Shown: piece after piece, positions 1-47,666 of the stretch
Layout of the letters: each line of letters opens with the position of its first letter
How positions within the stretch are numbered: position 1 is the stretch's first letter
Assembly: GCA_020725385.1 (NCBI GenBank)
Contig: DYFC01000030.1
Span: 1-47,666 of the forward strand
Reading direction: 5' to 3'
Source of the DNA: Nitrospira japonica
GTDB lineage: Bacteria > Nitrospirota > Thermodesulfovibrionia > Thermodesulfovibrionales > SM23-35
DNA length: 47,666 nt
Made by a program: the position numbers and the translations under genes
Notes under the pieces: model-generated
The model's database searches: none
What the model saw: only the letters and a program-made list of their open reading frames with translations
What the model was told of the DNA's origin: nothing

Positions 1-34
1 CATCTCTTATGGGATTCTTAACAGCTTTTTCCAT
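1..34 (-). CDS. 5' fragment of a putative transposase gene
   Basis: An ATG at 34-32 opens a reading frame that runs off the window and reads MEKAVKNPIRD. It is the mirror copy of the frame at 47630-47666 and lies inside the insertion-sequence end, which is the only reason to call it a transposase. No in-frame upstream start is available, because a stop codon lies three codons upstream of the ATG. A purine-rich GGGGTGA about 30 bases upstream is too far away to be an ordinary ribosome binding site. Eleven residues are too few to identify a family. Confidence 0.4.
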   Translation of the reverse strand, partial: MEKAVKNPIRD

Positions 35-138
35 GTATGTCTATTTATATTTGTTCTGTTACTTCACCCCTCTTAAAAAACAATTATGGGTGTTCACTTT
101 TAATTCGTAAACAGTTCACTTTTAAAAAATTCCTAACA
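1..138 (-). mobile_element. Truncated insertion-sequence end, inverted copy of the right end
   Basis: These 138 bases are the exact reverse complement of 47526-47663. The element's outer boundary is at 138, where the terminal dinucleotide CA (TG on the other strand) meets unique sequence. The end contains two spaced copies of the decamer GTTCACTTTT (AAAAGTGAAC on the minus strand) followed by the start of an open reading frame reading out of the window. A TG terminus with several short repeats near the end is typical of IS21-type elements, but too little is present to name the family. The element body lies outside the window. It sits just past the ychF stop and hairpin. Confidence 0.8.
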
Positions 139-141
139 TAA

Positions 142-166
142 AGAGAACGAAAATTAGAAGTTCTCT
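142..166 (-). terminator. Hairpin overlapping the ychF stop codon
   Basis: A 7-bp stem AGAGAAC/GTTCTCT with an 11-base loop spans the ychF stop codon (165-167). Read on the minus strand it is followed by TTTATG and then the insertion-sequence boundary. It may be the ychF terminator, with its U-tract shortened or displaced by the IS insertion. The stem is short, so this is tentative. Confidence 0.4.
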
Positions 167-1244
167 ATACATTGAATCTGAAGTTGATTATATCACCATC
201 TTTAACAGGATATGTTTTGCCTTCAAGTCTTAAAAGACCTTTTTCCTTAGCAGTTTGCATATTACCTAAAGCAATAAAATCATCATAAGAAATTACCTCA
301 GCTCTTATAAAGCCGCGTTCAATATCAGAATGTATTTTGCCGGCTGCAACAACCGCAGGAGTATCTTTTTTTATAGTCCATGCTCTAACCTCATCTTCTC
401 CAACGGTAATGAATGATATTAACCCGAGCATTTCATAACATGTTTGAATAAGTTTAAATGATGCAGGTTCATTAATTTTTAAATCATCAAGAAAAGGTTG
501 TTTTTCTTCAGGAGGTAATTGTGCGATTTCCATCTCTATTTTTCCACAAAATGAAAGAATAGGTATTGAAGGGTATTGTTTTTTTATTTCGTTTTTTATC
601 AGATTAATATTGTCTCCATTTAAATCTTCTTCTCCTATATTTAAAACAATTACTTTTGGAATAATAGAAAGGAATTGTAAATGTCTTATAGAAATCAGCT
701 CTTCTGATGTGAAATTGAAATCTCTAAGAGCTTTTTCTTTTAGTAAAAAATCTTTTAATTTTAATATTAATTTATGTTCGGATTCATCAGGTTTTTTACC
801 ACGCTTTTTATTTTCTTCCATTCTTTCAAGTCTTTTTTCAACAAGATCAATATCAGCGAATATAAGTTCTAGTTCAATAGTTTCAATATCACGCAAAGGA
901 TTTATATTTTCAAGGGGATGTGAGACAGATTCATTTTTAAAAACTCTAACAACATGAACTATTGCATCAGCGTCTTTTATTAAATCAAATACCTTTTTAT
1001 TTTGTTTTAAATCACCTTTTGTTAATCCTATGTAGTCAATATATTCAATAGTGGCAAAAGTTGATTTTTTTGGTTTATAAATTTCAGAAAGTTTAAGAAT
1101 TCTCTTATCCGGAACCTTCACAACTCCAATATTTGGTTCTCCGGTAACATTTGGATATATTGGTGTTTCAGCATTTAATCCGGTAAGAGCATTAAAAGCT
1201 GTTGTTTTACCTGAATTTGACAAACCGGTTATAGCTATTTTCAT
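165..1244 (-). CDS. ychF: YchF/OLA1-family ribosome-associated P-loop ATPase
   Basis: 359 residues, close to the usual length of about 363. The N-terminus carries the P-loop GLSNSGKT (residues 7-14). The G4 position reads NIGEED rather than the NKxD of true GTPases; a changed G4 motif is the hallmark of YchF, which prefers ATP. The last 80 residues form the TGS-like DUF933 domain (AWTIKKDTPAVVAAGKIHSD, ending in FRFNV). YchF binds the ribosome and is linked to stress and redox responses. The start is supported by AGAGGTC before the ATG. It is followed on the same strand, upstream in transcription, by the zinc-ribbon gene 16 bases away, so the two may share a transcript. Confidence 0.93.
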   Translation of the reverse strand: MKIAITGLSNSGKTTAFNALTGLNAETPIYPNVTGEPNIGVVKVPDKRILKLSEIYKPKKSTFATIEYIDYIGLTKGDLKQNKKVFDLIKDADAIVHVVRVFKNESVSHPLENINPLRDIETIELELIFADIDLVEKRLERMEENKKRGKKPDESEHKLILKLKDFLLKEKALRDFNFTSEELISIRHLQFLSIIPKVIVLNIGEEDLNGDNINLIKNEIKKQYPSIPILSFCGKIEMEIAQLPPEEKQPFLDDLKINEPASFKLIQTCYEMLGLISFITVGEDEVRAWTIKKDTPAVVAAGKIHSDIERGFIRAEVISYDDFIALGNMQTAKEKGLLRLEGKTYPVKDGDIINFRFNV

Positions 1245-1260
1245 TTGACCTCTTTAAATA

Positions 1261-1548
1261 TTAGAAATTTTTAAATAAGTCCTCAAGTTTGCGTCTTGCA
1301 TCCTCTTTTTCTTTGTCAGATGAAGATTTAACAGAATCCTTAAAGCTAAAATAATCACAAAAGTTTGCTTTATTACGGACTCGCTGGAAATCAGCTTTTG
1401 GTTCAATACATTTATTATGACTTGTTTCAGAGTAAAAGCGACAATTAAGGCATATATGTAAATCTTCTCCGCAATTTGGACACCTTGATTTTCTGTTAAA
1501 ATATTTATCAATTACAACTTCTTTTCCGCAAAAAGAACATTTTTTCAT
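1261..1548 (-). CDS. Small zinc-ribbon protein
   Basis: 95 residues from the internal ATG at 1548-1546, which has a good AAGGAGC site five bases upstream. A longer frame to 1608 exists, but its extra 20 residues have no ribosome binding site. The protein opens with MKKCSFCGKE, continues with CPNCGEDLHICLNC and then two more cysteines (NKC and NFCDYF), so it has at least two CxxC knuckles plus a second cysteine set likely to bind zinc. The C-terminus is a charged helix rich in Lys and Glu. I do not recognise a named function. An overlapping frame at 1254-1511 is a shadow without recognisable features. Confidence 0.7.
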   Translation of the reverse strand: MKKCSFCGKEVVIDKYFNRKSRCPNCGEDLHICLNCRFYSETSHNKCIEPKADFQRVRNKANFCDYFSFKDSVKSSSDKEKEDARRKLEDLFKNF

Positions 1549-1811
1549 ACTTGCTCCTTGGATATTAAAGAATAATATATAGATATTATCTAATCCGAAG
1601 AAATTCAAACACTAATCTTATAACTTGAAAAGTATAAAGTAAGTTGTAACCTTTCAGATTACTTTGTCTTTTAGGCTGTGGTTTTAATAAAACTAATCTT
1701 AAAAATAGTTTAAGCTACTCAAACAGTTCGAACTGTTCAAAACGTTCTAACAGTTTGAACAATTAAAGAATTCTCTTAAGATATCTGTATTATTCCAGCA
1801 TTATATTTGGA
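1549..1811. other. Intergenic region with palindromic repeat, no gene seen
   Basis: 263 bases between the zinc-ribbon gene and the GYD-domain gene. Besides the GTTC/GAAC repeat cluster at 1720-1760 I see no coding signal. The end nearest 1549 holds the ribosome binding site of the zinc-ribbon gene. The segment is very AT-rich and probably contains the promoter for the zinc-ribbon/ychF pair on the minus strand, although no clear -35/-10 pair stands out. Confidence 0.5.
1720..1760. repeat. Cluster of GAAC/GTTC palindromic repeats
   Basis: A perfect 16-bp palindrome AACAGTTCGAACTGTT (1722-1737) is followed directly by related words: AACGTTCTAACAGTTTGAAC (1741-1760). The segment is therefore several short units built from AACNGTTC-type words. 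It could be an operator with tandem half-sites or a dispersed short palindromic repeat. No second copy is seen in this window. Confidence 0.6.
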
Positions 1812-2096
1812 TTAAGAAATAGTTTTTATAAATTCCTGTATGGGCAAAGCAGTTAAAGTTAAAAGTTGAACAGAGCCTCTTGAACCAAGTTCAACAGACA
1901 TTTTCATTATTGTTTGATTATCAGGTGCTTCAACTATATTAACAAAATCATATGGACCTAAAACCGCATATTGTTCTTTTACTTTAACGCCCATTTTTGC
2001 AAGCTCTTTGTTTACCTCGAGTATTCTTTTTGGATTTTCTTTAATTGTCTTTCTTCCTTCATCTGTCAGAGTACTTAAAATAACATAGTAAGGCAT
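1812..2096 (-). CDS. GYD-domain protein
   Basis: 94 residues, beginning MPYYVILSTLTDEG and containing the family's conserved core YAVLGPYDFVNIVEAPDN and the helix that follows (MKMSVELGSRGSV). This is a complete single GYD domain, a small ferredoxin-like alpha/beta fold of unknown biochemical role that probably forms oligomers. The ATG is preceded by TTAGGGAGGATGCT, a strong ribosome binding site. It stands alone on the minus strand, 71 bases from the diguanylate cyclase gene that lies upstream in transcription. Confidence 0.85.
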   Translation of the reverse strand: MPYYVILSTLTDEGRKTIKENPKRILEVNKELAKMGVKVKEQYAVLGPYDFVNIVEAPDNQTIMKMSVELGSRGSVQLLTLTALPIQEFIKTIS

Positions 2097-2167
2097 AGCA
2101 TCCTCCCTAATTAAGATTTCTAAAACAAGTGACTAAAAGTCACCTTTTATTATTAAACTTAAGAAAA

Positions 2168-3862
2168 TTATAATAAATGTACTATTTTATTTCTACCACT
2201 CTTTTTTGCCTGATACATTGCATTATCTGCTCTGACAACAAAGCTTTTCATGTCATCATAAGGAGAAAGTTCTGTTAACCCAATACTAACAGTTTTTTTG
2301 ACAATTTCAAGTTCTCCATCAAGTGTAAAAGGATGAAATACAGTTTCTGAAACAGATTTGCGGATTCTTTCAGCAACAATAATTGCTTCATCATATTGAG
2401 TTTCAGGTAACAATATTGTAAATTCTTCACCGCCATAACGAAAAGCCATATCAATATCTCTTATACTTTTGCTTATTATATCAGCAATTCTTTTAAGTAC
2501 AAAATCTCCTTCCCAATGTCCATATCTGTCATTGAAATCCTTGAAAAAATCTATATCAATAAGCATTAAAGAAAGTTGTCTGTTATGTCTTTTTGCTCTT
2601 TCGATTTCTTTTACTATAATCGTGTAAAAATAACGTTGATTAAATAGTCCTGTCAGATCATCTGTGATAACAAGTCTTTTCAATTCAGCTTCAGCTTTTT
2701 TCCTTTCTGTAATATCCCTGAATGTAACAAGCACACCTGTTTTTCCTTCATAAGGAATTTGAGTGAGAAGCACTTCCATATGAAGACCTTTATTGTTCTT
2801 TGACAACATTCTTATTTCCAGTGGAGAATCAATTGATTTATCGCTTTCAAGTTTTTTTAGGTTTTCTGAAAATAATGCCCTGCTATCAGGATAGAGAAAT
2901 CTCAAAATGTCTTCTCCAAGCATATCTTTTTGATAATAGTCCAGTATTTTAAGAAGAGTAGGGTTAATGAATTTTATTATTCCATCCTGAATTATCATTA
3001 TTCCTTCAAGAGATTGTTCAACGAGTGTGCGGTATTTTAATTCTGATTCAACAAGAGCCCGGGATTTCTGTCTTAGCATATTTTTAAGGATAGTTATGTA
3101 ATCGGCTCTTAAATTTTTAATAATGTCGCTTTTTGTAATAATGCCGATTGAATCACCTTTATCATCGGTTATAATCAAACACCTTACCATATTTTCATCA
3201 ATTAATCTTGTTGCTTCATAAAGATTGATGTCTTTTGAAGCAGTAATTAATTTTGTATCCATTATTTCTGATATATATACAGGTGTTATATTTTCAGCAA
3301 TAGCTTTAGTAATATTTCTTTCAGTAATAATACCAATTGGTTTAGAATCTTTTTTTACAACTACACAACTTATTTTATTTTCGGACATCAAAGATATAGC
3401 TTTGGTTAAAGGTTCTTCTTCAGATACAGAGATAATAGTTCTATTCATTATCTGTTCAACTTTTTTCAGATTAACAAAGGAGTCTATTCTTAAATTTTTG
3501 ATAATATCTGTTTGGGTTACAATCCCTGTTACCTTGTGATTATTATCAACTACCACGAGTCGTCTTAAGCCGTTTATAACCATGAGATTTGCTATCTCCG
3601 GAATATCTGTATCTTCTGAAACAGCAATCACAGGACTTCTCATTACAGTTTTTAAATCTACTAAATTAAAGTCAATGTTATTACCCTTAAGATAAATAAT
3701 ATCTCTTTCTGTAAGTATCCCTTCTGGCTTGTTGTCTTTAACAATAACAATGCAACTAACATTGTTCTTATTCATTTTTATTATTGCTGATAAAAGTGTT
3801 TCATTTGGGGATAATGTTATGACATCTCTTGACATTATTGTGCTTACATTATCCAGTTCCAT
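2168..3862 (-). CDS. Diguanylate cyclase with four CBS domains and a PAS domain
   Basis: 564 residues, probably cytoplasmic with no membrane segment. Residues about 1-125 and 135-255 are two tandem CBS pairs (repeated ISCVVVKKDSKPIGIITERN-type units), which commonly bind adenine nucleotides. A PAS domain (about 270-390) ends in the usual FRDITERKKAEAELKRL linker. The GGDEF domain follows, with the catalytic GGEEF at 477-481. Five residues upstream is RDID, an RxxD inhibitory c-di-GMP site, so the enzyme should be active and product-inhibited. The family makes c-di-GMP from two GTP; energy-state control through the CBS domains is an inference. The start is fixed by AACGGAGGTCCG before the ATG. 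It is divergent from nifU, with 84 bases between. The PilZ protein at 25211-26491 is a possible effector in the same window. Confidence 0.92.
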   Translation of the reverse strand: MELDNVSTIMSRDVITLSPNETLLSAIIKMNKNNVSCIVIVKDNKPEGILTERDIIYLKGNNIDFNLVDLKTVMRSPVIAVSEDTDIPEIANLMVINGLRRLVVVDNNHKVTGIVTQTDIIKNLRIDSFVNLKKVEQIMNRTIISVSEEEPLTKAISLMSENKISCVVVKKDSKPIGIITERNITKAIAENITPVYISEIMDTKLITASKDINLYEATRLIDENMVRCLIITDDKGDSIGIITKSDIIKNLRADYITILKNMLRQKSRALVESELKYRTLVEQSLEGIMIIQDGIIKFINPTLLKILDYYQKDMLGEDILRFLYPDSRALFSENLKKLESDKSIDSPLEIRMLSKNNKGLHMEVLLTQIPYEGKTGVLVTFRDITERKKAEAELKRLVITDDLTGLFNQRYFYTIIVKEIERAKRHNRQLSLMLIDIDFFKDFNDRYGHWEGDFVLKRIADIISKSIRDIDMAFRYGGEEFTILLPETQYDEAIIVAERIRKSVSETVFHPFTLDGELEIVKKTVSIGLTELSPYDDMKSFVVRADNAMYQAKKSGRNKIVHLL

Positions 3863-3946
3863 CGGACCTCCGTTTTAGCATTTGAACAATATATTTATTA
3901 TATCCGAAAATTGACTTTAATATGTAGTCTCTGGTTAAATTAATTC

Positions 3947-4777
3947 ATGTGGGATTATACTGAAAAAGTAAAAGATTTTTTCTTAAATCCTAAGAACATA
4001 GGAGAAGTCGAAAACCCTGATGCAGTAGGGGAGGTTGGAAGTATTGTCTGCGGTGATGCTCTAAGGTTAACATTAAAAATAGATAAAGAAACAAATCGTA
4101 TAATAGACGCTAAGTTCCAGACTTTCGGATGTGCAAGTGCAATTGCAAGCTCTTCAGCTCTTACAGAACTAGTCAAAGGTAAAACTATTGATGAAGCTTT
4201 AAAGATTACCAACAAGGATATTGCCGATTTTCTTGGTGGTCTTCCAAAAGAAAAAATGCACTGTTCTGTAATGGGCATGGAAGCACTTGAGGCTGCTATA
4301 GCAAACTATAAAGGTATTCCGGTTCAGGTAGAAGAAGAGGGCAGGGTAGTATGCAAATGTTTTAATGTAACCGAAGAAAAAATCAGGAAAGTTGCTATAG
4401 AAAACCATCTTACCACAGTAGAGGAAATTACTGATTACACCAAGGCCGGAGGTGGATGCGGAGAATGTCAAGCAGAAATTGAAGGAATATTAAAGGATAT
4501 ATGGTCTGTTAAAGCTCCTGAGAAACCATCAAAACCAAAGAAGTTAACAAATCTCCAAAAAATTGCTTTAATTCAGGAAATAATTAATAGAGAAATAAGA
4601 CCCGGCTTGCAGGCTGATGGTGGTGATATTGAAATTATTGACATTGAGGGTAATAAAGTAATTATCGCTTTAAGAGGAATGTGTACAGGCTGTGTAATGG
4701 CGGGTGTTACAATAAGCAGTATTCAGGAAAAACTTAGAGAACTTGTGAGTGAAGATATTGTAGTTGAGGCACAATAA
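3947..4777 (+). CDS. nifU: NifU iron-sulfur cluster scaffold (three-domain)
   Basis: 276 residues with all three domains of full-length NifU. The IscU-like N-terminus has Cys35, Cys62 and Cys106, the positions used in Azotobacter NifU. The central BFD-like [2Fe-2S] domain has Cys136, Cys138, Cys171 and Cys174 (CKCFNVTEEK and GGGCGECQ). The C-terminal Nfu domain carries CTGC. It assembles clusters from sulfur supplied by NifS. Its stop overlaps the nifS ATG by one base (TAATG), so the pair is translationally coupled. No nitrogenase genes are present here; in anaerobes this pair often serves general Fe-S assembly, which would fit the many Fe-S proteins in this window. The ribosome binding site is weak. 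Confidence 0.95.
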   Translation: MWDYTEKVKDFFLNPKNIGEVENPDAVGEVGSIVCGDALRLTLKIDKETNRIIDAKFQTFGCASAIASSSALTELVKGKTIDEALKITNKDIADFLGGLPKEKMHCSVMGMEALEAAIANYKGIPVQVEEEGRVVCKCFNVTEEKIRKVAIENHLTTVEEITDYTKAGGGCGECQAEIEGILKDIWSVKAPEKPSKPKKLTNLQKIALIQEIINREIRPGLQADGGDIEIIDIEGNKVIIALRGMCTGCVMAGVTISSIQEKLRELVSEDIVVEAQ

Positions 4778-5958
4778 TGAAAACAATATATCTTGATAAT
4801 AATGCGACAACAAGAATTGCGCCTGAAGTCCTTGAAGAAATGATGCCATATCTCAAAGATTACTATGGTAATCCTTCAAGTATGCATACTTTTGGGGGGC
4901 AACTTCATAAAAAAATAGAAGAAGCAAGGGAAAAAGTTGCAGCACTCCTAAAAGCAAAACCTGAAGAAATAATATTTACAAGTTGTGGCACTGAAAGTGA
5001 CAATACAGCAATAATGAGTGCTGTTGAATCTTATCCTGAGAAGAAACATATTATTACAACACGAGTTGAGCATCCTGCTGTTATGAATTTCTGCAAACAT
5101 CTATCAAGAAAAGGTTATAGAGTTACTTTTTTACCTGTAGATAAATCCTCAGGTCAACTCAGAATTGATGATTTACTGAAAGCACTTGATGAAAACACTG
5201 CTGTTGTCTCGATAATGTATGCAAACAATGAAATAGGTACTATTTACCCGATCCAAGAAATAGGCGAGACATTAAAAGAGAGGAATATTCTTTTCCATAC
5301 AGACGCTGTTCAGGCTGTTGGAAAGATTCCTATTGATACAAATAAACTTCCTGTAGACATGCTTTCGCTGTCTGGACATAAACTCCATGCCCCAAAAGGT
5401 ATAGGCGCTCTTTATGTAAGAAAAGGTACAAGATTCTATCCTTACTTAATAGGCGGGCACCAAGAACATGGAAGAAGAGCAGGGACAGAAAATACAGCTT
5501 CTATCATAGCTCTTGGCAAAGCCTGTGAACTTGCTGCAAAGAATATAGATGATGAAGTAATATATCTTTCACGTCTTAGGGATAAACTCGAGTCTTCACT
5601 ATTAAAACTCTGTCCTGATACGCGCATAAATGGGGATATTAATAATAGATTGCCTAATACTACAAATATAAGCTTTGAATATGTTGAAGGCGAGGCAATT
5701 TTACTACGTTTGAATGAATACGGGATTTGTGCATCTTCCGGTTCTGCCTGTACTTCAGGTTCTCTTGAACCATCTCATGTTTTACGTGCTATAGGTGTCC
5801 CTTTTACTGCAATTCACGGGTCAGTAAGATTTTCCCTGAGCAGATATAATACAGAAGAAGAAATAGATAAAGTAATTGAAGTAATGCCGAACATTATTAA
5901 AGACCTCAGGATGTTATCTCCTTTTGGAAGGGATAAATTACCTCAAGAATGCAGGTAA
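4777..5958 (+). CDS. nifS: Cysteine desulfurase NifS
   Basis: 393 residues, a full-length class V aminotransferase fold. The PLP lysine is Lys202 in LSLSGHKLHAPKG, the cofactor-binding HTDAVQ lies about 25 residues before it, and the active-site cysteine is Cys325 in SSGSACTSGSLEPSHVL. These numbers match classical NifS, with the short group I catalytic loop. It takes sulfur from L-cysteine as a persulfide and passes it to NifU. Translation is coupled to nifU. It converges on the phospholipase-like gene at 5983 with only 24 bases between and no clear terminator. Confidence 0.95.
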   Translation: MKTIYLDNNATTRIAPEVLEEMMPYLKDYYGNPSSMHTFGGQLHKKIEEAREKVAALLKAKPEEIIFTSCGTESDNTAIMSAVESYPEKKHIITTRVEHPAVMNFCKHLSRKGYRVTFLPVDKSSGQLRIDDLLKALDENTAVVSIMYANNEIGTIYPIQEIGETLKERNILFHTDAVQAVGKIPIDTNKLPVDMLSLSGHKLHAPKGIGALYVRKGTRFYPYLIGGHQEHGRRAGTENTASIIALGKACELAAKNIDDEVIYLSRLRDKLESSLLKLCPDTRINGDINNRLPNTTNISFEYVEGEAILLRLNEYGICASSGSACTSGSLEPSHVLRAIGVPFTAIHGSVRFSLSRYNTEEEIDKVIEVMPNIIKDLRMLSPFGRDKLPQECR

Positions 5959-5982
5959 TTCTGATTAAGTGTGATTAAATTC

Positions 5983-6816
5983 TCATTTAAAACGGTTGAA
6001 GTGTGAGCTTATTTTTTTATATGTTTTTGTGCTCAACTTAAGTGGTTTGAATAAAAATGTCTTAAATTCATTTGATAGTACGTGTTTTCTATGAACCCTT
6101 CCTGAAGGATTTATTTTTATGACCTCTGATTTTTCCCAGTTGCGGAAAAGGTCTATTATCCTCTCGAGCGATTCCTGATGAAGTTTTTCAATTGCTTCTC
6201 TTAAAGGTAAAGAAGTGACAATGTTATTGTCTATAAAATCTGCAATTTTACGAGTATTTAGAGCAGAAAGATAAACCATTCCTTTAAGTATTTTTTTATT
6301 GGTTTTGAATGAAAAAATATATCTTTCAAGAAGTTTTTCGAGAAAAATGTCATTACGTAACTGTACAGTTTTGTCTATAGCTATTGCCTGTTGCCAATAT
6401 TTTTTATCTATTATTGAATCAGCTTTCATTTCAAGCAAGGTATGTCCAATGTTCTTTCTATCTGCTGTATATATATCATGGGCAACAGTATCTGCTGCAA
6501 GATGACTTAAGTATCCATATGCGAAAGCTTTTTGTTGCTGTGTCTCGGCATTCTTTAAAAGTTCCAACGCAAAGTCCCAATTATGGGCGTTTTTATGTTC
6601 CGGAAGATATTTTTTACCGACTATAAGATCAGCCATTAAAGTGCCATAGAGGAAATCTTTTTTATGCCGTCTAATTATTTTCAGAATACCCGCAGGGATT
6701 AAAGCGCTAAGAGAGAGGATTTCATTTCCTAAATAGATATGTGTAAGAGGTCCCCATGCAAGTGCATATACTGGATAAAGTAGAAATAAAATTAAAAAAA
6801 TGCTTATTAAAACCAT
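5983..6816 (-). CDS. Exported zinc-dependent phospholipase C-like protein
   Basis: 277 residues. Residues 1-20 are a hydrophobic signal peptide ending before AWGPLTH, so the mature protein would begin near a tryptophan, as in bacterial zinc phospholipase C. The family's histidine and aspartate ligands are visible: WGPLTH, FLYGTLMADLI, NAHNWDFA, and YGYLSHLAADTVAHD. This matches the Zn-dependent PLC domain seen in many environmental bacteria, predicted to act on phospholipids in the periplasm or outside; the substrate is not proven. It begins 6 bases after the pepA stop, so it is likely the second gene of a pepA operon. The ribosome binding site is poor and may rely on coupling to pepA. Confidence 0.75.
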   Translation of the reverse strand: MVLISIFLILFLLYPVYALAWGPLTHIYLGNEILSLSALIPAGILKIIRRHKKDFLYGTLMADLIVGKKYLPEHKNAHNWDFALELLKNAETQQQKAFAYGYLSHLAADTVAHDIYTADRKNIGHTLLEMKADSIIDKKYWQQAIAIDKTVQLRNDIFLEKLLERYIFSFKTNKKILKGMVYLSALNTRKIADFIDNNIVTSLPLREAIEKLHQESLERIIDLFRNWEKSEVIKINPSGRVHRKHVLSNEFKTFLFKPLKLSTKTYKKISSHFNRFK

Positions 6817-6822
6817 ATTATT

Positions 6823-8271
6823 TTATAAATTACTTATAAAATCAAAAAGAAGCCTTACTCCTATGCCGGAAGCACCTTTAGGAATGTAAGGTTTATCTTT
6901 ATCATTCCATGCAGTTCCAGCTATGTCAAGATGTATCCATGGTGCAGGATTTGCAAATTCATATAAGAAATAGGCTGAAGAACACAATGAGCCACTCTTT
7001 CCTCCCGAGTTTTTAATATCAGCAATATCACTTTTTAAATATTCTTTTGCTTCCTCAAATAAAGGCATTTCCCAGACCCTTTCATAAACATTTAATCCCG
7101 AAATTTTAATTTTTTCTATAAATTCCCGTGTATTTCCCATCATCGCTATTGCTGTATTTCCAAAAGCTATTGAACATGCACCTGTAAGAGTTGCAATATC
7201 GATAATTAGCGAAGGATTATATTTTTTTGAATAACATATTGCATCAACAAGTGTCATACGGCCTTCAGCATCGGTGCTTATTATTTCTATGGTTTTACCA
7301 TTATAAGCCCTTATAATATCACCGGGACGTGTGGCAGAACTTCCTATTAAATTTTCTGTTGCAGGCAGTATACCAACGATATGTACAGGGAGATTCAATT
7401 CAGATACTGCCTTTAAAACACCTAAAACTGCTGCACCACCTGCCATGTCATATTTCATTTTTTCCATACCATCAGCTGGTTTTAAAGATATTCCGCCGCT
7501 ATCAAAGGTAATAGATTTACCAATAATTACAACAGGGGGAATTTCTTTACCTTTGTACTCAAGTATTATAAATTTTGGTGGTTCATCAGAACCCTTTGAG
7601 ACTGAAAGATATGAATTCATACCAAGTTTTTCTAAATCAGGTTTTTCAAGAACTGTCACTGAAATATGCTCATTCTTTAGTGATTTAGCTATCTCAGCAA
7701 GTTCTGAAGGGGTCAGGTCATTGGCGGGTGTGTTAATTAAATCTCTTGTAAAATATACTGCTTCGGAAACTATTTTTATCTTTTTAATTTCATCTTCAAG
7801 ATTTTTTGAAAATATAGAAAGGATAGTTATTGAATTTATATTGTTAGAGTTATCTTCTTTTTTATATCTATTATACTTATACAAAGAAAGCAAAGAACCT
7901 TCTAAAAAGTTTGTTATCGGAAATCCAAGAGATGATATAAGTCCTGAAGATATAGCGATGTCTTTCATCCCGATATCACGTAAAGAACATGCAGCTTTAG
8001 CGCCGATTTGTCTTATTTTCTCAGAAGTTATATCTTCCTTTTTACCCAGTCCAACGAAAAATACACGGTCGTATTTTAAATCCTCAGAACAACTAATTAA
8101 TGCAGTCTGATTAAATTTACCTGAAAATTCTTTTTGAAATACTTTATGGATTTGCTTTGAAAGAGTAGGAATCAGATTGTCATAATAACTGAAATCATTT
8201 TCAATAAAAGGAAGAATTAGCGCATCGCAACTAAAGTCGCTTTCTTTTTTTTCAATTATGGAAATTTGCAT
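6823..8271 (-). CDS. pepA: Leucyl aminopeptidase (M17 family)
   Basis: 482 residues. The variable N-terminal domain (about 1-160) is followed by the catalytic domain with SITFDSGGISLKPA, YDMAGGAAV and the M17 signature STDAEGRM, which contains metal ligands and the catalytic arginine. It removes N-terminal residues from peptides with two divalent metals, as a cytoplasmic hexamer. No Shine-Dalgarno is visible before the ATG (TTATTATTATG). The phospholipase-like gene follows 6 bases downstream. The long antisense frame at 7331-8110 is a shadow of this gene. Confidence 0.95.
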   Translation of the reverse strand: MQISIIEKKESDFSCDALILPFIENDFSYYDNLIPTLSKQIHKVFQKEFSGKFNQTALISCSEDLKYDRVFFVGLGKKEDITSEKIRQIGAKAACSLRDIGMKDIAISSGLISSLGFPITNFLEGSLLSLYKYNRYKKEDNSNNINSITILSIFSKNLEDEIKKIKIVSEAVYFTRDLINTPANDLTPSELAEIAKSLKNEHISVTVLEKPDLEKLGMNSYLSVSKGSDEPPKFIILEYKGKEIPPVVIIGKSITFDSGGISLKPADGMEKMKYDMAGGAAVLGVLKAVSELNLPVHIVGILPATENLIGSSATRPGDIIRAYNGKTIEIISTDAEGRMTLVDAICYSKKYNPSLIIDIATLTGACSIAFGNTAIAMMGNTREFIEKIKISGLNVYERVWEMPLFEEAKEYLKSDIADIKNSGGKSGSLCSSAYFLYEFANPAPWIHLDIAGTAWNDKDKPYIPKGASGIGVRLLFDFISNL

Positions 8272-8426
8272 AATAATAATTTTAGTACATAAATATAAAA
8301 GGTAGCAAGGTTATATATTCAGCAATTCACGGTGGATTTGGAAAACTTTAAGGTTTCTCCTTTTTTAAGTTAACACTAAATGATAGTGAAAGTTGAATTA
8401 TTTTGCATACAAAAGTAAGATTTATT

Positions 8427-9587
8427 ATGGAGTCTTTAGGAAATACATGTTTTGCAAGAGAAATAATTGAAAATATTTATGGAGTTACTTTTACAGAAGG
8501 GAACAGAGTATCTTTACTCTGGAAGGGTGACGAGTTATTTAATAAGATTTTTGAATCTGTAAATACAGCTAAGAGTCTCATCTGTCTCGAATTCTACATA
8601 TTTAGAAATGATGAAACCGGGACCGAACTTGCCGAAATTTTGAAAAAAAAAGCATCTGAAGGTATTAGAGTATGCGTTTTATATGATCATTTTGGTTCTT
8701 TTGGAACTCCCCGTAGATTCTGGAGTGATTTAAAAAAAGCAGGGGTACAGGTTAAAGCTTCCAGACCATTTAAATGGACAAAACCATTACATTATATTCA
8801 TAGAGACCATAAAAAATTAATAATAATAGATGGAAGGGTAGCATTTACCGGCGGCTTAAATATTGCAAATGAGTATAGAGGGTTTCATAGATTTAGAAAA
8901 GTTCATGGCTGGAGAGATACAGGGATTTTTCTTGAGGGACCAATTGCAAATACCTTGTTCGGAATATTTAAAAAGAACTGGGAGATCTGGAAAGGTGAAC
9001 CGATAAATTTTCAGGCAGAATCCCCTTCATTTAATGATGGAGTTCCTGTTATCCCTATATTTGCAAGTTCTTCAAAAAGCAGAAAAAAGATGCGTAAATT
9101 ACTGTACTATAGTATCTCTAATGCTAAAGAAAGTATACATCTTACAACAGCTTACTTTACTCCAAGCATAAGAATGCTTAATGTTCTTGAAGATGCAATT
9201 AATAGAAATGTAAAAGTTAAAATACTTTTGCCCGGCAAGTCAGATGTTTTATCAGCGCATTATGCAGGCAGGGCTTTTTTTACAACACTGCTTAAAGCAG
9301 GTATTAGAATCTATAACTATAAAGGTGAAATGCTTCATGCGAAAACATCAGTTTTTGACTGTAACTGGAGTATTATAGGCTCGGCCAATCTGGATTTCCA
9401 ATCTATGAGAAGAAATGATGAAGGAAATGTTGGCATTCTTGATGAAACCTTTGGAAATAAAATGGTTGATGTTTTCAAGGAAGATGTTAAGAATTCGGAA
9501 GAAATTACTCTTGAAAAATGGTTGAAAAGACCTTTTATTGAAAAATTAAAAGAAAGCTTTTTTGTTTTATTTAGGAAGAGGCTCTGA
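8427..9587 (+). CDS. Cardiolipin synthase-like phospholipase D superfamily protein
   Basis: About 386 residues with two HxKxxxxD motifs: HRDHKKLIIIDGRVAFTGG in the first half and HAKTSVFDCNWSIIGSAN near the C-terminus, each followed by the expected glycine/asparagine stretch. This is the layout of bacterial cardiolipin synthases, which join two phosphatidylglycerols or use phosphatidylethanolamine. Unlike E. coli ClsA there are no N-terminal membrane helices, so it resembles the soluble ClsB-like or short type. The start is uncertain: a TTG at 8403 would add eight residues, and neither has a strong ribosome binding site. The next gene follows after 8 bases, so the two are likely co-transcribed. 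Confidence 0.88.
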   Translation: MESLGNTCFAREIIENIYGVTFTEGNRVSLLWKGDELFNKIFESVNTAKSLICLEFYIFRNDETGTELAEILKKKASEGIRVCVLYDHFGSFGTPRRFWSDLKKAGVQVKASRPFKWTKPLHYIHRDHKKLIIIDGRVAFTGGLNIANEYRGFHRFRKVHGWRDTGIFLEGPIANTLFGIFKKNWEIWKGEPINFQAESPSFNDGVPVIPIFASSSKSRKKMRKLLYYSISNAKESIHLTTAYFTPSIRMLNVLEDAINRNVKVKILLPGKSDVLSAHYAGRAFFTTLLKAGIRIYNYKGEMLHAKTSVFDCNWSIIGSANLDFQSMRRNDEGNVGILDETFGNKMVDVFKEDVKNSEEITLEKWLKRPFIEKLKESFFVLFRKRL

Positions 9588-9595
9588 AAAATTTT

Positions 9596-10051
9596 ATGAG
9601 TAAAAAAACAATAGCATTTTTAATAATTGCAATAGCTATTCCTATTATTATTTATTTCTTGATACCTTCTGAAGAAAATAGGATAAGGAAAGTCTTAAGA
9701 GAAGGTTCAGTTGCTATTGAAAAGGAAGATATTGATAAAACGATGTCAAAAGTTTCATATAATTATAAAGATGAATATGGACTTTCTTATCTTTATATAA
9801 AAGAGGTCTTAAAAATAATTTTCAAGCGTTTTGAAAGAATTCGAATTGAATATAAAATAATTAAAATATATGTTACTGAAAACAAAGCAACTGTAGAAGT
9901 TGATGTTATTGTTAGTGCATACACTGGAGAAAACTTTCATTATTTGCTTGGAGATATTACAAATCCAGCACATCTTAAATTTAGTTTAGAAAAAGAAAGA
10001 GGGAAATGGCTTATTATCCGCATTGAAGGATTGCCATTCTATAGTGATTAG
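9596..10051 (+). CDS. Small membrane-anchored protein of unknown function
   Basis: 151 residues. Residues 5-23 are one hydrophobic helix (a signal anchor after MSKK), leaving a soluble domain of about 125 residues on the periplasmic side. That domain has alternating charged and hydrophobic segments (KATVEVDVIVSAYTG, LKFSLEKERGKWLIIRIEG), which resemble an NTF2/SnoaL-like cone fold, where a final strand ends in a W-x-I-x-x-I pattern. That is inference from pattern only. It sits 8 bases after the cardiolipin synthase-like gene, preceded by GAGGCTCTGAAAAATTTT, so a role linked to lipid or envelope maintenance is possible. It converges on fdhE with 2 bases between. Confidence 0.6.
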   Translation: MSKKTIAFLIIAIAIPIIIYFLIPSEENRIRKVLREGSVAIEKEDIDKTMSKVSYNYKDEYGLSYLYIKEVLKIIFKRFERIRIEYKIIKIYVTENKATVEVDVIVSAYTGENFHYLLGDITNPAHLKFSLEKERGKWLIIRIEGLPFYSD

Positions 10052-10053
10052 TT

Positions 10054-10911
10054 TCATAATCCCCAAAGGCTCGATGCAGGCCTTTTATATCCTTTTTCCT
10101 GTGCGATTATATCAAGATGAATTGTAACAATATCGTCAACGGAAAGAAATGGATCATAATTTATTTTTCGTGAATCAACTGTTTTAATATATTGATTACA
10201 ATTATCACATAAATCAACCCTGTATTCTTCATGGTCCTCTGCATAGAAATAACGTAATTTCTTATTGTCTGTATTGTCACAGAAAGGACATTTCAAGCGT
10301 TCAGATTGCCATATAAAATTGCAAAATGAGCATTTTAAGAATCTTTTGCCATCCCTATCGAGTTTTGATATATCAGGGATACTTCCGCAAATAGGGCAAT
10401 ATCCTTTATACCAGTTCTTTATCTCGTTTTCTTTTGAGATCTTTTCTACGTTTAAAATAATAGAGGGTTTTATGCTTTCATAGATTAAAAATTTAAGCAC
10501 TGTTAAATCAATATCGAATTCACCGGCTATCTTCTCTATATAAAGATCATCGAAGAAATTTCTCATAATTTCTCTTGGATTTAGAGCATTGATTGATAAT
10601 GCGTCCTCAATATATTGAATATTTATTCTTAACTTTTCGTTAGCATTTCTTGATATATTGCAAAGTGAATCAAATAAATTTATTGAAGAGTTTATATCAA
10701 TGAAAAAATCTCGTTTATCGATGAGGGGAAATCCTTCCTTAAGATGTATCTCTTTTAAACTCTTTTTAATGTCAGGAGGAATGATTTTTGTATCTTCAAT
10801 ATATTTATTTTGTTCAATGGTAATTTCTTTAAAGAAATTAAGGATTTTTTCATAAGAAGGAAAAAGTTTTATGTAATTGGTGATTTGTTGTTCTATATTT
10901 GTATGTCTCAT
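10054..10911 (-). CDS. fdhE: Formate dehydrogenase accessory protein FdhE
   Basis: 285 residues. The C-terminal half has the four CxxC knuckles typical of FdhE: CPICGS, CSFCNF, CPFCDN and CDNCNQ, thought to bind iron. FdhE is a cytoplasmic factor required for maturation of Tat-exported formate dehydrogenases. It is the last gene of the fdhA-fdhB-fdhE group, separated from fdhB by a 15-bp-stem hairpin. Its own ribosome binding site is AAAGGATAATTT before the ATG. The context matches exactly, since the catalytic subunit upstream is Tat-exported. Confidence 0.92.
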   Translation of the reverse strand: MRHTNIEQQITNYIKLFPSYEKILNFFKEITIEQNKYIEDTKIIPPDIKKSLKEIHLKEGFPLIDKRDFFIDINSSINLFDSLCNISRNANEKLRINIQYIEDALSINALNPREIMRNFFDDLYIEKIAGEFDIDLTVLKFLIYESIKPSIILNVEKISKENEIKNWYKGYCPICGSIPDISKLDRDGKRFLKCSFCNFIWQSERLKCPFCDNTDNKKLRYFYAEDHEEYRVDLCDNCNQYIKTVDSRKINYDPFLSVDDIVTIHLDIIAQEKGYKRPASSLWGL

Positions 10912-10929
10912 AAATTATCCTTTTAAAAC

Positions 10930-10962
10930 AATAGCCTGTCTCTTCAGAAGAGACAGGCTATT
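10930..10962 (-). terminator. Perfect hairpin between fdhB and fdhE (terminator or attenuator)
   Basis: A 15-bp perfect inverted repeat (AATAGCCTGTCTCTT and its complement) with a 3-base loop. On the minus strand it is followed by GTTTTAAAAGG, a short U-tract running into the fdhE ribosome binding site. It lies between the fdhB stop and the fdhE start, so it would either partly terminate transcription, giving less fdhE than fdhAB, or protect the fdhAB 3' end. Confidence 0.75.
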
Positions 10963-10979
10963 ATAATTTCAAGAAATTA

Positions 10980-11693
10980 TTATCCTGCTATAAAAGCAGG
11001 TTCCAGGTGATTATTTCGGGATGCGTATATTTTTGAAATATTTGCCGCTGCAAATTTATGGTATTTCTTAGGATCATCAATTACCAGATAAATTGTGCGG
11101 ACAAAATCAGAATTTAAGAGCTCTGCTTTTGGATATTTTGCTTTTAATTCAGCAAGTCTCTTTTGTGCGAGTTCAAGCATTTTTTCACGGTCTCCAAAAT
11201 TCATTGCTCCTGTGGGGCATGTTTTTACACATGCCGGAAGCATCCCTTCTTTTATCCTGTCGATGCACATTGTGCATTTTGCCATACCCTGTGTGTTTTT
11301 ATCCCAGCGTGGTATATCCCACGGACAGGCTTCCTTTATTTGTTTGAAATCAGCTTCTTTTACTTTTACTTTCGGATCATATAATACAGCTCCTGTTACC
11401 TCGTCTTGTATTATTGCTTTTACATTTATTGAGTCTGCTACCATTTTGCAGGGAGGGGTGATACAATGTCTGCATTGATCAGGGAAGAAATACCATACTG
11501 GCTTGCCATCTGATTCCATCTCATTGAATCTAACAAGTTTGAATGTAGCAGTTGAGAGATCTTCAGGGTTCTGATGATTACCTTTCTGAACAGTTTTGGT
11601 TGCAGGATTCATATTCCACTGCTTACATGCAATCTGGCAACCACGACATGCTGTGCATTTGGATGTATCTATGAAAAATGTTTTATCAGCCAT
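10980..11693 (-). CDS. fdhB: Formate dehydrogenase iron-sulfur (beta) subunit, periplasmic type
   Basis: 237 residues with the cysteine sets for four [4Fe-4S] clusters: CTACRGCQIACKQW near residue 13, CRHCITPPCKM, CPWD, CTMCIDR and CVKTCPTGA. It passes electrons from the catalytic subunit to an acceptor. It has no signal peptide, as expected for a subunit co-exported with a Tat partner. It also lacks the C-terminal membrane helix of E. coli FdnH, and no cytochrome b subunit follows. This fits the soluble periplasmic FdhAB type of sulfate reducers, which passes electrons to cytochrome c. It starts 15 bases after the fdhA stop. Confidence 0.92.
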   Translation of the reverse strand: MADKTFFIDTSKCTACRGCQIACKQWNMNPATKTVQKGNHQNPEDLSTATFKLVRFNEMESDGKPVWYFFPDQCRHCITPPCKMVADSINVKAIIQDEVTGAVLYDPKVKVKEADFKQIKEACPWDIPRWDKNTQGMAKCTMCIDRIKEGMLPACVKTCPTGAMNFGDREKMLELAQKRLAELKAKYPKAELLNSDFVRTIYLVIDDPKKYHKFAAANISKIYASRNNHLEPAFIAG

Positions 11694-11708
11694 TATTATT
11701 CACCTCCC

Positions 11709-14700
11709 TTACTTTTTTGCCTTTGCAGCAGGCTGTTTTGTTAATTTAGTAACATTTGCCATGAACGCTTTTGATTCAGGTATCATTGTGTTTGGGTCAC
11801 CTACAGTTGGAGTAAGAAGATTGGCGCTCTCGCCACCATCTTTAGGATGCAGCCATCCAAAATGCCATGGTAGCCCGATCTGGTGTACAGTCTGTCCAGC
11901 AATTACAAATGGTTTTAGTCTGTGTGTTACTATTGCAGTAGCTTCAAGTTTTCCTCTTTGGGTTTCTACCAAAACTTTTTCTCCATTCTCAATGCCCCTT
12001 AATTTTGCAAGCTCATGGCTAATTTCACAGAATACCTGAGGCTCAGCTTCAACAAGCCATGGAAGCCATCTTGTTAAAACTCCTGTCTGCCAGTGTTCTG
12101 TTACACGGTATGTTGTGCAGACAAAAGGATAACGCGGGTCACATGTTGCAAATGTATCTGGACCACCTTCAAATATTTTAACAACAGGGTTTATTCTTTG
12201 ATTTGACATCAAATTCTTCTCAATAGGGCATTCGAGTGGTTCATAATGTTCCGGAAATGGTCCATCTTTTAACCCAGGTCCAAATATTGATGCAACACCA
12301 TCTGGTTTCATTATAAATGGATAAACCCCTTCTGTTCCCATTGGCGGCGCAGGTCCATCCGGTACATCTCCTACCCACTTCTTATTCTCAGCATCCCATT
12401 TAAGTATCGCTCTCTTTGGATTTCTTGGATTTCCATCAAGATCAACAGATGCACGGTTATATATAATCCTTCTGTTTACAGGCCATGTCCATGACCATTG
12501 TGGATATAAGCCAAGTCCTGTTGGATCATCTTTCTTTCTTCTTGCTGCCATGTTACCTGCCTCTGTATAACTCGCTGAATATATCCAGTTGCCACATGAT
12601 GTTCTTCCATCATCAAGAAGATAAACAAAACTCGGTACAAGTGTGCCTTTCTTATAAGCCTTTTTGTCAACAGGATGTTCCGGTATATCCTCAAGGAAAT
12701 ATCCGTTTATCTCTTTTGCTACTGTATGAATATCAAATTTACCATTAGTCTCATAATCCCACTTTAGATTAAGAATCGGGTCAGGAAATACACCTTTTTG
12801 TTTCTTGTAAACAGCTTTCACTTTCTTCATTAGTTCATATATAATCTCGCCATCAGGCATTGCATCACCTGGAGGATTTGTGCATTTCCATCTCCATTGC
12901 ATCCAGCGTCCGCTATTAGATATACTTCCCTCTTTTTCCATAAAAGCAGCGCAAGGAAGCTGGAATACTTCTGTCTTAATCTTTTTTGGATCCATTCCAG
13001 GACCTTTCCAGAAAGAACCAGTTTCATTATCAAATACATTTACATTTACCATCCAGTCAAGTTTTGCCATTGCCTGACGTACTTTTCCTGCATTAGCACT
13101 TGAGCAGGCTGGATTCATGCCCCATGCAAAGAATCCTGTGAATTTGCCTTTATACATTTCATCGAAAAGATTAAGCCATGATGCATCCTGTGTTTTATCG
13201 AGTTTTGGTAGCCATGAATAACAAAAATCATTCTCTTTCTTTGCATGTTCTCCATAGAATGATTTCAGAAGACTTGCCAGATATTTTGGTCTGTTTTTCC
13301 ACCAGTTAACACTTCTCGGGTCTTTTGTTGATGGTGTTGTTTTATTGTAATCCTCCAGTGTTTGCCATTGTTCTCTTGGTGCGGGTATATAACCGGGTAT
13401 TATGTGGAACAATAAACCCTGGTCGGTTGACCCCTGAACATTTGATTCACCACGAAGCGCATTAATACCACCTCCAGCTATTCCCATATTCCCGAGCAAA
13501 CTTTGTATTATTGACATTGCACGAATGTTCTGAACGCCGACAGTATGCTGTGTCCATCCCATCGCATAAAGAACAGTGCCTGCTTTATCAGGTGTTGCAG
13601 TGGAAGCGTAAGCTTTGTAAACTTTTTCAAGGTCTTCCTGTGGTGTGCCGGTTATAGCAGTAACTTTCTCAAAGGTATATCTTGAGTAATGTTTCTTTAA
13701 AATCTGGAACACGCATCTTTCATGTTGAAGGGTCATGTCCCTTTTTGGTATTCCATTTTCGTCTTTTTCAAGAGCCCATGTGGATTGATCATAAGAACGT
13801 TTGTTTGGATCATAACCTGAAAAAAGACCGTCATCAAAATTATATTTAGGGTTGACTATAAAAGATGCGTTTGTATAATTCTTCACATAAAATTCATCAT
13901 AAAGATTGTTATCAAGAATATACTTTATCATTCCACCAAGAAATGCTATGTCTGTTCCTGATCTTAATCTTACAAATATGTCTGCTTTTGTTGATGTGCG
14001 TGTGTAACGAGGATCAACATGGATGAAAATAGCGCCTTTATCACGTGCTGCCTGTATCCATTTAAATGAGACAGGATGGTTTTCTGCGACATTACCACCC
14101 ATATTAAGAATTACATCTGCATTTCTGAAGTCAATATAATGATTTGTCATTGCACCGCGACCGAACGACTCTGCCAGAGCCGCAACAGTTGCGGAATGTC
14201 ATATTCGGGCCTGATGTTCGATGTAAACGAGACCCAGTGATCTGAGGAATTTTTGATAAAGCCAGCATTCTTCATTGTCCATTGCTGCGCTTCCAACCGA
14301 GGCTATACCATTACAGCGATTTACAACCTTGCCGTCAGCATTCTTTTCTGTGAAGCTTTTGTCACGGCTTTTCTTGATGTTTTCAGCTATTTTGTTTAAA
14401 GCCCATTCCCATGAAACCTCTTTCCATTTGTCACTATGAGGAGCACGATAACGGACTTTCTTGAGACGATTTTCGTTTACAGCAATCTGATAACTTGATG
14501 CGCCTTTTGCGCAAAGAGCGCCTTCGCTGATAGGATGATCAGGATCACCTTCAGCATTAATTACTTTGCCCTTTGTGTCTGTTGCTACCAGAATACCGCA
14601 GCCAACCGAACAGTAACAGCAAATAGTAGGTGTTTCTTTAGCACCTTTAATTCGCGACTCTGTTCTTAGTTCAGCAGCATAACTCTGAACAGGGCTTAAA

Positions 14701-14783
14701 TCAAATCCAAGCTGGCTCAGGGCGATACCCGCTGCGGTATAACTGGAGAGCTTAATAAAATCTCTCCTTGTTAATACCTTCAT
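11709..14783 (-). CDS. fdhA: Selenocysteine formate dehydrogenase catalytic subunit, Tat-exported
   Basis: 1024 residues when the in-frame UGA at 14201-14199 is read as selenocysteine (residue 195; E. coli FdnG has Sec at 196). The context HQARI-U-HSATVAAL, then FGRGAMTNH, is the formate dehydrogenase active site. The N-terminus has a twin-arginine signal TRRDFIK (5-11) with a hydrophobic stretch. A [4Fe-4S] site uses Cys55, Cys58, Cys62 and Cys91, and the molybdopterin domains follow. The enzyme oxidises formate to CO2 in the periplasm with Mo or W bis-MGD. Simple gene calling splits it at the UGA into 14199-14783 and 11709-14150. The ribosome binding site is AAAGGAGGAG, and a strong sigma70-like promoter lies at 14880-14908. 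Next in the operon are fdhB and fdhE. Confidence 0.95.
14161..14201 (-). promoter_or_regulatory. Candidate bacterial SECIS element, fdhA
   Basis: The UGA (14201-14199) is followed by a foldable segment. GUUGC lies at nucleotides 13-17 after the UGA, as in E. coli fdhF, with the loop beginning GG at 18-19 and GCA closing it. A U at position 15 can bulge, as in known SECIS hairpins. The stem is imperfect and weaker than that in the second formate dehydrogenase (34437-34477). Confidence 0.6.
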
Positions 14784-14879
14784 AAACTCCTCCTTTCTTT
14801 TTGTTGTTTAGAACGATGAAATATTGTTAAATTTTAAAGATATATCTTGTTAGAAAATATCACTGTACAATATAGTTCA

Positions 14880-14908
14880 TTTATATCAAATAAGGGTATA
14901 TATGTCAA
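14880..14908 (-). promoter_or_regulatory. Sigma70-type promoter of fdhA-fdhB-fdhE
   Basis: Read on the minus strand: TTGACA (14908-14903), 17 bases, TATAAA (14885-14880). Both hexamers are near consensus with ideal spacing. The -10 lies about 97 bases before the fdhA ATG at 14783, leaving a long leader. Confidence 0.7.
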
Positions 14909-15015
14909 CTGAATTTTAAACGGCAATTTATAGCCTTGAACAAAACACAGAACCGACTTAAAATAACCAACAGGTAACGGACTAACGACACATACCACAA
15001 GACAAAATTACAAAC

Positions 15016-15045
15016 TTGACAGTATTTTGTTCTAATCTTTATAAT
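15016..15045 (+). promoter_or_regulatory. Sigma70-type promoter of yceD-rpmF-plsX-fabH
   Basis: Consensus TTGACA (15016-15021), 18-base spacer, consensus TATAAT (15040-15045), 36 bases before the yceD ATG. It is the clearest promoter in the window. The roughly 300-base gap 14784-15081 holds this promoter and the divergent fdhA promoter and nothing else I can see. Confidence 0.8.
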
Positions 15046-15081
15046 TAAATACTTTAGATATGAAATATTGGATTTTAGTAA

Positions 15082-15576
15082 ATGAAGCTAATAATATCAG
15101 AAATACCCATAGAAGGTCTCAATTTAGATACCAGCATTGTCTGTGAATCTGAATTTGTTATCTCTCCTGTTAATATTCATCTTAGAATAGATAAAGCAGA
15201 TACGGAAATCTTTATTAAAGGAGATTTTTCTGCCCGGTTGAGATTACAGTGCAGTAGGTGTCTTAATGAATTTGAGAAAGAAGATCCTATTCATGTTGAT
15301 GTTGTATATCATCCGCTTAAAGAAATAGCAACAGTTGAAAAACATGAAATAAAGACCGATGAATTAAATACTGACTTCTATTCAGGAGATGAACTTGATA
15401 TTTCTGCTCTGGTAAAAGAACAAATTGAACTTAGTATTCCAATGAAACCTTTATGTGATGAATTATGCAAGGGAATATGTCCTGGCTGTGGTGCTGATCT
15501 GAACTTTCAGATATGCAGTTGCCCTAAACAAAAGATTGATCCGCGTTTTGCTGAGTTGAGTAAACTTTTAAAATAA
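15082..15576 (+). CDS. yceD: YceD family (DUF177) protein
   Basis: 164 residues. A beta-rich N-terminal part is followed by the family signature LRLQCSRCLNEFEKE and a C-terminal zinc-ribbon-like CDELCKGICPGCGADLNFQICSC (shown here only as its cysteine pattern: two CxxxC/CxxC pairs within 24 residues). YceD homologues act in 23S rRNA accumulation and almost always sit directly before rpmF, as here (32 bases apart). It is the first gene after the 15016 promoter, so the operon starts here. Confidence 0.9.
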   Translation: MKLIISEIPIEGLNLDTSIVCESEFVISPVNIHLRIDKADTEIFIKGDFSARLRLQCSRCLNEFEKEDPIHVDVVYHPLKEIATVEKHEIKTDELNTDFYSGDELDISALVKEQIELSIPMKPLCDELCKGICPGCGADLNFQICSCPKQKIDPRFAELSKLLK

Positions 15577-15608
15577 ATTTTAAATATCTAAAAGAAAGGA
15601 GTATTAAA

Positions 15609-15797
15609 TTGGCAAATCCGACACACAGACATACACGTTCAAGAAGAGACAAAAGAAGAGCAAACTGGAAAGGACAACTTCCGAATTTGAGTTTATGTCC
15701 TGATTGCAATGAACTTAAATTGCCTTTTAAAGCCTGCCCACACTGTGGCTCTTATAGTGGCAGGAAAATTCTCAACGTAATAGAAAAAGAAGCATGA
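15609..15797 (+). CDS. rpmF: Ribosomal protein bL32
   Basis: 62 residues, full length, starting MANPTHRHTRSRRDKRRANW. The start codon is TTG, supported by AAAGGAG eight bases upstream. The zinc-binding form is present, with paired CPDC and CPHC knuckles. It is a component of the 50S subunit. It overlaps plsX by 4 bases (ATGA), which couples their translation. The order yceD-rpmF-plsX-fabH is widely conserved and links ribosome and lipid synthesis. Confidence 0.97.
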   Translation: MANPTHRHTRSRRDKRRANWKGQLPNLSLCPDCNELKLPFKACPHCGSYSGRKILNVIEKEA

Positions 15798-16828
15798 GAA
15801 TCGCTCTTGATGCTATGGGGGGCGACTATGCCCCCTATGTTAATATCGAGGGCGCTATCGAGTCTGTTAATGATTCCACCGACATATCTGTCATACTTGT
15901 TGGTGATGAAGGCATCCTCTCTAAAGAATTAGCTGACAAAAAATATCCATCCAGCAGATTAACAATAAAGCATGCTTCACAATCTGTTAGCATGGATGAA
16001 TCTACTGCCTATGCTATCAGAAAAAAAAGAGATTCTTCAATTAGAAGAGGAATCGAACTTGTAAAAACAGGTGAAGCAGATGCTTTTGTAAGCGCCGGAC
16101 ATTCCGGTGTTGTTATGGCAACCGCACTTCTTGTTATTGGCACATCGGATGTGGTTGATCGTCCTGCAATTGCTACTATCATGCCAACCATCAAATCGCC
16201 TTTTGTTCTAATTGATGCAGGCGCAAATATACATTGCAAACCCAATAATCTTCTTCAATTTGCTCTTATGGGAAGTACATATTGTGAAATCATGCTCGGT
16301 AGAAAAAACCCAAAAGTTGCTCTGGTAAGCACCGGAGAAGAAGACACAAAGGGGAATGAACTTATAAAAGATACTTTTAAACTTCTCAAAGAATCCGAGA
16401 TCAATTTTATTGGTAACATTGATGGTAAGGATATTTTTACAGGAGAAATAGATGTTATTGTCTGTGATGGATTCACTGGTAATGTTATATTGAAAACCAG
16501 TGAAGGACTTGCAGATGCATTGATTAAAATGCTCAAAAGAGAAGTGGCAAATTTAACCACCGGTAGATTGGGTTATCTTCTTATAAAACCTGCCTTAAGA
16601 AATTTCAAGAAAAAAACAGATTATGATGAATATGGAGGAGCTCCGCTACTTGGTATTAAAGGCACATGTATTATAAGCCATGGGAGATCAACTTCAAAAG
16701 CGATAAGAAATGCAATACGGGTTGCTTCTGATTTTGCAAGAAAAAAGGTTTACAATATTATTTCTTCAGCAATAGAGAAAGATATTCTACATCATGAAAG
16801 GATAAATATTTCAAATGAGAAGAAGTAG
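15794..16828 (+). CDS. plsX: Phosphate acyltransferase PlsX
   Basis: 344 residues, typical length. It begins MRIALDAMGGDYAP, the PlsX signature, with further family blocks SAGHSGVVMATALL, LIDAGANIHCKP and DGFTGNVILKTSEG. It converts acyl-ACP to acyl-phosphate, the donor for PlsY in phosphatidic acid synthesis, at the inner face of the membrane. It overlaps rpmF by 4 bases and fabH by 14 bases, so the three genes are translationally coupled. Confidence 0.97.
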   Translation: MRIALDAMGGDYAPYVNIEGAIESVNDSTDISVILVGDEGILSKELADKKYPSSRLTIKHASQSVSMDESTAYAIRKKRDSSIRRGIELVKTGEADAFVSAGHSGVVMATALLVIGTSDVVDRPAIATIMPTIKSPFVLIDAGANIHCKPNNLLQFALMGSTYCEIMLGRKNPKVALVSTGEEDTKGNELIKDTFKLLKESEINFIGNIDGKDIFTGEIDVIVCDGFTGNVILKTSEGLADALIKMLKREVANLTTGRLGYLLIKPALRNFKKKTDYDEYGGAPLLGIKGTCIISHGRSTSKAIRNAIRVASDFARKKVYNIISSAIEKDILHHERINISNEKK

Positions 16829-17795
16829 GATTGTCTCAACAGGTGCTTATGTTCCCGAAATAATCATGTCAAATTCGGATCTTGAAAAAATGGTTGATAC
16901 ATCGGATGAATGGATAACTGAAAGAACAGGAATTAAGGAAAGAAGAATAGCATCTAAAGAACAGGCAGCTTCGGATCTTGCCTATGAAGCATCAAAAATT
17001 GCGATTGAAAGAGCAGGGATTGTACCCGAAGACATTGATCTTATTATTGTTGCTACAATTTCAGGGGATATGCCTTTCCCTTCAACCGCATGTTTTTTAC
17101 AGGAAAAACTCGGTGCAATAAATGCTGCCGGTTTTGATGTCAATGCAACATGTTCTGGCTTCCTATATGCGTTACATATTGCAGATGGATTTATAAAATC
17201 TAACCTGCATAAAAGAATTCTCGTTGTTGGTTCAGAAGCTCTATCTAAGGTAACCGATTGGGAAGACCGTACAACATGTGTTTTATTTGGTGATGGCGCT
17301 GGCGCAGTTATTGTAGAGCCATCCGCAAATGAACGGGGGATAATTTCTACCCATATAAATTCTGATGGTCGCTTATGGGAATTAATTAATCTTCCCGGAG
17401 GTGGTTCAAGAAATCCTGCTTCTACTGAAACAATAAATAAACGTCTTCACTATATTAAAATGAAAGGCAATGAAACTTTCAAAGTAGCAGTAAGAACTCT
17501 TGAAGACCTTGTTGTGAAAACCCTTGAGGAAAACAATCTTGACTCGTCACAATTGGACTTACTTATTCCTCATCAGGCAAACATGAGAATAATCCAGGCA
17601 ACGGCTGATAGACTAAAAATACCTTTAGAAAGGGTTGTTGTTAACTTGCAGCAATATGGAAATACATCGGCAGCATCAATTCCAATAGCTCTTCATGAAG
17701 CAGTGGTCTCCGACAGGATTAAAGAAGGTGATTATATTCTTCTTGAAGCTTTTGGAGGAGGTCTTACATGGGCATCGGCATTAATAAAATGGTAA
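16815..17795 (+). CDS. fabH: 3-oxoacyl-ACP synthase III (FabH)
   Basis: 326 residues with the full catalytic triad: Cys113 in NATCSGF, His253 in IPHQANMRI and Asn283 in YGNTSAASIP. It condenses acetyl-CoA (or a branched starter) with malonyl-ACP to start fatty acid synthesis. The start inside the plsX end gives the conserved N-terminus MRRSRIVSTGAYVP. In many genomes fabD, fabG, acpP and fabF come next, but here the operon ends and converges on the histidine kinase gene, overlapping it by 15 bases. Confidence 0.96.
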   Translation: MRRSRIVSTGAYVPEIIMSNSDLEKMVDTSDEWITERTGIKERRIASKEQAASDLAYEASKIAIERAGIVPEDIDLIIVATISGDMPFPSTACFLQEKLGAINAAGFDVNATCSGFLYALHIADGFIKSNLHKRILVVGSEALSKVTDWEDRTTCVLFGDGAGAVIVEPSANERGIISTHINSDGRLWELINLPGGGSRNPASTETINKRLHYIKMKGNETFKVAVRTLEDLVVKTLEENNLDSSQLDLLIPHQANMRIIQATADRLKIPLERVVVNLQQYGNTSAASIPIALHEAVVSDRIKEGDYILLEAFGGGLTWASALIKW

Positions 17796-19913
17796 AGTTT
17801 TTTTATCCAGGTCAAGCAGATTTTTTACTGTAATAAGCATCTCGTTTTTTTCGAATGGTTTTTTTAGATATGCATCTATCATTAGACCAAGCTCATGAAG
17901 AGGTTTCTCCAGGTAACCTGAAATTGCTAATATTCTGATATCTTTTCTTATTTTTCTGAGATTTATTATAACTTCTTCACCATCCATTAAAGGCATCATA
18001 ATATCTGTTATGATAAGTTGTATATTTTTGTTCTGTTCTTTGAATAAATTTATAGCATTCATAGGATTATTTTCAGCAATAACAATATAACCGTGACTCT
18101 CAAGCAAATCTTTAATGAATAAAAGAACATCTTTGTCATCATCAATTAAAAGTATATTTCCAAACCCCTGCAATATTGGCTGGGTAAATTTTTTATACTG
18201 ATATGATATTTTCCCGGAAGCAGGAATATAAATATAAAAACATGTCCCTTTGCCGACCTCGCTGTCAACAGATACATAACCATTGTGATCTTTTACTATT
18301 CCATAAACTGTTGCCAGCCCCAGTCCTGTACCTTTCCCTTTTTCTTTAGTTGTAAAAAATGGGTCGAATATCTTCTGTCTGATTTCCTCCGGTATTCCTA
18401 TGCCTGTGTCAGAAACACTCATAACCACATATTTCCCCGGCGTAACGTATGTAGGGACATCGGATGATTTATTCTCAATTATTGTAGATTTTGTTTTAAT
18501 TTCAATCAATCCTCCATCAGGCATGGCATCTTTAGCATTGACAACAAGATTCATGATTACCTGTTCTATTTGATTGGGTTCTCCTTCTATAAAAGGAATA
18601 TTTTCATCCAGATTTATTTTTACTCCAATTCTTTTATCCAGTACACCATCAAAAAGTTTTGCGGAATCGTTAATAACATCATTGAGATTAAAAGGAACTT
18701 TCTCGGTTGAATCCCTTCTTGCAAAACTGAGAAGTTTAGATACCATTATCCCGGCTTTCCGGGAAGCTCCTTCAATATTTCTGACTCTTTTCTTTGAAAC
18801 TTCATCAAGCTTGCTGTATTCAAGCAATAACTCGGAATTCCCGAGTATCGCTGTTAAAATATTATTGAAATTGTGAGCTATTCCTCCGGCAAGAGCCCCG
18901 ATAGATTCCATTTTCTGGGAATGTATAAGCTGCTCCTGTATTCTTTTCTTTTCGGTTATATCTCTGCAAAAGTGAAGTATATGAATTTTACCATCAATAT
19001 CCAGAGCCCTTGCACTTATTTCAACAAATATTTTCTCGCCATCTTTTTTGAAATGAGTTGTTTCATAAAGAAGTGTTTCGCCGTTCAAAATCCTCTGTAT
19101 GCGTTCTTCTATTTTTTCTTTATTTTCTGAAGGTTCAAGCGATTCGATATTAGCATCTTTTAATGATTTAGATTCAAAACCATATGTCTCATAAAACTTA
19201 TTATTCACTGAAGTTATTTTTCCAGTTGGATCGGTAATAATAATTGCATCAGTAGCATTATCAAAAATTGACCTGTACCATGCCTCTGAAACTTTATAAG
19301 CTTTAGTCCTTTCCTGAACAAGATCTTCAAGTTCCTGATTCTTTATTGATAACTCATATTCAAGTGAGAGTTTTTTGATGAGCAACTTTTGGTTTACATA
19401 CCTCCAACCAATACTGCCTAATAATGCTGCCAATAGAAAAATATTATTGTTAATGAAGATTCTCATGTTGGTAATAGAATCAAGTAAAATAATAGGTATT
19501 ACATAAATGGCATAAATGAACACGTTCACAAAAGCTATATATTTTGCAGATATAGGTAAGAATCCTAATATAAAAACACTAAGAATTATCATCCCTGCAT
19601 AGTATGTAGATTGATGACCACCGAAAGATAAGATCATTAATTCAATCATTACTGCTGTTATTAACGGTGCAAAAAATATTATGATTTTTTGTATTGTTTC
19701 TTTGTTATATTTTTTATACAGAAAATAAATAATAATTGTTAAAGAAGCAGCTATTAATCTATAGATTAAAAATTTTATAAAATTTTCCGGGGTTACTAAA
19801 TAATCAAGAATGCAAAGAAATATATCAATAAATGCTCCGATAAGAAGAAGAATTGCACCAAGTGATCTTGTAAGTTCATAAACTTCTTTTTTTATATACT
19901 CCTGCTTACTCAT
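17781..19913 (-). CDS. Hybrid sensor histidine kinase with membrane domain, PAS and receiver
   Basis: 710 residues. Five or six hydrophobic segments fill residues about 15-170, followed by a coiled linker and a PAS domain (about 208-325, ending [10 protein letters not shown]). The HisKA box is [16 protein letters not shown] with phospho-acceptor His347. The HATPase has the G boxes [11 protein letters not shown] and [15 protein letters not shown]-terminal receiver has LLIDDDKD and phospho-acceptor Asp637 in [11 protein letters not shown], with KKPF after it. It senses an unknown signal at the membrane. It lies 48 bases downstream of the CrtI-like gene and could be part of the lipid cassette transcript. 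No Shine-Dalgarno is visible. The 3' end overlaps fabH by 15 bases. Confidence 0.92.
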
Positions 19914-19961
19914 AAAATAAGTTTAGCGCAATCAAAAAACAAAAACAATAGAGGTAAAAAA

Positions 19962-21374
19962 TTATCTTTTAAAATTTTTAATGATTTTTTGAGCTGTTTC
20001 ATAACCAATGTATGTCACACCAGGAATACCAAAACCATGAGTTGTCCAGTGCCCTGTCATAAAAAGACCATCTATAAATGTGTTTTTGATAAAACCTGGT
20101 AAAACAAGTTGAGAAGTTATCCCGGCCCATCCAAATGAAGCGCCCTTATAATTAGATGTATATTTAAACAATGTATATGGTGTTGCAGCTTCTTTAAATT
20201 TAATATTGTCGGATATGTTTTCAATCGATAATTTTTCTATTTTGTCTAAAAGTAGATTCATTATCACCTTTTTATTCTCGGTCCAATACATTTTATTTTT
20301 AAATGAAGCATTAATAAAAAATGTCACGCTTTTTCTGTCGGGGAAAATATGCATCATTAAATTATTTATATCATTGAAAAATCCTTTTTTAGAATTAAAA
20401 TAATTTTTATCTAAATTATAATCAAATAGATACCAAATATTAGAACCTGGTTCAAAGTAATTGCCATAAAAAGGCTCTTTTAACCCTACATATATAATAA
20501 AAACCGAAAGAGAAGGGCTCATTTTTTTAATAGTATTTAAAAAAGTTTTATCAATAAATTCTTTACCTAACAATTTTAAATATGTTTGCCTCATATCGCA
20601 ATTAGATATAACATATTTTGAAGAAACCTGTTCATTATTTAATAGTCTAATTCCTAGTGCATTTTTACCATCACAAATAATTTTATTAACTTTAGAAGAC
20701 AATAAAAGTTCACCACCATTTTCTTTAAATATTTCTACAAGAGCATTAGCTAAATTTTGCATTCCTCCTTCAGGATAATATCCGCCGTCTAAAAGAAATT
20801 CTTTGAATAATTTTAATCCTAAGAAAGCAGATAACTTTGAAGGTGGCAAGCCGCTATTGCCAAATATTGGAAAAGATAGAACACTTTTAATTTTTGATGA
20901 AGAAAAAAAAGAATCCAATATTTGTGAGAAATTGCTTTTTCTGATGCTGATAGAGATATTCTTTTCTGAATTTATTAAAAAATTAAAAAAACGTTCTATA
21001 TTATAATTTTCATTAGGAAAAGCTTCCTGAAAATTCTTAATGGTATTATTGATATCAGAATAGAAAGAAACCTGTAAATCAGGTGTAATGATAATATCTG
21101 AAGGGTCACAGTGATAAATATTTATTTTTTCCTTTATCTTTAATTCATTAAATATTTTTCCTAAAGGTCCAAAACGCATTCCACCAAATGAATGAGCTGC
21201 TGCATCAAATGTGAATTCTCCTCTTTTGAACGAAGTACAATATCCGCCGGGTTTGTTATGTTGTTCTGCGATTAGTACTTTCATGCCTGCTTTTGCGAGG
21301 TAACAGCCACAGACAAGGCCACCAATTCCTGCGCCGATAATTATTGCATCGTATTCATTTGCACTTTTTTTCAT
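19962..21374 (-). CDS. Phytoene desaturase/carotenoid isomerase-like FAD oxidoreductase
   Basis: 470 residues. The N-terminus has the FAD-binding Rossmann motif AIIIGAGIGGLVCG followed by the acidic strand end LIAEQ and GGYCTSF. The C-terminus has the second FAD block GLFMTGHWTTHGFGIPGVTY. This is the CrtI/CrtISO/RetSat-like group, which desaturates, isomerises or saturates polyene chains. No phytoene synthase or other carotenoid gene is nearby. Instead it follows an ACP gene by 1 base and belongs to the KS-FabZ-KS-ACP cassette, so an acyl or polyene chain is a more likely substrate. It is strongly AT-rich, with many Lys, Asn and Ile. Confidence 0.8.
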   Translation of the reverse strand: MKKSANEYDAIIIGAGIGGLVCGCYLAKAGMKVLIAEQHNKPGGYCTSFKRGEFTFDAAAHSFGGMRFGPLGKIFNELKIKEKINIYHCDPSDIIITPDLQVSFYSDINNTIKNFQEAFPNENYNIERFFNFLINSEKNISISIRKSNFSQILDSFFSSSKIKSVLSFPIFGNSGLPPSKLSAFLGLKLFKEFLLDGGYYPEGGMQNLANALVEIFKENGGELLLSSKVNKIICDGKNALGIRLLNNEQVSSKYVISNCDMRQTYLKLLGKEFIDKTFLNTIKKMSPSLSVFIIYVGLKEPFYGNYFEPGSNIWYLFDYNLDKNYFNSKKGFFNDINNLMMHIFPDRKSVTFFINASFKNKMYWTENKKVIMNLLLDKIEKLSIENISDNIKFKEAATPYTLFKYTSNYKGASFGWAGITSQLVLPGFIKNTFIDGLFMTGHWTTHGFGIPGVTYIGYETAQKIIKNFKR

Positions 21375-21375
21375 T

Positions 21376-21633
21376 TTAGTTTTCCTTGTGATTTAACATT
21401 CCATGAACTAATTCAACTGCATCGTTCAGGGTTACAATCTTAGGTACGTCTTCATCTCTGACCGATATTTTATATTTTTTTTCTATTGCTACAGTGATTT
21501 CTATTGCTTTGATTGAGTCTATTTCAAGTTCATTTATTAAATTCGTTTCCGGTTTTATATCTTCTAAGTCATATCCTGACACATCTGATATTATTTCTCT
21601 TATTTCGTCTTCAAGTACTTTTTTATCAACCAT
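21376..21633 (-). CDS. Acyl carrier protein
   Basis: 85 residues, acidic, with the phosphopantetheine site ELEIDSIKAIEI (Ser40). The usual DSL is DSI here, as often seen in specialised ACPs rather than the housekeeping one. The helix pattern II..VSGYDLEDIKPETNLI is classical. It would carry the growing chain for the ketosynthases at 22300-25209. The ribosome binding site AAGGGGGAAG is strong. It ends 1 base before the oxidoreductase gene. The GIY-YIG insertion separates it from the ketosynthases upstream. Confidence 0.9.
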   Translation of the reverse strand: MVDKKVLEDEIREIISDVSGYDLEDIKPETNLINELEIDSIKAIEITVAIEKKYKISVRDEDVPKIVTLNDAVELVHGMLNHKEN

Positions 21634-21723
21634 TCTTCCCCCTTATTAATTTAAAGTTTTTTAGTTCTCCTCCAATTTAGTTGCTTAAAAACTCTCTTTT
21701 AATACTCTTGCGAAAACTTCTGC

Positions 21724-21747
21724 GTCATTCCTGCGAAAGCAGGAATC
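21724..21747. repeat. GTCATTCC-type palindromic element, left copy
   Basis: ATTCCTGC-GAAA-GCAGGAAT is a perfect 8-bp stem with a 4-base loop (21727-21746), preceded by GTC and followed by CT. It is of the GTCATTCC...GGAATC class of dispersed extragenic palindromes. Its bases encode the last residues and stop codon of the GIY-YIG gene. Confidence 0.75.
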
Positions 21748-22042
21748 TAAATTCTTTACATATGGTTTTATACAAGTCTATCCAATAAGGATTATTTTTC
21801 TCAATCAATTGTAATTTCCAATCCCTTCGCCATTTCTTTATCTGTTTTTCTCTTGTAATAGCAGATTCTATAGATTCATGTATTTCATACCACACAAGTT
21901 TATGAACACCATATTTTTTGGTAAATCCTTCAACCAATCCATTTTTATGTTCATATACCCTTTTAATGATGTTAGATGTAACACCTATATACAGCGTTCC
22001 ATTGCGTTTACTGCAAAGAATATATACATAGTAGTTTTTCAT
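21725..22042 (-). CDS. GIY-YIG nuclease family protein (UPF0213-like)
   Basis: 105 residues with a single GIY-YIG domain: YYVYILCSKRNGTLYIGVT at the start, the catalytic arginine in NIIKRVYEHK, and the later ESAITREKQIKKWRRDWK block with the conserved glutamate region. Function in this small family is unclear, and a DNA nicking or mobile role is possible. It is bracketed by inverted copies of a palindromic repeat (21724-21747 and 22051-22080), and its last residues and stop are encoded by the left palindrome. It sits between the ketosynthase and ACP genes, which otherwise form one operon, and so looks like a later insertion. No ribosome binding site is visible. Confidence 0.85.
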   Translation of the reverse strand: MKNYYVYILCSKRNGTLYIGVTSNIIKRVYEHKNGLVEGFTKKYGVHKLVWYEIHESIESAITREKQIKKWRRDWKLQLIEKNNPYWIDLYKTICKEFRFLLSQE

Positions 22043-22050
22043 ATTTTTCT

Positions 22051-22080
22051 GGATTCCCGCTTAAAGACTGCGGGAATGAC
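22051..22080. repeat. GTCATTCC-type palindromic element, right copy (inverted)
   Basis: ATTCCCGC (22053-22060), a 9-base loop, then GCGGGAAT (22070-22077), followed by GAC. The outer bases GG...GAC are in the opposite orientation to the copy at 21724-21747. A further partial copy, CATTCGTTCGGAATGAC, lies around 22139-22155. The remaining sequence to 22299 has no gene that I can see. Confidence 0.7.
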
Positions 22081-22299
22081 GACTTTAACATACTTTTTTT
22101 TGTACAACGTTTATTTTAAGCTGTCTATAAGATTTCTCACATTCGTTCGGAATGACAAAAAAGTAATTATAACATCGACACTGAATCAAGTGATGACTCT
22201 TTTTTGTCATTTTCTGGCCATCTGGTTCCACCAAACAAATGGCGGACAAGCAAGCCAGAGGATAAACCTGACCGGAGAATCCAAAAAATAAACTTAAAT

Positions 22300-23511
22300 C
22301 TACTCACTATACTTTTTAAGAATAAGACAAGCATTATTTCCTCCAAAAGCGTATGAATTGTTTAAAGCAATATTAATTGTATGCTTTCTTGATTTATTCG
22401 GAACACAGTCAATATCGCATTCAGGATCAGGCGTTTCATAGTTAATTGTTGGTGGTATTTCATCATAAAATATTGCTAATGCGCATGTGACGGCTTCAAG
22501 GGCAGATGCTGCACCCATCGCATGGCCAAGCATAGATTTAATAGAACTTACAGGAATATCTTTATATCTGTCTCCAAATACTCTTTTAATAGCCAGACAT
22601 TCTGTCCTGTCATTGGCAATTGTGCCAGTGCCGTGAGCGCTTATGTAGTCAATATCTTCTTTTTTAACTCCTGAATTATTTAAGGCTTTTAACATACAAT
22701 TCTCAACACCATCAACTGAAGGAAGTGTCATGTGTCCGGCATCACAACTTAGACCATAACCTAAAACTTCTGCATAGATTCTGGCATTTCTTTTTAAGGC
22801 GGATTCAAGTTTTTCGAGTATAACAATTCCTGCACCTTCGGCAACCATCATGCCTTTTCTATTTTTATCAAAAGGCTGGCATTTCTCGGGAGCCACTGCT
22901 GAGAGTTGATTGAAACCTGTGAAGGCAACTCTTGAGAATGGATCAGAGCCACCTACAACCATAATGTCTGCTTTCCCGAGTTTAATTAGGTCAAATCCAT
23001 AGCCAATGGCATAATTTCCAGCAGAACATGCTGTACTAAACATTATTGAGGGTCCATTAAAGTAAAATAATTCTTCGATTATTGTAACAGTAGAATGAGG
23101 CGGTATTTGACATATAATTTTGTTGTCAATTTCAATATCTTTATTTATAAGAAATTCATTAATAATTTCAGTATTTTGTCCAGACCCAAGAGTTGTTCCG
23201 ATACATGTTCCAATTATAGTATTTTTATTTTCAGTGTCTATTTTTGAATCCTCGAGAGCTAGTCTTGTGGCGCACAAAGCAAACTCGGATGCACGGCTAT
23301 ATTTTTTTATATTTTCTTCAGAAAAATATTGTTCAAAACTAAAATCTTTTACCTGACCGCCGTTATGTGTAAAATGTTTTGATGTATCAAATGCAGTTAC
23401 AGAACTTATACCGGATTTTCCTGCAAGAAGGTTCTTCCAGAACTCCTGCCATCCGATACCTATTGATGAAACAACCCCTAATCCTGTTATCGCAACTCTT
23501 GTCTTATTCAT
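22300..23511 (-). CDS. Beta-ketoacyl-ACP synthase II-like (catalytically complete KS)
   Basis: 403 residues from the ATG at 23511; a GTG at 23520 would add three. The thiolase-fold catalytic set is complete: Cys162 in FSTACSAGNYAI, His293 in SAHGTGT, Lys325 and His330 in KSMLGHAMGAA. It condenses malonyl-ACP with an acyl chain. It overlaps the FabZ gene by 8 bases, so translation is coupled. The partner ketosynthase at 23977-25209 lacks both histidines, so the pair resembles the KS/chain-length-factor arrangement of type II polyketide or aryl polyene systems. Housekeeping FabF is a less likely identity, given the cassette context. Confidence 0.9.
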   Translation of the reverse strand: MNKTRVAITGLGVVSSIGIGWQEFWKNLLAGKSGISSVTAFDTSKHFTHNGGQVKDFSFEQYFSEENIKKYSRASEFALCATRLALEDSKIDTENKNTIIGTCIGTTLGSGQNTEIINEFLINKDIEIDNKIICQIPPHSTVTIIEELFYFNGPSIMFSTACSAGNYAIGYGFDLIKLGKADIMVVGGSDPFSRVAFTGFNQLSAVAPEKCQPFDKNRKGMMVAEGAGIVILEKLESALKRNARIYAEVLGYGLSCDAGHMTLPSVDGVENCMLKALNNSGVKKEDIDYISAHGTGTIANDRTECLAIKRVFGDRYKDIPVSSIKSMLGHAMGAASALEAVTCALAIFYDEIPPTINYETPDPECDIDCVPNKSRKHTINIALNNSYAFGGNNACLILKKYSE

Positions 23512-23941
23512 CTTGAACACTGAAAACTAATTCAGCCTCCGATACTTTTTTGTCTTCTACAAATGCTTCTCCTGATACAAAAGCTCCATTGGGAAGGGAT
23601 TTAACATTAACTACTTTAATCTTAATCTGATCACCCGGAACAACAGGATGATGAAACCGTGCTTTAACAGAGCCAAATAGATATATTTGTGGTTTCTCAT
23701 TTGGATTTTCTTTTGCTGATGCAAAAAGAATTATGGATGCCTGTGCCATTGCTTCAATAATAGCAGCACCGGGCATAATCGCTCTATCAGGGAAATGGCC
23801 TAAAAAGAAAATATCATTTCCCGATATGTTTTTGATTGCCACTGCGGATTTCCCGGGTTCAAGTTCAATAACTTTATCAATCATAATAAACGGAAATCTT
23901 TGGGGCAATATTTTCTTGATTTCTTCAAAACTCATTATCAT
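23504..23941 (-). CDS. 3-hydroxyacyl-ACP dehydratase, FabZ-like
   Basis: 145 residues, a complete hot-dog fold. The catalytic residues are His49 (FLGHFPDRAIMPG) and Glu63 (IIEAMAQAS), the standard FabZ pair. It dehydrates 3-hydroxyacyl-ACP to trans-2-enoyl-ACP, forming double bonds that could remain in a polyene. The ATG at 23941 has GGAGAG eight bases upstream and is preferred over the second ATG two codons later. It lies between the two ketosynthases and overlaps the downstream one. No ketoreductase is present in the cassette, so that step would have to come from the housekeeping FabG. Confidence 0.9.
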   Translation of the reverse strand: MIMSFEEIKKILPQRFPFIMIDKVIELEPGKSAVAIKNISGNDIFFLGHFPDRAIMPGAAIIEAMAQASIILFASAKENPNEKPQIYLFGSVKARFHHPVVPGDQIKIKVVNVKSLPNGAFVSGEAFVEDKKVSEAELVFSVQDE

Positions 23942-23976
23942 TTAATACTCTCCATATTTATAATCTTTTATTTTGC

Positions 23977-25209
23977 TCATGCATATTTGCTTATAATCAA
24001 TGCTGAATTATTACCATAAAAATCAGAAGACAATATAAGGATGTTTTTCAATTCTTTCTTCCTTGTCCCTTCTATAACATAATCAAGGTCACATTCAGGG
24101 TCTTTCTCTTTATAATTAACAGTCTGAGGAATCACACCATAATTCAAGGCTTCAATAGCAGAAGCACAGGCAAGTGCTCCACCGGCAGAATATGTCTCAC
24201 CGAGCATTGATTTTACCGCTGTTACTGGAATTTTATCTGCGTGTTCACCAAAAACTTTTTTTATAACATTTGTTTCAAGCAGGTCAAGCTCTTTTGAAGA
24301 ATTTGCGGATGAAAATATACAGTCTATGTCTTTCAAATCAAGACAGGCATCTTTAAGAGAAATTCTGATAGCATTTTCAAGCCCTTTTCCGCTGCATTTG
24401 AAATAACCTTCAGATGTATAATCAAAAGCATTTGCATATCCGGAAATATATCCAAGAATAGATGCATTTCTTCTTATTGCATGTTTTTCTTCTTCAAGAG
24501 CAATAACAGCAGAGCCTTCAGAAAAAATTATTCCATCCCTTCTTGCGTCGAAAGGACAACATCTTGTATCAGTTCCGTTACTTCCGGATAAACATCCGAA
24601 TGTGTGTAGTATTAAGAATGTATCCTCGCAAAGTTCTTCAACTGCTCCTGCAAAAACAATATCCGCTCTTGCCATACGAATAAAATCCGAAGCGTATGAA
24701 ATAGCATCTATTCCGGAGCAGCACCCTGTTGATATTGTTGTATTAAAACCCTTGATTTTGAACCGTATAGAAATTCTGCTTGCCGGTGAATTAATTACAG
24801 TATTTGGGAAAAAAGAAGGATTAACGTATCTTGGCCCGTCAATCAAACTTGCTCTATCAAATTCTGCTATGCTTTTTAAGCTTCCGAAGGTTGTACCAAT
24901 CGAAACGCCGATAGAATGTGTATTATCCTCTGTTATATTTATCTTGCTGTCATCAATAGCAAGTTTTGCAGCAGAGCAAACCAGTCTTGTGCTTCTATCC
25001 AATTCTCGCAGTCCCTTTTTTTCCAAAAAATTCAAAGGGTCAAAATCAGTTATTTCGCCTCCAATTTTAACAGGATACTTTGAAACATCAAACAACGTGA
25101 TTGGTTTAAAACAAGTTTTACCCTGAAAAAATGCATCCCGAAAAGTATTTCTTCCAATTCCAATTGGCGACAAAACACCTGTACCTGTAATTACAGCTTT
25201 TCTATTCAT
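23977..25209 (-). CDS. Degenerate beta-ketoacyl synthase (chain-length-factor-like)
   Basis: 410 residues, colinear with the neighbouring ketosynthase along its whole length. The active-site cysteine is kept (Cys163 in STGCCSG) and so is Lys333, but the two catalytic histidines are replaced. The SAHGTGT region reads FSSANSSK (His to Ser301), and the second His is Glu338 in KSMLGETY. Such a protein should not decarboxylate malonyl-ACP alone and is probably a structural or chain-length partner of KS 22300-23511. Classical chain-length factors instead lose the cysteine, so this is a different pattern. It starts 1 base after the PilZ-methyltransferase stop. Confidence 0.85.
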   Translation of the reverse strand: MNRKAVITGTGVLSPIGIGRNTFRDAFFQGKTCFKPITLFDVSKYPVKIGGEITDFDPLNFLEKKGLRELDRSTRLVCSAAKLAIDDSKINITEDNTHSIGVSIGTTFGSLKSIAEFDRASLIDGPRYVNPSFFPNTVINSPASRISIRFKIKGFNTTISTGCCSGIDAISYASDFIRMARADIVFAGAVEELCEDTFLILHTFGCLSGSNGTDTRCCPFDARRDGIIFSEGSAVIALEEEKHAIRRNASILGYISGYANAFDYTSEGYFKCSGKGLENAIRISLKDACLDLKDIDCIFSSANSSKELDLLETNVIKKVFGEHADKIPVTAVKSMLGETYSAGGALACASAIEALNYGVIPQTVNYKEKDPECDLDYVIEGTRKKELKNILILSSDFYGNNSALIISKYA

Positions 25210-25210
25210 G

Positions 25211-26491
25211 TTATTTCTTTATCAGATAAAAAACTATTAAACCTGTTTTTTCACGTTGTTCGGAAATTTGGTTTAATGGTATATTCGCTTTTGTAAAAAT
25301 ATCAACAAAATCCTCTTCTGTTCTCTGAAGGAATCCGTCCCAGTCAACAATCCAGTGATATTCCTGAGAACGATAGCGCATAGAATCTTTAAAGGATGTT
25401 ATCAGAACACCTCCTGGATTTAATAACTCATATAAAGCACTAAATAATTTCACCAGAAATTCTGATTCAAGATAATCAAATAATCCGACACTGTAAATTA
25501 TATCCTGTTTTCCAAATTCAGCCATATTTAGTTCATTATCAAACATTCTTATTGCATTATATTTTCTGAGAACTACCTGGTTTGAAAAAACAGGATTTAA
25601 ATTTGTGAATGAAAGTCTATTTGCTGCAAATGCGAGTGCATCATCATCAAGGTCTATGCATGTAATTTTTGTTCCGGACTTTTCAATTAAGCTTGAAAGT
25701 TCAAATACTTCACGACATGAGCCGCAAGCTATATTTAAAACTTTGGGTTTTTGTCTTTGGGATATTTCTTCTTTCAGAATATTCTTAAGCTCATTTAATC
25801 TATTTCTAACACCTGTACCGAGCGGCCATCCAAGACAATATAAGTCAAGATAATATCCGAACCCTTTTGATAAAGGTGTGTTTCGGTATATTGTCTCAAG
25901 AGTCTTATAATCTCCCTGATACCCTTGAGGCCATATTCTTGCTCTATTAATACAAAAGCTTTTTGAGAAGATTTTATTTGTTTTCTGGTGAAATCTTACT
26001 CTTGCATCCTTAATTATTTCTTCATCATTAACTGCAATCTCAAATAACCTGCAAGAATTTAGTACATCATTAAATGCATCTTCAATAGATGCCATTATAT
26101 CTTCTGGTTTTTCATTAGGATTATCACAACGCTTTTCAATTTCTTCAAGTCTCTTTATGAATATATCTGTAGCTTCATCAAGTTGTCTGATATTTTTCCC
26201 GTCAAGTTCAATGCCTGCCCTGTATCTGTCATTGTAACGAGCCGACCATCTAACAAATCCAGCAGTTTTATCAAAACCATTTTTGAACCAGAGCATATGT
26301 CCGGGTGTTAATGGATATTCTGTTTCTATACAAATGCCTGCTTCACTAATATTTAATGCTTTACCATTTAAGTCAATCCATTTGCGTTTTCTGTCTTCTT
26401 TTACGCTTAAAGAATAAGCAATAACTTCTGTAAAAGGTTTTCTCTCGAATCTTCTTAATTTCTCATATTGCATAGTTTTTGCATTCTGCAT
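25211..26491 (-). CDS. PilZ domain fused to class I SAM methyltransferase
   Basis: 426 residues. Residues about 11-115 form a PilZ domain with both c-di-GMP motifs, R13xxxR17 (RRFER) and NISEAG (47-52). A helical linker (about 130-245) leads to a Rossmann methyltransferase, with motif I VLNIACGSCREVFEL (251-265), acidic Asp280 at the end of strand 2, and SVGLFDYL further on. Related methyltransferases include PhcB-type makers of hydroxy-fatty-acid methyl esters, so an acyl substrate is plausible but unproven. It is the first gene of the KS2-fabZ-KS1 run, directly abutting KS2. The ribosome binding site GGGGGTAGAGAG is good. c-di-GMP control of activity is inferred from the domain. Confidence 0.85.
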   Translation of the reverse strand: MQNAKTMQYEKLRRFERKPFTEVIAYSLSVKEDRKRKWIDLNGKALNISEAGICIETEYPLTPGHMLWFKNGFDKTAGFVRWSARYNDRYRAGIELDGKNIRQLDEATDIFIKRLEEIEKRCDNPNEKPEDIMASIEDAFNDVLNSCRLFEIAVNDEEIIKDARVRFHQKTNKIFSKSFCINRARIWPQGYQGDYKTLETIYRNTPLSKGFGYYLDLYCLGWPLGTGVRNRLNELKNILKEEISQRQKPKVLNIACGSCREVFELSSLIEKSGTKITCIDLDDDALAFAANRLSFTNLNPVFSNQVVLRKYNAIRMFDNELNMAEFGKQDIIYSVGLFDYLESEFLVKLFSALYELLNPGGVLITSFKDSMRYRSQEYHWIVDWDGFLQRTEEDFVDIFTKANIPLNQISEQREKTGLIVFYLIKK

Positions 26492-26536
26492 TCTCTCTAC
26501 CCCCTTCTGGAATAGTTTTGGTTTTTAAATTATTTT

Positions 26537-26566
26537 TTAATTATCTTTCAAAACACAAAATTGCAA
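26537..26566 (-). other. Possible 9-residue leader ORF upstream of the PilZ-methyltransferase
   Basis: A very strong Shine-Dalgarno, AAAGAAAGGAGGTG (near 26570-26582 on the minus strand), has no long gene behind it. A TTG at 26566-26564 at suitable spacing opens MQFCVLKDN followed by TAA. The real gene starts 46 bases further at 26491 with its own site. It may be a leader peptide or a remnant start. Confidence 0.3.
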
Positions 26567-26594
26567 ATTCACCTCCTTTCTTTTAAGTTTATAT

Positions 26595-27272
26595 TTATTT
26601 ATGAATTGAATATTTTTTAAATATTTTTTCTATTTTATCTTTATAGGCTAATGAAAAAAGTATAAAAACAATAGCGACACCAAGCAATATTGAAAACCTA
26701 TAATATTGGTGATGACGAATATAATCACCTCCTAATGTTAAAAGAACTGTTCCAAGAAATCTTCCTACGGTACTTATTATAAGAAATTCTTTTGTGCTTA
26801 AATGTCCGAGTCCGAGTATATAACAAAGGTAATCTTTTGGAAAACCCGGAATTAAAAAAAGAAGAAAAACAAGAAATGCTCCTTTATGGTGCAAAAGATA
26901 ATCGTAACGGTCAAGGGTTTCTTTTTTTACAAAGCGCTCTACAAAAGGTCTTCCAAGATGTCTTGATAGAGTAAAAGCTATCCATGAACCAATTGTAAGG
27001 CCTAAGGTTGATAAGAATATGCCAAGAAAAGTTCCATAAAGGAAACCTCCCATAAATCCGGTTACTTCACCGGGTATTGGAGAGATTATTACCTGGGAAG
27101 CTTGAAGAAGTACAAAACCAATAAAAGAAAGCGGTCCTAATGATTCAAGAAATGCTTTAATCTTTTCTTTACTAAGAAAAAAAGATATTAAACCAGTCTG
27201 ATATAAAATAAGTGTTGAACCTGCTACAATTGTAATCAGGATAAGTAATTTAAGCCATATCCTGTTTTTCAA
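26595..27272 (-). CDS. TVP38/TMEM64 (DedA-like) membrane protein
   Basis: 225 residues with about five or six hydrophobic segments. The family core is visible as ISPIPGEVTGFMGGFLYGT and, later, FLVFLLFLIPGFPKDYLCYILG, the reentrant-loop PG motifs of the SNARE-associated (DedA/VTT) domain. Relatives scramble or flip lipids or maintain the proton motive force. The start is TTG at 27272, with a stop codon immediately upstream in frame and GGAGG 13 bases upstream, so the spacing is unusually long. It follows the slipin gene by 22 bases on the same strand. Confidence 0.88.
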   Translation of the reverse strand: MKNRIWLKLLILITIVAGSTLILYQTGLISFFLSKEKIKAFLESLGPLSFIGFVLLQASQVIISPIPGEVTGFMGGFLYGTFLGIFLSTLGLTIGSWIAFTLSRHLGRPFVERFVKKETLDRYDYLLHHKGAFLVFLLFLIPGFPKDYLCYILGLGHLSTKEFLIISTVGRFLGTVLLTLGGDYIRHHQYYRFSILLGVAIVFILFSLAYKDKIEKIFKKYSIHK

Positions 27273-27294
27273 TTATTTTCGTACACCTCCGCTT

Positions 27295-28065
27295 TTAATC
27301 TTTTTTAGCCATCTCTATAAAAGGTTTTATCAGGTCTATCGGAACAGGGAAAATAATAGTTGAATTCTTTTCAGTAGCAATTTCTGTTAATGTCTGTAGA
27401 AATCTTAATTGGAGAGCTGATGGAGCGGTTGCGATTATATTTGCTGCTTCTGTTAATTTTTGTGATGCCTGAAACTCACCTTCTGCATGAATAATTTTTG
27501 CTCTTCTTTCACGTTCTGCTTCTGCCTGTTTTGCTATCGCTCTTAACATTTCAGCAGGTAAATCAACATTCTTGATTTCAACTGCAGTAACTTTAACTCC
27601 CCATGGTTCTGTCTGAAAATCTATTACCTTCTGGAGTTCAGCATTTATTTCTTCTCTTTTTGTTAAAAGGTCATCAAGCTGGCTTTGTCCGAGAATACTC
27701 CTTAGTGTTGTTTGTGCGATCTGGGATGTTGCAAAGTAATAATCTTCAACCTCTGTTATTGCTTTTATCGGGTCCATAACTCTGAAATATACAACAGCAT
27801 TTACTTTAACTGAAATATTATCTTTTGTAATAACATCCTGTGCAGGCACATCCATAGTTACTGTACGAAGGCTAACCTTTACTAATTTATCAACAACAGG
27901 AAGGATTATTACAAGTCCGGGACCTTTTACAGGTATAATTCTTCCGAGTCTGAAAACAACTCCTCTTTCATATTCCCTCAAAATTCTTATTGCACTTGAA
28001 AGAAAGTATACTATCAGGAATATAACAAAAATAAATCCCATGAATGATGGTGCAAATATTGACAT
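27295..28065 (-). CDS. Slipin (SPFH/stomatin-like membrane protein)
   Basis: 256 residues. One N-terminal membrane helix (about 8-27) is followed by the SPFH domain, opening [15 protein letters not shown] and including [20 protein letters not shown], then the Ala/Glu-rich helix [19 protein letters not shown]. Slipins form membrane microdomain scaffolds and are paired with NfeD-type proteases, as here, where nfeD ends 1 base before this gene starts. The complex probably acts in membrane quality control. Confidence 0.95.
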
Positions 28066-28066
28066 A

Positions 28067-29386
28067 TCAGCCTCCTTGTTTGCGGACTTTTAATTTTAGT
28101 CCCGAGACAAATTCTACTATAATTCGCTCTCCTTTTGCTATTGGTTCGTCAGAATAAGCTGACCAGATTTCTCCGTGAACCAATACTCTACCTGTATCTT
28201 TTGTTATATCAGTTTCCGCTGTCCCAATTAAACCTTTAAGTCCCTCGGACCCTGTAACAGGTTTTTGCTTTTGAGCTTTATAAGATAATCCTATTATAAT
28301 AGTGAAAAAAACTGCGGTAGCGATGACCGAAGGAAGAATAATTGCAAGAGAAAGTTTCATAAATGGTGCAGGTGATTCAAAAAGCATGAGCGAACCTATA
28401 AACATGGAAATGATTCCTCCAATTGTTAAAACACCATGTGAAACAATTTTGATTTCAAGAAGAAAGAATATGATTGCAAGTATAATCAGAAGAACGCCTG
28501 CGTAATTTACAGGCAATGTCTGGAATGAGTAAAAAGCAAGTATCAAACATATTCCACCTAAAACTCCCGGAAAGATGGAACCGGGATTTGTAAGCTCAAA
28601 GAAAAGTCCGTAAAAACCAAGAAGCATTAAAATATAAGCCACATTTGGATCTGATATTAAATTTAAAATCTTATGACGCAGTCCCGCTTCTTCTCTGATA
28701 ACAATAGAATTTTTTGTCTGAAGAATCTTATCTCCGGAGATTGTTTTTACTTTTTTTCCATCAATATCATTTAGTAAAGTATTTAAATCTTTTGCAACAA
28801 TATCTATAACATTTAGTTTTAGGGCATCAACTTCTGTTGATGAGATACTTTTCCTAACAGCATCTTCTGCCCATTTTACGTTCCTGCCTCTCTGCTCGGC
28901 AATGGATTTTATGTAAGCAACAGCATCATTGGTAGCTTTTTCAGCCATTGTTTTGTCCATTTTATCACCAATACCTACAGGATGGGCAGCTCCAATATTT
29001 GTTCCTGGAGACATTGCAGCTATATGTGCTGCGATTGTTATAAAAGCTCCAGCAGATGCAGCTCTGCTCCCGCTTGGAGAAACATATACAACTATAGGTA
29101 CTCTACTATTAATTATTTCTTTAACTATTGTTCTCATGCTTGCATCGAGACCACCTGGTGTGTCAAGCTCGATAACAAATGCTTCCAAATTTTTATCATT
29201 GGCTTTTTTAATGCTTTTTTGTATGAATTCAGCAGATACAGGATTTATCACACCACTGATAGTTATAACCATAACCTCTCTGTTAACTTTGTCTGAATTT
29301 GCGCTCAATAGATAAGGAAAAGCAAAAAAACAGACGATTGGTATTAACAGAGTAAATTTAAATATATAATTGAAATTCCTGCTCAT
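28067..29386 (-). CDS. NfeD-family membrane serine protease (long form)
   Basis: 439 residues. A signal peptide or anchor (10-30) is followed by a ClpP-like domain with [11 protein letters not shown] and the nucleophile Ser111 in [12 protein letters not shown]; the Lys partner is probably in [12 protein letters not shown]. Then come four or five membrane helices (about 245-375) and a C-terminal OB-fold NfeD domain beginning [10 protein letters not shown]. The long form is known to cut stomatin C-termini in archaea. It is tightly coupled with the slipin gene. The protease domain should face the periplasm. Confidence 0.94.
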
Positions 29387-29452
29387 TTATTTTTCTTTAA
29401 TTTCAAATTATAGTAATGATTAAGAATTATTGCAACGGATAAAATTTATTTT

Positions 29453-30385
29453 CTAATCTTCCAGAAGTTCTTTTATTGTTGTATAAACTGATTTACTTAG
29501 TGAATCGAGATCATAGCCGCCTTCGAGAACAAAAACATAAGGCATTGAAGGCAGATATGTTGTGGTGGAACGCAAGAGTATTCCCCTGATTATATTTCTC
29601 ATGCCTTCGTGCGTGATATGTATATTAGATAAAGGGTCTGCTGCATTTATATCATATCCTGCTGAAACAAGCATAATATCGGGTCTGAAGTTTTTTATGA
29701 GTCGTGGAAGAATATCACGGTAAACATAATAGTAATCTTTATCACCGGAGCCTGCATGCATTGCGACATTATAAGTTGTGCCTTCACCTTTTCCCTTGCC
29801 CCTTTCTGTGTCCCTTCCTGTGCCCGGATAATGGGGAAACTGGTGGGTGCTGAAGTAGAAAACTGTTTCGTCTTCTTCAAATATATGCTGGGTGCCGTTG
29901 CCATGATGAACGTCAAAATCTATTATAAAGACTTTTTTATAACCAAGTTTCTGAGCGTATCTTGCACCAATAGCAACATTATTAAATATGCAAAAACCCA
30001 TTGCCCTGTGTGCTTCAGCATGGTGTCCGGGGGGTCTTACAGCGCAAAAAGCTCTATCAATATCTCCTTTTTTACATAAGTCTATTGCTTTTACAACTGC
30101 ACCTGAAGCGTAATGAGCAACTTCAAAGGAGTGTTCCGATATATAAGTATCAGAATCAAAATATCCTCTAAAATTTTTTAAGGTATCATAATAAGATTTT
30201 GTGTGAACCGCAAGAATGTCTTCTTCATTTGCTTTTTCCGGTTTAATATGAATGAGCTTTTCCCATACATCAGAATTTCTGAGAGTTTCAACAATCCGGA
30301 CAAGTCTCTGTGATGATTCAGGGTGTCCTGAAGGCATTTCGTGCTTTAAAAAAATATCATCGTATATAAATCCAACTCTTTTCAT
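29453..30385 (-). CDS. Histone deacetylase/AcuC-family deacetylase
   Basis: 310 residues with the arginase-like deacetylase fold signature: [11 protein letters not shown] (tandem catalytic histidines), [11 protein letters not shown] (zinc-binding Asp and His) and a later [13 protein letters not shown] block supplying the second Asp ligand, ending EGGYDL. It likely removes acyl groups from proteins or small amines such as polyamines or acetoin-related metabolites. The ATG (AACACATG) has no Shine-Dalgarno. A long inverted repeat lies between it and the fhs stop, so it may have its own start or depend on read-through. Confidence 0.92.
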
Positions 30386-30400
30386 GTGTTATAAATATAA

Positions 30401-30471
30401 AACGCCTGTCTATTTATATTTTAATGTAATAAATATAGCATAGCTACATTTAAAATAGTAAGACAGGCGTT
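30401..30471 (-). terminator. Long inverted repeat after fhs
   Basis: Arms AACGCCTGTCT (30401-30411) and its complement AGACAGGCGTT (30461-30471), with further imperfect pairing inward (ATTTTAATGTA against TACATTTAAAAT) around an AT-rich centre. On the minus strand it follows the fhs stop by 12 bases and is followed by an AT-rich run. It is likely a terminator or mRNA-stabilising structure. It shares the GCCTGTCT core with the hairpin at 10930-10962. Confidence 0.6.
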
Positions 30472-30483
30472 ATAATTTATATA

Positions 30484-32247
30484 CTAAAAGAGTCCCTTTA
30501 CTTTTCCTGTTTCCACATCTACATCAATTCTTCTATAAGCCGGGTCTGAAGCTGTTCCGGGCATAAGTTTAATAGCACCTGCAACAGGAACTACAAACCC
30601 CGCTCCTTTATAAACAAGTATATCTCTAATAAATAATTTCCAGCCTTTTGGTACACCTTTCAAATTAGGGTTATCAGAAAGGCTCAAATGGGTTTTTACC
30701 ATGCATGTGCCGAGTTCCGATATTTCTGGATCAGCTTCCAGCTTCTGCACTTTTGTCAGTGCTTCGGGTGAATATTCAACACCATCGGCTCCATAAACTT
30801 CTTTAGCAATCATTTCAATACGTTGTCTTAATGGAGCAGAAAGTTCATATAAATATTTAAAGTCATTTGGTTCATTGCAAGCATCAATAACTGCATCTGC
30901 AAGTTCAAGAGCTCCTTCACCACCATATTGCCAGTGTTTTGAGAGAGCGACCCTTGCTCCGGCAGATTCTGCAATTTTTCTGACTGTTTTTATTTCATTA
31001 TCTGTATCGGTATAAAATGCATTGATACATACAACAGGGTTTATTCCGGCTTTTTTAATTGTATTTATATGGTGCACAAGATTTTCACAGCCTTTCGCAA
31101 CCCATTCTATATTTTCATGTTTATATTCTTCGGGCAAAGGTTTACCGGGTATAGGAATAGGAGCCCCTCCATGACATTTTAAAGCCCTAATTGTTGCAAC
31201 TATAACAGCAGCATTTGGTTTTAGTCCGGAAAATCTGCATTTAAGGTTCCAGAATTTTTCAAAGCCTATGTCTGCTCCAAACCCTGATTCTGTTATATGG
31301 TAATCCGATAGTTTTAAACCGATTCTGTCTGCAATAATCGAAGACTGACCTATCGCGATATTCGCAAATGGACCTGCATGAACCAGAACAGGCTGACCTT
31401 CTATTGTCTGCATAAGATTTGGATTTATTGCCTCAACCATCCATGCAGTCATGGCTCCAGCAACTTCAAGATCTTCAGTTGTTACAGGATTGCCTGTTCT
31501 ATCATAAGCTACAACAATTCTTCCCATCCTTTCACGCATATCTTTAAGGTCTTTTGATACAGCAAGTATAGCCATTATTTCTGAAGAAACTGCGATAGCA
31601 AATCCTGATTTCATCATGAAACCATCATTTTTTGTGCCAATACCTATAATTATCTCTCTAAGAGCCTGTGCACAAAAATCCATTATCCATTTCATTTCAA
31701 CATTTCTCGGGTCTATACTCAATCTCCTGAGTTTTCTTCTTGAAAGTTGCTCATCTGAATAATTGAATTCATGTTGCATTCGTGAAGTAAGCGCAACCAT
31801 TGCAAGATTATGTGCATTCATAATCGCATTAATATCACCTGTGAGTCCAAGAGAAAAAGGGGTAAGTGGAATACATTGGGAAAGCCCACCGCCTGCAGCA
31901 GAACCTTTAATATTCATTGTAGGACCGCCGGAAGGTTGTCTTATTGCTGCTATAACTCTTTTTCCCCTTTTACCAAGTCCTTGAGTTAATCCCATAGTTG
32001 TTGTAGATTTTCCTTCTCCGAGCGGGGTTGGTGTTATTGCTGTAACATCAATATATTTAGCATCAGGTTTGTTTTTTAAACGACTAAGAATGTTCTTAAA
32101 GTCAAGTTTTGCAACATGGTGTCCATGCGGGAGTAATTCTTTCTTTTCAAGCCCGAGTTCATCGGCTAACTGATAGACTGTTTTCATATTTGCTTCTGCA
32201 GCTTCTGCTATTTCCCAGTCTGCATGTTTTGTTGGATCCAAAGGCAT
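30484..32247 (-). CDS. fhs: Formate-tetrahydrofolate ligase
   Basis: 587 residues, similar to the longer forms found in sulfate reducers and methylotrophs. The ATP-binding loop [16 protein letters not shown] (72-87) and the signatures [19 protein letters not shown] and FNYSDEQL are present. It makes 10-formyl-THF from formate, ATP and THF. It is the second step of the Wood-Ljungdahl methyl branch and follows the formate dehydrogenase and cyclic-nucleotide-binding genes on the same strand. GGAGG-rich sequence (AACAGGAGGAAAC) precedes the ATG. Confidence 0.97.
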
Positions 32248-32336
32248 TTTTGTTTCCTCCTGTTGTATAAGATTATTCGCTATCAGTTATTCGAAGAAAA
32301 CATTTGCAAATAAAACTTGAATAACAAATAACGAAT

Positions 32337-32792
32337 TTAATAGCTTATTAATGCGCTCAGGAATTTATCATTCATTCTTCTAAGATTTTTGCTCATTACT
32401 ATTGCCATCTGTTTAATAATATTCAAAGCAAGAGCGCAATCTTCGCTAATTAATTTTTCAAAATCTTCTTTTGGAATCAAGAATAGTTCTGTGTCTTCAA
32501 GCGCAACTGCTGATGCTACATGTTTTCTGTTCTCAAGAATTGAAAGTTCTCCAAAAAAATGTCCTGCAGGCAAAACCACAAGTGTCTGTCTCCAGCCATC
32601 GGCTGTGACACGGGAAATTTCGATTTTACCTGAATGAATGAGCCACAGTCCTCTTGTATCTTCTTTTTCCTTGAAAAGTGGTTCTCCCTTTTTGATTGAA
32701 ACCTGTTTTGCCATTGATGCAATTTTCTGTAGCCCTGCATCATTAATTTCCTTCAAAAGTACCTGTTGTTTTAAATCTTCCGGTTTAATCAT
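32337..32792 (-). CDS. Cyclic nucleotide-binding (CRP-like) domain protein without HTH
   Basis: 151 residues from the second ATG (32792), which is 8 bases after AGGAGG; the first ATG at 32798 is only 2 bases from it. The cupin-like cNMP domain spans about 18-135 (KGEPLFKEKEDTRGLWLIHSG, then GHFFGELSILENRKHVASAV with the phosphate-binding-cassette position GELS..R). The C-terminus is a short helix and there is no DNA-binding domain, unlike Crp/Fnr. It probably regulates a partner protein. It lies between the formate dehydrogenase alpha gene and fhs, suggesting control of C1 metabolism or a scaffold role. This is inference. Confidence 0.85.
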   Translation of the reverse strand: MIKPEDLKQQVLLKEINDAGLQKIASMAKQVSIKKGEPLFKEKEDTRGLWLIHSGKIEISRVTADGWRQTLVVLPAGHFFGELSILENRKHVASAVALEDTELFLIPKEDFEKLISEDCALALNIIKQMAIVMSKNLRRMNDKFLSALISY

Positions 32793-32845
32793 AACCATCC
32801 CCTCCTTTTAAACTTTGATAATTCATATATAACTCCACCCTTTCT

Positions 32846-35563
32846 TTATAGCTTTTTCTGGATTTTAACAGCACAAATTTTATACTCCGGAATCTTTGCA
32901 ATCGGGTCAAGAGCATTATTTGTTAAAACATTTGCAGCAGCCTCACTAAAATGGAAAGGTATGAAAACAACACCCTGCAAAGGTCTATCAGAAATTTTTA
33001 CATCAATATCAATTGACCCTCTTCTTGAGGTAACCGATATTATTTCGCCATTTTTTATGCCATATATTTTTGCATCTTCAGGATTAATTTCAACATATGC
33101 ACCGGGAGAGACATTATTAATTGCTTCAACCCTCCGGGTCATTGTGCCTGTGTGATACTGGAAGAGCTGTCGTCCTGTTGTGAGAATCAAAGGAAATTCA
33201 TCATTTGGAATTTCTTCTGATTCTTTATAATTAACTACAGTAAAAGTTGCTTTCCCGCGTGGAAATCCGCCTTTGAATAGATATTGTGTTCCGGGATGAT
33301 CAAGAGTTGGACATGGCCATTGCAGACCTTTATTTGCTATTCTTTTATATGTAATACCTGCCAGAGCAGGCCAGAGACTACCTGCCTCGTAAAAAATATC
33401 TTCAACAAGATTGTACTGCATTTGATAACCGAATTTTTCAGATAAAGCTATTATGATAGATGAATCTTCTTTTGCTTCTCCCGGAGGTTCAACTGCTTTT
33501 CTGATACGTTGAACCATTCTCGCAGTATTTGTGAAAGTTCCATCTTTTTCAGCAAAACATGCTGCCGGAAGTATTACATCGGCTAACTCAGCTGTTTCTG
33601 TAAGAAAAATATCCTGAACAACCAGGAATTCAAGGCTTTTCAGTGCTTTCATGGTATGATTCATATCAGGGTCACTAATAACTGGATTTTCACCCATTAT
33701 GTATAATGATTTAATTTTTCCTTCAATCGCAGCATTTATCATTTCAGTAGCAGTCAATCCTTTTTTCTCGGGAAGTTTAACTCCCCATGCTTTCTCAAAT
33801 CTTTTTCTTATTGCTGAAACCTCAACACTTTGGTAGCCGGTAAGGAAGTTTGGTATACAACCCATGTCGGTAGCACCCTGAACATTATTTTGGCCCCTTA
33901 ATGGATTTACCCCCGTACATTCTCTCCCGAGATTCCCTGTCATTAAAGCAAGATTTGCGATAGCAAGCACATTGTCCGTACCGTGTGAATGCTGTGTAAT
34001 ACCCATAGTATAATATATTCCCGGACGAACTGCATTACCATACATTAAAGCTGCTTTTGTGATTTTTTCTGCAGACACACCAGTTATTTTTTCACCTTTT
34101 TCAGGAGTAAATTCTTTTAAGGAATCTCTAAATGATTCAAAACCTTCGGTGCGTTCATTTATGAATTTCTCATCTATCAAACCTTCTTTGACAATCACAT
34201 GCATAATTGAATTTAAAAGCGCTACATCGGTTCCCGGTTTATGCTGTAACCATAAACTCGAAAATCTTACGAGATCGATTTTTCTCGGATCCGCAACAAT
34301 AAGTTCAGCGCCTTTTCTTACAGCTTTTTTCATCTTGAGCCCGATTATTGGATGAGACTCTGTTGTATTTGAACCTATGACAAAAATAAGATCATGATTT
34401 TCTATCTCCTGTAACGAATTTGTCATAGCTCCCGAACCGAATACTTTAGCCAGACCGGCTACAGATGAGCTATGTCAGTATCTTGCGCAATGGTCAACGT
34501 TATTGGTACCAATTACTGCTCTCATAAACTTCTGGAAAATATAATTTTCTTCATTCGTACACCTTGCAGAAGAAAAACCTCCTATAGAATCTGCACCATG
34601 CCTGTCTTTAATTTCCTTTAATTTTGTAACAATATAATTAAGTGCCTCATCCCATTCAACTTCCTTGAAATTTTTAAGCAGATCCTGTTTTTTAGTTTCT
34701 GATGAATCAAATTCCTGATTTTTTGGAACTATTCTTATTAATGGTTTTTTTAACCTATCAGGATGGTCAATAAAACTGAAACCAAATCTTCCTTTTGCAC
34801 ATAACCATCCTCCATTTATAGAATCTTCTTTTGAAGAAACTCTAACAACTTTATTCCGTCTTATATGTAAAGTTATATTGCAACCACATCCACAATACGG
34901 GCATATTGTTTCAACTTCCTTAAATTTTTGCCTTCCTTTATTAGCCCACATCTTACCTGTTAAAGCACCTGTAGGACAAACAGCCACACATTGACCGCAA
35001 AATTCGCAGTTGAGATCTTTTTCAAAAGGAGGGCTTATGACGGTCTTAAGACCCCTGTAAGCAAAATCTATTGCGCCAACCCCTTGAATTTCATTACATA
35101 CCCTGACACATTGACCGCAGAGAATGCATTTTTCCATATCTCTGTTAATAAAAGGATTATTGTCTATTTTTTTATAGGATCTTCTTTCACCTATAAACCT
35201 GTTTTCTCTTATGCCATAGAAATATGCAAGTTCCTGCAATTTACAATCTCCTGCACGTTCGCAAACCATGCAATCGTTCGGGTGATCTGAAAGTAATAAT
35301 TCGAGAGTTGTTCTTCTTAATTTTTCAAGATGTGGACTTGTGGTTATAACTTCCATACCATCTTTTGCAAAAGTTGTACATGAGGCAACAGGCTTGGGAG
35401 AACCTTTGATTTCAACAAGACAAAGTCTGCAACCTCCATATGGTGAGAGTTCAGGATGGTGGCACAAAGTTGGTATTGGAATATCGAGTTTGCGGGCAGC
35501 ATCAAGGATTGTTGAAAGTTTCCTGACTGTTACTTTCTTTCCATCTATTTTAAGAGTTACCAT
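32846..35563 (-). CDS. fdhA: Selenocysteine NAD-linked formate dehydrogenase alpha subunit (NuoG-like N-terminus)
   Basis: 905 residues when the in-frame UGA at 34477-34475 is read as Sec363; gene callers split it there. The N-terminus binds a [2Fe-2S] cluster (Cys34, 45, 48, 62), a His-Cys3 [4Fe-4S] cluster (His94, Cys98, 101, 107) and two ferredoxin clusters (Cys146-156 and 186-196). The molybdopterin domain has its own [4Fe-4S] motif CPYCGCGC (221-228) and the Sec context [14 protein letters not shown]. This is the cytoplasmic form of acetogens and relatives, either reducing CO2 or oxidising formate. It follows nuoF- and nuoE-like genes with 4 bases between. No signal peptide is present. 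Because it lies beside fhs, CO2 reduction to formate for the methyl branch is plausible. Confidence 0.95.
34437..34477 (-). promoter_or_regulatory. Bacterial SECIS element, cytoplasmic fdhA
   Basis: After the UGA (34477-34475), nucleotides 14-18 TAGCC (34461-34457) and 24-28 GGCTA (34451-34447) form a 5-bp stem closing the loop GGTCT (34456-34452). The loop sequence and its distance from the UGA are the same as in E. coli fdhF. This is a textbook SelB-binding hairpin. Confidence 0.9.
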
Positions 35564-35567
35564 AATA

Positions 35568-37346
35568 TTAAACCTTTAAAATTGCCTTAAACTTACATGC
35601 ATCAAAGCAACTCCCGCATTTAATGCACAATTCTTTATCTATTCTATGAGGTGATTTCCGTGTGCCTCTAATAGCATCAGAAGGACAAACTCTTTTACAT
35701 GAACCACAACCTTTGCACTTTTCTTCAATTATTGTAAAAGTAATTAAATCTCTGCATACTGCAGCAGGACATTTTTTTTCTTTTATATGGGCAATATACT
35801 CATCTCTAAAATATTTCAAAGTGCTTAGAACAGGATTTGCTGCTGTCATTCCAAGACCGCACAAAGATGTTGCACGAATATGATTCCCGAGTTCTTCAAG
35901 AAGTTCTATATCACCTTCTTTACCTTTCCCAGAGGTTATTCTCTCGAGAATTTCAAGCATTCTTTTTGTTCCTATTCTGCAAGGGGTACATTTACCGCAT
36001 GATTCTGCTTGAGTGAATTCGAGGAAAAATTTTGCAGTGTTAACCATACAGGTATTTTCATCAAGAACTACCATCCCTCCGGAGCCCATGATTGAGCCTG
36101 CATGCGCAAGTGATTCATAATCTACCTCTGTATCAAGAAGTTCCGCAGGAATACATCCTCCTGATGGCCCGCCGGTTTGAATAGCTTTAAAATCTTTACC
36201 GCCTTCTATCCCGCCGCCAATATCATAAATTATTTCTCTTAATGTTATTCCAAGTGGCACTTCTACAAGTCCGGTATTTTTAACTTTACCTGATAATGAA
36301 AAAACCTTTGTTCCTCCACTCCTGTCAGTTCCAAGTTTTCTATACCAATTCGCTCCATTAAGAATGATCTTTGGAACATTTGCAAAAGTTTCAACATTAT
36401 TAAGTACAGTTGGCTTTTCCCATAATCCTCTTTCAGCAGAACGCCATAGTTTTGGACTTGGCATTCCACGTTTTCCTTCTATTGAACGCATCAGAGCAGT
36501 TGCTTCTCCGCAGACAAAAGCTCCTGCTCCCTGAAAAATTTTAAGATCAAACGAGAAATCGGATCCAAAAATATTTTGACCCAAAAATCCTCTCGTGTAG
36601 CATTGATCAATTCCCATCTGTAATCTTTTTACAGCAAGAGGATACTCGGCACGCACGTAAATATATCCATAGTTTGATTGGGTTGCTTTTGCGCATATAA
36701 TCATCCCTTCAATTACAGAATGAGGGTCTCCTTCCATAACAGACCTGTCCATAAATGCACCGGGATCTCCTTCGTCACCGTTACATATTACATATTTAAC
36801 ATCGGACTTTATTCTTAGCCCAAGTTCCCATTTTAACCCGGTTGGAAAACCTGCTCCTCCACGTCCGCGTAAATTTGAGTTTTTAATAATGCTGACTATT
36901 TCTTCAGAGGACATCTCAAGAATAGCTTTTCTTGCAGCGTTATATCCACCAACAGCTATATATGAATCAATATCTTCTGGATCAATATCCCCGCAATGAG
37001 ATAAGACTACTTTTGTCTGCTTATTGTGAAAATCATTATATTCGGATCCTGCAAGCCATTCATTTACCGGAACTCCGTTAATAATATGTTCATTGAATAT
37101 TTTTTCAACCATATCAGGTTTAATGTGTTTATAAGTTGTCTTAACATCATCAACAATTACATCGACCAGGACATCTTTTGAACAAAACCCCCTACAGCCA
37201 ACTTTCTGTGCATTACATTTTGTGTCTATCTTTACATTTAAGCCTGATTTAGTAATCATTTCTTTAAATTTTTCGAGAACTTCTTCACCACCTGAAGCAA
37301 CTCCACCTGTTCCCATACATACTTTTATAATGATATTTTTTTCCAT
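35568..37346 (-). CDS. NuoF-like NADH/FMN subunit of formate dehydrogenase (HydB type)
   Basis: 592 residues. The N-terminal thioredoxin-like [2Fe-2S] domain (about 1-95) has Cys10 and the TKCNAQKVGCRGFC cysteines. The NuoF core has the NADH/FMN motifs GRGGAGFPTGLKW and NGDEGDPGAFMDRS and the N3-type cluster ESCGKCTPCRIGT with a later CGLG. A C-terminal ferredoxin tail has CKGCGSCKRVCPSD and CIKCGSCFDAC. This domain order is the same as HydB of bifurcating hydrogenases, so the complex might be NAD-linked or electron-bifurcating with ferredoxin; the sequence alone does not decide. It begins directly after the nuoE-like stop and ends 4 bases before fdhA. Confidence 0.93.
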   Translation of the reverse strand: MEKNIIIKVCMGTGGVASGGEEVLEKFKEMITKSGLNVKIDTKCNAQKVGCRGFCSKDVLVDVIVDDVKTTYKHIKPDMVEKIFNEHIINGVPVNEWLAGSEYNDFHNKQTKVVLSHCGDIDPEDIDSYIAVGGYNAARKAILEMSSEEIVSIIKNSNLRGRGGAGFPTGLKWELGLRIKSDVKYVICNGDEGDPGAFMDRSVMEGDPHSVIEGMIICAKATQSNYGYIYVRAEYPLAVKRLQMGIDQCYTRGFLGQNIFGSDFSFDLKIFQGAGAFVCGEATALMRSIEGKRGMPSPKLWRSAERGLWEKPTVLNNVETFANVPKIILNGANWYRKLGTDRSGGTKVFSLSGKVKNTGLVEVPLGITLREIIYDIGGGIEGGKDFKAIQTGGPSGGCIPAELLDTEVDYESLAHAGSIMGSGGMVVLDENTCMVNTAKFFLEFTQAESCGKCTPCRIGTKRMLEILERITSGKGKEGDIELLEELGNHIRATSLCGLGMTAANPVLSTLKYFRDEYIAHIKEKKCPAAVCRDLITFTIIEEKCKGCGSCKRVCPSDAIRGTRKSPHRIDKELCIKCGSCFDACKFKAILKV

Positions 37347-37805
37347 TTATTCGGATTTGATTTTCTTGATTTCTTTTATTAGTTTGTCAATAGTCATTCT
37401 GCCATGAACTGTATTATTAATAAGAGTAACAGGTGCAATGCCGCAAGCGCCAATACAGTTAACTTTTTCAACAGTAAACTTAAGATCAGATGTAGTTTCC
37501 TCGCCCTCGGGAATATCAAGTTCAAGGCACAATCTGTTTATTAATCTTTCAGAGCCTTTTACATGACATGCGGTTCCTCTGCATACTGTAATGATGTTTT
37601 TGCCTCTTGGTTTGAGATGAAATTGGGAATAAAAAGTTGCAACACCATAAAAATGACTTGCTGGAATATCAAGCTTTTTTGCAAACCAGTTTACAGCTTC
37701 CTCAGGAATGTAACCGAAATTCTTCTCTATATCCTGAAGGATAGTGATAATATTGCCACTATTTTCATGATAGGTTTTTAAGATCTTCTCAAGGGTTTCT
37801 TCCAT
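37347..37805 (-). CDS. NuoE-like [2Fe-2S] subunit (HydC type)
   Basis: 152 residues. The [2Fe-2S] thioredoxin-like fold has Cys75, Cys80, Cys117 and Cys121 (CRGTACH and NCIGACG). The N-terminal helix bundle starts LEKILKTYHEN. It is the first gene of the formate dehydrogenase-fhs operon and shuttles electrons to the NuoF-like subunit. The 226 bases upstream (37806-38031) are shared with the divergent ppiC-like gene and have no clear promoter consensus. Confidence 0.93.
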   Translation of the reverse strand: MEETLEKILKTYHENSGNIITILQDIEKNFGYIPEEAVNWFAKKLDIPASHFYGVATFYSQFHLKPRGKNIITVCRGTACHVKGSERLINRLCLELDIPEGEETTSDLKFTVEKVNCIGACGIAPVTLINNTVHGRMTIDKLIKEIKKIKSE

Positions 37806-38031
37806 ATTGCCCTATTATTAAATCTGCATCTACAGGTTACTTATAGGTCTTTTAAATAAGCAAACCCATTGTTAGAGGGTGACAGCTATATTAACATAAT
37901 ATAAAAACAGTTTCAAATTAATTATAAGCATGAGCTAAATAATTATTTTTTATAGTAATCTTGAGTTTATTTTAGTTTATGTGGTTAAATAAACGTTGAA
38001 TAAATTATTTTTAAAATAAAGGAATGAATTC

Positions 38032-38991
38032 ATGAATAGATATAAGATCTTTGTAATATTTTCTTTATTAGTTTTGGTTTTTCCATTTTATGCTTATCCT
38101 GCGGTTATGCTTGATAGAGTGATTGCTGTAGTCAATGATGATGTCGTAACCTGGAGCGAATTATATAAGATGATGGAAAATGAAGCTTCGGAGCAACTTA
38201 AATCAATGTCTGAAGAAGAACGTTTGAAAATATTCAAGGCAAATGAACCTGTTTTTCTCGAAAAACTCATTGATTTCAGACTACAATTGCAGGAAGCTAA
38301 AAGAATCGGGATAAATGTTTCTCAGGAAGAACTAAAAGAAGCTATCGAGAATATAAAGTCAAAATATTCTATGACAGATAAGATGCTTGAGGAGAATCTT
38401 AAAAAAGAGGGATTTTCAATGGAAGAGTACAAGAAGATACTTTCCGAGCAAATACTTGTTAATCAATATCTAAATAGAAAAATAAGGAATAAAATAGTTG
38501 TAACAGATGAAGAGATTAAAAAGTATATTGATGAAAATAAAGAAGCATTGACTCAAAATGAAACTTACAAACTGAGACAGATATTTTTTAAGAGGCCTTC
38601 CAGTGATTCCGATCAGAAAACTATTGAAGATAAAGCCGGGCAGATTATCGAGCGCATTAAAAACGGCGAAGATTTTAGTAAACTTGCAATAGAATTTTCA
38701 GAAGATGCTTCAGGAAAACAAGGTGGGGAACTGGGCGTTATCAATAAGAATGTTCTTGCAAGAGAATTCATTGAAGCAATTTCAAAAATAAAGATAGGAG
38801 AAGTTACACAACCTTTCTGGACCGAGAAAGGTCTCCATATCATAAAACTTGATGCCAAGACATCACCTTCTAATCCTGATGAAATGAAAGAAATAATAGG
38901 AAAACAACTAAATGAACAGAAATTCTTTGAAAAGTACAAAAGCCTCATTAAAGATTTAAGGGAAAAGGCCCGCATAGAAGTAAGATTGTAA
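38032..38991 (+). CDS. SurA/PpiC-like periplasmic peptidyl-prolyl isomerase
   Basis: 319 residues. Residues 1-25 form a signal peptide (ending FYAYPAV). A SurA-type helical N-domain opens LDRVIAVVNDDVVTWSEL. A single parvulin domain follows (about 170-290), with LRQIFFKRP, GEDFSKLAIEFSEDASG, GGELG and GLHIIKL. It acts as a chaperone/isomerase for outer-membrane or exported proteins. It has AAAGGA before the ATG. purN begins 1 base after its stop. Two further parvulin-like genes lie on the opposite strand nearby. Confidence 0.92.
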   Translation: MNRYKIFVIFSLLVLVFPFYAYPAVMLDRVIAVVNDDVVTWSELYKMMENEASEQLKSMSEEERLKIFKANEPVFLEKLIDFRLQLQEAKRIGINVSQEELKEAIENIKSKYSMTDKMLEENLKKEGFSMEEYKKILSEQILVNQYLNRKIRNKIVVTDEEIKKYIDENKEALTQNETYKLRQIFFKRPSSDSDQKTIEDKAGQIIERIKNGEDFSKLAIEFSEDASGKQGGELGVINKNVLAREFIEAISKIKIGEVTQPFWTEKGLHIIKLDAKTSPSNPDEMKEIIGKQLNEQKFFEKYKSLIKDLREKARIEVRL

Positions 38992-38992
38992 T

Positions 38993-39610
38993 ATGAAATG
39001 TATTAAACCACTCCAACTCGGTGTCTTAGCATCAGGCAGAGGAAGCAATTTTCAATCAATTCTTAATGAAATACAAAAAGGAAACCTTCCGGCATCTGTC
39101 AGAGTTCTTATAACAGATAATCCTGATGCATATGCTATCGAAAGAGCAAAAAAGAATGATATAGAGTTTCTTATTTTTAAACCGAAAGATTTTAAATCAA
39201 AAGATGAATACTATAGAAAAATTGCTGATGAACTCAAAAGTAGAGAAGTTGAACTTGTTATACTTGCAGGTTTTATGAGAATTGTTGGAAAGCCATTAAT
39301 TGATGCTTTTCCATTCAAAATTATGAATATACATCCGGCACTTCTTCCATCATTTCCAGGGCTTCACGCTCAAAAACAGGCAGTAGATTATGGAGTAAAA
39401 ATATCAGGATGCACAGTCCATTTTGTTGATGAAGGTATGGATACAGGGCCAATTATAATACAGGCAGCCGTACCGGTTTATCATGATGATACAGAGGAAA
39501 CATTATCCCAAAGAATACTGGAGCAAGAACATAAAATCTATCCTGAAGCCATAAAATTATTCTCGGAAGGAAGACTTGAGGTAAAAGGAAGAATCGTTAA
39601 TATTAAGTAA
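38993..39610 (+). CDS. purN: Phosphoribosylglycinamide formyltransferase (PurN)
   Basis: 205 residues. It opens LGVLASGRGSNFQSIL (phosphate-binding loop) and has the catalytic block NIHPALLPSFPGLHAQ, with conserved Asn and His and the later Asp in VDEGMDTGPII. It transfers formyl from 10-formyl-THF to GAR in purine synthesis, and the formyl donor can come from the fhs product in this window. It starts 1 base after the ppiC-like stop, with no good ribosome binding site, so translation is probably coupled. It converges on the coiled-coil gene with 5 bases between. Confidence 0.96.
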   Translation: MKCIKPLQLGVLASGRGSNFQSILNEIQKGNLPASVRVLITDNPDAYAIERAKKNDIEFLIFKPKDFKSKDEYYRKIADELKSREVELVILAGFMRIVGKPLIDAFPFKIMNIHPALLPSFPGLHAQKQAVDYGVKISGCTVHFVDEGMDTGPIIIQAAVPVYHDDTEETLSQRILEQEHKIYPEAIKLFSEGRLEVKGRIVNIK

Positions 39611-39615
39611 CTTCT

Positions 39616-42042
39616 TTATTCTTCACTAATTGTATCTTTAATATTTTCAGTTATTTGTGAGACATATTCTTTTATCTTTTCTTTTGCATCATGTGGAAGT
39701 TCCTGAAAAGGTGATATGTCTATTTTTTTCTTTGAGTGTTTTATAATCCTGTAACCATCATTGAGCCATATAACACCTATTCCACCGATAGGAACAAGAT
39801 GAACTTTTTCTTTTATGTTTTCAGGAAGTGAATCATAATTTGTCATTTCATATTCAATCATATCAGGATAAAGGTCTCTTATCTCTTCAAATAACATATT
39901 GCCTTTTGCAAGCGTTTGCAACTCTGATGCAAGCACTATTTTTGTATATTTATTTTCTTCATCATATCTAACTATAAGTTGCTCGATAATGTTTTCATAA
40001 GGTATATCAATAATTTTTCCTTTAAAAAACTCAAAAATGGTCATATATTTATAAAAATAATCTGCCTGTTGTTTATTAAATTTATATTTTTCAACCGATT
40101 TTTTGTATTCATTCATATCAGGTTTTATATTTTGTTTTTCAGCTTCATTAAATAAAAATTTTTCAATAAAAATATCTTTCCTTATATCGCCACTTCTCCA
40201 TGCGATGTTTTTTATCCCGAGTTTATTTAATATATATAAAGAATCGGTTATATAATTTTCTCTTTCCTGTATTTCCTTTAATTTATCTGATAAAACCTGT
40301 GATTTTTTTCTTTCATCCTCAAGTTCTTTAAGTTTTAAATGATATTCTTCTGACTTTTTCTTTTCATCTTCAAGTTCTTTTACATTTGTGGAAAGTTCAG
40401 CAGTTCTTTTTCCCTCATTTTCGAGTTCTTGTGCTTTTGCTTCGAGTTCTTTTAATTTTTGTTCTTCCTGCTGTAGTTTCTTTAATTTAATTTCAAGTTC
40501 ATTGGCTTTCTTTTTTTCTTCTTCAAGATATGCAATTCTTTTTTGTAATTCTTCTGTTTTCACCTTAGCTTTTTCGAGTTCCTCTATCTTTGCCTGAAGA
40601 AGCATAGAATTTTTCTTTGTTTCCTCAAGTTCTTTAAGTTTTATTTGTATTTCTTCTGCTTTCTTTTTTGCATCTTCGAGTTCTTTAATTTTTTTCATGA
40701 GTTTATCGGCTTTTTTCTTTTCTGATTCAAGTTCCTCGATTTTTGCCTGAAGCTCGCTAATTTTTTCTTTATCAGCCTCAAGTTCTTTTAAACGTTTATT
40801 TAAATCCTGGGATTTCTTTTTCTCATCTTCAAGATTCTTAATTTTATCCTGAAGCTCGACAGATTTTTTTCTTAATTCTTCAAGTTCATTGACTTTTTTC
40901 TGAAGTTTTTCTGCCTTTTCTTTTTCAGCTTCAAGTTCTTTTAGGTAAGATTTTAAATCTTTTGTTTTTTCTTTAATTTTTTCCATTTCTTTTATTTTGT
41001 ATTGAAGTTCTTCAGCCTTTTTCTTTTCATTCTCAAGTTCAGAGGATTTTTTCTGTAATTCATCTGCCTGTATCTTTAAATCCTCCATCTCTTTTATTTT
41101 AGATTGAAGCTTTTCTGCGTTTTTCTTTTCTGCATCGAGATTTTTGATCTTCTCACGAAGTTTCCCGGTTTTATCCTTTAGATACTCCAATTCTTTTAGC
41201 TTTAATTGGAGATCGTCGATTTTCTTTTTTTCTTCTTCAAGAGCCAGAACTTTTGCCTGTAATTCTTCAGACTGTTTCTTGTATTTTTCTAATTCTTTGA
41301 TCTTTTCTTGTAGTTTTTCAGCGTTCTTTTTTTCATCTTCCAGTCTTTTTATTTTTTCCTGTAATTCTAAAGCCTTACTTTTTTCGATTTCTAATTCATT
41401 TAATTTTTTCTGCATCTCGGAGTGGATTCTTTTTTCTTCCTCAAGTTTTTTAATTTTTTCCTGAAGTTCAAGAGATGTTCTCTTTGCTTTTTCCAGTTCG
41501 TTTTGGTCAACATTTGAATCCGGAATAATATTTTTCTCAGCTTCAAGGCGGTCTAATTTTTCCCTTAAAAAAACTATATTCTTTTTTTCTTGTTCGAGAA
41601 TATCTTGTTTATCAGTTTTTATGTCTTTAAGAGGAGTAGAATCTTTTTTTACTTCGAAATTTTGTGTATCACTACGTTTTTTAATTTCAATAATTTCTTG
41701 AATCTCCTGTTTTGCATATGAAGTAAAAGGGCTATCAGGATATTTTTTTGTTATCTCGGTAAAAATATTTTCAGCATCCTGATATTGTTTCAATTGAACT
41801 AGGGATTTCCCGAGCCAGAACATAACAGCATCATTTGTTGAATTATCGGGAAATTTTTTAAGGAATGTTTTAAAGTCTTCTGCAGCTTTTTCAGGCTGAT
41901 AAGAGAGATAATAATTGTACCCTCTGTCGAAAAGTTCAAGATCCTTTGTTTCTGATATTGCTTTATCAGGAGTTAAAAAATATAACGTAAGTAAAAAAAA
42001 TAGAATCAGTTTAAGTTGATTTTTACAGAATATTTTTCCCAT
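39616..42042 (-). CDS. Exported TPR-coiled-coil protein with 24 17-residue repeats and parvulin-like C-terminus
   Basis: About 808 residues from the ATG at 42042; an earlier ATG at 42057 would add MDKEI, acidic and unlike a signal n-region. The order is a signal peptide (to about residue 30), two TPR/YbgF-like repeats (about 33-125, with AAEDFKTFLKKFPD and YQDAENIFTEITKKYPDSP), a lysine/glutamate-rich coiled coil (about 193-600) of 24 tandem units like LQKKIKELEDEKKKAEE, and a C-terminal domain of about 200 residues. The end of that domain (VPIGGIGVIWLNDGYRIIKH) looks like a worn parvulin fold. The gene overlaps the SurA-like gene upstream by 37 bases. It is probably a periplasmic spacer or scaffold. 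I do not know a described protein with this layout. Confidence 0.75.
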   Translation of the reverse strand: MGKIFCKNQLKLILFFLLTLYFLTPDKAISETKDLELFDRGYNYYLSYQPEKAAEDFKTFLKKFPDNSTNDAVMFWLGKSLVQLKQYQDAENIFTEITKKYPDSPFTSYAKQEIQEIIEIKKRSDTQNFEVKKDSTPLKDIKTDKQDILEQEKKNIVFLREKLDRLEAEKNIIPDSNVDQNELEKAKRTSLELQEKIKKLEEEKRIHSEMQKKLNELEIEKSKALELQEKIKRLEDEKKNAEKLQEKIKELEKYKKQSEELQAKVLALEEEKKKIDDLQLKLKELEYLKDKTGKLREKIKNLDAEKKNAEKLQSKIKEMEDLKIQADELQKKSSELENEKKKAEELQYKIKEMEKIKEKTKDLKSYLKELEAEKEKAEKLQKKVNELEELRKKSVELQDKIKNLEDEKKKSQDLNKRLKELEADKEKISELQAKIEELESEKKKADKLMKKIKELEDAKKKAEEIQIKLKELEETKKNSMLLQAKIEELEKAKVKTEELQKRIAYLEEEKKKANELEIKLKKLQQEEQKLKELEAKAQELENEGKRTAELSTNVKELEDEKKKSEEYHLKLKELEDERKKSQVLSDKLKEIQERENYITDSLYILNKLGIKNIAWRSGDIRKDIFIEKFLFNEAEKQNIKPDMNEYKKSVEKYKFNKQQADYFYKYMTIFEFFKGKIIDIPYENIIEQLIVRYDEENKYTKIVLASELQTLAKGNMLFEEIRDLYPDMIEYEMTNYDSLPENIKEKVHLVPIGGIGVIWLNDGYRIIKHSKKKIDISPFQELPHDAKEKIKEYVSQITENIKDTISEE
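40243..41466 (-). repeat. 24 tandem copies of a 51-bp (17-residue) coiled-coil repeat
   Basis: The reading frame repeats every 17 residues without a break for 408 residues. Leucine is at position 1, Ile/Leu/Val at 5, Leu at 8, and often Ala, Ser or Ile at 15, with KKK/EKK between. Examples are LQAKIEELESEKKKADK and LQYKIKEMEKIKEKTKD. Copies differ at the DNA level, so this is an old expansion. Confidence 0.9.
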
Positions 42043-42956
42043 AATTTCTTTATCCATTCATTATATAACTTATCTTTCTTTTCAATATAAATTATATTGC
42101 TTATTTCATCCTTTACCCATTCATATGGTTTATAAACTTCCCTTGTTTTGGAGACTATATTCAATATATATGCGCCATCCTGTACCCATATGGGGTCGCT
42201 TATCTCACCTTTTTTCATAGAAAAAGCAATCGCATCCAGTTGCGGAATCATTTTCCCTTTTTCAAAAACTCCAAGAAAGCCATTCTGACTTTTTAGAGGT
42301 TCATCGGAGTATTTTTCAAGGATGCTCTCAAACGGCTCTCCATCTCTTAAAAGTTTTGTTACTTTGAGAGCTTTCCTTTTTAAGTCAGTTAATTCTGTAA
42401 GAGTTGCACTTTCTTTAAGTTTAAGAAAAACTGCTTTTACTTCAACTTTTTCAGGGATGTGAATATAGTTGTTTCTATTTTTATTATAATAGCTTATTTT
42501 TTCATCTTCAGTGATAAAGATTTTTGAATCAATCTGCATATTAATTAATTTTGATACCATTATCTTTTCTTTCATTATTTTCAAAAATCCTGTATTATCA
42601 AGGCCTTCTTGTTTTATTTGGAGCTTTAAAGTGTCAGGTGAGAGTTTATGCTGAACCATAAAATCCTTAACAGCCTCTTCTATTTCTTTGTCATCAACCT
42701 CTATCATCAATTTTTCTGCCTCTTCAAGCATTATCTTTTCTTCGATCAGATTTTTCAATATTTTTTCATCTATTTTCCCGGCTGAATTTTTATCCTGTAT
42801 CTCTCCTGAAAATTTAAGGTAGTCTGAATATGTAATCAGATTATTACCGATACTTGCAAGCACCCTGTTAATTGTTTCAGCAAAAGATTGACAGTTAGAA
42901 GAAAAACCATTAATTAAGAATAAAAGAGATAAAAAGAGTAAGAAAACCCTGATCAT
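42006..42956 (-). CDS. SurA-like periplasmic parvulin peptidyl-prolyl isomerase
   Basis: 316 residues. A signal peptide (1-28) precedes a SurA N-domain (NRVLASIGNNLITYSDYLKF) and one parvulin domain (about 160-265: VEVKAVFLKLK, GEPFESILEKYSDEP, NGFLGVFEKGKM, GAYILNIV). It probably helps outer-membrane protein folding. It overlaps the family-4 UDG stop by 4 bases and the coiled-coil gene start by 37 bases, so the three genes are tightly packed and translationally linked. It is distant from the plus-strand paralogue at 38032. Confidence 0.9.
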   Translation of the reverse strand: MIRVFLLFLSLLFLINGFSSNCQSFAETINRVLASIGNNLITYSDYLKFSGEIQDKNSAGKIDEKILKNLIEEKIMLEEAEKLMIEVDDKEIEEAVKDFMVQHKLSPDTLKLQIKQEGLDNTGFLKIMKEKIMVSKLINMQIDSKIFITEDEKISYYNKNRNNYIHIPEKVEVKAVFLKLKESATLTELTDLKRKALKVTKLLRDGEPFESILEKYSDEPLKSQNGFLGVFEKGKMIPQLDAIAFSMKKGEISDPIWVQDGAYILNIVSKTREVYKPYEWVKDEISNIIYIEKKDKLYNEWIKKLWEKYSVKINLN

Positions 42957-43663
42957 TTTTCAGCCAGTTTATCAAGAACCTTTTGGGCATCATTCCATGT
43001 CAGCCATTTATCTTTTGGATTCCTCATAAGATAGGCTGGATGGAATGTTGGCATCACAGGTATATCTTTAAAATAAAAAAATTTACCTCTAATCGCTGTT
43101 ATTTTAAGCTTATTAATACCTGAAAGTGTCATCGCAGATATTCTGCCAAGTGACATTATTACCTTAGGATTTATAATTTCAATCTGCTTTTCGAGGAAAC
43201 CTTTGCATAATTCAATTTCATCGGGCTCGGGATCCCTGTTCATCGGTGGTCTGCACTTAACGATATTTGCTATGTAAACATCTGTTCGTTTAAAGCCCAT
43301 TTTTTCAATTAATCTTGTTAGAACCATTCCTGCTTCGCCGACAAAAGGTCTTCCCTGTTCGTCCTCTTCTCTTCCCGGAGCTTCGCCAATAAACATGAGT
43401 TTTGCTTCAGGATTGCCTTCACCAAAAACAATGTTCAATCTCTTTTGTGAGAGTTTGCATCTTTTACAGTCACCTAATTCTTTGCGAAGTTCGATTAAAG
43501 CTTTTTCTTTAGAACGACAATTCTTAATGGATGTAATTTCATTTGAAACAGGTCTTTTGATTTTGTCTGTTTTATTAAAGTCCTTTAGTTCAATAGGTAG
43601 TCTTTCAAATCCAAGCATTCGATAAAATTCCAGTACATCTTTTATTTCCACCAATTTTTTCAT
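42953..43663 (-). CDS. Family 4 uracil-DNA glycosylase
   Basis: 236 residues. After an N-terminal extension of about 55 residues comes the UDG-4 core, with CKRCKLSQKR (cluster cysteines), IGEAPGREEDEQGRPFVGEAG (the GEAPG motif), KCRPPMNRDP and C-terminal TFHPAYLMRN. It removes uracil from DNA with a [4Fe-4S] cluster. It lies 9 bases after the nadK stop and overlaps the SurA-like gene by 4 bases (ATGA). The frame and length are normal for anaerobe and thermophile enzymes. Confidence 0.94.
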   Translation of the reverse strand: MKKLVEIKDVLEFYRMLGFERLPIELKDFNKTDKIKRPVSNEITSIKNCRSKEKALIELRKELGDCKRCKLSQKRLNIVFGEGNPEAKLMFIGEAPGREEDEQGRPFVGEAGMVLTRLIEKMGFKRTDVYIANIVKCRPPMNRDPEPDEIELCKGFLEKQIEIINPKVIMSLGRISAMTLSGINKLKITAIRGKFFYFKDIPVMPTFHPAYLMRNPKDKWLTWNDAQKVLDKLAEK

Positions 43664-43672
43664 TTATCTTAA

Positions 43673-44524
43673 TTATCTTTCACCCCATTTTAATTTTGCT
43701 CTTATAATCTGAAAATAATCTCTTTCACATGGTACGAATATTCTTGCTTTATGCTGGGATTTTTTTACGACTACCATATCATTCTGTCTTAGTGAAAATC
43801 CAACCTGTCCATCAATTGTAAGAAAAACATCTTCTTTCCCTGACTTTAAATTAATTTCAACCTGCATATCGTCAGGGAGAACAATAGGACGATTTGTAAG
43901 AGTATGCGGACAAATCGGTGCAATTATAATTGAATTTAAAGTTGGATAAAGTATCGGGCCTCCGGCTGAAAGTGCATATGCTGTTGAACCTGTAGGTGTT
44001 GAAATAATAAGCCCATCAGCCTTAAAGGTTGATAAATAAATACCGTTAACATAGATTTCGAGATCGATTATACGGGCAAGAGCTCCTTTATTTACAACAA
44101 CGTCATTCACAGCAATATATTCGGTAATACATTCGCTATGTCTTAATACACAACTATTTAACATAATCCGTTCTTCGACAGAACAGTCGTCTTTTAAGAC
44201 TTTTTCCATTACATCATATATTTCGTCTCTTTGAACCGCGGTTAGAAAACCCATACCTCCGATATTTACTCCGAGTATCGGTATGCCTTTATCAGCTACA
44301 AGCCTTGCAACGCTAATCATTGTTCCATCACCTCCGAGTACCACTATCAAATCCACGATTGAAGGCATTTGTGCTCTCGGAGTTCCCTGCATATTCAATT
44401 GTGAAGCATTCTCAATATCAACAAAAACTTCATGCCCCTTTGCTTTTAGCCAGGGAACAAGTTCTTTGATTATATCAAGAGGCTCCTGTTTGCCAGCTTT
44501 GCCTATTATTCCAATCTTTTTCAT
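43673..44524 (-). CDS. nadK: NAD kinase
   Basis: 283 residues. The substrate motif GGDGTMISVAR, NDVVVNKG and DGLIISTPTGSTAYALSAGG are all present. It makes NADP from NAD and ATP or polyphosphate. The conserved opening MKKIGIIGKAGK and the AAGGA before the ATG fix the start, which lies 50 bases inside the tsaE end. Confidence 0.96.
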   Translation of the reverse strand: MKKIGIIGKAGKQEPLDIIKELVPWLKAKGHEVFVDIENASQLNMQGTPRAQMPSIVDLIVVLGGDGTMISVARLVADKGIPILGVNIGGMGFLTAVQRDEIYDVMEKVLKDDCSVEERIMLNSCVLRHSECITEYIAVNDVVVNKGALARIIDLEIYVNGIYLSTFKADGLIISTPTGSTAYALSAGGPILYPTLNSIIIAPICPHTLTNRPIVLPDDMQVEINLKSGKEDVFLTIDGQVGFSLRQNDMVVVKKSQHKARIFVPCERDYFQIIRAKLKWGER

Positions 44525-44948
44525 TAATTCCTTCTATAATTATTTCACGGGTATTTTCATCAATATAATTAATACATATTTTTATTATATCATCTGGAAG
44601 ATGTGACTTTGCCTTTTCTGCCCATTCTATAACTGTAATATTATCATTTCCTATAAAACTTTCGATACCTAAATCGTAAAATTCATCCTCTCTTTCTATT
44701 CTATAAAGGTCAATATGTATTAATGGAGGGCTGGAATCATACTCTGCAATAATGGTAAAACTCGGGCTGATTATATTTTTTTCATCTATACCAAAAGCTT
44801 CTGATATGCCTTTTACCATAACTGTTTTGCCTGCTCCCAGGTTCCCGGTTAACCCAACAACATCACCGGGTTTCAGAGTTCTGCCGAGTTTTGTGCCTAT
44901 TTCTTTTGTTTCAGCAGGACTTTTTGATATGATTTTGAATCGATTCAT
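44475..44948 (-). CDS. tsaE: tRNA threonylcarbamoyladenosine biosynthesis ATPase TsaE
   Basis: 157 residues. The P-loop is GNLGAGKTVMVKGI, followed by SPSFTIIAEYDS, the HIDLYRIE block and VIEWAEK. It is the ATPase partner of TsaB/TsaD for the t6A37 tRNA modification. The last 17 codons overlap the nadK start in another frame, an unusually long overlap of 50 bases. The start overlaps the pgeF stop by 4 bases. Confidence 0.94.
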   Translation of the reverse strand: MNRFKIISKSPAETKEIGTKLGRTLKPGDVVGLTGNLGAGKTVMVKGISEAFGIDEKNIISPSFTIIAEYDSSPPLIHIDLYRIEREDEFYDLGIESFIGNDNITVIEWAEKAKSHLPDDIIKICINYIDENTREIIIEGINEKDWNNRQSWQTGAS

Positions 44949-45643
44949 TTAAAAATACCGATAAATCCGCCCTGTCTTCCTGCATGATTACCATGAAATC
45001 TGAAAGAGTGGTATCTATCATGATTGCAGAATGTACATTCATTTGATACCCATATATTTTTTTCAGGAACACCTATTGATAATATCTGTATTTTATTGGC
45101 TTCAGGAAGATCAACATAATATTTTCCATCTTTACTCTTAAAATATCTACCATTACCCGTTGCATTATAAATAGCATTTTTAACATCAATATCTACCTGA
45201 TAACAACATCCTTTTATACTCGGTCCCATTGCTATTATTATATCCTCAATCCGGGAATTGAATTCATTTGTCATAATTTTAATGGTTTTGATGATTATAT
45301 TTGAGGCTGTTCCCCTCCAGCCTGCATGTATTGCACCCGCTACCATTTTATTTGTATCAGCCAGAACAACCGGAATACAATCAGCAGTTTGAACACCAAC
45401 TAAGATACCTTTTTGAGCTGTTAATACTGCATCAGCAATTTCAGGCTCTCTTATATTTTTCAGAATAATTATCTTATCTGTATGTTTTTGTACCGGCATA
45501 TATATATCTTTTCCATTAAATCCTGAAGATTTCAAAAACTCTTTTATGTCAGATGTTGTCTTTGTCGTAAAAAAAGCTTTAAATTTTGTATTCTTAAAAT
45601 TTTGAGGTTCAATATAAGTTTTCATAGCAATAAAATTTAACAT
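44945..45643 (-). CDS. pgeF: Purine nucleoside/peptidoglycan-editing laccase-domain protein (YfiH/PgeF)
   Basis: 232 residues. The family metal site is visible: VQTADCIPVVLAD, AGAIHAGWRGTASNI and GPSIKGCCYQVD, with a final FRFHGNHAGRQGGFIG. Members cleave purine nucleosides or act in peptidoglycan quality control. A second ATG six codons in is possible; neither has a clear ribosome binding site. It is the first of the tightly packed run pgeF-tsaE-nadK-udg-surA-like-coiled coil. Confidence 0.92.
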   Translation of the reverse strand: MLNFIAMKTYIEPQNFKNTKFKAFFTTKTTSDIKEFLKSSGFNGKDIYMPVQKHTDKIIILKNIREPEIADAVLTAQKGILVGVQTADCIPVVLADTNKMVAGAIHAGWRGTASNIIIKTIKIMTNEFNSRIEDIIIAMGPSIKGCCYQVDIDVKNAIYNATGNGRYFKSKDGKYYVDLPEANKIQILSIGVPEKNIWVSNECTFCNHDRYHSFRFHGNHAGRQGGFIGIFK

Positions 45644-45759
45644 ATTAAGAGGAAAAATTCATGTTTGATTAGCAGCTTATCTCCAGATAATTTAAATTTG
45701 AAGCTTTAATAATTAGAGGATGACATCCGGAGAACTTTCTTGGTCGCCAGGTAATTCCA

Positions 45760-46509
45760 TTATAAACGCAGCATCAGCGCGAACACACCCCAGCCGAGGT
45801 ATTCACGCGTGTAAGCGGCGTAGCGCACGGGTTCCGAGGTCAGTTTAACTCGAACATCTTTCGCGAACTCGTCGTCGGGATTGGCTTCAAGCCATCGGCG
45901 CATAGTGAGCCATTTAGCCGCCTCGTATCTGTCCCAGCTATCTTGGTCAGCCAGAACCATTTCAACGACATCGTAGCCAAGATTGCCGAAAGACTCAAGA
46001 AGTTGTGGAAGCATAAGAAAATCGGAGATAGAGTTGGCAAGACAACTCTTGGCAACATCCTCTGTCGGCGGTAACTGACGCCAGTAAGGCTCGCCGATGA
46101 GGATGATCCCTCCGGTGCGGAGGCTCTGCGCCAGAAGATCGATAGTGCCGGCTACTCCTCCACCGATCCATGTGGCACCAATACAAGCTGCCACATCTAC
46201 CTTTTCGTCAGCGACATATCCGGTAGCATCGCCATGGATGAACTTGACTTTATCGGCGACACCGAGTTCTTCAGCGCGGAGTTTTGCTTGCTCGGTAAAC
46301 AACTGGCTCATGTCAATGCCTGTGCCGATGATTCCGTAATCGCGTGCCCAGGTACACAGCATTTCCCCTGAACCACTGCCGAGGTCAAGTAATCGGGTCC
46401 CTGGTTCCAGACGCAACGCTGCGCCAAGAATGGCGAGCTTTTCGGGTGTTAAGGGGTTATGGATACGGTGAGCACTCTCAGTGATGTTGAATATCCGTGG
46501 AATGTCCAA
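45760..46509 (-). CDS. SAM-dependent methyltransferase, probably transferred
   Basis: 249 residues. Class I motif I is LLDLGSGSGEMLC, followed by GTGIDMSQLFTEQA and the acidic patch VDVAACIGATWIGGG. The substrate is unknown. The gene is clearly richer in G+C than everything around it, by eye well over half against about a third. Its codons (GCG, CGC, GGC) differ too, so recent transfer is likely. The start is TTG at 46509, supported by AAAGGAG ten bases upstream. It lies at the edge of a region of repeats and a four-helix-bundle gene. Confidence 0.85.
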   Translation of the reverse strand: MDIPRIFNITESAHRIHNPLTPEKLAILGAALRLEPGTRLLDLGSGSGEMLCTWARDYGIIGTGIDMSQLFTEQAKLRAEELGVADKVKFIHGDATGYVADEKVDVAACIGATWIGGGVAGTIDLLAQSLRTGGIILIGEPYWRQLPPTEDVAKSCLANSISDFLMLPQLLESFGNLGYDVVEMVLADQDSWDRYEAAKWLTMRRWLEANPDDEFAKDVRVKLTSEPVRYAAYTREYLGWGVFALMLRL

Positions 46510-46660
46510 TTCAGAAAATCTCCTTTCGGGTATGAATAGATTTGGTTACGGCCTAATGCCCATCTGAGCAGCAGCCAAAGGCTGGCTTTTCAGGGGGATT
46601 TTTTTTCAATATTATAGCTAATAATAGCAGTAATGGTTTTTGCAGTCAAGAAAACGATAG

Positions 46661-46712
46661 GGCTCGCTTACGACAGAACGGAAGTTCGGAAGTACGGAAG
46701 CTCAGAAGTCAG
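46661..46712. repeat. Direct repeat and GGAAG array, left side of the S23 gene
   Basis: A 25-base segment (46661-46685, opening GGCTCGCTTACGACAGAAC) recurs exactly at 47216-47240. It runs into a loose array of 8-base units of the form CGGAAGTN (46679-46712). Confidence 0.8.
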
Positions 46713-46730
46713 CAGTATATTGATGCTTTA

Positions 46731-47075
46731 TTACAAAGATCGATAGAAACTCCATAAAAGTTTGCCAACTTCATTCATTAAAGCTTCAATTTGTGATGTA
46801 TCTGTTTTTAGGTATCCGAGTCTTTTAGAGAATTCAAGAAGATATTCTGTCTCAGCAAGAGAGCCTAAAGAAATGTTTATAAACTGTGCCAGCTCTTTTT
46901 TGCTTCTTCGAGCATAGCCTTCAACTATATTTGTAGGAATAGATAAAGCAGCTTTCCTTATTTGAAAAGTTAGTCCAAAAGTCTCATTTTTTGGAAAAGA
47001 TTCTGTTATTTTATAAATATTAAAAGCAAGTTCATCCGCTTTGTTAAAAACAATTAGTTCTTTGTACTTTGCCAT
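46731..47075 (-). CDS. Four-helix bundle protein (S23/IVP family)
   Basis: 114 residues, all helical. The family core is present: FGLTFQIRKAALSIPTNIVE then GYARRSKKELAQF and SLAETEYLLEFSKRL. Relatives are encoded in intervening sequences of 23S rRNA genes or stand alone, often with repeats, and their function is not known. It is flanked by short repeat arrays in opposite orientation and by 25-base direct repeats, so it may be part of a small mobile unit. Confidence 0.9.
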   Translation of the reverse strand: MAKYKELIVFNKADELAFNIYKITESFPKNETFGLTFQIRKAALSIPTNIVEGYARRSKKELAQFINISLGSLAETEYLLEFSKRLGYLKTDTSQIEALMNEVGKLLWSFYRSL

Positions 47076-47097
47076 TTAATGTAATTATACCATTAGC

Positions 47098-47240
47098 TCA
47101 TAAAGTTCCATCTCTCTACTATTCCGCTTTTCCGTACCTTTGTTCTTCTGCTCTTCCGGACTTCCGCTATTCAGTTCTTCCGCGCTTCTGCTCTAAAGAA
47201 GTTCCCTCGTCATATGGCTCGCTTACGACAGAACGGAAGT
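47098..47240. repeat. Inverted GGAAG-type array and second direct repeat, right side of the S23 gene
   Basis: From about 47110 to 47195 the plus strand shows repeated CTTCC/TTCCG words (TTCCGCTTTTCCGTACC, CTTCCGGACTTCCGCTATTC), the reverse sense of the left array. It ends in the second 25-base direct repeat at 47216-47240. The following 285 bases (47241-47525) contain no gene or structure that I can support. Confidence 0.75.
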
Positions 47241-47525
47241 ACTGTGCCAGTTCCTTTTTTGAAAAAGGCGGATTATGTATTACAGGTATCAATATTGGAA
47301 AAATATTTTCTGTTAAAATCTGCCTTATTCTTATAAGCTATTTAACTCGAAAAATGCAGTTATAGATTCTGAATTAACCATAAAAAAAGCTCAGGGCATG
47401 AGTTTATGATGACAATTATCAATGTTTTACTATCCATAAGCAGTGTCATACTGAATTAATTTCAACATCTCCAGTATTAAGAGACATTATGGAATTATCT
47501 ACATTTATTGCTTAAGCATAAATCG

Positions 47526-47666
47526 TGTTAGGAATTTTTTAAAAGTGAACTGTTTACGAATTAAAAGTGAACACCCATAATTGTTTTTTAAGAGGGGTGA
47601 AGTAACAGAACAAATATAAATAGACATACATGGAAAAAGCTGTTAAGAATCCCATAAGAGATGGAA
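47526..47666 (+). mobile_element. Truncated insertion-sequence end, right
   Basis: Boundary at 47526 (TGTTAGGAAT). Bases 47526-47663 are the reverse complement of 1-138. Two AAAAGTGAAC decamers lie at 47541-47550 and 47563-47572. An open reading frame starts at 47630 and leaves the window. Both ends of the window therefore enter the same end of the element, in opposite orientation, so they are two different copies. Confidence 0.8.
47630..47666 (+). CDS. 5' fragment of a putative transposase gene
   Basis: ATG at 47630 followed by MEKAVKNPIRDG to the end of the window, in a frame closed upstream by TAG at 47621. Same sequence as the mirror copy at 34-1. It is called a transposase only because of its place inside the repeat end. 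A GGGGTGA about 30 bases upstream is too distant to be a normal ribosome binding site. Confidence 0.4.
   Translation, partial: MEKAVKNPIRDG

Follow-up and report, generated by a model that had tools for sequence, protein, structure and literature searches.

A Nitrospirota operon combining a ketosynthase pair related to the anammox ladderane-candidate module with a methyltransferase and a membrane histidine kinase

Described systems closest to the operon

The DSF system (RpfF-RpfC-RpfG) includes the crotonase RpfF, a membrane kinase, and a REC-HD-GYP output. In the PhcB-PhcS-PhcR quorum sensing of Ralstonia, a methyltransferase gene and a membrane sensor histidine kinase gene are located in one operon. 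The highly reducing type II polyketide synthases of ishigamide (Iga11-Iga12, which we take to be PDB entry 6kxd) and cispentacin (AmcF-AmcG) follow the logic of a ketosynthase (KS) with an inactive partner, FabG, FabZ, and an acyl carrier protein (ACP); to our knowledge, CrtI, the methyltransferase, and the histidine kinase are not part of these clusters. The ladderane-candidate module kuste3603-3608 of Kuenenia stuttgartiensis holds together the genes of an ACP, FabZ, FabF, a non-canonical FabF, and a CrtI-like enzyme. According to PMC2649909, what this module makes has yet to be settled, and no pure culture of anammox bacteria exists.

The operon described here lies in a window of 47,666 nucleotides (the whole stretch of DNA analyzed), whose host is an uncultured Nitrospirota bacterium; the operon is conserved, its predicted product is an unusual fatty chain, and its enzymes are kin to the suspected ladderane makers of anammox bacteria. 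It can be likened to PhcB-PhcS-PhcR by gene layout, as a methyltransferase gene and a membrane sensor kinase gene again share one operon and an acyl substrate is plausible for the methyltransferase; however, the window operon adds a dedicated acyl synthase, PilZ, and CrtI, and no counterpart of PhcA or PhcR adjoins it. PhcB annotation was absent from the 31 plasmid records matched. The likeness to the DSF system comes from a second Nitrospirota lineage, which pairs acyl synthesis with a membrane kinase and REC-HD-GYP, whereas the synthesis is of the type II KS kind, no RpfF crotonase was seen in the operon, and the window operon is without an HD-GYP gene. The logic of the highly reducing type II polyketide synthases is likewise shared, but the scores obtained here fall under the curated cispentacin cut-offs.

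Organization of the operon

The initial annotation had reported a lipid/polyketide-type cassette of seven mostly abutting or overlapping genes, and the ORF coordinates (all on the minus strand) together with domain searches, which agree with the gene labels, confirm this layout and support a dedicated cassette. It starts with a methyltransferase gene (MT, 25211..26491) encoding a PilZ domain (residues ~12-103) and a class I SAM methyltransferase (~100-426), followed by a degenerate, chain-length-factor-like ketosynthase (KS1, 23977..25209), a FabZ-type 3-hydroxyacyl-ACP dehydratase (23504..23941; best PDB matches 8ayd and 7qv0), a complete ketosynthase (KS2, 22300..23520), an endonuclease-like GIY-YIG gene (21725..22042), an ACP with a phosphopantetheine-binding domain and a DSI motif recognized by eye (21376..21633), and a CrtI-like FAD enzyme (19962..21374), for which the genome has no other match. 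The successive gaps are 1, 35, -17, 257, 91, and 1 nt. The operon is, however, one gene longer than earlier described: 48 nt after CrtI lies the gene of a hybrid histidine kinase (HK, 17781..19913, minus strand), which has an N-terminal membrane region (roughly six TM helices on visual inspection) followed by PAS, HisKA, HATPase, and receiver domains, is conserved with the cassette, and is the last gene of the operon. FabH is the next gene in the window, and no DNA-binding regulator adjoins HK.

The gene order of relatives, MT, (FabG), KS1, (FabZ), KS2, ACP, CrtI, HK, is conserved and not scattered, and its adjacency is unaffected by the fact that the gene-label profiles were built from relatives including some of the same contigs, which inflates their scores. 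The kinase ends all 13 of the cassette loci that have at least 7 kb readable after MT. The earlier statement that a ketoreductase is missing holds for the window, but FabG is present in the operon in 9 of the 13 full cassettes of relatives.

The GIY-YIG gene between KS2 and ACP is probably a passenger and was rejected as a functional part, being without a match in the 25 loci compared, not all of which reach the KS2-ACP junction. Other ORFs occupy other junctions. The only inverted repeat around the GIY-YIG gene is 16 nt long at 88%, so no mobile-element ends were identified.

The ketosynthase pair and the anammox module

The two ketosynthases are degenerate and complete, respectively, as first proposed. 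KS1 has lost catalytic residues (His298 to Ser, His333 to Glu) and keeps Cys163 in the window; of the 29 KS1 rows aligned, 26 have Phe163 and 27 have Glu333. KS2 retains Cys-His-His in 21/21 rows. In two trees, both ketosynthases fall into clades with kuste3606/3605, the ladderane-candidate pair of anammox bacteria, firmly for KS1 (support 98, starred, and 97/84, starred; one clade with PDB 9s5h_C, which has the residues of kuste3606) and with moderate confidence for KS2 (87 and 92/83, not starred; nearest PDB chain 9s5h_B). The Nitrospirota groups of the first tree and of the residue alignment comprised ORFs of at least 381 aa from loci other than L056, L119, and L127, the KSs of L119 and L127 being entered as 'other', and the second tree comprised every third row of the first tree's four groups. 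In both trees the genome's own FabF (L135) falls in a different clade from KS2. An ordinary FabF pair is rejected on these trees, and the separation from housekeeping FabF, on which the initial annotation had made its reading depend, is borne out.

The kinship with the anammox module is real and closer than the partial match first noted, as the window operon has 5 of the 6 kuste3603-3608 genes, and ACP, FabZ, and CrtI-like genes share one operon as a module of that type requires. The lost catalytic His, the kept Lys328, and Glu333 of KS1 are common to both, and the CrtI-like protein is 32-45% identical to CrtI of planctomycete loci. In contrast to the kuste module, the window order is rearranged, the family gains MT (often with PilZ), HK, and in relatives FabG, and residue 163 of KS1 is mostly Phe (Cys in the window) versus Val in anammox. 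The order kuste3603-3607 was found in 20/20 planctomycete loci fetched, with a B12/radical-SAM gene after CrtI in 19 (the contig of the 20th ends first). This planctomycete, mostly anammox-like version has the same five genes without MT and without an adjoining HK of the window type, and hence the acyl module itself needs no signaling. The label 'anammox' is only likely for the KS1-bearing genomes, because the marker hydrazine synthase alpha (PF18582) is imperfect, matching 3 of 21 comparison genomes and missing from 8 of the 33 genomes with KS1.

The methyltransferase and its kinase

MT abuts the same HK in 16 of the 17 loci without acyl genes (at least 2.5 kb readable), and therefore MT-HK is the core of the system. 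The kinase, the steady partner of MT, had been left out of the earlier description. The cassette is led by MT in position, as had been stated, but MT belongs with the kinase, because MT-HK occurs without acyl genes and the anammox version is without MT. One genome (G026) has the detached half KS2-ACP-CrtI-HK on a separate contig. The sensor residues G98, G99, S102, and Y104 of HK are invariant in 29 rows, and a weak MASE8 match was obtained in 8/29 members. Mean identity of the sensors is 0.41 within cassette loci, 0.45 within short loci, and 0.37 between them; with no clear split, a cassette-specific ligand is not supported by the HK comparison. HK could simply regulate the operon, and MT may methylate another substrate since MT-HK occurs without KS and ACP genes; both points, like the undivided sensors, speak against a signaling role.

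The PilZ domain of the window MT scores 20.7 bits, just below the Pfam cut-off of 22.5, and carries RxxxR and NISEAG (of the D/NxSxxG type), the two c-di-GMP motifs of PilZ receptors. The AF2 model of this MT has an N-terminal run of strands. PilZ was matched in 26 of 52 MTs at E<=0.001, the window MT counted, and was rejected as the defining link; on these counts it is an optional part rather than central to the system. For a signaling role, the two motifs in the window MT count in favor, and the presence of PilZ in only half of the MTs counts against. Against curated families, MT passed the cut-offs of generic methyltransferase models only. Its top structural match is 3ocj of B. parapertussis, of unknown function (Z 22.0 over 245 residues), with which SgvM methyltransferases tie (Z 21.8), and with this tie the structure points to no one methyl acceptor and favors neither O- nor C-methylation. 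AmxMT1, described as an anammox methyltransferase (PMC9821293), is absent among the structural matches listed, which carries no weight either way.

Possible functions of the operon

Because HK is encoded almost everywhere the operon is readable, a lipid signal may be both produced and perceived through it. The reading we tentatively favor, without going quite so far as to call it probable, is that it makes, modifies, and responds to a special acyl molecule, in the manner of the PhcB-PhcS or RpfF-RpfC-RpfG two-component systems for lipid signals but equipped with a type II acyl synthase of its own. We infer that KS2 and the inactive KS1 would form a KS/chain-length-factor pair that extends malonyl units on the operon's own ACP. 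FabG, encoded in the operon in relatives and supplied in trans in this host, would reduce the keto group, and FabZ would then dehydrate the chain. The resulting acyl-ACP, unsaturated or polyenoic, would be isomerized or desaturated by the CrtI-like flavoenzyme. MT would methylate the acyl product, whether still ACP-bound or released, c-di-GMP possibly gating this step through PilZ, and the membrane-embedded product would be sensed by the membrane domain of HK. This reading is supported by the MT-HK counts, the split in G026, the KS clades and catalytic residues, the FabG of relatives, the kinases of other lineages, the invariant HK residues, and the PilZ motifs. Gene content and order, catalytic residues, the kinship of the KS pair to the anammox pair, and the linkage of MT and acyl genes to HKs are observed, while the reactions, the product, and its sensing by the kinase are inferred. 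If this signaling reading is true, it amounts to communication by lipids with a tie to c-di-GMP.

It is possible, if somewhat doubtful, that the unusual acyl chain is instead built into membrane lipids as a structural component, with the kinase sensing the state of the membrane and controlling the operon. Planctomycete genomes carry the five genes without MT as ladderane-lipid candidates, genes of the NfeD, SPFH, and VTT membrane proteins are the upstream neighbors in the window's family, and a PlsC-like acyltransferase is found near the Omnitrophota version; yet MT-HK persists without acyl genes, and the window kinase has its own receiver and is followed by FabH rather than a DNA-binding regulator.

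The operon is unlikely to make a pigment or a polyene secondary metabolite of aryl polyene or carotenoid type. The KS/CLF-like pair occurs with FabZ, ACP, a CrtI-like enzyme, and FabG in relatives, and the KS of 6kxd, the second-best PDB match of KS2, joins it at 97 (starred) in the first tree, the grouping being unresolved in the second. However, none of the eight operon ORFs showed a phytoene synthase, AMP ligase, or glycosyltransferase domain in the domain search, and KS2 scores 480 bits to 9s5h_B versus 191 to 7f27, given as ApeR of an aryl polyene cluster in the account of PMC8358021. For both ketosynthases 7f27, which here represents the aryl polyenes in place of ApeO-ApeC, scores far below the anammox pair. 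The CrtI-like protein reaches 138 bits against TIGR02734 (cut-off 238) and 70 bits to the phytoene dehydrogenase 4dgk, and as it is far under the family cut-offs its identity as a carotenoid desaturase was rejected; the earlier view that this is not an ordinary carotenoid cluster stands. E. coli expressing either of two CrtI-like proteins from anammox bacteria is reported to have formed no lycopene (PMC4790861). That the operon is a non-anammox pathway to ladderane (cyclobutane) lipids is very improbable despite the five shared genes and the KS clades, since a search with the radical-SAM kuste3608 gave nothing at E<=1e-20 in the host's own or a same-genus genome and only matches of at most 41% identity in other relatives, and D. 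psychrophila, which has similar clusters, yielded no ladderane (PMC2649909). A rearranged module outside anammox, without the radical SAM and tied to signaling genes, may help to tell common-core from ladderane-specific reactions.

Related modules in other lineages

The second Nitrospirota lineage has a different 7TM kinase after the acyl module (6/6 readable loci), and next come a GAF kinase and then a protein of REC-HD-GYP type (4/4). An Omnitrophota locus encodes a 7TM-HK, a receiver-KS fusion, ACP, a weak MT-like gene, HK, a receiver, and MT. Our literature searches returned no report of the gene combination seen in the window operon and no lipid-c-di-GMP communication system for it. It is conceivable, although we regard it with some doubt, that Nitrospirota hold a new class of lipid signaling, in which an acyl synthase of the highly reducing type II kind, encoded in the operon and kin to the ladderane-candidate module, would supply a signal finished by a PilZ-MT under c-di-GMP and perceived by a membrane hybrid kinase; the sister lineage would wire the module to a 7TM kinase and an HD-GYP c-di-GMP output, and some Omnitrophota would fuse a receiver to the ketosynthase. 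The KS1 threshold was passed by 4 of 395 genomes at 360-363 bits, including G066, and three of the four branch beside the KS1 clade and have its residues; on this placement, the KS1 family is evidently not limited to two phyla.

The operon and its linked kinase

The seven cassette ORFs proposed in the initial annotation were all borne out by ORF and domain analysis of the window, which belongs to a genome of 2.46 Mb. These minus-strand genes encode a PilZ-methyltransferase (MT, 25211-26491), a degenerate ketosynthase (KS1, 23977-25209), FabZ, a complete ketosynthase (KS2, 22300-23520), a GIY-YIG protein, an ACP and a CrtI-like enzyme. An eighth gene for a hybrid histidine kinase of 710 aa (HK, 17781-19913) lies 48 nt past CrtI. 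The window-family neighbourhoods show the order MT-KS1-FabZ-KS2-ACP-CrtI-HK, preceded upstream by genes for NfeD, SPFH and often VTT. The GIY-YIG ORF (21725-22042) is one of several extra ORFs found at differing operon junctions between genomes; those of the relatives' loci L032, L034, L035 and L041 include endonuclease-like, methyltransferase-like, small nucleotidyltransferase-like and other ORFs, with functions named by eye. Upstream on the same strand (26595-30385) are VTT, SPFH, NfeD and deacetylase-like genes, which stand beside MT in many window-family genomes.

Of 61 genomes, counting the window's own, 43 have an MT match at E<=0.001, many of these matches spanning PilZ alone, and matches of at least 276 bits occurred at at least 23 places among those listed for the 61 genomes. 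An MT-alignment scan of named genomes yielded 78 loci from the best 80 of 119 relatives, chiefly of Nitrospirota, then Planctomycetota and Omnitrophota, with a few in records titled Deltaproteobacteria, Thermodesulfobacteriota or Aquificota. Among the 58 of these 78 loci with an MT score of at least 380 bits, MT runs on into KS1 or the ketoreductase gene FabG in 32 and directly into HK in 18, or 19 counting L107, which retains merely the start of an HK-like frame. The remainder comprises six loci that stop less than 1 kb from MT, and L111 (Pirellulaceae), which has neither FabG/KS1 nor HK in 9.9 kb legible.

HK ends all 12 cassettes among the 58 with at least 7 kb legible, and 13 of 13 once L116, where the end of the contig truncates MT, is added; in L079 it is broken across two frames. 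Likewise, HK is the next gene in 16 of the 17 non-cassette loci with at least 2.5 kb legible. L093 (6.2 kb) has just MT-FabG-KS1, but genome G026, one of whose contigs agrees with it in length, has KS2-ACP-CrtI-HK on a different contig. Gene content across the 13 full cassettes was KS1 13, KS2 13, ACP 12, CrtI 11, FabG 9 and FabZ 7. Among relatives, counting the window's own genome, 13 of the 16 that have a strong KS1 also have a strong KS2, and the contigs of the other three (G001, G013 and G055) break off inside KS2.

The window MT has intact PilZ motifs; its Pfam matches are to generic methyltransferase domains and no NCBIfam cut-off was reached. Its structure model is confident (pLDDT 92.4), and the nearest structure is 3ocj (Z 22.0), level with SgvM C-methyltransferases. 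The HK N-terminus has four hydrophobic stretches by hydropathy, some of which fit two helices, with about six helices by eye. The phosphoacceptor His is found in 29 of 29 HK rows, the receiver Asp in 26 (the other three are without that region), and sensor residues G98, G99, S102 and Y104 are invariant throughout.

The ketosynthase pair

The top PDB match of KS1 was 9s5h_C (366 bits; runner-up 261) and that of KS2 was 9s5h_B (480 bits; runner-up 6kxd, 348). The 9s5h_C residues read from the alignment (Val163, Asn298, Tyr300, Gly302, Lys328, Glu333, Gln342 and Arg392) are those listed for Kuste3606 in the available portion of Rattray et al. (PMC2649909), and a residue table shows all except Gln342, absent from its columns. 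Because these eight residues agree and the structure falls within the planctomycete clade, we infer that 9s5h is a Kuenenia-type pair.

KS1s of Nitrospirota and planctomycetes group in a single clade (98, starred) of a 109-row tree; the corresponding KS2 clade has weaker support (87; 97, starred, with 6kxd), and both are separate from FabF, the genome's own included. A 74-row tree that included a second Nitrospirota lineage placed the window-lineage KS1s sister to planctomycete KS1s (97/84, starred) inside a KS1 clade of 100/99 (starred). For KS2, the sister group of the window-lineage proteins is the second-lineage set (97/95, starred), and planctomycete KS2s join next outside (92/83, not starred). 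The catalytic Cys-His-His of KS2 is intact in 21 of 21 rows. Position 163 of KS1 is Phe in 26 of 29 rows, Glu333 is present in 27 and His298 in none; the window KS1 is the sole row with Cys163, which also occurs in the same-genus L056 outside these rows.

Other kinase arrangements and a possible role

The KS1 profile (E<=1e-106) matched 47 of 395 Nitrospirota genomes: 32 at >=595 bits, 10 at 509-541 and five at <=378. In the phylum of G066, a genome titled Desulfuromonadaceae, it matched 4 of 395 (360-363 bits). The second lineage, for which 9 of the 10 genomes at 509-541 bits were fetched, has a KS1 clade of its own in the 74-row tree. Its loci (L193-L201, L213-L216) read FabG-KS1-(ACP)-FabZ-KS2-(KS3)-(CrtI) and then a 7TM kinase, a PF16927 gene being next after the acyl genes in six of six legible loci (L194, L195, L198, L199/L214, L201 and L196). 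All four loci followed further continue with a GAF/PAS kinase gene and then one for a receiver-HD protein (REC-HD-GYP, with HDxGK, HHE and GYP motifs), and MT was not found anywhere in the stretches fetched.

Another example is the Omnitrophota locus L119, where a receiver-ketosynthase fusion occupies a single open frame (3755-5425, the same as L217:8339-10009). Next come ACP, a weak MT-like gene with 93 bits and no match in Pfam, HK, a receiver and MT; besides the fusion and ACP, the operon has a pair of 7TM kinases and a pair of MT-like genes. A search of 193 genomes showed the fusion at full length in one open frame in one more, and in one instance with an internal stop. The Omnitrophota fusion KSs fall outside the KS2 clade in both trees, which points to more than one joining of acyl genes with kinases of this kind.

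The arrangement of the genes supports an operon for a putative KS/CLF-like acyl synthase together with an enzyme for redox tailoring, a methyltransferase and a sensor kinase. A Ralstonia methyltransferase and kinase operon makes and senses acyl methyl esters, according to the available portions of PMC11960443 and PMC6989110; the likeness lies in having both genes in one operon, the reactions of the Nitrospirota system being predicted from its genes. This analogy, and the meeting of acyl genes, kinases and c-di-GMP parts with differing kinases across lineages, lead us to favour lipid signalling tentatively, at somewhat under even probability. Regulated synthesis of a membrane lipid comes second, as a less probable alternative.

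The anammox counterpart

In Planctomycetota the KS1 profile matched 33 of 392 genomes at E<=1e-106; the scores of 32 lie at 469-496 bits, after which they drop to 376. A hydrazine synthase alpha domain is matched in 25 of these 33 versus 3 of 21 comparison genomes. The order ACP-FabZ-KS2-KS1-CrtI was found in 20 of 20 fetched loci, with KS2 and CrtI broken across several frames in L173 and a contig end inside CrtI in L166. The gene set is that of kuste3603-3608, the Kuenenia ladderane-candidate cluster, as given in the available portion of PMC4790861. Identity between the window and the 20 loci is 43-49% for KS1, 34-55% for KS2 (broken gene counted), 47-53% for FabZ, 32-45% for CrtI and, in 18 of 20, 31-37% for ACP. 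A radical-SAM-type gene resembling that after CrtI in L165 occurs in 19 of 20 loci, and neither the genome of the window nor same-genus G001 has a match to its protein at E<=1e-20; MT is missing from the 33 planctomycete genomes but for four weak matches. Ladderane is an unlikely product of the window operon.

KS-CLF pairs in Nitrospirae and Planctomycetes are per se not new, because a type II PKS catalogue already includes both phyla among its hits (available portion of PMC10132072). The subject of Rattray et al. and Javidpour et al., in the portions available, is anammox genes; there the string 'Nitrospir' is absent from both and 'histidine kinase' from the former. No title or abstract start among the literature matches listed, with subscription papers and preprints outside coverage, dealt with this gene combination.

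Genome G061, titled Planctomycetaceae, lacks a KS1 match at E<=1e-106, and 23 of its stretches, with varying ORF lengths, match hydrazine synthase alpha (PF18582). Its locus L102 (1971-8213) and the planctomycete L109 (1684-7677) each carry a frame of about 2000 aa close to MT, which in L102 combines Ser/Thr kinase, AAA, TPR, GAF, HisKA, HATPase and receiver domains.

Follow-up and report, generated by a model that had tools for sequence, protein, structure and literature searches.

A PilZ–methyltransferase fusion and its linked six-helix hybrid histidine kinase in Nitrospirota: a possible c-di-GMP-responsive lipid-signal synthase/receptor pair

Why a c-di-GMP receptor domain should be joined to a methyltransferase, and which molecule such an enzyme would methylate, are the questions raised by the first gene of an operon on a Nitrospirota contig (DYFC01000030.1), whose entire analysed stretch of 47,666 nucleotides is referred to here as the window. 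A model's reading of this DNA from the letters alone, called here the sequence-only reading, had described a PilZ domain fused to a methyltransferase and had suggested second-messenger control over the methylation of an acyl product. The best reading in our view, to which we give a probability of roughly 0.4, is that the fusion and a histidine kinase encoded in the same operon form a lipid-signal synthase/receptor pair analogous to PhcB/PhcS, in which the synthase would receive an input from c-di-GMP.

Table 1. Coordinates of the fusion gene, its domains and motifs, and the other operon genes in the window.
Feature	Position	Strand	Basis
PilZ–methyltransferase fusion	25211..26491	-	ORF, Pfam, AF2 model, 12 canonical-PilZ homologs
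PilZ domain, residues 13-96 (beta barrel 18-96)	26204..26455	-	Pfam, AF2 strands, orthologs
c-di-GMP motif 1, R13RFER17 (predicted)	26441..26455	-	Sequence; RxxxR in 12/12 canonical fusions
c-di-GMP motif 2, N47ISEAG52 (predicted)	26336..26353	-	Sequence; [DN]xSxxG in 12/12 canonical fusions
Helical cap (157-244) and class I methyltransferase Rossmann domain (250-426)	25214..26023	-	Pfam, AF2, fold match 3OCJ
KAS2, chain-length-factor-like	23977..25209	-	Both catalytic His missing; 21 relatives compared
FabZ-like 3-hydroxyacyl-ACP dehydratase	23504..23941	-	NCBIfam 145.3 bits, cut-off 113
KAS1 ketosynthase, intact Cys-His-His	22300..23520	-	NCBIfam, catalytic-residue check
Acyl carrier protein	21376..21633	-	NCBIfam; phosphopantetheine-site motif DSI
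CrtI/phytoene-desaturase-like FAD oxidoreductase	19962..21374	-	Pfam amine oxidase 74.4 bits; crtI_fam 138 bits (below cut-off)
Hybrid histidine kinase: 6-TM MASE8-like sensor, PAS, HisKA, HATPase, receiver	17781..19913	-	Pfam, model, co-occurrence
6-TM sensor domain of kinase (residues 1-215)	19269..19913	-	Pfam MASE8, model

The open reading frame (426 residues from its ATG), the Pfam matches, and a confident AlphaFold2 model agree that PilZ and methyltransferase are parts of one protein, as the sequence-only reading had it. The structure prediction for which that reading had called returned a PilZ barrel, a helical linker, and a class I methyltransferase (mean pLDDT 89.9, pTM 0.80, 40-sequence alignment), with the parts laid out as in Table 1, helices at residues 98-154 between barrel and cap, and pLDDT below 50 at residues 1-14 only. 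The methyltransferase exceeds the Pfam cut-offs for Methyltransf_12 (36 bits) and Methyltransf_25 (30.9 bits), and it has the Rossmann fold, the glycine-rich motif I, and the acidic residue at the end of strand 2 that mark class I SAM-dependent methyltransferases. Motif I, earlier described as full, reads NIACGSC and includes G257, which is invariant in the family alignment together with the acidic D280 and with G190, G193, D194, R231, Y333, S334, and G336. Curated NCBIfam names such as CpaM, BioC, and daptide methyltransferase were also considered; all scored far under their cut-offs and none was adopted.

The PilZ domain of the window protein lies slightly below the curated Pfam cut-off (20.7 versus 22.5 bits), ortholog domains exceed it at 29.4 and 25.1 bits, and in a more distant group the score reaches 52.6 bits. 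Both c-di-GMP motifs are intact, as had been claimed, and they are kept in every one of the 12 canonical PilZ fusions, which comprise the window protein's family and three outlying loci (L050, L051, and L066) and which diverge to about 45% identity, with RxxxR and [DN]xSxxG exactly 29 residues apart in each. The motifs of a single protein are weak evidence, because shuffling the 107-residue N-terminus produced both at a suitable spacing in 1.4% of trials, and their conservation across the fusions is the stronger argument. The host genome has 15 GGDEF matches over the cut-off. A c-di-GMP input to the fusion is thus predicted with support from the conserved motifs, the modeled PilZ barrel, and the GGDEF proteins of the genome, and the nucleotide would bind at the two motifs. 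A protein with four CBS domains, a PAS domain, and a GGDEF domain is encoded in the same window (2168-3862, minus strand); this diguanylate cyclase is a possible nucleotide-sensing source of c-di-GMP. An Rfam scan of the window found no riboswitch.

The N-terminus of this enzyme family is exchangeable. Canonical PilZ, PilZ with a zinc ribbon, a second PilZ group, a cNMP-binding-like type, and no domain at all (a class set by length and alignment, which may include wrongly called starts) are distributed over the tree of the methyltransferase region in a way that needs at least 8-9 changes. About half of the orthologs are without any PilZ, so c-di-GMP is apparently not needed for the core function of the enzyme. 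At one locus (L065:8377-9843), a cNMP-binding-like domain takes the place of PilZ on a methyltransferase homolog (Pfam 26.8 bits versus a cut-off of 27.5). Swapping of this kind fits a regulatory role for the region, and since the PilZ module is replaceable and missing in many orthologs, c-di-GMP control is, judging from these comparisons, a lineage-specific add-on. The c-di-GMP input that the sequence-only reading had proposed for the fusion is supported by the motifs, the barrel, and the GGDEF proteins.

For the enzyme half, a Foldseek comparison of the AF2 model with the PDB puts 3OCJ first (E 6.5e-13), a match that mainly spans the methyltransferase half at about 15% identity, and the first two matches of the family profile in the PDB are 1WZN and 3OCJ. 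The latter is the B. parapertussis ortholog of the fatty-acid methyltransferase FmtB of Bordetella, which has itself been modeled on the templates 1WZN and 3OCJ, and the crystal holds a molecule, most likely palmitate, in its all-helical cap (PMC5426589). Overproduction of FmtB raises the methyl-ester fatty acids of the cell unless the SAM-binding Asp-Tyr is mutated; the activity is known from methyl-ester levels in cells, the purified enzyme having given none (PMC5426589). The fusion shares with FmtB the Rossmann methyltransferase and the all-helical cap, and at so low an identity the resemblance of the predicted structure is one of likeness, not orthology. FmtB differs in having no PilZ, in being membrane-associated with a hydrophobic N-terminal segment, and in having no reported kinase partner, whereas the operon of the fusion encodes one. 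Another relative, matching residues 95-426 at 27.7%, makes up the C-terminal domain of a polyketide synthase from an Enterobacter plasmid, where it follows KS and ACP domains, and in an alignment it has the signature PxGYxGD...IYSxGxxDY in common with the fusion. Given the fold match to an FmtB ortholog, this relative at the end of a polyketide synthase, and the KS, CLF, FabZ, and ACP genes next to the fusion, the methyltransferase is likely to act on an acyl chain, probably at its carboxyl end. The earlier suggestion of an acyl substrate is thereby supported, with a hydroxy-fatty-acid methyl ester as a candidate product only.

The operon runs on the minus strand from the PilZ–methyltransferase gene through KAS2, FabZ, KAS1, a GIY-YIG open reading frame, ACP, and the CrtI-like gene to the hybrid kinase. 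The acyl-chain gene that had been placed one base from the fusion is indeed there, with its ATG at 25209, but it does not encode an ordinary acyl-chain enzyme: the protein is a chain-length-factor-like KAS that lacks the catalytic histidines of the FabF type. Because of this loss and because most of the 21 relatives have Phe at the catalytic-Cys position, we read KAS2 as the CLF member of a KS/CLF pair. The operon can be compared with a known class, the KS/CLF-based type II polyketide or polyene pathways; it resembles them in its intact KS and CLF-like KAS, here with FabZ and ACP, and differs from them in adding a CrtI-like oxidoreductase and the PilZ–methyltransferase. The GIY-YIG nuclease-domain frame between KAS1 and ACP (21725-22042, minus strand; Pfam 65.4 bits) seems to have been inserted into the operon, because the relative L044 has its KAS1 and ACP genes nearly side by side. 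Several relatives have an extra SDR/FabG gene in the order methyltransferase, SDR/FabG, KAS2, and at L070:3683-4987, a radical-SAM-like frame (judged by eye) is inserted between the ACP and CrtI-like genes. Directly upstream of the fusion and on the same strand are VTT/DedA-like, Band-7, and NfeD genes (26595-29386, minus strand), which also adjoin the methyltransferase at L048, L050, and L054, cassette-free loci included. Many orthologs have no acyl genes as neighbors, so these genes are only a candidate source of the substrate. The acyl cassette was considered as the main partner of the methyltransferase and was dropped once methyltransferase–kinase pairs without it were found.

The hybrid kinase at the end of the operon had been overlooked in the sequence-only reading, as had the KS/CLF cassette and the replaceability of PilZ. 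Its sensor domain is modeled with a pLDDT of 93.4 as six long helices. Sequence and fold searches of this sensor against the PDB gave no significant match (best E 0.02), and its weak matches are to ImcA and adenylyl cyclases, in their 6-TM parts; the 6-TM design of CqsS is the same as that of adenylate cyclase anchors (PMC4821796). Relatives were gathered from about 200 genomes drawn from the phylum, many of which are fragmented. Among these, the sensor domain occurs in 27 of the 28 that have a strong methyltransferase match versus 9 of the 170 without (Fisher 1.7e-24, in a test that ignores shared ancestry), and in two of these nine exceptions (G184 and G207) a divergent methyltransferase directly adjoins the kinase. 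In all 23 same-contig pairs, both genes lie on one strand with the kinase downstream of the methyltransferase, and 12 of these pairs have a spacing of 9-188 bp and no acyl cassette. The cassette-free pairs that we examined have unrelated, varied genes on both sides, and L050 is a bare pair, a canonical PilZ–methyltransferase followed directly by the kinase. The kinase, rather than the acyl cassette, is the tightly linked partner of the methyltransferase, since the cassette comes and goes across relatives and the kinase persists. No response regulator gene adjoins the kinase, although the kinase has a receiver fused to it.

A contig scan with the single protein, which finds close relatives only, yielded one near relative, L003 (84% identity to the window protein), which comes from a Nitrospirae MAG. 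Distant relatives occur on plasmids, beside a histidine kinase and a response regulator in Pseudanabaena (L100:4977-7596) and beside an EAL-domain gene in Rhizobium etli (L101:2415-5714). Elsewhere in the window, the gene for a formate-dehydrogenase-like molybdopterin oxidoreductase (11709-14783, minus strand) has an in-frame TGA at residue 195 (context HQARI-U-HSATV) that is likely read through to give a selenoprotein, and an iron-sulfur subunit is encoded downstream of it (10980-11693).

Among known signalling systems, the closest in logic is that of Ralstonia, where the methyltransferase PhcB makes 3-hydroxy fatty-acid methyl esters that are sensed by PhcS, a kinase of the same operon (PMC10653808, PMC11960443). 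Here, too, a SAM-dependent methyltransferase and a sensor histidine kinase share an operon, and an acyl methyl ester would be the expected signal. The two differ in that a c-di-GMP domain is fused to the putative synthase here, whereas the annotated domain of PhcB is the methyltransferase, with the N-terminal R22 outside it (PMC6989110); in that the kinase here is a hybrid with its own receiver, whereas Phc has separate PhcR and PhcQ genes, none of which type follows the kinase in the minimal loci examined; and in that a KS/CLF cassette is often inserted here. The fusion and kinase would most likely work in the manner of Phc, a likeness drawn from gene layout and proposed logic. CqsA/CqsS and LqsA/LqsS also have the synthase of a lipophilic signal encoded next to a membrane histidine kinase (PMC3285556), and in Vibrio, where CqsA supplies CqsS, a kinase with a 6-TM sensor stands beside the synthase gene as it does in this operon (PMC3285556, PMC4821796). 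CqsA and LqsA make alpha-hydroxyketones and are not methyltransferases, LqsA being PLP-dependent (PMC10653808), and they are likened to the fusion by layout. On BcsA and Alg44, PilZ with RxxxR and DxSxxG is a c-di-GMP switch on a biosynthetic protein (PMC12564702), in exopolysaccharide synthesis rather than on a methyltransferase. Our literature search found no papers on PilZ–methyltransferase fusions or on methyl-ester signalling in Nitrospirota, and no PilZ–methyltransferase effector is named in the available portion of a 2025 review.

If the pair operates as we propose, the SAM-dependent methyltransferase would methylate an acyl or polyketide chain at its carboxyl end. Here the KS/CLF–FabZ–ACP–CrtI cassette of the operon may supply that chain, and in cassette-free orthologs, ordinary fatty-acid intermediates would serve as substrate. 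The 6-TM domain of the kinase would sense the resulting methyl ester as a lipophilic signal. We infer that PilZ binds c-di-GMP via R13xxxR17 and N47xSxxG52, and the helical linker would then pass on the c-di-GMP state by raising or lowering methyltransferase activity, with the output of signal weighted thereby.

Other explanations have to be weighed against this signalling pair. The methyltransferase could be a tailoring enzyme that caps the product of the cassette (a lipid or pigment resembling a polyene) by turning it into a methyl ester, in which case the kinase would regulate the cluster, PilZ would tie its output to the biofilm state, and no signal would pass between cells. Such a role would suit the operon that the methyltransferase shares with the KS/CLF cassette, both in the family of the window protein and in several further families, as well as the relative that ends a polyketide synthase. 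The methyltransferase and kinase are, however, paired without the cassette in at least 12 loci; the association with the kinase is therefore older, or stronger, than that with the pathway, and we place the tailoring role on the unlikely side of possible. The tight linkage to a sensor kinase, taken with a sub-threshold CheR match (21.9 bits, Pfam cut-off 27), would also agree with a methyltransferase whose target is a protein, perhaps the kinase, and whose role, under the control of PilZ, is feedback or adaptation of the CheR kind. This seems very improbable when fold and profile matches favor a fatty-acid enzyme, the neighboring genes build acyl chains, and a relative is found within a polyketide synthase.

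A different objection would leave the enzyme as it is and take away its regulation, with PilZ having lost c-di-GMP binding and persisting as a docking or membrane-association module only. The Pfam score of the window domain and the readiness with which orthologs dispense with PilZ are what one would expect of such a module, whereas the strict retention of both motifs in all the canonical fusions, amid surroundings so diverged, is not, and we hold this loss to be improbable. The signalling pair with c-di-GMP input is the reading that we carry forward.

Extended to the family, it would describe a modular quorum-sensing system of Nitrospirota in which the synthase carries interchangeable second-messenger receptors (PilZ for c-di-GMP, possibly a cNMP-binding-like domain for cyclic nucleotides) that gate the production of a lipid methyl ester, the signal to which a hybrid kinase of the MASE8 type responds; this generalization is tentative, with the odds against it though not heavily so. 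Links between c-di-GMP and quorum sensing usually run through transcription or through signal receptors that alter c-di-GMP levels. A c-di-GMP receptor fused directly to a putative signal synthase would, if the reading is true, be a short-circuit between the two. A mostly uncultured phylum would gain a candidate system for cell-cell signalling, and MASE8-type 6-TM kinases would gain a candidate class of ligand.
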